Shown here: positions 1 through 48,857 of the stretch, one piece after another | Position numbering within the stretch: the stretch's first letter is position 1 | Layout: each line of letters opens with the position of its first letter | DNA from: Deltaproteobacteria bacterium | GTDB taxonomy: Bacteria > Desulfobacterota > Binatia > DP-6 | Length of the DNA: 48,857 nucleotides | Assembly (NCBI GenBank): GCA_005888095.1 | Contig: VBKF01000114.1 | Span: 1 to 48,857, forward strand | Direction of reading: 5' to 3' | Translations under genes and position numbers: made by a program | The notes under the pieces: generated by a model | Told to the model about the DNA's origin: nothing | The model's input: only the letters and a program-made list of their open reading frames with translations | Database searches by the model: none

Positions 1-1196
1 AGCGTGCCGGGCGCCAGCCCGATCAGCCCGAAGTGGCGGGCCCAGCCCTCCGCCCATTCGAAGTTGTCCATCAGCGACCAGTAGAAGTAGCCGCGCACGT
101 CGGCCCCGGCCGCGATGGCGTCCGCCACCTGGGCGAGGTGCGCGCCGAGGTAGCGCGTGCGGGCGTCCTCGTCGAGCGTCGCGTGGCCGTTCTCGGTGAC
201 GAAGAGCGGCTTGCCGGTGGCCGCCAGCCGGCGGAGTAAGCCTCCCAGCCCAGGCGAGTGGACCTCCCACCCCATCTCGTCGACGAACTCCGGCCGCTCC
301 CCCGCTCGGCGGAGACTCTCGAGCCCCGACGGCGCGCCACCGCGTACGAGGATCCGCATGTAGTAGTTGAGCCCGAGGACGTCGAAGCTGCCGGCGAGCC
401 CGGGCACCTCCTCGCTCTCGCCGCACGGCGGGCGGACCCGGCCGGTCGTGATCCCGTCGAGGTACCACTGGTTCACGAAGTAATCCTGCTGCGCGGCCTC
501 GGCGCGGTCCTCGGGGCTCAAAGGGTCGAGCGGCTCGAACCACATCATGTTGAGGACGGGCCCGACCGGCGCCGCGCTCGGTACGACCGCGCGCAGCGCC
601 CGGTACATCGCCCCGTGAGACAGCAACGTGTGGCGCGCGACGACGAGGGCGCGGCCGACGTCCTGCACGCCCGGGGGGTGGATACCGAGCATGTAGGAGA
701 GCACCGGCGCCACCATCGGCTCGTTGATCGTCCACCAGATGGCGACCCGGTCGCCGAGGCCACGCCCCGCCCGCTCGGCGAAGCGCGCCAGCCAGTCGAC
801 GATGCGCGGGTTCTCCCAGCCGCCCGCGCGTGCGACCCACAGCGGGTGCGTGAAGTGATGAAGGGTCACGGTCGGCGCCATGCCGTGGCGGCGGACGGAG
901 TCGCAGACCGCCCGGTAGTGGTCGAGCTCGCGCTCGTCGAACCGGCCCTCCTCGGGTTGGACGCGGCTCCACTCGATCGAGAAGCGCTGCGCGGTGTGAC
1001 CGAGCTCGGCGGCGAGGCGGAAGTCGTCGTCGAACTGCCGGTAGTGGTCGCAGGCGAGGCCCGAGACGGCGCCGTCGCGGATGTGGCCGGCCTCCTGCTC
1101 CCAGGCCCACCACTGGTTGTTCGTGCAGTTGCCCTCCACCTGGTGCGCGGAGGTCGCGGCGCCCCAGAGGAAGCCCGATGGGAAGGTGCGCGCCAT
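1..1196 (-). CDS. GH1 family beta-glucosidase, 3' end cut by window edge
   Basis: Family 1 glycoside hydrolases cleave terminal beta-glucosides with retention of configuration. Reading leftward from the ATG at 1194-1196, the frame stays open to base 1 and gives about 398 residues, so roughly the last 50 of a usual 450 are missing. Family marks are visible in order: the start MARTFPSGFLWGAATSAHQ, the acid/base motif TINEP, the nucleophile motif FVTENG, and the C-terminal block SLMDNFEWAEGW. No secretion signal is seen, so the enzyme is probably cytoplasmic. It diverges from motA with about 180 bp between. Family assignment is firm; the exact sugar specificity is not. Confidence 0.93.
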   Translation of the reverse strand, partial: MARTFPSGFLWGAATSAHQVEGNCTNNQWWAWEQEAGHIRDGAVSGLACDHYRQFDDDFRLAAELGHTAQRFSIEWSRVQPEEGRFDERELDHYRAVCDSVRRHGMAPTVTLHHFTHPLWVARAGGWENPRIVDWLARFAERAGRGLGDRVAIWWTINEPMVAPVLSYMLGIHPPGVQDVGRALVVARHTLLSHGAMYRALRAVVPSAAPVGPVLNMMWFEPLDPLSPEDRAEAAQQDYFVNQWYLDGITTGRVRPPCGESEEVPGLAGSFDVLGLNYYMRILVRGGAPSGLESLRRAGERPEFVDEMGWEVHSPGLGGLLRRLAATGKPLFVTENGHATLDEDARTRYLGAHLAQVADAIAAGADVRGYFYWSLMDNFEWAEGWARHFGLIGLAPGT

Positions 1197-1279
1197 CGGC
1201 GCGCGTCCTAGCAGGATCGGTCGCTGCTTGCGACTCGGCCGCGCCTCGGGCAGCTCTCATCGGGAGCGGGTGCGCGCGT

Positions 1280-1307
1280 TCAAGTCCGCGCCGGCGGCCG
1301 CCGATAT
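1280..1307 (+). promoter_or_regulatory. candidate sigma-28 (FliA) promoter of motAB
   Basis: TCAAGTCC (1280-1287) and GCCGATAT (1300-1307) are separated by 12 bp. They match the flagellar sigma-28 consensus TAAAGTTT / GCCGATAA at 5 of 8 and 7 of 8 positions. The element lies about 70 bp before the motA start, and motAB is commonly a class-3 flagellar operon. The match is by eye only. Confidence 0.4.
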
Positions 1308-1375
1308 CAGATCGGGCCCGTCCGCCGCCGGGTCAATGCATTGACTCGAGCCGCGGCGGGGGAACGCTCGACCAC

Positions 1376-2242
1376 ATGTTCACGATCATCGGCCTCGTGA
1401 TCGTCTTCGCCGCCGTCCTCGGAGGCTTCGGGATGGGGGGCGGGCCGTTCCACGTGCTGATCCAGCCGGCGGAGCTGGTGGTGATCGGCGGGGCGGCCGT
1501 CGGCACGCTGTTCGCCTCGGCGCCCGGGAAGATGCGAGGCCGGCTGTTCGCGACGCTCGGCAAGGCGTTCGGCAACTCGTCGCCCGTCAAGGACGACTAC
1601 CTCGACCTCCTGAAGCTCCAGTACGAAGTCTTCTCCTTCATGCGGAAGAACGGCGCCGTGGCGCTCGACGAGCACGTCACCGACGTCGAGAAGAGCGCGA
1701 TCTTCAGCAAGTACCCGTCGTTCCTGAAACGGCACCACGCCGTCGAGTTCTTCCGCGACGCGCTCAAGCAGATCGTCAACGGAACCGCCTCGGCCGACGA
1801 GCTCGACGTCCTGCTCGACGCCGAGCTCGACACGCACCACGAGGAGAGCGCGATCCCGGTGGCGCTGCTCCAGAAGACCGCCGACTCCCTGCCCGGCCTC
1901 GGCATCGTCGCCGCGGTGCTCGGCATCGTGATCACCATGGGCCACCTCGACGGGGGCCCGGAGGAGATCGGTCACCACGTGGCCGCGGCCCTCATCGGCA
2001 CCTTCCTCGGCATCCTCCTCTGCTACGGGCTTCTCCATCCCATCGCCACCAACGCCGAGCTGCAGGAGGTGTCGAGCGGCAAGTACCTCCGCTGCATCAA
2101 GGAAGGCGTGGTCGCCTCGCTCAAGGGCGCCGCGCCGATCGTCGCCATCGAGTTCGCCCGCAAGGCGATCTTCTCCGACGAGCGGCCGTCGAGCGACGAG
2201 ACCGACGCCGCCTGCCGGGCCGTCAAGGCGGCCGCAGGCTGA
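1376..2242 (+). CDS. motA: flagellar motor stator protein MotA
   Basis: MotA is the four-helix inner-membrane half of the proton-driven stator that turns the flagellar rotor. The ATG at 1376 gives 288 residues, close to E. coli MotA (295), and begins directly with the first membrane helix (MFTIIGLVIVFAAVLGGF). An upstream in-frame extension adds a non-membrane tail and is rejected. The cytoplasmic loop has the MotA pattern DLLKLQYEVFSFMRKNGA, with charged residues that normally contact FliG. Helix 3 begins PGLGIVAAVLG, holding the conserved proline, and helix 4 ends in LLHPIA with the second proline. The TGA overlaps the motB ATG by one base, so the two are translationally coupled. Confidence 0.95.
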   Translation: MFTIIGLVIVFAAVLGGFGMGGGPFHVLIQPAELVVIGGAAVGTLFASAPGKMRGRLFATLGKAFGNSSPVKDDYLDLLKLQYEVFSFMRKNGAVALDEHVTDVEKSAIFSKYPSFLKRHHAVEFFRDALKQIVNGTASADELDVLLDAELDTHHEESAIPVALLQKTADSLPGLGIVAAVLGIVITMGHLDGGPEEIGHHVAAALIGTFLGILLCYGLLHPIATNAELQEVSSGKYLRCIKEGVVASLKGAAPIVAIEFARKAIFSDERPSSDETDAACRAVKAAAG

Positions 2243-3117
2243 TGGCCGCCGCCGAGGACGCGAAGCCGCGCGTCGTCGTCCGCTGGAAGAAGAAGGGCCA
2301 CGCCGCCCACCACGGCGGCGCGTGGAAGGTCGCCTACGCGGACTTCGTGACCGCGATGATGGCGCTGTTCATCGTGCTCTGGCTGCTCACGCAGGCCGAC
2401 ATGCGGCTGCGCCAGCAGGTCGCGCAGTACTTCCGGAGCCCCGGCGTGCTGAGCGGCGGCTCGATGATCACCAGTGACGTCAACGAGGCGAAGTCGCGCG
2501 AGCCCAAGGTGGTGTCGAAGGACATCATCATCGTGCAGGGCAAAGGCGAGCAGGAGCGCCTCGAGGGCGAGGCGAACGAGATCAAGGCGGCGGTCGCCCG
2601 CGCCGCCCAGGAGAACCCGGAGATCGCCAAGCTGAAGGACCAGGTGATCGTGCAGGTAACCGACGCCGGCCTGGTGATCGAGGTGGTCGACAAGGGCCGC
2701 AACCTGCTCTTCGACCTGTCGTCGGCCGACTTGAAGCCCGCGCTCGTCGGGCTGCTCCGCAACATCGCCGGCGTGCTCGCGCAGATGCCGAACCGCATCC
2801 ACGTCGGCGGTCACACCGACAGCCGCCCCTTCCCGCCCGGCTCGCGGATGACGAACTGGGAGCTGTCCTTCCACCGCGCCGACGCCGCGCGCCGCGTGCT
2901 CGAGGCGAGCGGGCTCCGCCCGGGCCAGATCGAGCGCGTGATCGCGTACGCGGACTCCCAGCCGCTCGTCGCCGAGAACCCGCTCGCCGACGAGAACCGC
3001 CGGCTCTCGATCCTCGCCGCGCGGCGCGAGGCGGCGCCGCCGCCCGCGTGCGAGAAGCCGGCAGAGGACGTGGGGCCCGTGTCGCTGCCTCCCGATCCGC
3101 TGCCGCCGACCGGCTGA
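2242..3117 (+). CDS. motB: flagellar motor stator protein MotB
   Basis: MotB carries the proton-binding aspartate of the stator and anchors it to peptidoglycan. The 291-residue product has a basic N-terminus, then one membrane helix with AYADFVTAMMALFIVLWLL. Asp34 in this helix corresponds to the essential proton-carrying Asp32 of E. coli. A linker of about 120 residues leads to an OmpA-like peptidoglycan-binding domain (about 185-270) with GHTDSRPF, NWELSFHRADAARRVL and DENRRLSI. The start overlaps the motA stop. No other flagellar gene is in the window. Confidence 0.95.
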   Translation: MAAAEDAKPRVVVRWKKKGHAAHHGGAWKVAYADFVTAMMALFIVLWLLTQADMRLRQQVAQYFRSPGVLSGGSMITSDVNEAKSREPKVVSKDIIIVQGKGEQERLEGEANEIKAAVARAAQENPEIAKLKDQVIVQVTDAGLVIEVVDKGRNLLFDLSSADLKPALVGLLRNIAGVLAQMPNRIHVGGHTDSRPFPPGSRMTNWELSFHRADAARRVLEASGLRPGQIERVIAYADSQPLVAENPLADENRRLSILAARREAAPPPACEKPAEDVGPVSLPPDPLPPTG

Positions 3118-3159
3118 GACGCGTTTCCATCGGCGCGCTCCGGCGGTAGGATCTTCCGG

Positions 3160-5472
3160 TTGCGGCCGCGCGACCTCGTGACGCTCGAGTTCCCCCGCCT
3201 CCTCGAGGCGCTCGCGGGGCTCGCCCGCTCGGCCGCCGGCCGGCAGCGTCTCCTGTCACTTCACCCGACGACCGAGCCGGCCGAGGTCGAGCGGCGGCTC
3301 GCGTTGCTGGAAGAAGCCACGGCGCTCGGGCGCGAGGCGGGGAGGCCGCCGACGGCCGACGTCCCGCTGCTGGCACCGGCCCTGTCGGCAGCGGCCCCCG
3401 AGGGCGCCGCCCTGGAGCCGCGGCGCCTGGCCGAGGTCGCGGAGGTCATCGGCGTCGGGCGTCAGGTCCGGGCCTGGCTCCGGCGCGACGCGGCCCGCTT
3501 CCCCGCGCTCGCCGCGCTCGCCGAGGCGCTGCCGTTGGCCGCCGAGGTGGAGGCGGCGCTCGCCTGCACGCTCGACGAGCGCGGCCAGGTGCGGGACGAC
3601 GCGAGCCCGGCGCTCGCCGCGGCGCGCGCGGTCGTGCGCGAGCTGCGGGTCGAGCTCGAGGCCCGTCTCCTCCGTCTGGTGCGCGACCCCGACATGGCCG
3701 ACACGGTGGCCGAGAACTACGTCACCGTGCGCAACGGTCGCTTCGTCGTGCCGATCCGGATCGCGGCCGCCGGCACCGTCGCGGGCGTCGTCCAGGACCG
3801 CTCCGGCTCGGGAGAGACGGTGTTCATCGAGCCGCTCTTCGCCGTCGAGCTGAACAACCGCTTGCTGCTGGCCGCCAAGGACGAGGAGGCGGAGGAGCGG
3901 CGGGTGCGTGCCGAGGTGACGGCGCTCGTGCGCGAGCACGCCGCGGCGCTCGCCACGCTCGAGGACGGCCTCGCCACCGCGGACGCGCTCGGTGCGGCGG
4001 CCGTCTTCGCGGATGCGCACGGCTGCACGCGGCCCGTCCTCGGGGCCACCGAGGTGGCGCTCGGCGCCGCACGCCACCCGCTCCTCCTGATCGCGGGCAG
4101 GCCCGTGGTCCCGGTCGACCTTCGCATGCGCGCCGACCAGCGCGGCCTCGCGATCACGGGTCCCAACGCGGGCGGCAAGACGGTGGCCCTGAAGACCCTC
4201 GGGCTCTCCGTCCTGATGGCGCAGGCAGGGCTTTTCGTGCCGGCCGCCGAGGGCAGCCGCCTGCCGTTCTTCGAGGCCGTCCTCGTCGACCTCGGCGACG
4301 AGCAGTCGATCGAGCGCGACCTCTCCACCTTCTCGGCTCACGCCCAGAATGTGGCCGAGATCGCGCGGCTCGCGCGCCCCGGCGGCCTCGTCCTCCTCGA
4401 CGAGCCCGGCGCCGGCACGGACCCCATCGAGGGCGCGGCGCTCGCGGTCGGTGTCCTCACGGACCTCCTCGAGCGCGGGCCGCGGCTCGCCTTCACCTCG
4501 CACTTCCCGCAGGTGAAGACGTTCGTGCTCGCCAGCGCCGAGCTCGAGGTGGCGGCGTTCGACGTCGACCCGGCGACCGGCGCGCCGCGCTTCCGTCTCG
4601 CCTACCACACCGTGGGGCAGAGCCTGGCCCTGCCGATCGCCCGCCGGCACGGGGTGCCCGCCCGCGCGCTCGAGATCGCCGAGCGCGCGCTCGTCGGCGA
4701 GAGCCGGGACCTCGGACGGGCAGTCGCCCGGCTCGAGGCGAGCCGGCGGGAGTACGAGGAGCGCCGCGACGCCGCCGAGGCGGAGCGCACGAGCCTGGCG
4801 GCGGCGCGGGCCGAGGTCGAGTCGCTGGCCGCGGACCTCCAGGCGCGGCAGCGCCGGCGCTGGGCCGAGGATCTGGGCGAGTCACGGCGCTTTCTCGAGG
4901 ACCTCCGGCGCCGCGGCGGCGATATCCTGGAGGAGCTGCGCCGGCGGCCGGAGCGCGCGCCGCTGCGCGCCTTCGTGGCCGAGGCGGAGCAGACGATCAC
5001 CGCGCACGAGGCCGAGCACGGCGGCGCGCCCGGGCGTCCCCCGTCGCCGGGCGATACGGTCGAGGTGGCGGGGCGGGGCATCCGCGGCGAGCTGGTCGAG
5101 ATCGCGGGGCCGCGCGCACGCATCCAGCGCGGCGGCCTCAAGTTCGAGGTCCCGGCCGATCAGCTCCGTCTCGTCCCGGCCGGGCCGGTGCGCGAGCGCG
5201 TCGCCGTCGAGGTGGAGCGGCCGGCCAATACGCCGGACGAGATCAACCTGATCGGCCGGCGCGCGCGGGAGGCGATCGACGCGCTCGCCGCGTTCCTCGA
5301 CCGGGCGGTACGCGCCGGCGCTTCCGAGGTGCGCGTCATCCACGGGCTCGGGAGCGGTGCGCTCCGTCGCGCCGTCCACGAGTTCCTCGCCGAGAGCCCG
5401 TACTGCGCCGCCTACCGCGAGGCCGACTCGTCGGCCGGCGGCGCTGGGGTGACCATCGCGGAGCTCGCGTAG
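3160..5472 (+). CDS. mutS2: MutS2 family ATPase/endonuclease with Smr domain
   Basis: MutS2 proteins are MutS-like ATPases without the mismatch-reading domain; family members suppress recombination or act on collided ribosomes. The 770-residue product shows Walker A GPNAGGKT (334-341), Walker B LVLLDEPGAGTD, a coiled-coil clamp rich in Arg/Glu, a KOW-like segment (GDTVEVAGRGIRGELVE), and a C-terminal Smr nuclease domain with the HGLGSGALR signature. The usual LDLRG lead-in is INLIGR, a variant common in the family. TTG at 3160 is the first start after motB and begins with the typical MutS2 N-terminus; the GTG at 3178 is an alternative. It converges on hslO across a 42-bp gap that holds the palindrome GGGACGTCCC (5493-5502). 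Confidence 0.95.
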   Translation: MRPRDLVTLEFPRLLEALAGLARSAAGRQRLLSLHPTTEPAEVERRLALLEEATALGREAGRPPTADVPLLAPALSAAAPEGAALEPRRLAEVAEVIGVGRQVRAWLRRDAARFPALAALAEALPLAAEVEAALACTLDERGQVRDDASPALAAARAVVRELRVELEARLLRLVRDPDMADTVAENYVTVRNGRFVVPIRIAAAGTVAGVVQDRSGSGETVFIEPLFAVELNNRLLLAAKDEEAEERRVRAEVTALVREHAAALATLEDGLATADALGAAAVFADAHGCTRPVLGATEVALGAARHPLLLIAGRPVVPVDLRMRADQRGLAITGPNAGGKTVALKTLGLSVLMAQAGLFVPAAEGSRLPFFEAVLVDLGDEQSIERDLSTFSAHAQNVAEIARLARPGGLVLLDEPGAGTDPIEGAALAVGVLTDLLERGPRLAFTSHFPQVKTFVLASAELEVAAFDVDPATGAPRFRLAYHTVGQSLALPIARRHGVPARALEIAERALVGESRDLGRAVARLEASRREYEERRDAAEAERTSLAAARAEVESLAADLQARQRRRWAEDLGESRRFLEDLRRRGGDILEELRRRPERAPLRAFVAEAEQTITAHEAEHGGAPGRPPSPGDTVEVAGRGIRGELVEIAGPRARIQRGGLKFEVPADQLRLVPAGPVRERVAVEVERPANTPDEINLIGRRAREAIDALAAFLDRAVRAGASEVRVIHGLGSGALRRAVHEFLAESPYCAAYREADSSAGGAGVTIAELA

Positions 5473-5514
5473 GCGCTGGACGGCGGGCAGGCGGGACGTC
5501 CCGACTCGAGCGCG

Positions 5515-6402
5515 CTACGCGCGGCCGTTGCCTGACTCGCGTACGAGGGTCCGGAGCTCTTCCTCCTCGAGGACGTAGCGGGCGGCGCAGAACTCGCAGG
5601 TCAGCTCGGCGCGGCGCTCGTGGGAGAGGACGTCGAGCAGCTCGGCGCGGCCCATGGCGAGCGTGGCGCCCACGGCGCGTTCGCGGCTGCAGCGGCAGCG
5701 GAAGCGAACCGCGTGCTCCTCGAGCACCTGCGTCGGCAGGCCGGCCAGCAGGTGCGCGAGGATCTCCGAGGCGCCGAGGCCGCGGCGCACGAGGTCGCTC
5801 GGCGCTGCGGCGGCGGCCACGTTCGCCTCCAGCCGATCGACCGCGCTCTGGTCGGCGCCCGGCATGGCCTGCAGGAGATAGCCGCCGGCGGCGGCAACCC
5901 GGCCGTCGGGCTCGACGTAGACGCCAACCCCCACGGCCGACGGAATCTGCTCCGAGCGCGCCAGATAGCTCGCGACGTCGGTGCCGATCTCGCCGGTCAC
6001 CAGCGGCACGATGCTCCGGTAGGGCACGCCTTCCGCGAGCGGTACGCGGATCACGCACAGGACGCCGGCGCCGAGGGCGCCGCCGACGTCGAGCTTGCCG
6101 GCGCGGGCAGGGAGGTGCGTGCGCGGCCGGAACACGAACCCGCGCGCATCGCCCTCCGGGTTCGCCTCGGCCAGGATGCCACGGAGCGGTCCGTTGCCGC
6201 TGAACTCGAGCGACAGGCGCTCGTCGGCCTTGAGCGTGCCGGCAAGCAGGGTGGCCGCGGTCAGCGCGCGGCCGAGGGCCGCGGTGGCCGTCGGCAGCGT
6301 CCCGTGGCGGAGACGGGCCTCCTCGACCACGCCGGTCGTCACCGCGGCGAGGCCGCGTACGGTCCCGTCGACGGAGAGCGTGCGCGCGACGCGGTCAGCC
6401 AC
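5515..6402 (-). CDS. hslO: redox-regulated chaperone Hsp33
   Basis: Hsp33 is a cytosolic holdase switched on by oxidation. Its C-terminal zinc site releases metal and forms disulfides under oxidative stress. The GTG start at 6402 gives 295 residues, the family norm (about 290). It begins VADRVARTLSVDGTVRG and carries EFSGNGPLRGILAEA in the substrate-binding core. The redox switch is complete: CRC near residue 237 (RFRCRCSRER) and CEFC near residue 270 (LTCEFCAARYV) supply the four zinc cysteines. A longer frame to 6501 only reads dsbD in another phase. The start lies inside the last 8 bases of dsbD, so the two are probably cotranscribed, which suits their shared thiol-redox theme. Confidence 0.95.
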   Translation of the reverse strand: MADRVARTLSVDGTVRGLAAVTTGVVEEARLRHGTLPTATAALGRALTAATLLAGTLKADERLSLEFSGNGPLRGILAEANPEGDARGFVFRPRTHLPARAGKLDVGGALGAGVLCVIRVPLAEGVPYRSIVPLVTGEIGTDVASYLARSEQIPSAVGVGVYVEPDGRVAAAGGYLLQAMPGADQSAVDRLEANVAAAAAPSDLVRRGLGASEILAHLLAGLPTQVLEEHAVRFRCRCSRERAVGATLAMGRAELLDVLSHERRAELTCEFCAARYVLEEEELRTLVRESGNGRA

Positions 6403-8092
6403 CGCGGGCCTCCGCGGCGGGTACGAGCTCCCGCATGGCCCCGAGCAGGTCCTGCGCCGCGACCGCGCCGATGAACCGCCGCCGCTCGCGCCCGCTGGCA
6501 TCGAGCAGCAGGTAGGTCGGAACGCCGGGCACGTTGAAGCGCTGCAGGATCGTCTGCACGCGCTCGTCGCCCGCAGTCGCGTCGATCTTGAGGGTGGCGA
6601 AGGCGTTGGCGGTGCGCACCACCGCGGGGTCGCGGAACGTCGTCCGCTCCATCTCCCGGCACGGCAGGCACCAGTCGGCCCCGACGTCGATCAGCACGGG
6701 ACGGCGGGCCGCGGTCGCCCGCGCCAGCGCCTCCTCCGAGAAGGGCACCCACGTGATCGGGCTCCCGGCATCGGCGCTGATCAACCAGCCGAGCGACACG
6801 GCGACGAGGACGAGACCCGCCAGCTGCCGCGACCACCGGGCCGTCCGCCGGTCCCCGGGCGTCAGGAAGCCGAGCACGATGCCCGCCGCGACCCCGAGGA
6901 AGGCGTACGCCGCACGCACGGTCCCGGCACGGAGCAGCGGCGCGAGGAAGTAAACGGCGAGGCCCAGGAGGAGGAAGGCGAACGCGCGCTCGACCCATTC
7001 GAGCCACGGGCCGGAGCGCGGCAGGCGGCGGAGCCGGCCTGCCGCCGCGGCGAGTCCGACGTAGGGCGCGCCCATGCCGAGCGCCAGGGTGAAGAAGAGC
7101 GCGAAGCCGAGCGCGGCCGACTGCCGCGACCCGACGAAGAGCAGCAGCGCCACGACGATCGGGCCGATACAGGGGGCCGCCACGATGCCCATCGTGAGCC
7201 CCATGAAGAAGGCGCCGAGCACGCCGTCGCCGACGCGCCCGACGCGCCGCATGAGCGGGGCCGGCACGCGGAAGGTGTAGAGCCCGAGGTTGCTCGCCGC
7301 GAGCACGATCAGCACGAGCGCGATGGCGGCCAGCACGGCCGGACGCTGGAGCGCCGCGCCGAACATCGAGCCGGTCAGCGCCGCGGCCACGCCGAGCCCC
7401 GAGAAGGTGAGGCAGATGCCGAGCACGTAGGCGAGCGCGCGCACCACCGGGCGTCCCGTCGCACCCGTGGTCCCCCCGAAGAAGGCAACCGTCACCGAGA
7501 TGAGCGGGTACACGCAGGGCGTGAGGTTGAGCGCCAGGCCGAGCAACGCCACCCAGAGGAAGGTGAGCGCGTAGCCCGAGCCTTCGATCCAGTCGCGCAC
7601 CCGGGTCTCCACCGGGCCGGCGGTGAGCGCCCCGGCAGGCGCGCTCAGCCGCTCCCCGCGCGCCACCAGCTCGAGGGTGCGCGGCGGCAGGCAGCGGCTG
7701 TCATTGCATGCCTGGTAGCGGAGCGCCGCCCGCAGCGGCCCCGCTCCGGCGGCGGGCGTACCCTCCAGGCGCGCCGTGAAGCGCACCCGGCCGGTGTAGA
7801 GGCGGAGCGCGTGGTCGCCCCCGAAGGCGAGCCGGCGCTCCACCGGCTCGGGGTACACGACCTCGCCGGCACGCATGCCGTCGGGCGGCAGGAGCGTGAG
7901 CGTCGTCGGCACGAGGAAGTCGTCGCGCGGGTCGTGCGCGTTCACGTGCCACCCCGGGGCGACCGTGACCTCCACGATCGCCTGCCCCTCGGCGCCCGCG
8001 AGCGTCGCGCTGACCACGTCCTCGGCTGCGCGGGCGCCAGGCGCCAGCAGGACGAGGGCGGCCAGCAGGCCCGGGGCGATCGGTCGACGCAT
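6395..8092 (-). CDS. dsbD: thiol:disulfide interchange protein DsbD
   Basis: DsbD moves electrons from cytoplasmic thioredoxin across the inner membrane to periplasmic disulfide isomerases and cytochrome c maturation partners. The 565-residue product has all three modules. After a signal peptide ending near ARA (residue 22) comes the periplasmic alpha domain, with its cysteine pair Cys129/Cys134 (YQACNDSRC). Next is an eight-helix core with the two membrane cysteines in LTPCVYP and AAPCIGP. Last is a thioredoxin-like gamma domain with WCLPC (Cys475, Cys478). All six catalytic cysteines are present, so it should be functional. The ATG at 8092 sits 11 bp after the ribB-type gene ends. The same frame stays open far upstream only because of high GC. 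Confidence 0.95.
   Translation of the reverse strand: MRRPIAPGLLAALVLLAPGARAAEDVVSATLAGAEGQAIVEVTVAPGWHVNAHDPRDDFLVPTTLTLLPPDGMRAGEVVYPEPVERRLAFGGDHALRLYTGRVRFTARLEGTPAAGAGPLRAALRYQACNDSRCLPPRTLELVARGERLSAPAGALTAGPVETRVRDWIEGSGYALTFLWVALLGLALNLTPCVYPLISVTVAFFGGTTGATGRPVVRALAYVLGICLTFSGLGVAAALTGSMFGAALQRPAVLAAIALVLIVLAASNLGLYTFRVPAPLMRRVGRVGDGVLGAFFMGLTMGIVAAPCIGPIVVALLLFVGSRQSAALGFALFFTLALGMGAPYVGLAAAAGRLRRLPRSGPWLEWVERAFAFLLLGLAVYFLAPLLRAGTVRAAYAFLGVAAGIVLGFLTPGDRRTARWSRQLAGLVLVAVSLGWLISADAGSPITWVPFSEEALARATAARRPVLIDVGADWCLPCREMERTTFRDPAVVRTANAFATLKIDATAGDERVQTILQRFNVPGVPTYLLLDASGRERRRFIGAVAAQDLLGAMRELVPAAEARGG
6409..6413 (-). promoter_or_regulatory. ribosome binding site deciding the hslO start
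   Basis: On the minus strand GGAGG stands 6 bases before the GTG at 6402. No other in-frame start nearby has such a site. It lies within the dsbD coding end, which supports translational coupling. Confidence 0.7.
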
Positions 8093-8103
8093 CGAAGCGG
8101 GCC

Positions 8104-9309
<1,206 letters not shown>

Positions 9310-9317
9310 CGAGCTGG

Positions 9318-9346
9318 ATGATAACCGGGGGCGAACGCCACGCCAA
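9318..9346 (-). promoter_or_regulatory. candidate sigma-70 promoter before the ribB-type gene
   Basis: On the minus strand TTGGCG (9346-9341) and TATCAT (9323-9318) are 17 bp apart. Transcription would begin only a couple of bases before the ATG at 9309, so either the mRNA is nearly leaderless or the match is chance. I see no FMN-riboswitch-like structure in the 105-bp gap to glmS. Confidence 0.3.
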
Positions 9347-9414
9347 CCGGGCAAGTGAGAGGCCGGCGGCACCCGTCCCGAGGTTACGGTTCCGCTTCGA
9401 CGAGCTCGGCGGCG

Positions 9415-11241
9415 TTACTCGACCGTCACGCTCTTGGCCAGGTTGCGCGGCTGGTCCACGTCCGTGCCGCGGTAGACCGCGACGTGGTAGGCGAGCAGCT
9501 GGAGCGGGACGGTCAGGAGGATCGGCGTGAGCAGCTCGTTCGTGCGCGGGACGGCCAGCACCTCCCACGCCACGTCCTCGAGCTCGGGCGAGGGCGCGTC
9601 GGTCACCACGATGATCCGGCCGCCGCGCGACTCCACCTCTTTCAGATTGGAGAGGCTCTTCTGGAAGACGGCGTCGTGCGGGATGATCACGACGACGGGC
9701 ATCTCCTCGTTGATCAGCGCGATCGGCCCGTGCTTCATCTCCCCCGCCGGGTATCCCTCGGCGTGGATGTAGGAGATCTCCTTGAGCTTCAGCGCGCCCT
9801 CGAGCGCCACCGGATAGTTGATGCCGCGCCCGAGGTAGAGGAAGTCCGACGCGTTGCCGTACTTCTTGGCGACCCGCTCGATCAGCCGCTGGCGTCCGAG
9901 CGCCTCCTTGACGAGGGTCGGCAGCGCCACCAGGTCGGCGACCAGCTGCCGGCCCTGCTCGGGGCTCACGAGCCCCCGCTCGCGCCCGAGCTGGAGCGCC
10001 AGCAGATAGAGCGCCGTCAGCTGCGTGGTGAACGCCTTCGTGCTCGCCACGCTGATCTCGGGCCCCGCATGCGTGTAGAGCACGTGCGTGGCGCGGCGTG
10101 CGATCGAGGAGTCGACGACGTTGCAGACGGCGAGGACCGGCGTGCCGCGCTCGCGGGCCGTCTCGACCGCGGCGAGCGTGTCGGCGGTCTCCCCGGACTG
10201 CGAGACGACAACGAGCAGCGTCTGCGGGTCGAGCAGCGGGTCGCGGTAGCGGAACTCGCTGCCGTAGTCGACCTCGCACGGCAGCTTGGCGAGCCGCTCG
10301 AGGAGGAACTTGCCGACCAGGGAAGCGTGCCAGGCCGTACCGCAGGCGACGACCACGGCGCGCCGGATGTTCTTCGCCCACCCGGCCGCCAGGTCGCCGT
10401 CGAGCTGGACGTCGCCCGCCTCCTGGAGGATTCGGCCCCGCACGGTGTCGATGATCGCCTGCGGCTGCTCGTGGATCTCCTTCAGGAGGAAGTGCTTGAA
10501 GCCGCCCTTCTGCGCGGTCACCGGGTCCCAGGTGACGACGCGCGGCTCGCGCGCCACCGGCTCGCCGTCGAAGGTGGTGATGGTGACGCGCCGGGCCGTC
10601 AGCTCCGCCACCTCGCCGTCCTCCAAGAACAGCACGCGGCGGGTGTGCTCGAGGAGCGCGGGGATGTCGGAGGCGACGAAGTTCTCTCCCTCGCCGAGTC
10701 CGAGCACGATCGGCGTGGCGCTCTTGGCGGCGACCATCCGGTCCGGCTCGCTCTCCGAGAGCACGACGATCGCGTAGGAGCCCTCGAGCGCCTTGACCGC
10801 GCGACGGGTCGCGTCGGCGAGCCCGAACCCTGCCTGCACCTGCTCGTCGATCAGGTGCGAGATGACCTCGGTGTCGGTCTCCGACGACATGGTCCGGCCG
10901 CGGCGCTCGAGCGCGGCACGCAGCTCCAGGTAGTTCTCGATGATGCCGTTGTGGATGAGGACCACCTTGCCGGCGCGGTGCGGATGGGCGTTCTGCTCCG
11001 ACGGACGCCCATGCGTCGCCCAGCGCGTGTGGCCGATGCCGGGCGTGCCCTTGAGCGGCTGCTCGCGCAGCAGCCCGGCCAGGTTGTCGAGCTTGCCCAC
11101 GCAGCGGCGGACCTCGACGTGGTGGTTCGCGAAGGCCGCGAGGCCCGCCGAGTCGTAGCCGCGGTACTCGAGCTTGCGGAGTCCTGCAATCAGGATCGGG
11201 CTCGCCTCACGCGGGCCCACGTATCCGACGATGCCACACAT
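9415..11241 (-). CDS. glmS: glutamine--fructose-6-phosphate aminotransferase (isomerizing)
   Basis: GlmS makes glucosamine 6-phosphate from fructose 6-phosphate and glutamine, the first step toward UDP-GlcNAc for peptidoglycan and lipid A. The 608-residue product begins MCGIVGYVGPREA, with the N-terminal nucleophile Cys2. It continues with the Ntn amidotransferase motifs YRGYDSAG and GHTRWATHG, then two SIS isomerase domains (CGTAWHAS, SQSGETADT, YLGRGINYPVALEGALK), and ends with the typical LAKSVTVE. A minus-strand AAGGAG lies a few bases before the ATG, inside the glmU 3' end. It follows glmU by 4 bp, so the pair forms a classic glmUS operon. There is no glmS ribozyme, since the leader is glmU coding sequence. 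Confidence 0.97.
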   Translation of the reverse strand: MCGIVGYVGPREASPILIAGLRKLEYRGYDSAGLAAFANHHVEVRRCVGKLDNLAGLLREQPLKGTPGIGHTRWATHGRPSEQNAHPHRAGKVVLIHNGIIENYLELRAALERRGRTMSSETDTEVISHLIDEQVQAGFGLADATRRAVKALEGSYAIVVLSESEPDRMVAAKSATPIVLGLGEGENFVASDIPALLEHTRRVLFLEDGEVAELTARRVTITTFDGEPVAREPRVVTWDPVTAQKGGFKHFLLKEIHEQPQAIIDTVRGRILQEAGDVQLDGDLAAGWAKNIRRAVVVACGTAWHASLVGKFLLERLAKLPCEVDYGSEFRYRDPLLDPQTLLVVVSQSGETADTLAAVETARERGTPVLAVCNVVDSSIARRATHVLYTHAGPEISVASTKAFTTQLTALYLLALQLGRERGLVSPEQGRQLVADLVALPTLVKEALGRQRLIERVAKKYGNASDFLYLGRGINYPVALEGALKLKEISYIHAEGYPAGEMKHGPIALINEEMPVVVIIPHDAVFQKSLSNLKEVESRGGRIIVVTDAPSPELEDVAWEVLAVPRTNELLTPILLTVPLQLLAYHVAVYRGTDVDQPRNLAKSVTVE

Positions 11242-11245
11242 CGCT

Positions 11246-12730
11246 TCAGCTCCTTCGTCGCGCGCGGCTCTTGACCACCGGCCGCTTTCGCGCGCGCTTC
11301 ATGGTAGGACCGGGCTTCGCGGGCGGCGTCGAGGCCGCCTGCGCGCGGCGGCGCGCCACCCAGCCCGGGAACGCGCGCTGCGGGACGCGGCTCACCACCA
11401 GGGCCCCGGCCGGGACGTCGCGCGTCACGGTCGTCCCGGCGCCCACGTAGGCGTCGTCGCCAACCGACACCGGGGCGACGAGCTGGGTGTCGCTCCCGAT
11501 CTGCACGCGCGCACCGATCCGCGTCCGGTGCTTGGCGAAGCCGTCGTAGTTGCAGGTGATCGTCCCGGCGCCGACGTTGGTGTCCGGACCCACCTCGCAG
11601 TCGCCGAGGTAGGTGAGGTGATTCGCCTTCGTGCCCGCGCCGAGGATCGCCTGCTTGGTCTCGACGAAGTTCCCGAGGTGAACGCGCTCGGCGAGACGGG
11701 TGCCGGGCCGCAGGCGGGCAAAGGGCCCGATCACCGCGTCGGCGCCCACCTCGGCGCCCTCCATCACCGTGCCGAAGCGGACGTGGACACGGTCACCGAC
11801 GGTGGCGTCGACGAGGTAGGCGGTGCCGTCCAGGCGACAGCCGGCGCCGAGGCGCGTCCGGCCGCGCAGCACGACGTTCGGGCCGATCACCGTGTCGCGG
11901 CCGATCGTGACCTCGGGGCCGACGTAGGCGGTGGCGGGGTCCTCGAACGTCACCCCTTCCGCCATCCAGCGGTCGGTCAGCTCGGCTCTGAGCGATGCTT
12001 CCATGCGTGCGAGCTCCGCCCGCGTGTTGATTCCGGCGACCTCGTCGGTCCGATCCATCCGCAGCGCGCGGACCCGGCGCCCCGCGCGGGCAGCGAGCGC
12101 CACGAGGTCCGTGAGGTAGAGCTCGCCCTGGCTGTTGTCGGGGCGGAGCTCGGCGAGCAGCGGAAAGAGTATCGCGGAGCGGACACAGTAGAGACCCGGG
12201 TTGACCTCCGTGATCGTACGCTCGGCCGGGGTCGCGTCCCGCTCCTCGACGATCCGCGTGACGCCGCCGTCCGCACCACGAACGATCCTGCCATAGCCGG
12301 TCGGGACTGCAAAGCAGATCGTTGCGAGCGTGAGGTCGGCGTCCTCGGCGCGGTGCGCATCCAGCAAGGCGCGGAGCGTCGCTGCGCGGATGCGTGGCAC
12401 GTCGCCGTAGAGGATGAGGACGTCGCCCGCAAAGCCGGCGAACGCCGTGGCGGCGCAGGCGACGGCGTGGCCCGTACCGCGTTGTTCGGCCTGGAGGACG
12501 ATACGGAGATCCGCAAGTCCGGCGCCCGCTGCCGCGGTGCGCACCGCATCCGCCTGGTGCCCGACCACGAGCCCCACGCGCTCGGGGGCGAGCGCGGCGA
12601 TCGCGTCGAGCGGATAGCGGATGAGCGGCCGCCCGCCGAGCTCGTGCAGCACCTTCGCCCGGTCCGAGCGCATGCGCGTCCCGAGCCCCGCGGCCAGCAC
12701 GATGGCGCCCAGCGGACGAGCGGTCGACAC
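11246..12730 (-). CDS. glmU: bifunctional UDP-GlcNAc pyrophosphorylase / GlcN-1-P N-acetyltransferase GlmU
   Basis: GlmU acetylates glucosamine 1-phosphate and couples it to UTP, giving UDP-GlcNAc. GTG at 12730 gives 494 residues beginning VSTARPLGAIVLAAGLGTRM. The uridylyltransferase signature (AAGLGTRM, then KVLHELGGRP) is complete, as is YGDVP. From about residue 245 the hexapeptide left-handed helix carries the acetyltransferase site (RPGTRL, HLGNFVETK, NYDG). The protein is longer than E. coli GlmU (456) because of an Arg/Lys-rich tail of about 35 residues. An upstream in-frame ATG at 12814 would overlap the divergent gene and is disfavoured. Confidence 0.96.
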   Translation of the reverse strand: MSTARPLGAIVLAAGLGTRMRSDRAKVLHELGGRPLIRYPLDAIAALAPERVGLVVGHQADAVRTAAAGAGLADLRIVLQAEQRGTGHAVACAATAFAGFAGDVLILYGDVPRIRAATLRALLDAHRAEDADLTLATICFAVPTGYGRIVRGADGGVTRIVEERDATPAERTITEVNPGLYCVRSAILFPLLAELRPDNSQGELYLTDLVALAARAGRRVRALRMDRTDEVAGINTRAELARMEASLRAELTDRWMAEGVTFEDPATAYVGPEVTIGRDTVIGPNVVLRGRTRLGAGCRLDGTAYLVDATVGDRVHVRFGTVMEGAEVGADAVIGPFARLRPGTRLAERVHLGNFVETKQAILGAGTKANHLTYLGDCEVGPDTNVGAGTITCNYDGFAKHRTRIGARVQIGSDTQLVAPVSVGDDAYVGAGTTVTRDVPAGALVVSRVPQRAFPGWVARRRAQAASTPPAKPGPTMKRARKRPVVKSRARRRS

Positions 12731-12751
12731 TGACGCGCGCGTATCACAGCC

Positions 12752-12772
12752 GGCCGGCCTTTTCAGCCGGCC
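12752..12772. other. inverted repeat between glmU and the L,D-transpeptidase-like gene
   Basis: GGCCGGC (12752-12758) and GCCGGCC (12766-12772) can pair around a 7-base loop. It sits in the 83-bp divergent gap. There is a T-rich stretch a few bases later on the plus strand, but a terminator makes little sense here, so an operator or chance are alternatives. Confidence 0.3.
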
Positions 12773-12813
12773 GAGCCGACCTTTTCTTGCGACTCGCTGT
12801 GGTTTTTCGCACA

Positions 12814-13416
12814 ATGCAACCCGTGAAGCGGCAGGTGAGTCTCATGGTGGCGGCGGCGCTGGCCGCCGGGGGATGCGGCTGGCACACCCGTCCCACGCGC
12901 CCGGTCCCGCCGGCGCGGGCGGCGGCGGTTCCGGCCGACGACGCCGACCGCCTCACCTGGGCCGCCGACGAGGAGTACTTCGTCGTCGTGCGCAAGACCT
13001 GCCGCACGCTAGACATCTACCGGTTCGGGGAGCGTATCGAGAGCTTTCCGGCCGTGTTCGGCCTCGGCGGGTCGGGCAGCAAGCTCTACGAGGGCGACCT
13101 GCGCACCCCGACCGGCCTCTACATGATCGTCGACAAGCGCCGGCACTCCCGCTGGGGCCACTTCCTGCTTCTCGACTACCCGAACCTCCAGGACCTCCAC
13201 CGCTACTGGATCGCGATGGAGGCCGGTACCATTCCGCGGCGCGGCGACGGCTATGCGGGCGTGGGTGGCGCCGTCGGCATCCACGGCACGGACAAGCCGG
13301 GTCTCAACCGCCGCGGCGTCGACTGGACCTGGGGCTGTGTCTCGCTCGCGAACGCCGACGTCGCGCGGCTGGCCCGGCTCGTCCCGGTGGGAACCCTGGT
13401 CCTGATCGAAGACTAA
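12814..13416 (+). CDS. L,D-transpeptidase-like (YkuD domain) lipoprotein
   Basis: YkuD-fold enzymes form or cleave peptidoglycan cross-links, or link peptidoglycan to lipoproteins, using a catalytic cysteine. The ATG at 12814 gives 200 residues with a basic start, a short hydrophobic stretch, and Cys21 in ALAAGGC as a probable lipidation site. The YkuD signature is present: GIHGTDKP (His157) then WGCVSL (Cys175). The usual SHGC reads TWGC, so one signature residue differs, closer to the YafK-like branch. It is divergent from glmU, and its TAA overlaps the stop of the small heat-shock gene on the other strand by 4 bases. Confidence 0.85.
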   Translation: MQPVKRQVSLMVAAALAAGGCGWHTRPTRPVPPARAAAVPADDADRLTWAADEEYFVVVRKTCRTLDIYRFGERIESFPAVFGLGGSGSKLYEGDLRTPTGLYMIVDKRRHSRWGHFLLLDYPNLQDLHRYWIAMEAGTIPRRGDGYAGVGGAVGIHGTDKPGLNRRGVDWTWGCVSLANADVARLARLVPVGTLVLIED

Positions 13417-13811
13417 GCTGCTTCCACCTCGATGCGCCGCGCGCGCGCACGCTCCGCCTTCGGCAGGTGGAGCGTCAGGACGCCGTTCTTCACGAGCGCC
13501 TTGATGCCGGCCCGGTCGATCGTCTCGCCCAGCGTGAAGCGGCGGTAGAATCCCCCGACACCGTACTCGACGTAGACGGGTTTCAGCCCCTCGTACTCGT
13601 CGGCGTTGGCCCGCCCCTCGACGGTCAGCGTGTCGCCGTCGAGATGAACCTCGACGTCCTCCCGCGAGACGCCCGGCATGTCGGCGACCAGCACCAGCTC
13701 CTCGGGGGTCTCGTAGATGTCCACGAGCGGCGTGAAGTACGCGCCCGGGCGGGTACCCTCCTCGCGCTCGGCCTTCTGCTTCGGTCTTGCCTCGAGATCG
13801 GTCGGTGACAT
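13413..13811 (-). CDS. small heat-shock protein (Hsp20 / alpha-crystallin), second copy
   Basis: Hsp20 proteins are ATP-independent holdases that keep unfolding proteins soluble. The 132-residue product has a short, charged N-terminal arm, then the alpha-crystallin domain (about 25-115) with PLVDIYETPEELVLVADMPG and the hallmark GVLTLHLPK. It has an excellent ribosome site (AAAGGAGGAG) before its ATG. It lies 14 bp after the other Hsp20 gene in the same direction, forming a tandem pair with clearly diverged sequences. The N-terminal arm lacks the usual hydrophobic segment, so its oligomerisation may differ from its neighbour. Confidence 0.92.
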   Translation of the reverse strand: MSPTDLEARPKQKAEREEGTRPGAYFTPLVDIYETPEELVLVADMPGVSREDVEVHLDGDTLTVEGRANADEYEGLKPVYVEYGVGGFYRRFTLGETIDRAGIKALVKNGVLTLHLPKAERARARRIEVEAA

Positions 13812-13825
13812 GGAAAGCTCCTCCT

Positions 13826-14242
13826 TTAGTCGGAATGGATGGTGACGCGGCGCGGGCGTGCCTGGCTCGCCTTCGGGAGCCTGACCGTCAGCACGCCGTC
13901 CCGAAACTGGGCCTGCGGCTCGCCCTCCGTCGGCCCGGGGAGACGCACCACGCGCCTGAACTGCCCCTCGCCTCGCTCCCGGCGGTGATAGGCCGCGTTC
14001 TGCGCGGTCTCGGGGAGCGTCCGCTCGCCTCGCAGGACCAGGGTGTTGTCCTGCACCGTGAGCTCGAGGTCCTCGGGCCGGACGCCCGGCAGCTCGGCCT
14101 TGACCACGTAGTGCTCCCCCGCGTCGAACAAGTTGACGGGCGGGTAGAGCGACGAAGGGCCCTCGGTACCGAACGCCCTCTCGAGCATGCTCTCGAGCTC
14201 GCGCTGCAGCTGCGCGAACGGGTCACGATAGCTGATCGCCAT
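13826..14242 (-). CDS. small heat-shock protein (Hsp20 / alpha-crystallin), first copy
   Basis: This is a 138-residue holdase-type small heat-shock protein. It starts MAISYRDPFAQLQRELESML, the usual amphipathic N-terminal arm, followed by the alpha-crystallin domain with PPVNLFDAGEHYVVKAELPG and the conserved DGVLTVRLPK near the end. GGGAGGTG precedes the ATG at a good distance. It is the promoter-proximal gene of the pair. I see no CIRCE or clear sigma-32 element in the 52 bp upstream. Confidence 0.92.
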   Translation of the reverse strand: MAISYRDPFAQLQRELESMLERAFGTEGPSSLYPPVNLFDAGEHYVVKAELPGVRPEDLELTVQDNTLVLRGERTLPETAQNAAYHRRERGEGQFRRVVRLPGPTEGEPQAQFRDGVLTVRLPKASQARPRRVTIHSD

Positions 14243-14294
14243 GGGCCACCTCCCGTAACAACCGACGCGAAAGGTAAGCCCGGGTCGGTCGCTG

Positions 14295-14528
14295 TCAACC
14301 CTGCCGCAAGGTTGTCGCCCGGATCATCCGCTCGAGCTCGGGCAGCCACTCCTCGAGCGGTGTCTCCGACTCGACCCGGATCTCGAGCTTGCCGTTCGCC
14401 AGGACGCGCACGCCGCCGGGGTGCACGGGCTTGAGCGGGATGACGACGGCCTCGCGCGAGATGCCGAGCCGATCGAGGATCTCGAAGATGCGCTCGATCT
14501 CCTTGAGCGTGATGGCCGTGAGCGCCAT
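14295..14528 (-). CDS. small conserved-looking protein downstream of cstA
   Basis: A 77-residue protein I do not recognise. It is acidic-amphipathic: a helical start (TLKEIERIFEILDRLGI), a beta-rich middle (VVIPLKPVHPGGVRVLANG) and a closing helix (PLEEWLPELERMIRATTLR). It has no membrane segment or cysteine. It begins 5 bp after the cstA stop, so it is very likely cotranscribed. In enterobacteria cstA is followed by the small protein YbdD, but this sequence does not resemble it. It might be a cstA-linked accessory protein; that role is only inferred from position. Confidence 0.7.
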   Translation of the reverse strand: MALTAITLKEIERIFEILDRLGISREAVVIPLKPVHPGGVRVLANGKLEIRVESETPLEEWLPELERMIRATTLRQG

Positions 14529-14533
14529 GCTGT

Positions 14534-16570
<2,037 letters not shown>

Positions 16571-16578
16571 CCCGGGCC

Positions 16579-17742
16579 CTACCGGATCGCGTCCAGCCCG
16601 GTGATGTCGCGCCCGACGATCAGGGTGTGCATGTCGTGCGTGCCCTCGTAGGTGCTGACCGTCTCCAGGTTCAGCATGTGGCGGATCACGGGGTACTCGT
16701 TCACGATCCCGTTGGCGCCGAGGATGTCGCGCGCGAGCCGTGCGGTCTCGAGGGCGGCCGCGACGTTCGCCCGCTTGGCGAGCGAGACGTGCTCGGGACG
16801 CATCGTGCCGGCGTCCTTCATCCGACCGAGCCGCCAGGCGAGGAGCTGCCCCCTGGTGATCTCGGTCAGCATGTGGACGAGCTTCTGCTGGACGAGCTGG
16901 TAGCCGGCGATCGGGCGGTCGAACTGGCGGCGCTCCTGCGCGTAGCGGAGTGCGGTCAGATAGCAGGTGCGCGCCGCCCCGAGCGCGCCCCAGGCGATGC
17001 CGTAGCGGGCCTGGTTGAGACACGAGAACGGACCGCCGAGCCCCTCGGCGCCCGGGAGGAGGCTCCCCGCCGGCACGCGGACGTCCTCCAGCACGAGCTC
17101 CGAGGTGATCGAGGCGCGCAGCGAGAACTTCCCCTTGATGTCGTGCGCCGAGAAGCCGGGCGCGCCCCGCTCGACCAGGAAGCCGCGGATCGTGTCGCCG
17201 TCCTTCGCCCAGACGACGGCCAGGTCGGCGATCGAGCCGTTCGTGATCCATCGCTTCGTACCGGACAGGACCCAGCCGGAGCCGTCGCGGCGCGCCCGGG
17301 TCTCCATGCCGCCGGGGTCGGAGCCGTGGTCCGGCTCGGTGAGCCCGAAGCAGCCGATCACCCGGCCGGCCGCCATCCCGGGCAGCCAGCGCCGCTTCTG
17401 CTCCTCGCTGCCCCATCGCCAGATGGCGTACATCGCGAGCGAGCCCTGCACGGAGCCCATCGAGCGCAGGCCCGAGTCGCCCGCCTCGAGCTCCTGCATC
17501 ATGAGCCCGTAGGCGACGTTCGAGAGGCCGGCGCAGCCGTAGCCCTGAAGGTTCGCTCCGAACACGCCGAGCGCGGCCAGGCGCAGGATGAGGTCCCGTG
17601 GGAACTCCTCGCGCGCATGGCAGCCCTCGATGACGGGCAGCGCCTCCCGCTCGACGAAGCTCCGGACGCTCGCCTGCGTGATGCGCTCCTCCTCGGTGAG
17701 GAGCTCGTCAACGCCGTAGTAGTCGACCTCGCCGGGTGTCAT
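16579..17742 (-). CDS. gcdH: acyl-CoA dehydrogenase, glutaryl-CoA dehydrogenase type
   Basis: Glutaryl-CoA dehydrogenase oxidises and decarboxylates glutaryl-CoA to crotonyl-CoA in lysine, tryptophan and aromatic breakdown. The ATG at 17742, preceded by GGAAGGG, gives 387 residues. Subfamily marks are [19 protein letters not shown] (the Glu and Arg-Ser of the decarboxylating site), [27 protein letters not shown], and the catalytic base in YEGTHDMH (Glu366). The end [14 protein letters not shown] is typical. It is followed directly by cstA and faces a LysR regulator across 116 bp, so that regulator is the likely controller. Other short-chain acyl-CoA substrates cannot be excluded. Confidence 0.88.
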
Positions 17743-17757
17743 GCGACCCTTCCTCGT

Positions 17758-17859
17758 CTTGCGCACATGCAAGGTCCCTCACGTCACTATTGGCTTGCAA
17801 CCGGCAGCGGGCGTCCGTATGAGTCTCCCTGAACTTCGGCGACGGCAAGCATTAGCAAG
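17758..17859. promoter_or_regulatory. cluster of CTTGC/GCAAG sites in the gcdH-lysR divergent region
   Basis: The five-base motif occurs five times in about 100 bp: CTTGC at 17758 and 17794, GCAAG at 17769, 17845 and 17855. The first pair forms the dyad CTTGC-N6-GCAAG (17758-17773) close to the gcdH start, and the last two are direct repeats touching the lysR start. LysR proteins usually bind such paired sites in the divergent gap, so this is a candidate operator array. Confidence 0.45.
17795..17823 (+). promoter_or_regulatory. candidate promoter of the lysR-type gene
   Basis: TTGCAA (17795-17800) and TATGAG (17818-17823) are 17 bp apart, each matching 4 of 6 consensus bases. Transcription would start about 30 bases before the GTG. 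The -35 hexamer overlaps one CTTGC site, as expected for self-repression by a LysR protein. Confidence 0.35.
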
Positions 17860-18737
17860 TGCACCTCGAGACCCTCAAGATCTTCTGCGACATCGTCGAA
17901 ACGCGAAGCTTCTCGGCCGCGGCTTCTCAGAACTTCGTCACCCAGTCGGCGGTGAGCCAGCAGATCCGCATGCTCGAGGAGCGCTACGGACGCCAGCTGC
18001 TCGAGCGGACGCGCGGCAACGTGCAGCTGACGCCCGCCGGCGAGATCCTCTACCAGGTGAGCAAGGACATCGTCCAGCGCTACCAGGACCTGGAAGCACG
18101 CCTCCAGGCGATGGCGCAGGTGGTGGCAGGCCCGGTGCGGGTTGCGACGGTGCACTCGATCGGGCTCTACGAGCTTTCGGGCCAGCTCAAACGTTATCTG
18201 CGCGCGTTCCCGCAGGTCCACCTGCACCTGGAGTACAGCCGGTCCAACAAGATCTACGATGACGCCGTGCGCGGGAACATCGACCTCGGCGTGGTCGCCT
18301 ACCCGAGCCGCCGCCCGCAGATCACCGTGATCCCCTTTCGCGAGGATCGTCTCGTGCTCGTCTGCCCGCCGGGCCACCCGCTCTCGCGCCAACGGCAGAT
18401 CTCGCTCACCAAGCTCAACGGCGAGCCCCTGGTGGGCTACGAGCGCGACCAACCGACGCGCAAGGAAACCGACCGCATGCTCCGCCGCTACGGCGTCGAG
18501 GTGCGCTACGTCATGGAGCTCGACAACATCGAGACCATCAAGCGCGTGGTCGAGATCGGGACCGGCATCGCGATCCTCCCCGAGCCCGCCGTCCGCTCCG
18601 AGGTGCGCAGCAACACGCTCGCCACCGTTCAGCTCTCGGACGAGGTCTTCCTTCGACCCATCGGCATCATCCACCGGCAGGGCAAGCACTTCTCGCCTGC
18701 CGCCGAGAAGTTCATCGAGTTCCTGCGCGCCGAATGA
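17859..18737 (+). CDS. LysR family transcriptional regulator
   Basis: A 292-residue LysR-type regulator. The N-terminal winged helix-turn-helix (about 1-60) reads MHLETLKIFCDIVETRSFSA with recognition helix TQSAVSQQIRMLEERYG, and is followed by the linker helix and a periplasmic-binding-like effector domain (about 90-290; GPVRVATVHSIG, GIAILPEPAVRSEV). It resembles the CysB/CbbR-type groups. It is divergent from gcdH-cstA, which it probably controls; the effector cannot be read from sequence. Its GTG start falls within a GCAAG repeat. Its TGA overlaps the next ATG by 4 bases. Confidence 0.93.
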   Translation: MHLETLKIFCDIVETRSFSAAASQNFVTQSAVSQQIRMLEERYGRQLLERTRGNVQLTPAGEILYQVSKDIVQRYQDLEARLQAMAQVVAGPVRVATVHSIGLYELSGQLKRYLRAFPQVHLHLEYSRSNKIYDDAVRGNIDLGVVAYPSRRPQITVIPFREDRLVLVCPPGHPLSRQRQISLTKLNGEPLVGYERDQPTRKETDRMLRRYGVEVRYVMELDNIETIKRVVEIGTGIAILPEPAVRSEVRSNTLATVQLSDEVFLRPIGIIHRQGKHFSPAAEKFIEFLRAE

Positions 18738-19834
18738 AGGCGGGACGGCTGGCGCCCGCGCTGCTCGTCCTCGCGGCGCTCGCCTGCCGCGCGCCGCGGC
18801 CCGAGCGACCCGAGGGCAGCTGCACGCACGTGCAGGCCGTCCGCGAGCTGCACGGCGCCCCCCTCTGCGAGGACGTGTGGACGTGCAGCCGGCCGCCGCG
18901 CGGTCCGTTCGACCGGATCGGGCTCCGCCGGGTGGCGCTCTGCGAGGGCGGCACGGGCCCGGTCGTGCTCTACCTGCCCGGCATGCACATGAACGCGGAG
19001 CTGCCGCTGGTCGAGCCGCGGCATGACCTGCGGCTCTATCTCGCGGAGGGCCGGGTGCGTGCCTGGGGGCTCGACTACCGCACGCACGCGGTCCCGCCCG
19101 ACGCCTCGCCCGCAGAGCTCCGGGCGCTCGGCGGGTGGACGGTGGACCGCTTCGTCGACGACGCCGCCTGGGCGGCGGCCTTCGTGCGAGGCGCGGACCA
19201 GGGACCTCTCTTCGTGGCGGGCTTCAGCCAGGGCGCGGCGCTCGCCTACCGGCTGGCCTCGCGTCGCGACTCGCTGGCGGGGCTCTTGATCCTCGACGGC
19301 GCGCTCGCCCCGGGGCCCACTGTGGCGGGCGGCGACCCCGCCATCGACGTCGGCGGGCAGCGATTGCCGTTCGCCGAGCGCCGGCGGCTCCTCGACCAGG
19401 TGATCGCGGACGCGAACGCGCCCTCGCCGGTGCCCGGGTTTCCCACGGCCGGGGCGGCACTCGCCCACATCCTCTCCACTGCGCCGTCCTTCGGGGGCGA
19501 GGGCGGGCTCGCGGCCGGCGCCCGGGTCTCGGAGATTCCCGTGCTGGCCGCCCTGCTCCGCAGCTACGACCGCTGGTGGCCCCGCGCGGCCCTCGACGGA
19601 CCAACGCCGCCGGTGCCGAAGACGCCGGTTCCCGTCCTTGCCTTCGCGAGCACGAACATGGGCCCCCCCTGGGTGGATCGGGTGCGTGCCACCGCGCGCG
19701 CCTACGGGGGCCCCGAGGCCGAGGTGCGCGAGCTCGCTGGCTATGGACATCTCGACGTCCTGGTCGCGCGCCGGGCGGCGCAGGAGGTCTTTCAGCCGGC
19801 GCTCGCGTGGCTCGACCGTCACGCGGGGCGGTAA
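18734..19834 (+). CDS. alpha/beta-hydrolase-fold lipoprotein
   Basis: A 366-residue exported hydrolase. The N-terminus is a lipoprotein signal (MKAGRLAPALLVLAALAC, Cys18 lipidated). The fold shows VVLYLPGMHMN (strand and oxyanion loop), the nucleophile elbow GFSQG and a late His in LAGYGHLDVLV; the acid residue is not certain. No substrate can be named; an envelope esterase or lipase is the likeliest class. It is translationally coupled to the LysR gene through an ATGA overlap, an unusual partner for a regulator. Confidence 0.8.
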   Translation: MKAGRLAPALLVLAALACRAPRPERPEGSCTHVQAVRELHGAPLCEDVWTCSRPPRGPFDRIGLRRVALCEGGTGPVVLYLPGMHMNAELPLVEPRHDLRLYLAEGRVRAWGLDYRTHAVPPDASPAELRALGGWTVDRFVDDAAWAAAFVRGADQGPLFVAGFSQGAALAYRLASRRDSLAGLLILDGALAPGPTVAGGDPAIDVGGQRLPFAERRRLLDQVIADANAPSPVPGFPTAGAALAHILSTAPSFGGEGGLAAGARVSEIPVLAALLRSYDRWWPRAALDGPTPPVPKTPVPVLAFASTNMGPPWVDRVRATARAYGGPEAEVRELAGYGHLDVLVARRAAQEVFQPALAWLDRHAGR

Positions 19835-20157
19835 ATGTCGGGAGCGTCAGGGTGCTGGATCGCTCCCCGCGAGTGCGTGCTCGTTCCAACCATCGCGGGT
19901 CTCGGGCGTCGGAGCCCCCGACAACCGGTGACGCGATTGCCGAACGGTCGGAACGAAACGTCGCGGTGTACCGTCGTGGCACGAGCGTTGCTGCCACAAG
20001 CGAAGCAGGTATACTTCGCAATGTCCGGGGCCCAGACGAGCCCGGCTGTCGCACCCGCCGCGCGGATTCGTTGAGCGCGCTGGTCCGGTTCTCGCGATGA
20101 CCGGGGGTTCGAGGTTCGAAACCGCGCCTGACGGGCCGCGCTGAGGAGCGCTAAGCC
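19835..20157 (+). other. 323-bp non-coding gap before the sigma-54-activator-like gene
   Basis: No convincing coding frame is seen; the short frames on both strands overlap each other and lack ribosome sites. The gap holds a consensus -24/-12 element (19977-19992) and an overlapping possible sigma-70 pair: TTGCTG (19988-19993) and TATACT (20010-20015), 16 bp apart. Near 20110-20122 there is a GGTTCGAAACC stretch like a tRNA T-arm, but no tRNA around it. GAGGAG lies just before the next ATG. Confidence 0.6.
19977..19992 (+). promoter_or_regulatory. sigma-54 (-24/-12) promoter
   Basis: TGGCACG-N4-TTGCT matches the sigma-54 core consensus at every fixed position. It points toward the gene at 20158 with about 155 bases of leader. 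The presence of a sigma-54-activator-like gene directly downstream raises the likelihood that it is real. Confidence 0.65.
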
Positions 20158-21117
20158 ATGCAGAACGAGACTTACTTGCAGAACACCGAGCGCCACGACG
20201 TTGGAACGTGGCTCGAGAACACGACCAGCCAGGATCCCATCCTCGGGCGTCTATTTCCCCAATTGCGGCGCCTGGCGGCGAGCGAGGCGCCTGTCCTGCT
20301 CCTCGGGGAACCGGGGAGCGGCCGCGAGCTTGCCGCTCGCGCCGTCCACAACCTCTCCGAGCGGGCGGCACATCCCTTCGTGGTGATCGACTGCGGGGAC
20401 TTCTCCGATCCGCTCATCGAAGCCGAGCTCCTGGGCATCGACGGCGGCACCCCGCCCCACAAGATGGGGATCTTCGAGCAGGCGGGCGTCGGCACGGTGC
20501 TGCTCGCCGAGGTGGACGAGCTGCCCGCACGCCTTCAGGAGGTGATGGTCCAGCTGCTCGAGCGCCACGAGCTGAAGCGCCTGAACTCGACGACGCCGGT
20601 GCCGGCGCGCGCCCGGGTGATCGCCAGCACGTGCGTCGACCTGCACGCCCGCATCTCGGCCGGGTTGTTCCGCGAGGACCTGTACCGGCGGCTCGCGGCC
20701 GAGACGCTCGAGCTCCCCCCGCTGCGCGAGCGCGCCGACGACATCCGGGCGCTCGCGCGCCACTTCCTCGAGCGGCGCCCACGTGCCCCGCGCGACCTCA
20801 CGCCAGAGGCCGAAACCGTGTTGCGCGCCTACCGCTGGCCCGAGAACCTGCACGAGCTGCGCGAGGTGGTGGAGGAGGCGGCGATGCGGGCCCGCGGCGA
20901 GCGCATCGGCGTCGAGGATCTGCCCGAGCGGGTGCAAGCCGCGCAGCGCAGCGGGCCGCTCCCGTCGCTGCGGGAAGTGGAGATCCAGCACATCGAGCGG
21001 GTGCTGCAGGAGGCGCGCGGCAACCAGCGTCGAGCCTCCCGCATCCTCGGCATCAGCCGCTGGTCGCTGTCGCGCCGGCTCCGCAAATACGGGCTGCAGC
21101 CGCGCAGCGAGCAGTAG
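20158..21117 (+). CDS. sigma-54 activator-like protein with degenerate AAA+ domain and Fis-type HTH
   Basis: A 319-residue relative of NtrC-type enhancer-binding proteins, with no receiver or GAF domain. The AAA+ domain spans about 25-250 and the C-terminus ends in a Fis-type helix-turn-helix (NQRRASRILGISRWSLSRRL). Three key elements are altered. Walker A is GEPGSGRE, with Arg56 in place of lysine. Walker B is VLLAEVDEL, with Ala in place of Asp. The GAFTGA loop that grips sigma-54 is missing and four residues shorter (ELLGIDGGTPPHKMGIFE). The arginine-finger region FREDLYRRL and PLRER are kept. It probably binds DNA but cannot drive sigma-54 in the usual way. A consensus sigma-54 promoter lies upstream. 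Confidence 0.9.
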   Translation: MQNETYLQNTERHDVGTWLENTTSQDPILGRLFPQLRRLAASEAPVLLLGEPGSGRELAARAVHNLSERAAHPFVVIDCGDFSDPLIEAELLGIDGGTPPHKMGIFEQAGVGTVLLAEVDELPARLQEVMVQLLERHELKRLNSTTPVPARARVIASTCVDLHARISAGLFREDLYRRLAAETLELPPLRERADDIRALARHFLERRPRAPRDLTPEAETVLRAYRWPENLHELREVVEEAAMRARGERIGVEDLPERVQAAQRSGPLPSLREVEIQHIERVLQEARGNQRRASRILGISRWSLSRRLRKYGLQPRSEQ

Positions 21118-21197
21118 CCGGCTTCCACGACCGTCGGCGTGCTCCGCGTCGTTCGCGGTTGACTCCGCGCGGAGCCTGCGGATACTCGGTCGCTTCG

Positions 21198-22280
21198 ATG
21201 CGGAAGCGAGCCGTCGCGGTGGTGGGGGCCACGGGGGTCGCCGGTCAGCAGTTCCTGGCCGCGCTCGCCGGACATCCCTGGTTCGAGGTGACGGCGCTCG
21301 CCGCCTCGGCGCGCTCGGCGGGACGTCCCTACGGGGAGGCCATCCGCGACCCGAGCGGCGCGCGCAGATGGTGGTGCAGCGAGGAGCCGGCGGCCGAGTT
21401 CCTCCGCCTCCCGCTCGAGGACGCGGCGCAGCTCGACGCCGGGCGGGTCGACCTCGTCTTCGCCGCCGTCGAGAGCGAGGCGGCGCGCGAGCTCGAACCG
21501 ATCTATGCGCGCGCCGTGCCCGTCGTGAGCACGGCGGCCGCGTTCCGCTACGAGCCGGACGTGCCGATCGCGCTGCCCGGCATCAACCTGGCGGCGCACC
21601 TGCCGCTCCTCGAGCAGCAGCGCCGGCGCCGGGGGTGGAAGGGCTTCGTGCTGCCGCTGCCGAACTGCACGACCGTCGGCCTCGCCATCTCGCTCAAGCC
21701 GCTGCTCGACGGCTTCGGCCTGGAGCGGGTGCTCATGACATCGATGCAGGGCCTGTCGGGTGCCGGCCGCTCCCCGGGCGTCATCGCGCTCGACATCCTC
21801 GACAACCTGATCCCCTACATTCCGAAGGAGGAGGAGAAGGTGGCAACCGAGACGGCGAAGATCCTCGGCCGGCTCGGCGAGGGGGGCATCGAGCCCCACC
21901 CGGCGCCGGTCGGCGCCACCTGCACCCGCGCGGCCGTGCTCGAGGGCCACACGATCGCCGTCACCGTCGCGACCACGCGGTCCTGCAGCCCGTCTGCCGC
22001 CGCCGAGGCAATGCGAGCCTTCCGCCCCGACTACGCGGGCCTCGACCTGCCGAGCGCGCCGGCCCACGCCATCATCGTGCACGACGACCCCTTCCGGCCC
22101 CAGCCCCGCCTCGACCGGGACGCCGAGGGCGGGATGGCAACGAGCGTCGGCCGCCTGCGCGCCGAGCCGGCGGTGGAGCGCGGCCTCAAGTACGTGGCGC
22201 TGTCACACAATACGCGGATGGGAGCCGCCAAGGGCGCCGTCCTGGCCGCCGAATACCTCTGCAAGACCGGCGTGCTCTGA
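21198..22280 (+). CDS. asd: aspartate-semialdehyde dehydrogenase (archaeal/fungal-type)
   Basis: Asd reduces aspartyl phosphate to aspartate semialdehyde, the branch point to lysine/diaminopimelate, threonine and methionine. The ATG at 21198 gives 360 residues starting RAVAVVGATGVAGQQF, the NADP-binding loop. The catalytic cysteine is in PLPNCTTVGLA, followed by GLSGAGRSPG and the substrate-binding region HTIAVTV. The residue pattern and length are those of the archaeal/fungal-like branch rather than the E. coli type. It stands alone, converging on mutY with 7 bp between. Confidence 0.88.
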   Translation: MRKRAVAVVGATGVAGQQFLAALAGHPWFEVTALAASARSAGRPYGEAIRDPSGARRWWCSEEPAAEFLRLPLEDAAQLDAGRVDLVFAAVESEAARELEPIYARAVPVVSTAAAFRYEPDVPIALPGINLAAHLPLLEQQRRRRGWKGFVLPLPNCTTVGLAISLKPLLDGFGLERVLMTSMQGLSGAGRSPGVIALDILDNLIPYIPKEEEKVATETAKILGRLGEGGIEPHPAPVGATCTRAAVLEGHTIAVTVATTRSCSPSAAAEAMRAFRPDYAGLDLPSAPAHAIIVHDDPFRPQPRLDRDAEGGMATSVGRLRAEPAVERGLKYVALSHNTRMGAAKGAVLAAEYLCKTGVL

Positions 22281-22287
22281 GGCCGGG

Positions 22288-22992
22288 TCAGCCCCGGCGC
22301 CGGCGCCCCGTCGCACAGCTCCGGCGTACGGGGCAGGCCGCGCAGCGCGGCGCGCGCGCCGTGCAGACCGTCGCCCCGAGGTCCATGAGCGCCTGGTTCC
22401 AGTCGCCGGCCCGGCCGCGGACCGCGAGCGCCTCGGCGAGCCGCCAGAGGCGGGCGTGATGCCGGGCCGCTCCGCCCGCTCGCCGGACGCCGAGCGCACG
22501 CGCCAGGACCCGAGCGGCGTTGGTGTCGAGCGCCGCCACGTTCGCCCCGAACGCGATGCTGGCCACCGCCCCGGCCGTATAGCGACCGATCCCCGGCAGG
22601 CGCCGGAGATCGCCCGGCCGCTCGGGGAGAACACCCCGCAGCCGGTCGACGACGTGGCGCGCTGCGGCGTGCAGGTTTCGGGCACGGGCATAGTAGCCGA
22701 GCCCGTCCCACGCTTCGCGCACCGCGTCAGACGGCGCTGCCGCCAGCTCCTCCAGGGTGGGATAGCGGGCGAGGAAGCGCGGGAAGAACTCCGTCACACG
22801 CGCCACCTGCGTCTGTTGCAGCATGATCTCGGAGACCAGGACGGCGTACGGATCGGCCACCCCCCGCCAGGGAAGCCGCCGCCCATGGCGCGCGTACCAC
22901 GCCAGGAGCCGGCGGCGGAACCACAGGGCGTGCGCCGGCAGCCGGCAAGCATCTTGCTTCAGACCAGGATGCGTACCGGCTAGAATAGGCAT
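22288..22992 (-). CDS. mutY: short MutY-type adenine DNA glycosylase lacking the C-terminal domain
   Basis: MutY removes adenine mispaired with 8-oxoguanine. The 234-residue product has the catalytic Glu55 (SEIMLQQTQV), the helix-hairpin-helix PGIGRYTAGAV, Asp156 (LDTNAARV) and the 4Fe-4S loop C-x6-C-x2-C-x5-C (Cys210, 217, 220, 226). It then stops 8 residues later. Standard MutY proteins (about 350) continue with a NUDIX-like domain that recognises 8-oxoguanine, absent here. All catalytic residues remain, so it may be active with changed specificity. Its ATG is 2 bp from the start of the opposite-strand gene at 22995. Confidence 0.9.
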   Translation of the reverse strand: MPILAGTHPGLKQDACRLPAHALWFRRRLLAWYARHGRRLPWRGVADPYAVLVSEIMLQQTQVARVTEFFPRFLARYPTLEELAAAPSDAVREAWDGLGYYARARNLHAAARHVVDRLRGVLPERPGDLRRLPGIGRYTAGAVASIAFGANVAALDTNAARVLARALGVRRAGGAARHHARLWRLAEALAVRGRAGDWNQALMDLGATVCTARAPRCAACPVRRSCATGRRRRG

Positions 22993-22994
22993 CG

Positions 22995-23816
22995 ATGGCC
23001 CGCTGGTTCCGCAAGAAGCTCTTCAACGTCGCGGCCCGTGTCCTGACCAAGCCCCGGGGAAACTACAACCGCATCTTGTCGACCGACCTCGAGACCCTCC
23101 GCCAGACGGTGCGCAAGGGCGACGTGATCCTCGTCGACGGGGACCAGCGTGTCAGCGAGGTCATCAAGTATCTCACCCAGAGCTCGTGGTCGCACGTCGC
23201 GCTCTATGTCGGCGACGAGCTGCTGCAGCGGTTCCCGACACGGCGCGAGGAGCTGGTGCGGGCGAACGGTCAGGATGCCCAGCACCTGATCGTCGAGGCC
23301 CTGCAGGAGGGGGTCGTCGCCTCTCCGCTCTCGAAGTACGCCGCCTTCAACCTCCGCGTCTGCCGGCCGCACGGCCTGCAGCGCGACGACCTGCAGCGCG
23401 TGCTCAACGAGGTGATCGCGCAGCTCGGCTCGAGCTATGACCTGAAGAACCTGCTCGACCTGGCGCGCTACTTCTTTCCGGTGAGCCTGATCCCCCGCCG
23501 CTTCCGGCGCCGCGCGCTCCACTTCGGCAGCGGGCTGCCGACCGAGGTGATGTGCTCGAGCCTGATCGCCCGCGCCTTCCAGAACGTCGGCTTCCCGATC
23601 CTGCCCGCGACCACCCCGGCGGCCGCGCCGCGCCCGCGGCGGCGCCTGCGCGACTACTTCCGCCGCACGAGCGACCCGTACCCGAGCGTCTTCCATCGCG
23701 AGCGCGCCACGCTGATCACGCCGCGCGACTTCGACCTCTCGCCCTACTTCGAGATCGTCAAGCTGAACGGCCTCGAGGCGGGCAAGTTCGACTACCGCAG
23801 GATCAAGTGGGCCTGA
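22995..23816 (+). CDS. YiiX-type permuted papain-like (NlpC/P60 superfamily) hydrolase
   Basis: A 273-residue protein of the circularly permuted NlpC/P60 group. The catalytic His comes first (SSWSHVALYVGDELL), an acidic residue follows in LIVEAL, and the Cys comes late (EVMCSSLIARAFQNVG). These enzymes are thought to cut peptide or lipid amide/ester bonds; YiiX itself has no agreed substrate. The N-terminus is basic-amphipathic (ARWFRKKLFNVAARVL) without a clear signal peptide, so it may sit at the inner face of the membrane. It is divergent from mutY with the two start codons almost touching. Confidence 0.78.
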   Translation: MARWFRKKLFNVAARVLTKPRGNYNRILSTDLETLRQTVRKGDVILVDGDQRVSEVIKYLTQSSWSHVALYVGDELLQRFPTRREELVRANGQDAQHLIVEALQEGVVASPLSKYAAFNLRVCRPHGLQRDDLQRVLNEVIAQLGSSYDLKNLLDLARYFFPVSLIPRRFRRRALHFGSGLPTEVMCSSLIARAFQNVGFPILPATTPAAAPRPRRRLRDYFRRTSDPYPSVFHRERATLITPRDFDLSPYFEIVKLNGLEAGKFDYRRIKWA

Positions 23817-23836
23817 GCCGGCGTGGCCGGGCGGCC

Positions 23837-24151
23837 TCACGGCGAGCCGGCTTCCGGCGGCGGGGCAAGCGCCCCCTCGAGGGCCTCCAGGCGGCGAAGC
23901 TGCTGCTCGATCTGGGTGCGCAGGTGCTCGGCGGTGTCCGCCATCTCGCGGCGCTCACGCAGGAGGTCGGCCAGCTCCTGGTGCAGCCGGTCGCGCTCGG
24001 CCTGTACCTGGCCCGCCTGCGCCTCGAGCGTCGCGACGCGGCCGGCGAGGGCCGCGCTGCGGCGGAGGCAGAAAACCTGCCCGGCGCCGTAGCCGAGGGC
24101 GCCGCCCACCACGAGCCCGAGCAGGACGAAGGCCGGCGCGCGAACGCGCAT
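23837..24151 (-). CDS. membrane-anchored coiled-coil protein
   Basis: A 104-residue protein with one N-terminal membrane helix (about 6-27, AFVLLGLVVGGALGYGAGQV), followed by a continuous coiled coil (about 30-95, ATLEAQAGQVQAERDRL and onward) and a Pro-rich tail. The layout resembles short periplasmic or cytoplasmic coiled-coil anchors, but I do not recognise a family. It converges with the YiiX-type gene and diverges from the GT39 gene, 42 bp away. Function unknown. Confidence 0.65.
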   Translation of the reverse strand: MRVRAPAFVLLGLVVGGALGYGAGQVFCLRRSAALAGRVATLEAQAGQVQAERDRLHQELADLLRERREMADTAEHLRTQIEQQLRRLEALEGALAPPPEAGSP

Positions 24152-24193
24152 CGGGCGATTCTACAGAGCGCCGGCGCGGCGGGTCCATAGTCG

Positions 24194-25762
24194 GTGCGGC
24201 TGCCCGCGCTCGGCGGCGCCGTCCTGCTCGCGCTCGTCGCGGGCGGGCTCTTCTTCCAGGATCTCGGCCGCTACCCCCTCTGGGACCCGGACGAGGCGCG
24301 GCACGCGGAGATCGCCCGCGAGATGGCCGCGGCCCACGGCTGGCGGCGGCTCGTACTGCCGACCCTCGAGCTCGCGCCATACCGTGAGAAGCCTCCGGGC
24401 CACTACTGGCTCGTCTCGCTCGCCTACACGGCGCTCGGCGTGGACGCGGGGGCGGCGCGCACGCCGAGCGCCGTCGCGGCCTGGCTCCTGGTGATGACCC
24501 TCTACGCCTGGACGCTGCCGCGCGCGGGTGTGGCCGGCGCGCTGGGCGCCGGACTGGTCGCCGCGACCAGCGCCGGCTGGCTCGGCCTCGCCCGCTACGC
24601 GAACCTCGACATGACCTTCACCGCCTGCGTGACCCTCGGCGTACTCGCCGGCCTCGCCTGGCTCGAGCGGCCGCCGCCGCGACGGCCGCCGTTCGTGCCG
24701 TACGTCGCCGCCGCCGCCGGCACGCTCGTCAAGGGGCCGCTCGCCGTCCTGCTCGTCGCCGGGCCACTCGGCCTCGCCGCGCTCACCCGCCGCCCCCGCC
24801 CGACGTGGCGCGAGCTGGGCTTCGCCCGCGGCATCGCCGCCGGCGGCGCGATCGTCGCGCTCGTCGTCGTGCCCATGGCACTCCTCGACCCCGAGACCCT
24901 GCGCGGCCTCGCGGCGACGAACGTCCGCCGCCTCGCCGCGACGAGCCCGCATGCCGCGCCGGTCTGGTACTACGGGCTCTGGCTGCCGATCCTGTTCCTG
25001 CCGTGGACGCTGCTCGCGCCCGTGGCGCTCGTCGACGCGGCTCGCGACCCCGACCGCCGTGCGCTGGTCGCGTGGGCGGCGTTCGTCCCGCTCGTCCTGA
25101 CGCTCGCCCGCGGCAAGCTCGCCACCTACGTGCTCCCGGCGCTTCCCCCGCTCGCGCTCGTCGTCGGGCCGGCGCTGGCCCGGGTCGTGGCACGGCGCCC
25201 GGACATGACGCTCAGCACGCGCGCGCTCCAGCTCTCGGGCTGCCTCGGCGTCCTCGTGCTCGGCGTCGCCGCCGCGGCCGCCGCCGTCGCCGCCCGGAGC
25301 TACCCGGTGCCGGCGCTCGGCCGCGCCGCCTTCGCCACGGCGGCGCTCGCCTGGGCCCTGGCGCTGGCGAGCGTGCTCACCGGGAACCGCCAGCATGCGG
25401 TCCCGCTCGCCCTGCTCGGCGCCGTGGTGACGCTGCACCCCGTCTTCGTCCGCTTCGCGGCGCCCGCCGTCAGCGCCCTCCACAGCGACCACGCGATGGC
25501 GCAGGTCCTCGCACAGGCGGGGCCGGCGCCGGTGATCGCGTTCGGCAGCCAGGCGCCGTCGCTCGTCTTCTACCTCGGGACCCCCGTCGTGCACACCGAG
25601 GACCCACGGCTCGTCCGTGACCTCTTCGAGGCCGACGCTGCCGCATTCGTGGTGACGGGCCGCCGTCACGTCGCGGAGCTCGAGGCCCTGCTCGGCCCGC
25701 GCGGGCGGCTCTGGTACGCGACGCCGCGCCGCCGGCTCTACGGCAACCAGCCCCCGCGCTGA
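24194..25762 (+). CDS. GT39/ArnT-like membrane glycosyltransferase (copy 1)
   Basis: GT39/GT83-type transferases use polyprenyl-phosphate sugars to modify proteins or lipids on the periplasmic face. The 522-residue product has about 11 membrane helices. The signature acidic loop after helix 1 is visible (YPLWDPDEARHAEIAREM, with the Asp-Glu pair), then YREKPPGHYWL, NLDM and TLVKGPLAVLL, as in ArnT. It starts at GTG 24194. Two relatives lie at 27.7 and 30.7 kb, so the region has three of these. Its sugar donor is unknown. It converges on enolase with one base between stops. Confidence 0.85.
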   Translation: MRLPALGGAVLLALVAGGLFFQDLGRYPLWDPDEARHAEIAREMAAAHGWRRLVLPTLELAPYREKPPGHYWLVSLAYTALGVDAGAARTPSAVAAWLLVMTLYAWTLPRAGVAGALGAGLVAATSAGWLGLARYANLDMTFTACVTLGVLAGLAWLERPPPRRPPFVPYVAAAAGTLVKGPLAVLLVAGPLGLAALTRRPRPTWRELGFARGIAAGGAIVALVVVPMALLDPETLRGLAATNVRRLAATSPHAAPVWYYGLWLPILFLPWTLLAPVALVDAARDPDRRALVAWAAFVPLVLTLARGKLATYVLPALPPLALVVGPALARVVARRPDMTLSTRALQLSGCLGVLVLGVAAAAAAVAARSYPVPALGRAAFATAALAWALALASVLTGNRQHAVPLALLGAVVTLHPVFVRFAAPAVSALHSDHAMAQVLAQAGPAPVIAFGSQAPSLVFYLGTPVVHTEDPRLVRDLFEADAAAFVVTGRRHVAELEALLGPRGRLWYATPRRRLYGNQPPR

Positions 25763-25763
25763 G

Positions 25764-27720
<1,957 letters not shown>

Positions 27721-27752
27721 GACCGGCGAACGCTAACAGCGGCCCCGGCCGC

Positions 27753-29750
27753 GTGCAATTGCTCGTGACGGCGGGGCGTGAAGCCGTCGTGGTGGTGGCG
27801 GCGTGCGCGGCGCTCTCGCTCACCGGCGCGTCGCGCATCCCGTTCTACACGCGCGGCGAGCCGCGCGAGGGCCTCGTCGCCCGGGAGATGCTCCGCAGCG
27901 GCCAGTGGCTCGTCCCGGCGCGTCCGGACGACGAGCCGGCGCGCAAGCCGCCGCTCTACTACTGGGCAGCCGCCGCGGCGCTCGCCGCGCTGCCCGACCG
28001 GCCGGAGCTGGCGCTCCGGCTGCCCTCGGCGGCCCTCGGTGCCGCGGCGGTGCTCGGCACCTGGGCCACCGCCCGCGCCGCGTTCGGATCGACGGCCGGA
28101 CTCCCGGCCGCGCTCGTCCTCGCCACGAGCTTCGAGTGGACGCGCGCGGCGACCAGCGCACGCGTCGACATGGCGCTCGCCGCCTCGCTGACGGCGGTGC
28201 TGGCCGCGTGGACCTTCGCCCTCCTCGGCGGCCGCCGGTGGCACTGGACAGCGCTCGCCGCGGCCGGCGCGGCGCTCGGTACCCTCGCCAAGGGACCCGT
28301 GGCCATCGTGCTGCCGGCGCTGGCGGCGGGCGTGCTTGCGCTCGCGCGCCGCGACGTGGCGCTACCGCGCCGGCTCGGCGCTCCTGCCGCGCTCGGCGTG
28401 GCCTTGCTGGTGGCCGGCGCCTGGTACGCGGCGGCGTTCAGCCGCGAGGGGTCCGCATTCCTCGCCACCGTCGCCCGTGAGAACTGGTTCCGCTATCTCG
28501 ATCCGGACGCGGACACGGGCCACGCGCACGGCGCCGGCTACCTCTTCTCGCTCGCGCTCGTCGGACTCCTGCCGTGGACGCCGCTCCTCCCGCTCGGCGT
28601 CGTGCCGCTCGGCAGGGAGCGGACGCCGGCAGCCAACCTCGCCGAGGCCTGGGTGGGCACGGGGCTCGTCTTCTTCGGGTTCGCGGCGTCCAAGCGGAGC
28701 GTGTACCTCCTCCCGCTCTATCCCGCCGTCGCGCTCCTGGTCGGTGCCGGCGTGGTCGCTGCGCCCGCCGAGGGCGGAGCCGTACGCGCCGCCCGCGGCG
28801 GCGCCCGCCTCTACGCGCCCGCCCTCGTCCTGCTCGCCGCCCTCGCCGCAGCGCTGGCCGTCGGGCTCGATCCGGGTCCTGCCCTGCGGCGCTGGCTCAG
28901 GCCCGCGGACGCCATGGGCGCCGCCGCCCTCGAGGTAGCCGCGCGGCGGGCCGCTCCGGTGCTGGTCCTGCTCGCGGTCGCGAGCGCCGTGGCGGGCCTC
29001 GTCGCCGACCGGGCCGCGCGGCGCGGGCGCTGGCGGCGGCTCGTGCACGTCCTGGCCATGCTCGCGGTCGCCTGGACCGCCGCCTTCAACACGCTGCTCC
29101 ATCCGGCGATCGCCAGGCCGCGGAGCCTGCGGCCCTTCATGGGCCGCGTCGATCGGGTCGTGCCGGCGGGCGCTCCGCTCTATGCCTTCTTCCCGCCCGA
29201 TCCCGCTCTCCGCTTCTACGCGCCGCGCGAGCTCCGCCCCTGGCCGCCGCCCCCCGGGGGCGGCGCCGTGCACCTCCTCCTCTGGGAGGACGAGTGGCGC
29301 CGCTGGCGCGACGCCATGGGCCGCCCCCTCCGCCCGCTCGCCGCGAGCCGCGCCGAGCAGCCGGGACGCGGTCACCTGCTTCTCGTCGCCCCGCCGCCGG
29401 GGCGGCTCGTCCCGGCCCCCGCGCCGAGACCGACGCCGCCGGCGCGGGGCTCAGAAGGGGTAGTCGACGCCGGTAAAGATCGCCGTGCCCTCGCTGCCGC
29501 GGCCGACGTCGACGAAGCCGACGATCTGCGGGCGCACCACGCCGCGGAACCCGAGGCCGTAGACGAAGTGCAGGTCCGAGACCGGCGAGTCGGTCACCCT
29601 GCGGAACACCTGGCCCGCCTCGGCGAAGGGCGCCAGCTCGAGCTCCGCATTCACCCCGAAGAGCTTGCGCTGCCAGACGCGCGTGCGGAGCTCGGCGGCG
29701 CCGAGCGAGCGGTTGAAGTCGATGAAGCGGTCGCTCCCGAACCCGCGTAA
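27753..29750 (+). CDS. GT39/ArnT-like membrane glycosyltransferase (copy 2) with an unusual 3' extension
   Basis: A multi-spanning polyprenyl-phosphate sugar transferase. The Asp/Glu loop reads YTRGEPREGLVAREML, followed by RKPPLYYW, RVDMALA and TLAKGPVAIVLPA, then a periplasmic region (HAHGAGYLFSLAL). GTG 27753 is the start. Membrane and periplasmic domains finish near residue 566, but no stop follows. The frame runs 300 more bases antisense to the outer-membrane gene, adding about 99 low-complexity Ala/Glu/Arg-rich residues. The extension is probably a by-product of stop loss rather than a domain. Confidence 0.83.
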   Translation: MQLLVTAGREAVVVVAACAALSLTGASRIPFYTRGEPREGLVAREMLRSGQWLVPARPDDEPARKPPLYYWAAAAALAALPDRPELALRLPSAALGAAAVLGTWATARAAFGSTAGLPAALVLATSFEWTRAATSARVDMALAASLTAVLAAWTFALLGGRRWHWTALAAAGAALGTLAKGPVAIVLPALAAGVLALARRDVALPRRLGAPAALGVALLVAGAWYAAAFSREGSAFLATVARENWFRYLDPDADTGHAHGAGYLFSLALVGLLPWTPLLPLGVVPLGRERTPAANLAEAWVGTGLVFFGFAASKRSVYLLPLYPAVALLVGAGVVAAPAEGGAVRAARGGARLYAPALVLLAALAAALAVGLDPGPALRRWLRPADAMGAAALEVAARRAAPVLVLLAVASAVAGLVADRAARRGRWRRLVHVLAMLAVAWTAAFNTLLHPAIARPRSLRPFMGRVDRVVPAGAPLYAFFPPDPALRFYAPRELRPWPPPPGGGAVHLLLWEDEWRRWRDAMGRPLRPLAASRAEQPGRGHLLLVAPPPGRLVPAPAPRPTPPARGSEGVVDAGKDRRALAAAADVDEADDLRAHHAAEPEAVDEVQVRDRRVGHPAEHLARLGEGRQLELRIHPEELALPDARAELGGAERAVEVDEAVAPEPA

Positions 29751-30701
29751 CGTCCGGCGCCCGCCGAGCGAGCTCTGCTCCCAGAAGGGGGTCTTGAGGT
29801 CGCCGCTCGTGTAGTTCGCGAGCGCGTGCAGCGCGAGGATCGGGTTGCCCTGGCGCAGCGGGATGAAGTCGCGCCACTCGGCGCCGAACTTGACGAACGA
29901 CGTCGAGCTGCCGAGCCGGCGGTCCGCCATCTCGACGTAGGCGAGCGCGAGCGCCCCGTGCGTCGGGATGTCGAACGAGTCGCGGCTGTCGTAGGTGAGG
30001 GCCACCTGGTGCGCCCAGTGGAGCGCGGGCTTGAAGAGCCCGCGGGTGCTCGCCGGGCGGTATCGGTCGCCGATGAACGGGAGGCCGCTCACCTGGCCCT
30101 CTTCCACGGCGAAGCGGCGAATGCGCATCCGGTAGGAAAGGTTGACGCTCGGCAGCAGCCAGACGCCGGGCGTCGCCTGGGCCACCGTGTTCTGGCCGGT
30201 GTAGTTCGACTCGCCGCCGACGAGCCCGCGCTCGGGGTCGCGGTGCGGCGTGGAGCGCGAGTCGTTCCCGAAGCCGAAGAACCGGTCGGTCGAGTCCCGC
30301 TCGTGCACGAACGACGCGAGGATGAAGGCGCGCCCTTCCCAGTATCCACGGTCGGAGAACTCGAGCTCGTAGTCCTCGTCCTTGGTGGTCGACTTGCCGA
30401 TCAGGATGGAGTAGCGCCGCAGCGGCGTCGGATAGCCGAAGAGCCTGAAGGTCGGGAAGACGCCTTTCGTGCGGTTGTACTGCAGGTCGGGCGCGAGCAT
30501 GTAGCGGATCTCGTCCTTCTGATCGAGGAAGAGAACGACGCCGAGGAGCCCGACCGTGTTGCCCTCGTTCGGATCGGTGATGATCTCGGGAATCGGGATG
30601 AAGCTCGTGGCCGGGTGCGCGGCGCCGGGGCGGAGGAGCGCCGCCCCGAGCGCGAGCGCCGTCAGGGCACGCCGCGAACGGGGAAATTCGTCACCACCCA
30701 T
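29451..30701 (-). CDS. BamA/Omp85-type outer-membrane beta-barrel protein without POTRA domains
   Basis: A 416-residue outer-membrane barrel of the bacterial surface antigen family. A signal peptide (ALTALALGAALLRPGAAHPA) is followed directly by barrel strands (GNTVGLLGVVLF, YELEFSDRGYWEGRAFI). LGGRRTLRGFGSDRF contains the RGF motif that plugs Omp85 barrels, and the chain ends in GVDYPF, with the terminal Phe read by the Bam machine. There is no room for POTRA repeats, so it is not BamA itself. The start overlaps the end of the preceding GT39 gene by 40 bases, suggesting an envelope operon. Confidence 0.85.
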   Translation of the reverse strand: MGGDEFPRSRRALTALALGAALLRPGAAHPATSFIPIPEIITDPNEGNTVGLLGVVLFLDQKDEIRYMLAPDLQYNRTKGVFPTFRLFGYPTPLRRYSILIGKSTTKDEDYELEFSDRGYWEGRAFILASFVHERDSTDRFFGFGNDSRSTPHRDPERGLVGGESNYTGQNTVAQATPGVWLLPSVNLSYRMRIRRFAVEEGQVSGLPFIGDRYRPASTRGLFKPALHWAHQVALTYDSRDSFDIPTHGALALAYVEMADRRLGSSTSFVKFGAEWRDFIPLRQGNPILALHALANYTSGDLKTPFWEQSSLGGRRTLRGFGSDRFIDFNRSLGAAELRTRVWQRKLFGVNAELELAPFAEAGQVFRRVTDSPVSDLHFVYGLGFRGVVRPQIVGFVDVGRGSEGTAIFTGVDYPF

Positions 30702-32416
30702 CGGTCACCGAAGCGAGCGAGCACGTGGAACGGGCCGGGCGCCAGGCCGAGCGGCTCGTCGCGCCGGCGCTGCGGGTCGCTCACCAGCGCGACCGGCCGG
30801 CCCGAGCCCCAGCGGCGCGCGAACTCCGCTCGCGGCACGAACATCTCGCCGGTGTGACCGGCGAGATAGGTCGGAGGGACGAAGCCGGGCGGCTCGAGGA
30901 GCGTGATGCGCCGGCGGGTGTAGTACGCGAGCCCGGCGACGATCTGATACTCCTCCGGCGCCTCGAAGACGACGTCCGTCTCCGGGGGCGTCGCGGCGAG
31001 CGCCGCGGCCACCGGTTGCCAGGAGAAGAGCGGCCCGACCGCTACCTCGGCACGGAGAACGATCGGGGCCGCGACGGCGCCGCTCGCCGCGAGCACGGCG
31101 ACGAGGGCGCCCGCATGGCGGCGGGCCGCGGCCAGCGCGACGCCGACCCCGGCGGCTACGAGGAGCGCGCTCGCCGGCCACACGAGGCGCGATAGCTCCG
31201 GTGCCTCGGCGATCCAGTAGATCTCGCCGAGAAGCCGGCGACCCACGACGAGGCCCGCGGCGCCGGCGACGACGACCAACGCGGCCGTCGCGGCGAGGAG
31301 TCTCCATGCCTGCGGCCCGAGCTCGGCCGTCCGCGCGCGCTGCCAGAGGCGCGCTGCGAGCAGTGCCGCCGCCGGGAGCGCGGGCATCGAATAGTGCTCG
31401 AGGCGGGACGGCGCGCACGAGAAGAAGAAGAGGAGCCCGCCCGCCCAGGCCCACACGAGCCCGGTCGCGCGTGGCGCGCCCGGCGCCGCGCGGCGAGCAC
31501 CGCGCACCGCCTCGGCGAGGGTGAGGGGGACGAGCAGGATCCACGGCGTCGCCCGCGCCGCGTATGCGGCCCAGAAGAAGCCGAGCGGATCGCCGGAGGA
31601 GTCGTGCGGCAGCTTGCGATCGAGGAAGAAAAGCAGGTGCTGGTTCACCACGTAGTCCCACGCGAACCCCGGATGACGGAAGGCGGCGAGCACGTGCCAG
31701 GGCAGGACGATCGCCGCAAGGACGGCGACGCCGAGCCCGGGCCGGAGGCGTCGGAAGCCGCGCCACCCCTCGTCGCGCAGCGTGACGAGCGCCGCCGGGA
31801 TGCCGAAGACCACGAGCGGAACGAGCCCTTTCGTGAGCACGCCCGTGCCGAGTGCGGCATACATCGCCGCGAGCCACCGCCCGCGCCGCCGGTCGGCGGC
31901 GACGGCCCGCCGCCAGCACCAGAGCGCCACCACGACGGCGGCGGTGAGCAGCATGTCGGGTCGGAGCGTGCGGGCCTCGAGCACGAAGCCGAGGCTCGTG
32001 GCGAGCGCCAGGCCCGCGACCAGACCGGCCGGCTCTCCATAGAGCAGCGCGCCCAGCCGGCACGTCGCGACGAGGGTGACCGCCCCTGCGGCGACCGATA
32101 CCAGGCGAGCCCACTCGCTCGGACCAATGACGTGAAACAGGAGCGCCGTGAGCCAGTAGAGGAGCGGCGGCTTGTTCAGGAACAGCACGAAGTCGAGGTG
32201 GGGAGTCGCGTAGTCGCCGAGCACGACCATCTCGCGCGCCACCTCGGCGTAGCGTCCCTCGTTGTCGAAGTAGGGCGGCAGGTCGACGCGCAGCGCCACG
32301 AGGACACTGGCCGCCAGTGCGAGCGCCAGCGCCCACCGCACGGGGGCCGGAGCGCTGCCGGCGGCGACGGGCACCCCGGCAGCACGATCCGCAACCGCCT
32401 GCGCACGCACCCCCAC
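30662..32416 (-). CDS. GT39/ArnT-like membrane glycosyltransferase (copy 3)
   Basis: A 584-residue transferase starting at GTG 32416. After helix 1 the conserved loop reads LPPYFDNEGRYAEVAREMV, then FLNKPPLLYWLTALLFHVIG, TLRPDMLLT, GVLTKGLVPLVVF, and the periplasmic LEHYSMPALPA typical of ArnT-like proteins. The C-terminal soluble domain includes YQIVAGLAYYTRRRITLL. It is the closest of the three copies to ArnT in layout. It diverges from the DegT aminotransferase unit and overlaps the barrel gene downstream, linking it to outer-membrane modification. Confidence 0.86.
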   Translation of the reverse strand: MGVRAQAVADRAAGVPVAAGSAPAPVRWALALALAASVLVALRVDLPPYFDNEGRYAEVAREMVVLGDYATPHLDFVLFLNKPPLLYWLTALLFHVIGPSEWARLVSVAAGAVTLVATCRLGALLYGEPAGLVAGLALATSLGFVLEARTLRPDMLLTAAVVVALWCWRRAVAADRRRGRWLAAMYAALGTGVLTKGLVPLVVFGIPAALVTLRDEGWRGFRRLRPGLGVAVLAAIVLPWHVLAAFRHPGFAWDYVVNQHLLFFLDRKLPHDSSGDPLGFFWAAYAARATPWILLVPLTLAEAVRGARRAAPGAPRATGLVWAWAGGLLFFFSCAPSRLEHYSMPALPAAALLAARLWQRARTAELGPQAWRLLAATAALVVVAGAAGLVVGRRLLGEIYWIAEAPELSRLVWPASALLVAAGVGVALAAARRHAGALVAVLAASGAVAAPIVLRAEVAVGPLFSWQPVAAALAATPPETDVVFEAPEEYQIVAGLAYYTRRRITLLEPPGFVPPTYLAGHTGEMFVPRAEFARRWGSGRPVALVSDPQRRRDEPLGLAPGPFHVLARFGDRWVVTNFPVRGVP

Positions 32417-32463
32417 GCCGGCTCCTTGTGTGATCGGCCGGCAAAAGTCAACGCTCGATGCGC

Positions 32464-32511
32464 TTGCGCGAGCCTCGCGCGACCGTTAAACATGCCGGTA
32501 ATTTAGCTAAC
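32464..32511 (+). promoter_or_regulatory. AT-rich promoter region of the DegT-led operon
   Basis: An AT-rich patch stands out in the GC-rich 102-bp divergent gap. TTGCGC (32464-32469) and TAAACA (32487-32492) are 17 bp apart, and the palindrome TTAGCTAA (32503-32510) lies just before the start. Hexamer matches are weak (3 of 6 for the -10), so only the region is firmly suggested. Confidence 0.35.
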
Positions 32512-32518
32512 GGCCGTG

Positions 32519-33649
32519 ATGGAAGCCCTGGCCAGGACCACGGTGCGCACGCGCATCCCGCTGATGGACTTGCGGCGGGAGTACCACGCGTCGCGCGACG
32601 AGCTGCTCGCGGCGTGCGAGCGTGTGCTCGGGCGGATGCAGCTGATCGGCGGCGAGGAGGTGCGGGCCTTCGAAGCGGAGATGGCGGCATACCTCGGCGT
32701 CCGCCACGTGCGCGGCGTGGCCTCGGGCACCGACGCGCTGTGGCTCGCCGTCGCCGCGGCGGGTGTCGGTCCCGGAGACGAGGTCCTCGTCCAGGCCAAC
32801 GCCTTCGTCGCCGCGGTCGAGGCGGTCCAGCGGGCGGGCGCACGGCCGGTGCCGGTCGACATCCGGCTCGAGGATCTCGGGCCCGACCCCGAGGACCTGG
32901 CCGCGCGGCTCTCGCCGCACACCCGCGGCCTGCTCGTGGTCCACCTCTACGGGCTGCCGGTCGACCTCCCGCCGCTCCTCGCCTTCGCCCGCGAGCGCCG
33001 GCTCGCCGTCATCGAGGACTGCTCCCACGCGCACGGCGCGACGGTCGACGGCCGGCGCGTGGGCTCCTTCGGCGCCGCCGGCGCCTTCAGCCTGGGGGTG
33101 GTGAAGAACCTCGCCGCCTATGGCGACGCGGGCATCGTCGCCACCGACGACGGCGAGGTCGCCGAGCGGGTCCGGCTCCTCGGCAACCACGGCCAGGCGA
33201 AGAAGAACGAGCACGCGGTCTACGGCGCCAACAGCCGGCTCGACGAGCTGCAGGCGGCAATGCTACGTGTCAAGCTCCGCATGCTCGACGCGCGCAATCG
33301 CCGGCGGGTGGAGATCGCCTCGTACTATACGGAGCGGCTGCACCAGCTCGTGGTCACGCCGCCCGAGGTCCCTTCGCGCACCGCCGTCTATCACCAGTAC
33401 GTGGTGCGCACGCCCCGGCGGGACGCGCTCCGGGCGTATCTCGCCGAGCGCGACATCGAGACGGGCATCCATTACCCCGTCCCCATCCACCGCCAGCCCG
33501 CCTGGCTCCGGACGTTCGGCGAGGGCCCGGCGCTGCCCCGCGCCGAGCGGGCGGCGCGTCAGATCCTGTCCCTGCCGGTCCACCCCGACCTCACCGATGA
33601 GGAGGTGGAGCGCGTGGCGGATGCGGTGAGCAGCTTCTTCCGCAGATGA
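32519..33649 (+). CDS. DegT/DnrJ/EryC1/StrS family sugar aminotransferase
   Basis: These PLP enzymes aminate keto-sugar nucleotides. The product (376 residues from ATG 32519; GTG 32516 also possible) begins IPLMDLRREYHASRDELL, then ASGTDALWLA (phosphate-binding), VIEDCSHAHGA (PLP-ring Asp) and SLGVVKNLAAYGDAG with the Schiff-base lysine, ending in the usual YHQYVVRTPRRD and HYPVPIH. It heads a tightly overlapping unit: a 4-base ATGA overlap joins it to the GT2 gene. Together with the Gfo/Idh/MocA gene it suggests making an amino sugar that is then attached to a polyprenyl carrier. The exact sugar is not readable. Confidence 0.92.
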   Translation: MEALARTTVRTRIPLMDLRREYHASRDELLAACERVLGRMQLIGGEEVRAFEAEMAAYLGVRHVRGVASGTDALWLAVAAAGVGPGDEVLVQANAFVAAVEAVQRAGARPVPVDIRLEDLGPDPEDLAARLSPHTRGLLVVHLYGLPVDLPPLLAFARERRLAVIEDCSHAHGATVDGRRVGSFGAAGAFSLGVVKNLAAYGDAGIVATDDGEVAERVRLLGNHGQAKKNEHAVYGANSRLDELQAAMLRVKLRMLDARNRRRVEIASYYTERLHQLVVTPPEVPSRTAVYHQYVVRTPRRDALRAYLAERDIETGIHYPVPIHRQPAWLRTFGEGPALPRAERAARQILSLPVHPDLTDEEVERVADAVSSFFRR

Positions 33650-34581
33650 GCGGCGAGGGACCGGCCCCGGCGCTGTCGCTGGTCGTCCCGGTCTACAACG
33701 AGGAGGAGAACGTCGGGGCGCTGCATGCCGAGCTCGGCCGGATCGCCGGCGAGCTCGCGTGCCCGTACGAGATCGTTTTCGTCAACGACGGCAGCCGCGA
33801 CGGCACGCTCGCGCGGCTCGAAGCGCTCGCCGCCGCGGACCCCCACCTCCACATCGTCGACCTGGACGGCAACTTCGGGGAGGCCGCGGCGCTCTCGGCG
33901 GGCTTCGCGCATGCGCGCGCCGCCGTCATCGTCACGCTCGACGGCGACGGACAGAACGACCCGGCCGACATCCCGCGGCTGCTCGCGCGGCTCGAGGACG
34001 GCTTCGACGTCGTCAGCGGCCGGCGCGTCGAGCGCCGCGAGGCGTTCCTCTCGCGCGTCCTCCCCTCCCGCATCGCCAACTGGCTGATCGCGCGCGCCAC
34101 CGGCGTGCCGGTGCACGACTGCGGCTGCGGCCTCAAGGCCTACCGCCGCGAGGTGGTCGCCGGCGTGCAGCTGCCGCGCGGCATGAACCGCTTCCTGCCC
34201 GCGATCCTCGGCGTCGATCCATCGCGCGTCGCGGAGGTGCCGGTCCGTGATCGGCCGCGCGGCGGCGGGCGGTCGCACTACGGCCTCGAGCGCGTCTTCG
34301 TCGTCTGCCGCGATCTCGTGGCGCTTCCGCTCCTCGTCCGGCGCCGCGCGCGAACACGGGCCCTGGCGCGCACGCTCGGGACGACGGGCGCCGTCCTCAC
34401 CGGCGTCGGGCTCGCGGCGCTCGCCTCGGCGCTCGTGCGTCCCGGAACCCACGGGATCGCGCTTGCCGCCACGCTCGCCGCTCTCCTGGCGGCGGCCGCG
34501 GGGCGAGCCATCGGGCACAACGTCGACCGGTTCGTCACGGCTCAGGAAGAGGGGGTATTTCGGGTGAGGGGGGTGGTGTGA
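33646..34581 (+). CDS. GT2 polyprenyl-phosphate glycosyltransferase (ArnC/DPM1-like)
   Basis: A 311-residue GT2 enzyme of the dolichol/undecaprenyl-phosphate sugar synthase type. It begins LSLVVPVYNEEENVGALH, with FVNDGSRDGT for the nucleotide, TLDGDGQNDP for the metal-binding site, CGCGLKAYRREV, and two C-terminal membrane helices (about 245-295). Such enzymes make undecaprenyl-phosphate sugars, the donor for ArnT/GT39 transferases, three of which are nearby. The charged RPRGGGRSHYGLERV loop is typical. Both neighbours overlap it (ATGA before; TGATG after). Confidence 0.9.
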   Translation: MSGEGPAPALSLVVPVYNEEENVGALHAELGRIAGELACPYEIVFVNDGSRDGTLARLEALAAADPHLHIVDLDGNFGEAAALSAGFAHARAAVIVTLDGDGQNDPADIPRLLARLEDGFDVVSGRRVERREAFLSRVLPSRIANWLIARATGVPVHDCGCGLKAYRREVVAGVQLPRGMNRFLPAILGVDPSRVAEVPVRDRPRGGGRSHYGLERVFVVCRDLVALPLLVRRRARTRALARTLGTTGAVLTGVGLAALASALVRPGTHGIALAATLAALLAAAAGRAIGHNVDRFVTAQEEGVFRVRGVV

Positions 34582-35600
34582 TGGGGAGGAGTCGGGTGAA
34601 CGTCGCCATCGTGGGCGTGGGGTACTGGGGGGGGAACTTGCTGCGGACGTTCGGCAAGCTGCCCGAGGTGCGCGTCACCGACGTCTGCGACCTCGATGCC
34701 AAGCGGCTCCGGGCGCTCGGGGCCGAGCACCCCGAGCTGCGCCTGATCGACGATCTCGGGGAGCTCGTCGGCCGCGACGACGTCGACGCGGTGGTGATCG
34801 CCACCCCCCCGTCGCGCCACCACACGATGGCGCTCGCCGCCCTCCACGCCGGCAAGCACGTGTGGGTGGAGAAGCCGCTGGCGCTCTCGGCCGCCGAGGG
34901 ACGCGAGCTCGTCGACGCGGCAGAGGCCGCCGGACGCGTCCTCTTCGTCGACGAGACGTTCCTCTACGATCCGCTGGTCGTCGAGATGAAGCGCCTGGTC
35001 GACCAGGGAGCGCTCGGCGAGCTCTACCATCTCTCCTTCGAGCGGCTCGGCATGGGCCGCATCCGGCGCGACTCGAACGTGTGGTGGAACTCGGCGCCGC
35101 ACGACCTCTCGATCCTCTTCCACCTGGTGCCGCGCCCCGTCGTGTCGACCCGGCTTCACCAGCACACCTACCTCCAGCCCGGCATCGCGGACATGGCCGT
35201 CTGCGACCTCGAGCTCGATGGCGGGGTCTCGGCGCACATCTATCTCAGCTGGCTCCACCCCGAGAAGACCGCCCGCGTCACGGTGGTCGGGAGCGAGCGC
35301 ATGCTGACCTACGAGGGGCGGTTCGAGAAGCGCGGCATCACGCTTTACGACTACGCCGTCGACCGGTCGACCACGAACGGCCGGGGGGCGGCCGCCCCCA
35401 TCCTGCCGGTGAGCCACTTCTTCGCGCGCCGCCTGGAGGTCCCCGCCGCCGCCGAGCCGCTCGGGCTTGCGGCGGCCCATTTCGTCGACTGTGTCGCGAC
35501 CGGGCGCGAGCCGCTCACCAGCGGCGCCCGTTCCCTGCGCGTCGTCGAGGTGCTAGAGGCGGCGGGGCATGGCGCAACGCAGGGGGGGCGAGCCGGCTGA
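34581..35600 (+). CDS. Gfo/Idh/MocA family oxidoreductase
   Basis: A 339-residue NAD(P)-dependent sugar oxidoreductase. The N-terminal Rossmann fold has VNVAIVGVGYWGGNLLRTFG, then VVIATPPSRHH and the family signature HVWVEKPLAL. The C-terminal beta-sheet domain carries SAPHDLSILFH with the usual catalytic Asp/His pair. These enzymes often oxidise C3 of a nucleotide sugar before a DegT aminotransferase acts, and a DegT gene sits two places upstream. ATG 34581 overlaps the GT2 stop by one base; the GTG at 34578 is an alternative. Confidence 0.9.
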   Translation: MGRSRVNVAIVGVGYWGGNLLRTFGKLPEVRVTDVCDLDAKRLRALGAEHPELRLIDDLGELVGRDDVDAVVIATPPSRHHTMALAALHAGKHVWVEKPLALSAAEGRELVDAAEAAGRVLFVDETFLYDPLVVEMKRLVDQGALGELYHLSFERLGMGRIRRDSNVWWNSAPHDLSILFHLVPRPVVSTRLHQHTYLQPGIADMAVCDLELDGGVSAHIYLSWLHPEKTARVTVVGSERMLTYEGRFEKRGITLYDYAVDRSTTNGRGAAAPILPVSHFFARRLEVPAAAEPLGLAAAHFVDCVATGREPLTSGARSLRVVEVLEAAGHGATQGGRAG

Positions 35601-36588
35601 GCGGCGGTCGGCCGGTAAGGCCGCCGCCTTCCTCGCCGGCGGGTTGCTCCTCGCGCTCCTCCTCTATCACGCCGGCATCGGTCCCGTCCTCGTCCGCCTC
35701 CGCGCGCTCGGCTGGGGCGCGCCGCTCGTCCTCGTCCCCTATCTCGTCATCGCCGCCTTCGACGCCCTCGGCTGGCGCTGCACGCTGCCGGCGACGGCCC
35801 GCGCGCCCCTCGGCGCCGTCTACCTCGCCCGCATGGCCGGCGAGGCGGTGAACAGCCTCACGCCGACGGCCGTGACCGGCGAGCCGCTGAAGGCGCACCT
35901 GCTGCGCGCCTGGGGTGTGTCGAGCGCCGACGGCGTGGCGTCGATCGTGATCGCCAAGACGGCGCTCACGGTGTCGCAGATCTTCTTCATCCTCCTCGGG
36001 CTGGCGGCCCTCTTCGACCGGCTCGATCAGGAGGCGCTCGGCGCCGCGTGGCTCGCGCTCCTCGTGGTGATCGCGATCGCCTTCAGCCTGACGCTGGTGC
36101 GCCTGCAGCGGCGCGGCCCCGCGCTGGCGGTGTGGCGGTGGCTCCGCCGCGTCGTGCCGCGCGCCGACTTCGTCGCCCGGCTCGAGGGCGGCGCGCAGGG
36201 GATCGACGCGCGGCTGGCGGACTTCTACACGATCGAGCGCGGGGCCTTCCTGCGCTCGACCCTGTGGCACCTCTGCGGCTGGCTCGGCGGCATCTTCGAG
36301 GTCATGCTCCTGATGGCGCTCATCGGGACGCCGATCGGGCTCCGCGACGCGCTGCTGGTCGAGGCGCTCGCCCAGCCGATCCGCGCCGTCGCCCTCGTCA
36401 TCCCCGGCGGCCTCGGCGCGCAGGAGGTGGGCGGGGTGGCGCTCTGTCGCTTCCTCGGCATCCCGGAGCCCGCGGCGGTCACGCTCTGGCTCTTGAAGCG
36501 CGCCCGCGAGCTCGCCTTCGACGGCGTCGGGCTCGCGTATCTCGCACGCTGGACCGCCACGCGCCGGGCCCGCGTCGAGGCGGGGTGA
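35569..36588 (+). CDS. UPF0104 / lysylphosphatidylglycerol-synthase-type (HpnL-like) membrane protein
   Basis: A 339-residue protein with about 8 membrane helices of the UPF0104 group, which includes the MprF flippase domain and the hopanoid-linked HpnL. Family traits are MAGEAVNSLTPTAVTGEPLKA after helix 2, the long third-helix region, and VIPGGLGAQEVGG before the last helices. It has no soluble synthase domain, so lipid movement is more likely than synthesis. The start lies 32 bases inside the preceding gene. Within this unit it could translocate the polyprenyl-sugar product. HpnL identity is possible because hpnJ and hpnI are 10 kb away, but not proven. Confidence 0.8.
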   Translation: MAQRRGGEPAERRSAGKAAAFLAGGLLLALLLYHAGIGPVLVRLRALGWGAPLVLVPYLVIAAFDALGWRCTLPATARAPLGAVYLARMAGEAVNSLTPTAVTGEPLKAHLLRAWGVSSADGVASIVIAKTALTVSQIFFILLGLAALFDRLDQEALGAAWLALLVVIAIAFSLTLVRLQRRGPALAVWRWLRRVVPRADFVARLEGGAQGIDARLADFYTIERGAFLRSTLWHLCGWLGGIFEVMLLMALIGTPIGLRDALLVEALAQPIRAVALVIPGGLGAQEVGGVALCRFLGIPEPAAVTLWLLKRARELAFDGVGLAYLARWTATRRARVEAG

Positions 36589-37586
36589 CCGTCGCTGAGC
36601 GGCCGCTCGGGCGGTCCGGGCTCGTGGTGTCGCGGCTCGGCCTCGGGCTCGCCGCGATCGGGCGACCCGCGTACATCAACCTGGGACGCGCGCGGGACCT
36701 GCCGGCGGCGCGCACCCCCGAGGCGCTCTACCGGCGCACGGCCGAGCTGCTCGACGCAGCGCGCGCCGCCGGCGTCCGCTACCTCGACGTCGCCCGCAGC
36801 TACGGGCGCGCCGAGGAGTTCCTGGCGCGCTGGCTCGCCGAGCGCGGCGTGCCGCCCCGCGCCCTGACCATCGGCAGCAAGTGGGGCTACCGCTACACGG
36901 CGGGGTGGACGCTCGACGCCGCCGTGCACGAGGAGAAGGAGCTGTCGCTCGCGCGCTTCGAGGCACAGCTCGCGGAAAGCCGCGCGCATCTCGGCCCACA
37001 CCTCGACCTCTATCAGATTCACAGCGCGACGGCGGGCTGCCTCGAGGACGCGGCCCTCCTGCACGCCCTCGTCGCCGGTCGCCGCGCAGGCGCCTACCGG
37101 GCGGTCGGCCTGACGCTCAGCGGACCGACGTCCGCGCGTGCGCTCGAGTTCGCGCTCGCCGCCCGCGTCGACGGCGAGCGGGTGTTCGACGCCGTCCAGG
37201 CGACGTTCAACTGCCTGGAGCGCTCGCTGGTGGGCCCGCTCGCGCGGGCCCACGAGGTCGGCGTCGGCGTGATCGCGAAGGAGGTCTTCGCCAACGGACG
37301 GCTGACCAATGCCAACGCGCTGCCGGAGGACGAGAGCCTCGTGCGTGGGCTCCGCGCGGCAGCCGCCGCGCGGAGCTGCAGTATAGATCAGCTCGCCCTC
37401 GCGTTCGTCCTCGCCCACCCCTTCGTCGACATGGCGCTCTCGGGCGCGGTCACGACCGCGCAGGTCGCTTCGCACTCCGGCGCGCTCGCGGTCACGCTCG
37501 ACGATGAAGCCCGCGCGCTCCTCGCGGCAATCGCCGAGCCTCCTGAGCGCTACTGGGCGACGCGGGCGCGGCTGCCGTGGACCTGA
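36585..37586 (+). CDS. aldo/keto reductase
   Basis: A 333-residue NADPH-dependent aldo/keto reductase. The tetrad is visible: Asp and Tyr in YLDVARSYGRAEEF, Lys in IGSKWGYRY, His in YQIHSATAG. GTG 36585 overlaps the previous TGA (GTGA), so it belongs to the same unit; the upstream open frame is a shadow. The insertion after strand 1 (RPAYINLGRARDLPAARTPE) is longer than in typical members. The substrate may be a sugar intermediate of this unit, but that is inference. Confidence 0.88.
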   Translation: MTVAERPLGRSGLVVSRLGLGLAAIGRPAYINLGRARDLPAARTPEALYRRTAELLDAARAAGVRYLDVARSYGRAEEFLARWLAERGVPPRALTIGSKWGYRYTAGWTLDAAVHEEKELSLARFEAQLAESRAHLGPHLDLYQIHSATAGCLEDAALLHALVAGRRAGAYRAVGLTLSGPTSARALEFALAARVDGERVFDAVQATFNCLERSLVGPLARAHEVGVGVIAKEVFANGRLTNANALPEDESLVRGLRAAAAARSCSIDQLALAFVLAHPFVDMALSGAVTTAQVASHSGALAVTLDDEARALLAAIAEPPERYWATRARLPWT

Positions 37587-37638
37587 AGAGCTCCGCGAAA
37601 CCCTTCCCCGGCGAGGCGTCACGGGCTAGACTGAGGGC

Positions 37639-37857
37639 ATGAAGGTTGTCACCGGGCGAGTCGTTCAAGGGAAGATCATCCCGGAGACCGAAGGGCTCCC
37701 CGAAGGAGCAGTGGTGACGATCGTCGTGGGAGATGCCGAGACGTTCGAGCTCACGCCGGCCGAGGAGCGGCTTCTGGAAGAAGCCCTTGAGGAAGCCGAC
37801 CGCGGTGATGTGGTTCCAGCCGAGGAGGTACTCGCTTCCTTGCGCCGTGGGGGATGA
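37639..37857 (+). CDS. small antitoxin-like protein, no partner toxin
   Basis: A 72-residue protein, MKVVTGRVVQGKIIPETEGL at the start: a beta hairpin of the AbrB/Phd-like kind, then an acidic amphipathic tail (ERLLEEALEEADRGDVVPAEEVLASL) like the toxin-neutralising tail of many antitoxins. GAGGG stands 5 bases before the ATG. No toxin gene follows; instead an in-frame remnant and an opposite-strand gene come next. The antitoxin call rests on shape rather than a firm family match. Confidence 0.55.
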   Translation: MKVVTGRVVQGKIIPETEGLPEGAVVTIVVGDAETFELTPAEERLLEEALEEADRGDVVPAEEVLASLRRGG

Positions 37858-37974
37858 CACGTCGAGCTCGATCCCGATGAGGAGACCGGAGTTCTCGAGG
37901 GCATCCGGGAGATCGAAGTCGGCAAGGGCATCGCCGTGTCGAAGGTGCGGGCGAAGCTCACTCGGCAGCGCTGA
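37858..37974 (+). pseudogene. remnant of a second antitoxin-type tail
   Basis: Directly after the previous stop, and in the same frame, 38 codons read on to a TGA with no start codon near the beginning. The peptide (VLEGIREIEVGKGIAVSKV and neighbours) repeats the pattern of the preceding tail: Leu-Glu helix, Gly, hydrophobic pair, then EEV/SKV-x3-L. It looks like a partly deleted second antitoxin, or the old 3' end of a longer one cut by a new stop. It overlaps the opposite gene by 17 bases. Confidence 0.45.
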
Positions 37975-39547
37975 GCCCCTGCGGCTTCAGACGGAACTGG
38001 TGCACGCGGATCCCGTATCCGCCGTCCCTAAACTCCGAGACGTGCGCGGTGTCGTACCGCTCACGCAGAGTGCTGAGCTCGTGCTCGTTGACGAAGTTGG
38101 GATACTCGATGTACCAGACCTCCTGGGGCGGATGGGGCAGGCTGATGATGTCCGCGGCCGCCATGTAGCGCGGCATGACGGCTCCTGCCGCCGATGTCCT
38201 GCGGAACGTGACAGGGTCGACGCCGTCGTTGAAGCCGAACCACGCGTCTCCGTGCGTGGAGATCGTCGTTTCCCGGGTGGGCCGGATGTGCTCGAAGATC
38301 GCATCCTGGATCGTTGACAACTCCAGATGCTGAAGGTTGTAGACGAGCTGGTCCCTGCCGATACAGCCATCCACTTTGCCCAGCGGATACATGATCCGTT
38401 CGCCGAACGAGAACGTACCGAACATCGCCCGCGACAACGGATCCGCGCTGTAGAAGAGCGAGACCGTCTGCAGCAGCAACGCGACCATGAGGAGATGGTT
38501 GGCCAGGTTCCTCCTGCTCAGCAGATGCACCGCGCTCGCAGCGAACAGCAGCGATCCGAGCGGGAAGAGGGCCATGAAGTACCTCAGGTTGTTGACGTAA
38601 AGGTAACGGGTCAGGCAGTAGGCGCCGGCGCCGTAAAGAGCTGCGAGTAGCCAGACGAGGCGCGTGTCCTGTGTGGGCCGCGGCAAAGCGCCCCGATCCC
38701 ATTTCCAGAACCATACGAACGCCGCGATCGCGATCACACCGGTCTGCAGCCAGGTGAACTGGAACAGGAAGATCTCCTTCAGCATGAGCAGGAAGCGCGG
38801 TTCCAGCAGGCTGAAGCTCGTGAGCATGCGCAGGAGAGAACCTGTGTCCTTGCCTTCGAAGAAGGCGATGCCGCTCACGGAGTAGATGATGAAGAGGACC
38901 TGCGGCAGAAGGAGCAGGGGAATCCGCTGCCAGGAAGCCCGCAGAGCCGCGAAGGTGGAGCGGAAGTGCGGCCGCACGAGGAATATCCAGTGCGCCAGGA
39001 TGGCGAGGGTGTAGAAGAGGATCCCCGTCTCTTTCGTGAACGTCAGGAGGATTCCCGCGGCGATGATCCACGCGATGCGGTCGTAGAGCAGGAAGGCGAG
39101 GAGGATCACCAGGGAATAGGTGATGCCGATATCGGGATTGAACGCCGTCGCGTTGGCGACGATCACGGGCTGGGTCGCATAGAGCAGCGTCGCCAGGATG
39201 CGCGTCAGAGGAGGTGCGTGCGGCAGCAGCTTCTGGCAGATCGCGCTGAATGCGATGATAGACAGGGAGCCCCAGATCAGCACGATCCCGTGCAGCCACG
39301 GCAGGGATCCCGGGAAGAAGTGCTCGGGGATCGCGAAGATGCCTATGAACAGAAACGACGGATGCTGGAAGCAGAGGAAGTTCTGGAAATGGAACGGCGC
39401 ATGGGCCGCGTTCGACATGCAGTTGAAGTACCACCTTCCGTCCCAGAGCATGGGAAGGGTGAGGTATGGCAGCAGCAGCGCGAAGAAGACTCCGATGCCG
39501 GGTAGCGATTCCTGCAGCCATCGGGGCGGCATGCTCCACAGCTTCAC
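37958..39547 (-). CDS. multi-spanning membrane protein, GT-C glycosyltransferase-like, atypical base composition
   Basis: A 529-residue protein with about 10-11 membrane helices and a C-terminal soluble domain (about 400-525). I do not recognise a family. The layout (an acidic/aromatic loop after helix 1, WDGRWYFNCMSNAAH; repeated helices; FNPDIGITYSLVILLAFLL) resembles GT-C membrane glycosyltransferases. The base composition is clearly more AT-rich than its neighbours, and the protein is rich in Ile, Phe, Lys and Asn. That suggests recent transfer. The start is GTG 39547 or ATG 39532. Confidence 0.75.
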   Translation of the reverse strand: MKLWSMPPRWLQESLPGIGVFFALLLPYLTLPMLWDGRWYFNCMSNAAHAPFHFQNFLCFQHPSFLFIGIFAIPEHFFPGSLPWLHGIVLIWGSLSIIAFSAICQKLLPHAPPLTRILATLLYATQPVIVANATAFNPDIGITYSLVILLAFLLYDRIAWIIAAGILLTFTKETGILFYTLAILAHWIFLVRPHFRSTFAALRASWQRIPLLLLPQVLFIIYSVSGIAFFEGKDTGSLLRMLTSFSLLEPRFLLMLKEIFLFQFTWLQTGVIAIAAFVWFWKWDRGALPRPTQDTRLVWLLAALYGAGAYCLTRYLYVNNLRYFMALFPLGSLLFAASAVHLLSRRNLANHLLMVALLLQTVSLFYSADPLSRAMFGTFSFGERIMYPLGKVDGCIGRDQLVYNLQHLELSTIQDAIFEHIRPTRETTISTHGDAWFGFNDGVDPVTFRRTSAAGAVMPRYMAAADIISLPHPPQEVWYIEYPNFVNEHELSTLRERYDTAHVSEFRDGGYGIRVHQFRLKPQGLSAAE

Positions 39548-39709
39548 GAGCGACCTCCGCCCGCCTTCAAGGAGTGCCCCATGCGGTCGATGGTCTGCGC
39601 AGTGCGCGCGCGATCCACGCCGACGGCGTCACGGGCGGCGTTGTAGACTCCCACGGGGCTGGAAGTCGAGTCTGTCGCGCGTCTGTCGGCTCGTAGAAAC
39701 GGCCCCGAG

Positions 39710-40789
39710 CTAACCCGGCGCCCGCCGGAGGACGCTCACGAGCAGCACGAGCGCCGCGATCCAGAACACGTGCGAGCCGACGGCCGCGCCGAGGACGAGC
39801 CAGTCAAGTCGGCCGGCGAGCGCGAAGGGCACCACGAGGAGGTACCAGTCGCGCGTCGAGAGCGGGGCGAGCACGCCGTCGAGCACGCGGTTCTCCCAGC
39901 CGCCGGCGCGCCGGCGGCGGCTCTCTACGTGCTCGCTCCAGCTGATCACGGCGAAGGCGCCGAGGACGCCGAGCCCGAGGAGCGCGAGGACGGGCCAGCC
40001 GGGCACGCCGGGGCCGCGCACGAGCCGCCGCGCGAGACCACCGAGCACGGCCAGGTGGACGACGGTGTCGCCCCCCATGTCGAGCCAGTGGCCGAGGCGA
40101 GACTCCGCGAAGCGGAGCCGAGCCAGCTCGCCGTCTGCGCAGTCGAGCACGCCCGAGGCGATGAGCCCGGCGACGCCGCCCAGCACCGTGGCGCCGAGCG
40201 CGAGGCCCCCGACCACCCCGAGCACGATGCCGAGCAGCGTCACGGCGTTGGGCGTGAGGGGAGTCCGAAGCAGCAGCCGCGTGAGCGGCCGGGAGACCCG
40301 GCGGTGCAGGACACGGTCCAGCCAGCCGTCGCGCGGGTTCTCGAGGCCGCGAAGCAACGCACGCTCGACGACCCGCGCGGGGGCGGCCGCCGGAAGGAGG
40401 ACGCCGGCCCGGGGTGGCGCCGGCACACCGCCGTTCGTTGCCACCAGCGCGCCCGGTGCGACGCGCACTCGGGCGCCGTGGTGCTCGACGTCGAGGACCT
40501 CTCCCGGCCGGGCATGGGCCTGGAGGTCGTGAACGAGCACGGCGTCGATCACGGCACCGGGTCCGACCACGAGGCGGAGCGCGTCGTCGGCCGGGGCGTT
40601 CAGCCGAGCCGCCATGCCGACCGGCACGCGGATTCGCGGGTCGGCCGGCGGGGGCGTCCCGATGACCGTCAGGCGCTCGATCCCCGCGCGCTGCAGAACG
40701 AGCAGAGTGCGGAGGAGGAGCGGGACGCCGGCGACGGGAGGCCGGGGGTCCCCCGCCACCACGAACGCCTCGCGGATGGGCGCCGTCAT
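39710..40789 (-). CDS. CDP-alcohol phosphatidyltransferase with degenerate nucleotidyltransferase-like N-terminus
   Basis: A two-part protein of 359 residues. Residues about 175-355 are a CDP-alcohol phosphatidyltransferase: LTPNAVTLLG, then the complete catalytic motif D-x2-D-G-x2-A-R-x8-G-x3-D-x3-D at 216-241 (Asp216, 219, 237, 241), within about six helices. Residues 1-120 look like a nucleotidyltransferase fold (FVVAGDPRPPVAGVPLLLRT, AGIERLTVIG) without the GxGxR catalytic loop. The nearest known layout is the fused inositol-phosphate cytidylyltransferase/DIPP synthase. It is the last gene of the phosphonate operon and probably joins a CMP-activated headgroup to a membrane alcohol. Confidence 0.88.
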   Translation of the reverse strand: MTAPIREAFVVAGDPRPPVAGVPLLLRTLLVLQRAGIERLTVIGTPPPADPRIRVPVGMAARLNAPADDALRLVVGPGAVIDAVLVHDLQAHARPGEVLDVEHHGARVRVAPGALVATNGGVPAPPRAGVLLPAAAPARVVERALLRGLENPRDGWLDRVLHRRVSRPLTRLLLRTPLTPNAVTLLGIVLGVVGGLALGATVLGGVAGLIASGVLDCADGELARLRFAESRLGHWLDMGGDTVVHLAVLGGLARRLVRGPGVPGWPVLALLGLGVLGAFAVISWSEHVESRRRRAGGWENRVLDGVLAPLSTRDWYLLVVPFALAGRLDWLVLGAAVGSHVFWIAALVLLVSVLRRAPG

Positions 40790-41511
40790 GCGCCGAGACG
40801 GGGCAGCACCTCGCGCTCCGCCCGCTCGATGTCCTCGGGGAAGTCGATCTCCGTCCAGGGCATCCCGTCGACCCGCTCGAAGCCGACCGGCACGCGCGCC
40901 AGCAGGTCCGGGTAGACCTCCTCGTGCTCGATCCCGGTGTCGCCGCGCGCGACCCGCTCGGCCAGGAGGTCACGCAGCAGGCGCGCGGCCTCGGCCGAGA
41001 GCTTCAGGAAGCCGACGGACTCGCCCGCCAGCTGGTATCCTGGAGCGCCGCCGCGCACGATGTCGCGGACGCGACCGTCCGTGGTGAGCAGCATCTGCTC
41101 CTCGCCGGTGTTCTCGACGCTGGCGTCGAGCAGAAAGCAGTTCGGCTCGGGCGAGCGGACCAGCCGGTCGAGCATCGCCGGCGGGCAGAGGACGTCGGCG
41201 TCCATCACGAGGACGGCACCCGAGAGCCAGTCGCGCGCCGCCCAGAGCGACAGGATGGCGCCTTCGCGGAAGCGGTGGTTGACCACGAACCGGATGCGTA
41301 CGCCGCCGATCTCGTCGCCGACGGCGGCGCGCACCGCTTCGGCGCCGAAGCCCGTGACCACGACCGCGTCGCGCACACCCGCTGCCGCGAGCCCCTCGAT
41401 CAGGCGCACGAGGAGGCTCTTCCCGCCGATCTCGACGAGGCACTTCGGGCGGCCGCCGGAGGCGGTGAGGAGCCGCTTCCCGACGCCGGCGGCAAGGATG
41501 ATCGCGGTCAT
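40786..41511 (-). CDS. nucleotidyltransferase, probable CMP-aminoethylphosphonate (PntC/LicC-like) synthase
   Basis: A 241-residue sugar/choline-type nucleotidyltransferase. The catalytic loop is intact: IILAAGVGKRL (Gly9-x-Gly11-x-Arg13) and RPKCLVEIGGKSLL. AVLVMDADVLCP supplies the metal Asp, and MPWTEIDFPEDIERA closes the fold, as in choline-phosphate cytidylyltransferase LicC. Because it lies between the AEP transaminase and a CDP-alcohol phosphatidyltransferase, each joined by 4-base overlaps, CTP activation of 2-aminoethylphosphonate is the best reading. Related substrates such as phosphocholine or inositol phosphate cannot be excluded. Confidence 0.82.
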   Translation of the reverse strand: MTAIILAAGVGKRLLTASGGRPKCLVEIGGKSLLVRLIEGLAAAGVRDAVVVTGFGAEAVRAAVGDEIGGVRIRFVVNHRFREGAILSLWAARDWLSGAVLVMDADVLCPPAMLDRLVRSPEPNCFLLDASVENTGEEQMLLTTDGRVRDIVRGGAPGYQLAGESVGFLKLSAEAARLLRDLLAERVARGDTGIEHEEVYPDLLARVPVGFERVDGMPWTEIDFPEDIERAEREVLPRLGA

Positions 41512-42560
41512 CGCCCGAGGACCTCGTCGAGCGCGCCCAGGAAGCGCTCGAAGTCGGCCGTCCGGAGATGTCCCATGTTGGCGACCCGGAAGATGTCGCG
41601 CTGGAGCCGTCCCTGTCCCTCGTAGATGACGAAGCCGCTCGCCTTGAGCCCGTCGTGCAGCGCCGCGTAGCTCCGCTCCGCCGGCAGCCAGAGCGCGGTG
41701 ATCGAGTTCGAGCGCAGCTCGGGCGGGAGCACGAGCCGGAGCCCCTGGCGCTCGAAGCCGGCGCGCAGGAGAGCCGCCGCCGCCGCGTAGCGCCGGATGC
41801 GCGCCGCCACCCCTTCCTCGAGGAGCTCGGCGAGCGCCTCGTCGAGCGCGTAGGCCACCTGGACCGCAGGTGTGAACGGCACCTGCGCCTCGTGGTACGT
41901 GGCGAGCGAGAGGTAGAGCGAGCGCCGGGGATACGTCGCGAGCCGCCCGAGCACCGCCTCGCGCACGAGCACGAAGGCCATGCCCGGGAGGCCCTGGACG
42001 CACTTGTTGGCGGTGCCGACGACGAGGTCGGCCGCCTCGACGTCCAGTGGATCGCCCGCGAGGCCGCTGATCGAGTCGACCAGGAGGAGCTTGCCGCGCG
42101 CCCGCGCCAGGCGGCCCACCTCGGCGACGGGGTTCCGGAGACCCGTGGTCGTCTCGTGGTGGACGATCGCCACCGCCTCGACGTCGGGCGCGCCGAGCGC
42201 GCGCTCGACGGCGCCGAGGTCGGGCGGCGCCGTCCAGGCCCCCTCGACCACGGTGTGCGGGAGACGCGCGGCCGCCGCCATGGCGGCGATGCGCTCGCCG
42301 TACACGCCGTTGGCGACGACGACCAGACGGCCGCGCGGCGAGAGGACGCTCGTCACCGCCGCCTCGAGCGCCGCGGTCCCGGAGCCGGTCAGCACGATCG
42401 CGGCGAAGCCGCCCGTCGGCGCAAAGGCCGCGAGCAGCCTCGAGCGGATCGACGCGAGCAGGGCGGCAAACTCGGGCTCGCGGTGGCAGAGGTCGCCCCG
42501 CCCTAGCGCGCCCGTCACCCGGGGTGAGACGTTCACCGGTCCGGGGTTCAGGAGGATCAT
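41508..42560 (-). CDS. phnW: 2-aminoethylphosphonate--pyruvate transaminase
   Basis: This class V PLP aminotransferase interconverts phosphonoacetaldehyde and 2-aminoethylphosphonate with alanine/pyruvate. The 350-residue product begins MILLNPGPVNVSPRV, then GDLCHREPEF, LTGSGTAALEA (phosphate-binding), HHETTTGLRNP, VDSISGLAGD (PLP Asp) and TANKCVQGLPG with Lys186. Length and motifs match PhnW/AepZ. In an operon with PEP mutase it should run in the biosynthetic direction, unlike phnW next to phosphonatase genes. It overlaps both neighbours by 4 bases. Serine-type transaminases share the fold, but the context is decisive. Confidence 0.9.
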   Translation of the reverse strand: MILLNPGPVNVSPRVTGALGRGDLCHREPEFAALLASIRSRLLAAFAPTGGFAAIVLTGSGTAALEAAVTSVLSPRGRLVVVANGVYGERIAAMAAAARLPHTVVEGAWTAPPDLGAVERALGAPDVEAVAIVHHETTTGLRNPVAEVGRLARARGKLLLVDSISGLAGDPLDVEAADLVVGTANKCVQGLPGMAFVLVREAVLGRLATYPRRSLYLSLATYHEAQVPFTPAVQVAYALDEALAELLEEGVAARIRRYAAAAALLRAGFERQGLRLVLPPELRSNSITALWLPAERSYAALHDGLKASGFVIYEGQGRLQRDIFRVANMGHLRTADFERFLGALDEVLGR

Positions 42561-43123
42561 GTCGCGGCACCGAGGGCGCGGCGGAGGCGCGCCGTCATCG
42601 CTTCCGGCGCGTGCGGGACGCGCGGTCCGGGCGGCCCCGGCGGGCCGAGCGCGATGCGGACCAAGAGGAACGCGGGGCCCTCGCGCGCGAGGAACGCCTC
42701 GGCCGTGACCGCGTCGAGTGTCTCCACGCGCCCGCTCCAGCGGTAGCCGCAGGCGCGCGCGACCTCTTCCAGCCGGACGCGGTCCGAGATGGTCCGCTGC
42801 CCGCCCGTGGAAGCGTGGGCGCCGTTGTCGAAGCAGACGTGGTGCAGGTTCGGCGGCGCCGCGGCACCGATCGAGGCGAGCGCGCCGGGGTTCATGAGGA
42901 CGTTGCCGTCGCCGTCGAGCACGAGGACCCGGCGGTCGGGCCGGGCGAGCGCCAGCCCGAGGCCGATCGAGGCCGCGAGGCCCATCGAGCCGATCATGTA
43001 AAAACATTCCTCGCGGTCGCGCGCGGCGTATCCGGCCCGCGAAACGTAGCCGTTGGCGTGGACGCAGATGGTCCCCGCCGGGATGCGCGGAGCGAGGAGC
43101 CCGACTGCGTCGGCGAGCGTCAC
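42557..43123 (-). CDS. ppd: phosphonopyruvate decarboxylase, ThDP-binding (beta) subunit
   Basis: This is the C-terminal half of a thiamine-diphosphate decarboxylase. GTG 43123 gives 188 residues; the longer open frame to 43339 is a shadow of the alpha gene. It shows CFYMIGSMGLAASIGLGLAL and the ThDP/Mg motif GDGNVLMN through VCFDNGAH (GDG-x-N spacing), typical of phosphonopyruvate and sulfopyruvate decarboxylases. Most phosphonopyruvate decarboxylases are one chain of about 375 residues; here the halves are separate genes overlapping by GTGA, as in ComD/ComE sulfopyruvate decarboxylase. The neighbours favour phosphonopyruvate as substrate. Confidence 0.9.
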   Translation of the reverse strand: MTLADAVGLLAPRIPAGTICVHANGYVSRAGYAARDREECFYMIGSMGLAASIGLGLALARPDRRVLVLDGDGNVLMNPGALASIGAAAPPNLHHVCFDNGAHASTGGQRTISDRVRLEEVARACGYRWSGRVETLDAVTAEAFLAREGPAFLLVRIALGPPGPPGPRVPHAPEAMTARLRRALGAAT

Positions 43124-43623
43124 GCGAACAGTCCCGGACGGATGAGGAGCGCCACCGGTGTCCGGCGCTCGCGCATCTCGGCCGCGGCCCAGGCGACGTC
43201 CGCCTCGAGCGTCTCCGGCCCGGGCGCACGGTGCGGGATGCGGAAGAGGTCCAGGAGGTTCGGCAGGGCACGTCCCATGACCAGGTGCTCGGGGGCATCC
43301 TCGCCGCGGTAGCCGCGCCAGGTGACGAGCAGCAGGCACGGGATCCCGTAGAGGAGGTGGAGGGAGCCGAGGGCGTTCAGCGACACGCCGAGCCCCGAGT
43401 TCTGCATGACGACGACCGGCAGCCGGCCCCCGAGGTAGGCGCCGGCCGCCACGCCGAGCGCGGCGTCCTCCCGCGTCTCGGGAAGGTAGAGGCCGCGGCG
43501 GTCGAGCTCGGCGATCACGGGGCCAACGAGCGAGCAGGGTACGCCGACGAAGAAGTCGAAGCCGGCCGCCTGGAGACGGTCGACGAAGGGAGCCGCCCGG
43601 TTCAGCGTGCCACTTCCGCCCAC
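43120..43623 (-). CDS. ppd: phosphonopyruvate decarboxylase, Pyr-domain (alpha) subunit
   Basis: A 167-residue N-terminal half of the ThDP decarboxylase. It has FVDRLQAAGFDFFVGVPCSL, the catalytic glutamate context PETREDAALGVAAGAYLGG, VVMQNSGLGVSLNALGSL and LLVTWRGYRGEDAPEH, all as in phosphonopyruvate decarboxylase and ComD. It must pair with the beta subunit to build the cofactor site at the interface. The decarboxylase step makes the thermodynamically uphill PEP mutase reaction go forward. GTG 43623 overlaps the PEP mutase end by 22 bases; there is no other in-frame start nearby. Confidence 0.9.
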   Translation of the reverse strand: MGGSGTLNRAAPFVDRLQAAGFDFFVGVPCSLVGPVIAELDRRGLYLPETREDAALGVAAGAYLGGRLPVVVMQNSGLGVSLNALGSLHLLYGIPCLLLVTWRGYRGEDAPEHLVMGRALPNLLDLFRIPHRAPGPETLEADVAWAAAEMRERRTPVALLIRPGLFA

Positions 43624-45245
43624 GCGCGCCGGTAGTCGTCGAAGCTGTCGATCTCCATCCAGCCCTGGTGGATGTCGACCGCCGTGACCGGCTGCCCGCG
43701 GTCGATGAGCGCCTGGAGGATGTGCGTCATGCTGGCGCGCTCGAGTCCCTCGGCCCGGCCGCCCGCCAGCTCATCGTGCACCCTGAGGAGGGCGGCGGCC
43801 CCGTCGGCCGAGAACATCGCCATGCCGATGAACTCGCCGTGCGCTTGCTCCGGCGCGACGTCGGGGCCGATGCGCAGCACCCGGCTGCCGCCCTCGGGCG
43901 CCACGAAGCGACGGCCGTTCGGCGGCGTCTCCGTGACCACGAGATCGAAGGGACCTCCGGCGGGCGCGAGCCCGGCACGGTAGGCGTCGTGGAACGCCCG
44001 ATCCACCACGACGGCGACGTCGGCCCGGCTGGCGAGGAGCCGCGCCAGGATCGCCGGCTCGAAGATGATGTCGCCGTAGAGGAAGAGGAACGGGCCGCCG
44101 AGCGCGTCCCTGGCGCGCAGGAGCGAGTACAGCTCGCCCGTCTCCCGGAAGCGGTCGTTGTCGACGAGCCGCACGCCCGCGGCCGCCACCTGCTCCTTCC
44201 TGTAGCCGCGGACGACCGTGATGTCCCGCACGCCGCAGGTGTGGAGCGCCGCCACCTGCCGCTCGAGGATCGTGCGGCCCTTCACCTCGAGCATGGTCTT
44301 CGGCCGATCCTGGATGAGGGGCATCAGCTGGGGCTCGAAGCCGGCCGCCAGGATGACGGCGCGTGGCGGCTCGCTCCCTGCGAAGAGGAACCGCTGCTCG
44401 TTGGCCTCGAGCTCCGGCACGCCGACGAGCGCGTAGACGTCCTCCAGCGGCGCGATCCGGTCCTCGACGGTGGCCGCCCGGCCGCTGCGGCGGATCTCGC
44501 CGAGCGTGTCGCGCATGGCCACGATCGCGGCCCGGAGCGCCTGGTTGGCGAAGATCGCCATCCGGAACCCCGCCTTCGAGAGCTCGGCGGCGGTGACGCC
44601 GGGGTACGTGGTGGGCACCGCGACCAGCGGCACGCGCCCGTCCCAGGCGGCGGCGAACGCGGCCAGCTCACCGAAGTCCCGGGCCTTCGAATGGACGAGC
44701 ACGGCGTCGGCGCCGGCGGCCGCGTAGGCCCTTGCCCGGCCGAGAGCCTCTTCCACGCCGAGGCCCGCGATCAGCGCCTCGGTGCGGGCGATCACGGCGA
44801 AGGCGGGGTTGCGCCGAGCCGCAGTGGCAGCTTCGATCTTCCGCGCGTGCTCGTCGACTGCCACGAGATCGCGGCGAACCCCTGCGTAAAAGCTGCACCG
44901 CTTCGGGAAGTCGTTGTCCTCGATGCAGACGCCGGCCGCGCCCGCGCGCTCGAACTCGCCGACCGTCCGCATGACGTTGATCGCGTTGCCGTAGCCGTTG
45001 TCGCAGTCGGCGACGACGGGGATGCCGACGGCGTCGACGATGCGGCGGACCGCCTCGAGCGTCTCGGTGAGGGTCAGGATGTTCGCGTCCGGCACGGCCT
45101 GAACGGCCGAGATCCCGAAGCCGCTCGCCCAGACGGCGTCGAAGCCGGCTCGCTCGGCGAGCTTGGCCGACAGCGCGTCATGCGCGCCCGCCGCGAGGAC
45201 GACGGACCCTCGCGCGAGCAACGGCAGGAGCGGTTCCCGCGTCAC
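43602..45245 (-). CDS. pepM: phosphoenolpyruvate mutase fused to a nucleotidyltransferase domain
   Basis: PEP mutase makes the C-P bond of nearly all phosphonates. In this 547-residue fusion, residues 1-285 follow the mutase: WASGFGISAVQAVPDANILT (Asp53), ADCDNGYGN (Asp80, Asp82), CIEDNDFPKRCSF (Glu109, Lys115), VIARTEALIAG (Arg154) and LVHSKARD (His185). The loop motif EDK-x5-NS reads EDN-x5-CS, so the usual Asn (122 in the mussel enzyme) is Cys117. Residues about 292-547 are a LicC-like nucleotidyltransferase (RPKTMLEVKGRTILERQ, YGDIIFEP) whose loop reads AAGFEPQL, without GxGxR. It is the first gene of the operon, start GTG 45245. Confidence 0.92.
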   Translation of the reverse strand: MTREPLLPLLARGSVVLAAGAHDALSAKLAERAGFDAVWASGFGISAVQAVPDANILTLTETLEAVRRIVDAVGIPVVADCDNGYGNAINVMRTVGEFERAGAAGVCIEDNDFPKRCSFYAGVRRDLVAVDEHARKIEAATAARRNPAFAVIARTEALIAGLGVEEALGRARAYAAAGADAVLVHSKARDFGELAAFAAAWDGRVPLVAVPTTYPGVTAAELSKAGFRMAIFANQALRAAIVAMRDTLGEIRRSGRAATVEDRIAPLEDVYALVGVPELEANEQRFLFAGSEPPRAVILAAGFEPQLMPLIQDRPKTMLEVKGRTILERQVAALHTCGVRDITVVRGYRKEQVAAAGVRLVDNDRFRETGELYSLLRARDALGGPFLFLYGDIIFEPAILARLLASRADVAVVVDRAFHDAYRAGLAPAGGPFDLVVTETPPNGRRFVAPEGGSRVLRIGPDVAPEQAHGEFIGMAMFSADGAAALLRVHDELAGGRAEGLERASMTHILQALIDRGQPVTAVDIHQGWMEIDSFDDYRRAWAEVAR

Positions 45246-45277
45246 TGTGCCGATTCCACCAAGGGGCCGGTGGTGGC

Positions 45278-45307
45278 CTTATAGCCAGCCACCTCCCTGC
45301 GCCGCAA
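45278..45307 (-). promoter_or_regulatory. candidate promoter of the phosphonate operon
   Basis: On the minus strand TTGCGG (45307-45302) and TATAAG (45283-45278) are separated by 18 bp. TATAAG matches 5 of 6 -10 bases. Transcription would begin about 25 bases before the pepM GTG. Confidence 0.45.
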
Positions 45308-45385
45308 GGTACGGCGTTCTTCTCTGCGAGACAGCATCCCCCGCCTGACCGCTTGCACAGGCCCTGGACAGTGATGTACACGCCC

Positions 45386-45405
45386 GCTTGACCGTTCGGT
45401 CAAGC
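45386..45405. promoter_or_regulatory. perfect 9-bp inverted repeat between the phosphonate operon and hpnJ
   Basis: GCTTGACCG-TT-CGGTCAAGC is a complete dyad, 55 bp before the hpnJ ATG. Length and TTGACC/GGTCAA arms resemble TetR-family operators. No T-run follows, so it is not a terminator. A weak TTGCAC / TGTACA pair (45353-45380, 16 bp apart) lies just upstream, which would put the dyad over the transcript start. No TetR gene is in the window. Confidence 0.5.
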
Positions 45406-45459
45406 CCACAACTGGCTGTCTCGGCTGGCGTGTGCGCGTCGCGCCGGGGAGGGACGAGC

Positions 45460-46914
45460 ATGCGGACGCTCTTCTTGAATCCGCCCTCGTACGAGGACTT
45501 CGACGGGGGGGCGGGCTCGCGCTACCAGGCGAAGCGCGAGGTCTGGTCGTTCTGGTACCCCACCTGGCTCGCCTACCCAGCGGGGATGCTCCCGGGCGCG
45601 CGGCTGCTCGATGCGCCTCCGCTCGACCTCTCCGTGGAAGAAACGGTGCGCATCGCGCGCGACTACGACCACGTCGTCGTCCACACCAGCACGCCGTCCT
45701 TCCGGGCCGACGTCCGCACCGCGCAGGCGATCAAGGACGCCAAGCCGGACACAGTGATCGGCTTCGTCGGCGGCCACGTAACGGCCATGCCGGAGGAGTC
45801 GCTCCGCTACGCCCCGGTGATCGACTACGTGGCGCGGAAGGAGTTCGACCTGGCGGTCGTGGGCGTGGCCGAGGGCCGGCGCTTCGCCGACGTGAAGAGC
45901 CTGAGCTTCCGACAGAACGGCACGGTCGTCCACAACGAGGAGTCCCCGCCGCTCACGACCGAGCAGCTCGACGCACTCCCCTTCGTCACTGACGTGTATG
46001 CCCGCGACCTCGACTACCTCCGCTACAACAGCCCGTACTGCCAGTACCCGTACGTGTCACTGTACACGGGACGCGGCTGCCCCGCGCGCTGCACCTTCTG
46101 CCTCTGGCCGCAGGTGACGACCGGGCACACCTACCGGGTGCGCAGCGCCGCCAACACCCTCGAGGAAGTGTCGCACATGAAACGGCTCTTCCCGAAGATG
46201 AAGGAGCTCTTCTTCGACGACGACACCTTCACGGCCGACCCGCCCCGGGCGCGGGAGATCGCCCGCGGCCTCGGCAAGCTCGGCATCACCTGGTCGACGA
46301 ACTCGCGCGCCAACGTCGACCGCGAGACGCTGAAGGTGCTGAAGGACGGCGGGCTCCGGCTCTTCGTCGTCGGCTACGAGTCGGGCAACGAGCAGATCCT
46401 GAAGAACATCAAGAAGGGCGTCGGCCTCGAGCGCGCGCGGCGCTTCACCCGCGACTGCCACGAGCTCGGCATCCTGATCCACGGCACGTTCATCCTGGGG
46501 CTCCCGGGCGAGACGCGGGAGACGATCGAGGAGACGATCCGCTTCGCCCAGGAGATGAACCCCGAGACGTTGCAGGTCTCGCTCGCGTCGCCGTACCCCG
46601 GCACGGGGTTCTACGAGTTCGTGACCAAGAACAACCATCTGACGGTGGACAGCCTGGTCGACGAGACCGGCTACCAGAAATGCACGGTCTCCTACCCGGA
46701 GGTCTCCGCCGACGAGATCTTCAAGGCGGTGGAGACGTTCTACCGCCGCTACTACTTCCGGCCGCGCTACATCTGGAAGGCGGTCAAGAAGATGGCCTCG
46801 AGCCGCGAGGAGGCGAGGCGGCTCCTCGGTGAGGGCGTGCAGTTCATCGGCTCGATGGCGAAGCGGCGGCGGATCGCGCGGAACGGGTCCGCAGCGCCCC
46901 CGCCGCCGTCATGA
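45460..46914 (+). CDS. hpnJ: hopanoid-associated radical SAM protein HpnJ
   Basis: HpnJ is a radical SAM enzyme of hopanoid side-chain synthesis, linked to forming the cyclitol ether of bacteriohopanetetrol from the glycosylated precursor. ATG 45460, with GGGAGGG upstream, gives 484 residues. The start MRTLFLNPPSYEDFDGGAGS and KREVWSFWYPTWLA are HpnJ hallmarks. A B12-binding-like N-terminal region precedes the cluster motif GRGCPARCTFC (Cys207, 211, 214), then ELFFDDDTFT, VGYESGNEQILKNIKKG and GTFILGLPGETRET. It overlaps hpnI by ATGA. It is cytoplasmic and oxygen-sensitive. Confidence 0.93.
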   Translation: MRTLFLNPPSYEDFDGGAGSRYQAKREVWSFWYPTWLAYPAGMLPGARLLDAPPLDLSVEETVRIARDYDHVVVHTSTPSFRADVRTAQAIKDAKPDTVIGFVGGHVTAMPEESLRYAPVIDYVARKEFDLAVVGVAEGRRFADVKSLSFRQNGTVVHNEESPPLTTEQLDALPFVTDVYARDLDYLRYNSPYCQYPYVSLYTGRGCPARCTFCLWPQVTTGHTYRVRSAANTLEEVSHMKRLFPKMKELFFDDDTFTADPPRAREIARGLGKLGITWSTNSRANVDRETLKVLKDGGLRLFVVGYESGNEQILKNIKKGVGLERARRFTRDCHELGILIHGTFILGLPGETRETIEETIRFAQEMNPETLQVSLASPYPGTGFYEFVTKNNHLTVDSLVDETGYQKCTVSYPEVSADEIFKAVETFYRRYYFRPRYIWKAVKKMASSREEARRLLGEGVQFIGSMAKRRRIARNGSAAPPPPS

Positions 46915-47666
46915 CTGTGCTCGCGGTCGCCGTCCTCGCCTGTGCGACGGTTGCGACGGGGTTCCAGCTCTTCCAGGTCGCGGCCGCGTGGCGCTTCCTC
47001 CGCCGCGCACGCCGCGGAAGGCAGGCCGGGGCCCTGCCGCCCGTCACGGTGCTGAAGCCCCTCAAGGGCCCCGGCGTCGAGCTCTACGAGAACCTCGCGA
47101 GCTTCTGCAGGCAGAGCTATCCGAGCTACCAGATCGTGTTCGGCGTCGCGGACGCCCATGACCCGGCGGTGGCGGTGGTGCACCGTCTGCGGCGCGATTT
47201 TCCCGAACGCGACATCGTGCTCGCCGTCGGGAGCGGGCGCGGCACGAACCGCAAGGTCGCGAATCTCGAGCACATGATGCCCCACGCGCGCCACGACGTG
47301 CTGGTGATGAGCGACAGCGACATCCGCGTCGGCCCGGACTATCTCCGGACGATGGTTGCGCCGCTCGCAGACCCGGCCGTGGGGCTCACGACCTGCCTCT
47401 ATCGCGGCCGTGGCAATTTCGGGCTGCCGTCGATCATCGAATCACTCTTCATCAACACGGACTTCGTACCGAACGCGCTGGTGGCGCACTGGGTGCAGCC
47501 CTTCCGCTATGCCTTCGGGGCGTCGATCGCCGTCACGCGGGAGGCGCTCGAGCGGATCGGCGGGTTTGCGGCCTTTGCGGACTATCTGGCGGACGACTAC
47601 CAGCTCGGGCGGCGGGTTGCGGAGGCGGGCTACCGGCTCGTGCTGCTGCCCTACGTCGTCCGGTGA
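46911..47666 (+). CDS. hpnI: hopanoid glycosyltransferase HpnI, N-terminal fragment
   Basis: HpnI is a ceramide-glucosyltransferase-like GT2 enzyme that adds an N-acetylglucosamine-type sugar to bacteriohopanetetrol. This frame (251 residues) carries the N-terminal helix, PPVTVLKPLKGPGVELYENL, VADAHDPAV, VMSDSDIRVGPDYL (DxD) and ADDYQLGRRVAEAG (third Asp). It ends at LLPYVVR, just before the region holding the Q-x-x-RW motif. That region continues in the next frame. The two pieces sum to about 392 residues, a full HpnI. It is either a frameshifted pseudogene, a sequence error, or a split enzyme coupled by the GTGA overlap. Confidence 0.85.
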   Translation: MTVLAVAVLACATVATGFQLFQVAAAWRFLRRARRGRQAGALPPVTVLKPLKGPGVELYENLASFCRQSYPSYQIVFGVADAHDPAVAVVHRLRRDFPERDIVLAVGSGRGTNRKVANLEHMMPHARHDVLVMSDSDIRVGPDYLRTMVAPLADPAVGLTTCLYRGRGNFGLPSIIESLFINTDFVPNALVAHWVQPFRYAFGASIAVTREALERIGGFAAFADYLADDYQLGRRVAEAGYRLVLLPYVVR

Positions 47667-48088
47667 CGCTGCGCGACGTCTGGCGGCACCAGGTGCGCTG
47701 GGCGCGGACGTACCGGGTGTGCCAGCCGGTGGGCTGGTTCTGCTCGGTGGTGACGCACGCGACGCTGTGGGGTCTTGTCGCGGCCTTGGTACTGGGTAGG
47801 CCGGTCGGGTGGGCGGTGCTGGCGTCGGCTCTCACGGCTCGGCTCTTCTCGCTCGCTGCGATCATGCGGCTCCTCCGAGAGCCCGAGACGACGCGGTACC
47901 TCGGCCTCGTCCCGCTGAAGGATCTCGTTACGTCGGCGATGTGGCTCGCGGCGTTCCTCGGGCGGCGAGTGGTGTGGAGCGGGCGTGTGTTCCGCGTGTG
48001 GCGGGATGGGAGGATCGTGCCGGTCGGAGTGGTGGAGTCGGAGGTGCCGGCGTTTGCGGGCGAGGAGCTGCGGGCGGCCGGGAGTTAG
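47663..48088 (+). CDS. hpnI: hopanoid glycosyltransferase HpnI, C-terminal fragment (QxxRW and membrane part)
   Basis: A 141-residue frame offset by -1 from the preceding one. It starts at a GTG overlapping the previous TGA and at once reads LRDVWRHQVRWARTYRVCQP, containing the Q-x-x-RW acceptor motif that completes ceramide-glucosyltransferase-like enzymes. Two or three membrane helices follow (VGWFCSVVTHATLWGLVAAL; VGWAVLASALTARLFSLA) and a short tail. On its own it lacks the nucleotide-sugar domain. The join seems a few residues shorter than I expect for the family, which favours a small deletion. Confidence 0.82.
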   Translation: MTLRDVWRHQVRWARTYRVCQPVGWFCSVVTHATLWGLVAALVLGRPVGWAVLASALTARLFSLAAIMRLLREPETTRYLGLVPLKDLVTSAMWLAAFLGRRVVWSGRVFRVWRDGRIVPVGVVESEVPAFAGEELRAAGS

Positions 48089-48138
48089 TATCGACGTTCG
48101 CGTGCCCGTTCGGAATCCGTTAGAAGATTGCCTCGGCT

Positions 48139-48857
48139 GTGATCCGTCCCGCCGAGCGTCGTTTTCCGCCTGAAGAGAGCCCGGCCGCTCGGCCGTCGCC
48201 CTCACGTTTCCGTCAGGCGGCGCTCGAGCTTCCTCTCTCGCTGCTCGGGAGCGTGATCGTGGGCTCCTACGTGCCCTGGTCCCTCGTGTGGCAGGACACG
48301 ATACCCGGCGGCGGCGACAACCCGGCGCATCCGGTACTGGTGCAGATGATGGGCGATGCGCTCTTCTCGCATCTCCACGTCGTGCATTACGATTATCGGT
48401 TTTGGGGAGGCTTCGAGGCGTTCCAGTTCTACTTCCCGCTGCCGTACGCGGTTGCTGCACTGCTCGGGCTCTTAATCCCGGCCAACGTCGCCTTCAAGCT
48501 CGTCACGCTCTTCGGCATCCTTGCCCTCCCACCTGCGTTCTACTGGATGGCGCGGTCGCTCCGCATGCCGCTCCTGTGCCGGGTGCTCGCTGGCGTGCTG
48601 AGCGTGCCATTCCTGTACACGGAAGCGCACGTGATGTGGGGCGGCAACATCTTCTCCGCACTGGCGGGCATGATCGGAAATCAATGGGCCTTCGCGTTCT
48701 TCGTACCGGCATTCGGGGAGATACTGGAGGCGCGGCGGCGCGGGACGTTCTCCCCGGCGGCCGTCGTGCTAAGCGTGCTGGCAGCGCTTTGTCACTTCTA
48801 TGCGCTGCTCATGCTCCTCATGGTGTTCGTCGCTTTTGCGATCGAGGATGGGGTCGT
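48139..48857 (+). CDS. large multi-spanning membrane protein, cut by right window edge
   Basis: From GTG 48139 the frame is open to the last base (239 residues seen). It starts with a charged segment, then a first helix (SLLGSVIVGSYVPWSLVW), a periplasmic-looking loop with GGGDNPAHPVLVQMMGDAL, FEAFQFYFPLPYAVAALLG, and several further helices. This layout (GDxPxH loop after helix 1, then FxFYxPLP) recalls the membrane proteins annotated as 6-pyruvoyl-tetrahydropterin-synthase-related or YfhO-like, of the GT-C kind. Function unknown; a role in glycan or hopanoid modification would be a guess. It lies 50 bp after hpnI in the same direction. Confidence 0.75.
   Translation, partial: MIRPAERRFPPEESPAARPSPSRFRQAALELPLSLLGSVIVGSYVPWSLVWQDTIPGGGDNPAHPVLVQMMGDALFSHLHVVHYDYRFWGGFEAFQFYFPLPYAVAALLGLLIPANVAFKLVTLFGILALPPAFYWMARSLRMPLLCRVLAGVLSVPFLYTEAHVMWGGNIFSALAGMIGNQWAFAFFVPAFGEILEARRRGTFSPAAVVLSVLAALCHFYALLMLLMVFVAFAIEDGV

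Follow-up and report, generated by a model that had tools for sequence, protein, structure and literature searches.

Organization of the locus

A six-gene operon of an uncultured bacterium lies at positions 39710–45245 of the window, by which we mean the whole analysed stretch of 48,857 nucleotides. Every frame is on the minus strand with 0 internal stops, and the first-pass annotation, which described six genes on one strand with five overlapping junctions, was exact down to the overlaps (22, 4, 4, 4 and 4 bases). In order of transcription the genes are:

45245–43602, minus: PepM-NTT, first gene, 547 aa; PepM-type domain (residues 1 to ~290; PF13714, 3.3e-56) fused to a MobA-like NTP transferase domain from residue ~295 (PF12804, 8.5e-15)
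43623–43120, minus: PpdA, 167 aa; decarboxylase subunit A, N half of a phosphonopyruvate/sulfopyruvate decarboxylase (PF02776; TIGR03845, 123.8 bits; TIGR03297, 114.4 bits)
43123–42557, minus: PpdB, 188 aa; decarboxylase subunit B, C half (PF02775; TIGR03297, 160 bits; TIGR03846, 145.1 bits)
42560–41508, minus: AEPT, 350 aa; 2-aminoethylphosphonate (AEP) aminotransferase (PhnW-AepZ TIGR03301, 321.5 bits, below the cut-off of 360.8)
41511–40786, minus: NTT2, 241 aa; stand-alone PntC/LicC-like cytidylyltransferase, likely CMP-AEP synthase (closest solved structure T. denticola PntC-AEPT, 6pd1, E 1.1e-11)
40789–39710, minus: CDP-OH, last gene, 359 aa; CDP-alcohol phosphotransferase with an N-terminal domain (PF01066, 1.6e-7; closest solved structure AF2299, 4o6m, E 5.7e-14)

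The names given earlier to these genes agree with Pfam and NCBIfam, several NCBIfam scores being below the curated cut-offs; in these runs the PpdB frame was one codon and the AEPT frame four codons longer. For the two Ppd halves, the TIGR03297 cut-off of 312.5 applies to the whole protein. When the gene order was sought in relatives, all six genes were found on one contig in three genomes (G001, G004, G013), and a fourth (G003) has the same order with ~3.6 kb inserted between PpdB and AEPT; as it recurs in these four, the order is more than chance. A promoter and terminator scan of the operon gave nothing exceeding chance.

Two nucleotidyltransferase domains and a CDP-alcohol phosphotransferase

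The following features were located in the fused domain, NTT2 and CDP-OH:

44298–44348, minus: AAGFEPQLMPLIQDRPK, the NTT signature of the fused domain in degraded form; catalytic Arg gone, Lys retained
41443–41487, minus: NTT2 signature, GVGKRLLTASGGRPK; Arg and Lys retained, Lys at the Thr/Ser place
40370–40789, minus: N-terminal domain of CDP-OH (residues 1 to ~140), apparently a decayed nucleotidyltransferase (alpha/beta pattern, Foldseek)
40067–40144, minus: catalytic motif D..DG..AR(8)G...D...D of CDP-OH

The first-pass annotation counted one nucleotidyltransferase and overlooked that the first gene is a fusion. Two domains are present, and the 40786–41511 product that it had singled out remains the better candidate for CMP-AEP synthase, since NTT2 keeps the catalytic Arg and Lys and the fused domain is without the Arg. 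The signature GXG(T/S)R...PK reads GVGKR...PK in the NTT2 of the window, with Lys for Thr/Ser; the Arg and Lys are kept in 31/31, and Arg13, Lys23, Asp104, Asp106 and Glu197 are all invariant in the same number. Judged by these residues, NTT2 probably makes CMP-AEP. In a comparison with the Pnt pathway as described in the relevant parts of PMC6697681, T. denticola PntC is the nearest relative of NTT2, which retains the equivalents of its Arg, Lys and Glu196 but has Asp at the Glu104 equivalent, like LicC; the fused domain here differs in lacking the Arg, and the transferase here is CDP-OH, not LicD. In T. denticola PntC the Arg15Ala exchange left <10% activity (PMC6697681), and with its Arg lost the fused domain is unlikely to be an active cytidylyltransferase. 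It may still do something, as it is well conserved, as far as a planctomycete, and reads GDGGR in G068.

The ~140 residues that precede the transferase domain of CDP-OH had also been overlooked. The structure prediction is poor (mean pLDDT 56.8, alignment of 5 sequences), and we use only its Foldseek match, cautiously: the model aligns over its length with AF2299 and with the bifunctional IPCT-DIPPS. The two-domain layout and the catalytic motif are common to all three, whereas the N-terminal domain here is without the cytidylyltransferase signature, no GxGxR/PK being found in it in the window sequence. We take D..DG..AR(8)G...D...D to be the motif of CDP-alcohol phosphotransferases; all 19 loci whose match has an E value of 1e-20 or lower retain it. 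The CDP-OH of the window had no plasmid match.

Hopanoid genes beside the operon

Hopanoids are bacterial sterol-like lipids, and four neighbouring frames in the window are assigned to genes of their tailoring:

45460–46914, plus: hpnJ, radical SAM (TIGR03471, 716.5 bits, cut-off 577.6)
46911–47666, plus: hpnI, first 250 residues (TIGR03472, 301.5 bits over positions 3–249 of 373, cut-off 310)
47663–48088, plus: remainder of hpnI in another frame, clustering with HpnI of relatives
35569–36588, plus: hpnL-like flippase (PF03706, 3.1e-29; TIGR03476, 175.4 bits, cut-off 195.65)

The first-pass annotation had left these neighbours unused. The pair hpnJ-hpnI is transcribed divergently from the operon, and hpnL lies ~3 kb off on the opposite strand. 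HpnJ of known hosts produces bacteriohopanetetrol cyclitol ether (PMC12583986). The genome of the window (G000) also encodes, outside the window, SHC (795.3 bits) and HpnK (309.9 bits), and the host has the whole set for the cyclitol-ether pathway, namely SHC, HpnI (split over two frames), HpnK and HpnJ.

Other genomes likewise connect the operon with hopanoid tailoring, a finding that is new here. Of the 29 genomes that have both genes, 16 carry AEPT no more than 25 kb from hpnJ, against 1/52 for control aminotransferase paralogues; at the same distance, again in genomes with both genes, the counts are 16/28 for NTT2, 9/26 for PepM and 17/51 for strong CDP-OH matches, the other 34 of the 51 not being near hpnJ. 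A run of hpnN-ppdA-ppdB-aept-ntt2-hpnK is found in three genomes (G016, G022, G029) and an ntt2-hpnK pair in six genomes of family f6; hpnK was not seen next to ntt2 in the loci of G017, G030, G062 and G068. In Roseomonas marmotae and Mycetohabitans endofungorum, NTT, pepM, ppd, hpnL, AEPT and CDP-OH stand amid hpnH, hpnA, shc, hpnD and hpnN. With hpnJ/hpnI and hpnL as neighbours, linked to the operon by these comparative data, a hopanoid is a serious candidate for the acceptor.

It cannot be the sole acceptor, since eight genomes that carry pathway genes lack any match to hopene cyclase below 1e-8 (completeness: G013 98%, G023 97%, G036 96%, G043 88%, G056 95%, G074 81%, G091 70%, G164 98%). 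In the planctomycete G193, SHC and HpnJ are present on contigs other than those with the AEP genes, and at the Burkholderia and Cupriavidus loci hpnL was the only gene of the hpn query set within the 9–16 kb flanks.

Proposed pathway and acceptor

From gene content, conserved catalytic residues and conserved linkage we infer the reactions, the enzymes' substrates and the acceptor as follows. PEP would be rearranged to phosphonopyruvate by a PEP mutase whose gating loop is non-canonical, PpdAB would decarboxylate the phosphonopyruvate, and the aminotransferase step would yield AEP; NTT2 would then form CMP-AEP, from which the CDP-alcohol phosphotransferase would move AEP to a lipid alcohol with release of CMP, and flipping of the product may fall to the HpnL-like protein. 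The biosynthetic direction, the CMP-AEP intermediate and the membrane-lipid acceptor proposed in the first-pass annotation all fit the families and their conservation. We rejected a catabolic reading from the order of the enzymes, in which a decarboxylase follows a PepM-type enzyme, and a cytidylyltransferase and a lipid transferase follow AEP formation. A sulfopyruvate pathway, raised by the slightly better TIGR03845 score of PpdA, was rejected because cytidylyl transfer requires a phosph(on)ate. On the evidence of sequence and gene neighbourhood, it is probable that the operon makes AEP and places it on a membrane lipid, the acceptor here being most likely a hopanoid polyol, either bacteriohopanetetrol or a glucosamine or cyclitol-ether form made by HpnI, HpnK and HpnJ.

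Of the readings weighed, a phosphonolipid pathway fits the operon best, but the cluster type is not new, predicted phosphonolipid clusters of a lichen Nostoc and of Burkholderia having been published before (legend of Fig. 7 in PMC5987646, which cites Yu 2013). The printed clusters have a CDP-alcohol phosphatidyltransferase, NTP transferase, pepM, ppd, AEPT and hpnL in common with this locus, where the set consists of the six genes and hpnL. As far as the figure legend and abbreviation list of PMC5987646 describe them, they differ from the locus here, in which Ppd is split, the PepM motif departs from the canonical one, CDP-OH carries an additional N-terminal domain, hpnL is 3 kb away on the other strand, and there is linkage to hpnI/J and, in relatives, to hpnK/N. 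In four Burkholderia, Cupriavidus and Mycetohabitans we found that the printed set includes a 2OG-Fe(II) oxygenase; Pfam and NCBIfam gave no such oxygenase among the six operon genes.

Alternatively, the acceptor could be diacylglycerol or alkylacylglycerol and the product an ordinary glycero-phosphonolipid, a C-P analogue of phosphatidylethanolamine; in that case the hopanoid genes would adjoin because both tailor the membrane. Choline/ethanolamine-type CDP-alcohol phosphotransferases use diacylglycerol, and the eight genomes without a hopene cyclase argue for such an acceptor. The lipid proposed for the printed clusters also appears, from the abbreviation list, to be diacyl- or alkylacylglycerol (PMC5987646). 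This alternative leaves unexplained the excess of AEPT genes near hpnJ over the control paralogues, the AEP genes inside hpnN...hpnK runs and those amid hpn and shc genes in Roseomonas and Mycetohabitans, and we consider it rather unlikely.

Among the closest known systems are the SHC-PEP mutase clusters of Roseomonas, which the authors suggest to be hybrid clusters for an undiscovered terpene-phosphonate (PMC8776678); this was the only paper in the literature searched in which 'hopanoid' occurs together with 'aminoethylphosphon'. The linkage of PEP mutase to hopene cyclase is common to both systems, but the description of the hybrid clusters in PMC8776678 names no transferase, and here the linkage extends to the cytidylyltransferase, CDP-OH, HpnL and HpnI/J/K/N, and the class is an unrelated one.

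The first enzyme

The first-pass annotation stated that the chemistry reads straight through from PEP; the case is weaker than was stated, as the first enzyme does not carry the motif that defines PEP mutase:

44892–44921, minus: EDNDFPKRCS, the gating-loop motif, standing where PEP mutases have EDK(X)5NS (sequence)

The diagnostic motif is demanded by published surveys. Among 34 relatives with the fusion gene, the EDN...C variant, which is described here for the first time, occurs in 30 and the canonical motif in 4; EDNxFPKRCSFY is found in 30 genomes of the class and one planctomycete, and EDKxFPKxNSF in 4 relatives. When 193 relatives were searched at the DNA level with the pattern EDKxFPKxN(S), which is tighter than EDK(X)5NS, only 4 matched, none of the EDN type, and a protein search too showed no further close PepM.

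By alignment PepM retains Ser41, Asp53, Asp80, Asp82, Glu109, Lys115, Arg154 and His185. Of these, Asp53, Asp80, Asp82, Glu109, Arg154 and His185 are the metal and substrate ligands, their equivalents being taken from the comparison with solved structures, and all are kept. EDN and EDK types differ at 4 of 18 checked positions (111, 117, 155, 235), so that besides the loop motif two more positions change (Thr155, Gln235). The predicted structure of PepM-NTT is poor (mean pLDDT 54.4, alignment of 3 sequences).

Alternatively, the EDN/C enzyme could be a different superfamily member, either a phosphonopyruvate hydrolase or a Cys-using C-C lyase, and the product of the operon a different aminoalkyl phosph(on)ate. 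Besides the absent motif and the PpdA score, it has a Cys where the lyases have theirs, which in lyases of this superfamily plays a catalytic role, and a lyase-like ART signature. Overall, sequence comparison and tree place PepM closest to PEP mutase and apart from the lyases: PEP phosphomutase 5unc is the closest solved structure (277.6 bits), phosphonopyruvate hydrolase 2dua is second (247.8), lyase and CPEP mutase structures reach at most 127.7 bits, and the tree groups it with PEP mutase and hydrolase. Its score on PEP_mutase TIGR02320 is 269.4 bits, below the curated cut-off of 319.55. A decarboxylase and an AEP aminotransferase accompany it, and in sister genomes of genus g25 the same pair of genes, AEPT and NTT2, occurs with either the EDN (G036, G068) or the canonical EDK type (G030, G062). 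Moreover, by the count in PMC6697681 one PEP mutase in three is fused to an NTT. We therefore regard a first enzyme other than a mutase as improbable.

That AEP decorates a glycan (capsule, LPS) and not a lipid is very improbable: the sections concerned of PMC6697681 treat its PntC clusters chiefly in terms of tailoring cell-surface glycans with LicD-like or glycosyltransferases, and a GT2-type glycosyltransferase lies at 33646–34581, but the transferase here is a membrane CDP-alcohol phosphotransferase with clear PF01066 and catalytic motif, and there is no LicD-type transferase among the six operon genes.

Returning to the hopanoid acceptor, we tentatively propose, at somewhat less than even chances, a new lipid class, aminoethylphosphono-hopanoids, whose synthesis would start with an overlooked EDN/C PEP mutase filtered out by published surveys and would use CMP-AEP as the donor of AEP for bacteriohopanetetrol or its glucosamine/cyclitol-ether form, with HpnL flipping and HpnN exporting the product. 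If this is true, a form with a phosphonate head group has gone unrecognised among hopanoids, which serve widely as molecular fossils of bacteria, and the marker motif for phosphonate producers misses an entire group of bacteria. The function of hpnL is not yet established according to PMC12583986, and the gene would gain a testable proposal; Roseomonas, a culturable genus, offers a direct route to a test. CDP-OH homologues adjoin hpnJ also in families without AEP genes, a point against the proposed pathway; on the same reading, the hpnJ-adjacent transferase of those families would attach a different head group.

The operon and its setting

The window, one contig of a draft genome of 5.46 Mb, bears out the statement of the first-pass annotation that the six genes (pepM-NTT, ppdA, ppdB, AEPT, NTT2 and CDP-OH) lie on a single strand with overlaps of 22, 4, 4, 4 and 4 bases. 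The operon likely functions in phosphonolipid synthesis, the whole pathway chemistry being read from sequence. This core idea of the annotation is a prediction of an already known kind, since the available text of PMC5987646 describes a cluster in a lichen Nostoc and Burkholderia (CDP-alcohol phosphatidyltransferase, OG-Fe(II), NTPT, pepM, ppd, AEPT and hpnL) that it labels phosphonolipid synthesis, after Yu 2013, and that of PMC8776678 links a Roseomonas hopene cyclase with PEP mutase and suggests an undiscovered terpene-phosphonate. What the locus and its relatives add is an EDN/C PepM, a split decarboxylase, two apparently decayed nucleotidyltransferase domains and a tie to hpnI, hpnJ, hpnK and hpnN. 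The neighboring genes are:

hpnJ: divergent, first base 214 bases from gene 1 (716.5 bits)
46911-48088, + strand: hpnI, next to hpnJ, divergent from the operon
35569-36588: HpnL-like flippase
33646-35600, + strand: genes for a GT2 glycosyltransferase and a Gfo/Idh dehydrogenase, both upstream of hpnL; some family loci have homologues
37958-39547, - strand: membrane-protein-like frame (529 aa) directly downstream of the operon

In the window hpnI occupies two frames overlapping by 4 bases, and its counterpart in the relative G001 is one 420-aa frame; this is either a real split or a sequencing frameshift. G+C is lower around the 529-aa frame (64% in 38001-40000). Neither Pfam nor NCBIfam gave this frame a match at E 0.01, nor did tblastn against the related loci compared. 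In the available text of PMC12583986, HpnI, HpnK and HpnJ form the cyclitol ether route, HpnN is a transporter, the function of HpnL is not yet established, and phosphonate is named for none of 63 hopanoids of five types.

A probable variant PEP mutase

Gene 1 is a fusion: a MobA-like NTP transferase domain follows the PepM-type one. The motif EDK(X)5NS is required of PEP mutases according to the available texts of PMC6697681, PMC8931226 and PMC12723261; where it is expected, the window PepM reads EDNDFPKRCS. The solved structures nearest this domain were PEP phosphomutase 5unc (277.6 bits) and then phosphonopyruvate hydrolase (247.8 bits); lyases and CPEP mutase scored no higher than 127.7 bits. 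A tree of 40 rows grouped the domain and its relatives with PEP mutase and hydrolase, separate from lyases, and placed the planctomycete PepM as sister to canonical PEP mutases plus the hydrolase (support 100/98), with weak support at the deepest forks of the PepM/hydrolase group.

The fusion gene was present in 34 of 193 relatives, the own genome included (E up to 8.1e-90). All 34 were fetched: 30 read EDNxFPKRCSFY and four (G030, G062, G063 and G164) EDKxFPKxNSF. The planctomycete locus (L012) is of the EDN type. In the 34-sequence alignment, three substitutions split the types without exception (Lys to Asn, Asn to Cys, Val to Thr) and a fourth, His to Gln, nearly so (Gln in 28 of 30 EDN sequences); apart from gaps and one masked row, the remaining 14 of the positions examined agree between the types. 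Searching the 193 with a DNA pattern for EDKxFPKxN(S), which is narrower than the motif in print, picked out the same four genomes, and EDK(X)5NS was not found in the one further PF13714 member of the own genome. Either the EDN type is a PEP mutase filtered out by surveys, or the AEP (2-aminoethylphosphonate) pathway of these genomes lacks a mutase. We consider the former likelier, additionally because the same AEPT and NTT2 accompany either PepM type in one genus (g25).

In family f5, a separate pepM-NTT adjoins a short protein (~320 aa) of the squalene-cyclase-repeat family in 11/11 loci and has a Rieske-family protein nearby in 10/11 (L083, L088, L092, L098-L104 and L112; profile scans of neighbors covered the L083 copies only). 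Methylisocitrate-lyase-like genes lie near hpnJ in family f11 (L137 12225, L138 6364).

Transferase domains

The solved structure nearest NTT2 is T. denticola PntC (6pd1, E 1.1e-11), followed by LicC, and Arg13, Lys23, Asp104, Asp106 and Glu197 of NTT2 are unchanged in 31/31 orthologues. In the sequence alignment Glu197 pairs with PntC Glu196, placed to contact AEP, and Asp104 with PntC Glu104, whose LicC counterpart is Asp (both from the available text of PMC6697681). The fused domain of gene 1 has the signature AAGFEPQLMPLIQDRPK in the window, with the Arg lost; this Arg is missing from all EDN-group signatures compared, a set outside which falls the exception, G068 (GDGGR). Gene 6 carries ~140 extra residues N-terminal to its CDP-alcohol phosphotransferase domain; in the window sequence this added stretch has neither the Arg nor PK. 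Among solved proteins, the gene 6 product comes closest to AF2299, a PIP synthase fusion and IPCT-DIPPS; the predicted model is poor (pLDDT 56.8) yet aligns over its full length with AF2299 and IPCT-DIPPS, in line with the N-terminus being a decayed cytidylyltransferase domain. The CDP-alcohol motif is whole in 19/19 loci.

Linkage to hopanoid genes

A search of relatives for the same gene order, proposed in the first-pass annotation, recovered recurring arrangements that include AEP genes, but the arrangement varies by family. We compared match positions among the 193 relatives, with the 85 genomes having hpnJ over cut-off as base set and a distance limit of 25 kb. Within this distance of hpnJ lay AEPT in 16/29, NTT2 in 16/28, PepM in 9/26, strong CDP-OH matches in 17/51, weaker ones in 4/34 and control aminotransferase paralogues in 1/52; these counts are lower bounds, since misses include genes on other contigs, and are not independent, since the genomes are related. 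Presence of hpnJ and PepM-NTT is associated across genomes (hpnJ in 26/34 with PepM-NTT and 59/159 without; within the class 26/33 and 55/115, Fisher p 0.0016), kinship not being removed.

The f1 arrangement is hpnI-hpnJ/pepM...cdpoh. In f5, hpnN-ppdA-ppdB-aept-ntt2-hpnK faces hpnI-hpnJ, with pepM elsewhere (G016, G022 and G029; in G022, HpnK scores 310.7 bits and HpnN 602.3, under its 751.85 cut-off), and hpnN-ppdA recurs in G010, G042, G049, G055, G073, G090 and G103. In f6, ntt2-hpnK occurs in G011, G023, G036, G050, G056 and G080, the contig also carrying hpnJ/cdpoh in G011 and G080; hpnK was not found beside ntt2 in the G017, G030, G062 and G068 loci.

Outside the class, the planctomycete locus holds PepM, PpdA, PpdB, AEPT, NTT2 and a divergent CDP-OH adjacent to one another, and its genome has squalene-hopene cyclase (SHC) and HpnJ, but on other contigs. 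A tblastn search of plasmids with PepM-NTT returned 99 records; query coverage reached 80% or more in 15, and seven of these 15 were examined. In Roseomonas marmotae the order is NTT, pepM (EDK type, 382 bits), ppd, HpnL (259.6 bits, over cut-off), AEPT, CDP-OH, ispH, hpnH, phosphorylase, shc, hpnE, hpnD, hpnC, GT, hpnA, with HpnN (1012.5 bits) on the opposite side of the cluster. A seven-gene run (CDP-OH, 2OG-Fe(II) oxygenase, HpnL-like, NTT, PepM-NTT, Ppd, AEPT), resembling the gene set in the available text of PMC5987646, is shared by Cupriavidus, Mycetohabitans and four Burkholderia species (L164, L165, L166-L169). In Mycetohabitans endofungorum, where NTT, pepM, ppd and AEPT follow in that order, it continues with dxs, MMPL transporter, ispH, hpnH, hpnA, shc and hpnD; in the 9-16 kb flanks of Cupriavidus and the four Burkholderia, no queried hpn gene besides hpnL was found. 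The gene in a Mesorhizobium partial-match record is nearer phosphonopyruvate hydrolase.

The acceptor

An aminoethylphosphono-hopanoid has about an even chance of being the product in the host. Eight genomes (G013, G023, G036, G043, G056, G074, G091 and G164), three of them <90% complete, have AEP-pathway genes without a hopene cyclase, scored absent when no match was better than 1e-8 (3.9e-8 at best in G036, no match in the other seven). There the acceptor must be something other than a hopanoid, and therefore the transferase may be less selective; alternatively, other lipids may be the targets of the hpn genes. HpnJ in particular may act on non-hopanoid lipids, because seven of the 85 genomes with hpnJ over cut-off (G013, G025, G036, G045, G056, G069 and G074) have no hopene cyclase match better than 1e-8.

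In f7 and f15, cdpoh-hpnL adjoins hpnJ without AEP orthologues at the cut-offs used. The f15 run comprises HAD phosphatase, NTP transferase, one further gene, an aminotransferase-like gene (by eye), Gfo/Idh dehydrogenase, CDP-OH, HpnL-like, HpnK, transporter and hpnJ:

L127, 2051-12445: f15 run, its genes profile-scanned
L128, 1946-12431: f15 run

It looks like a pathway for a different nitrogen-containing head group that relies on the same transferase.
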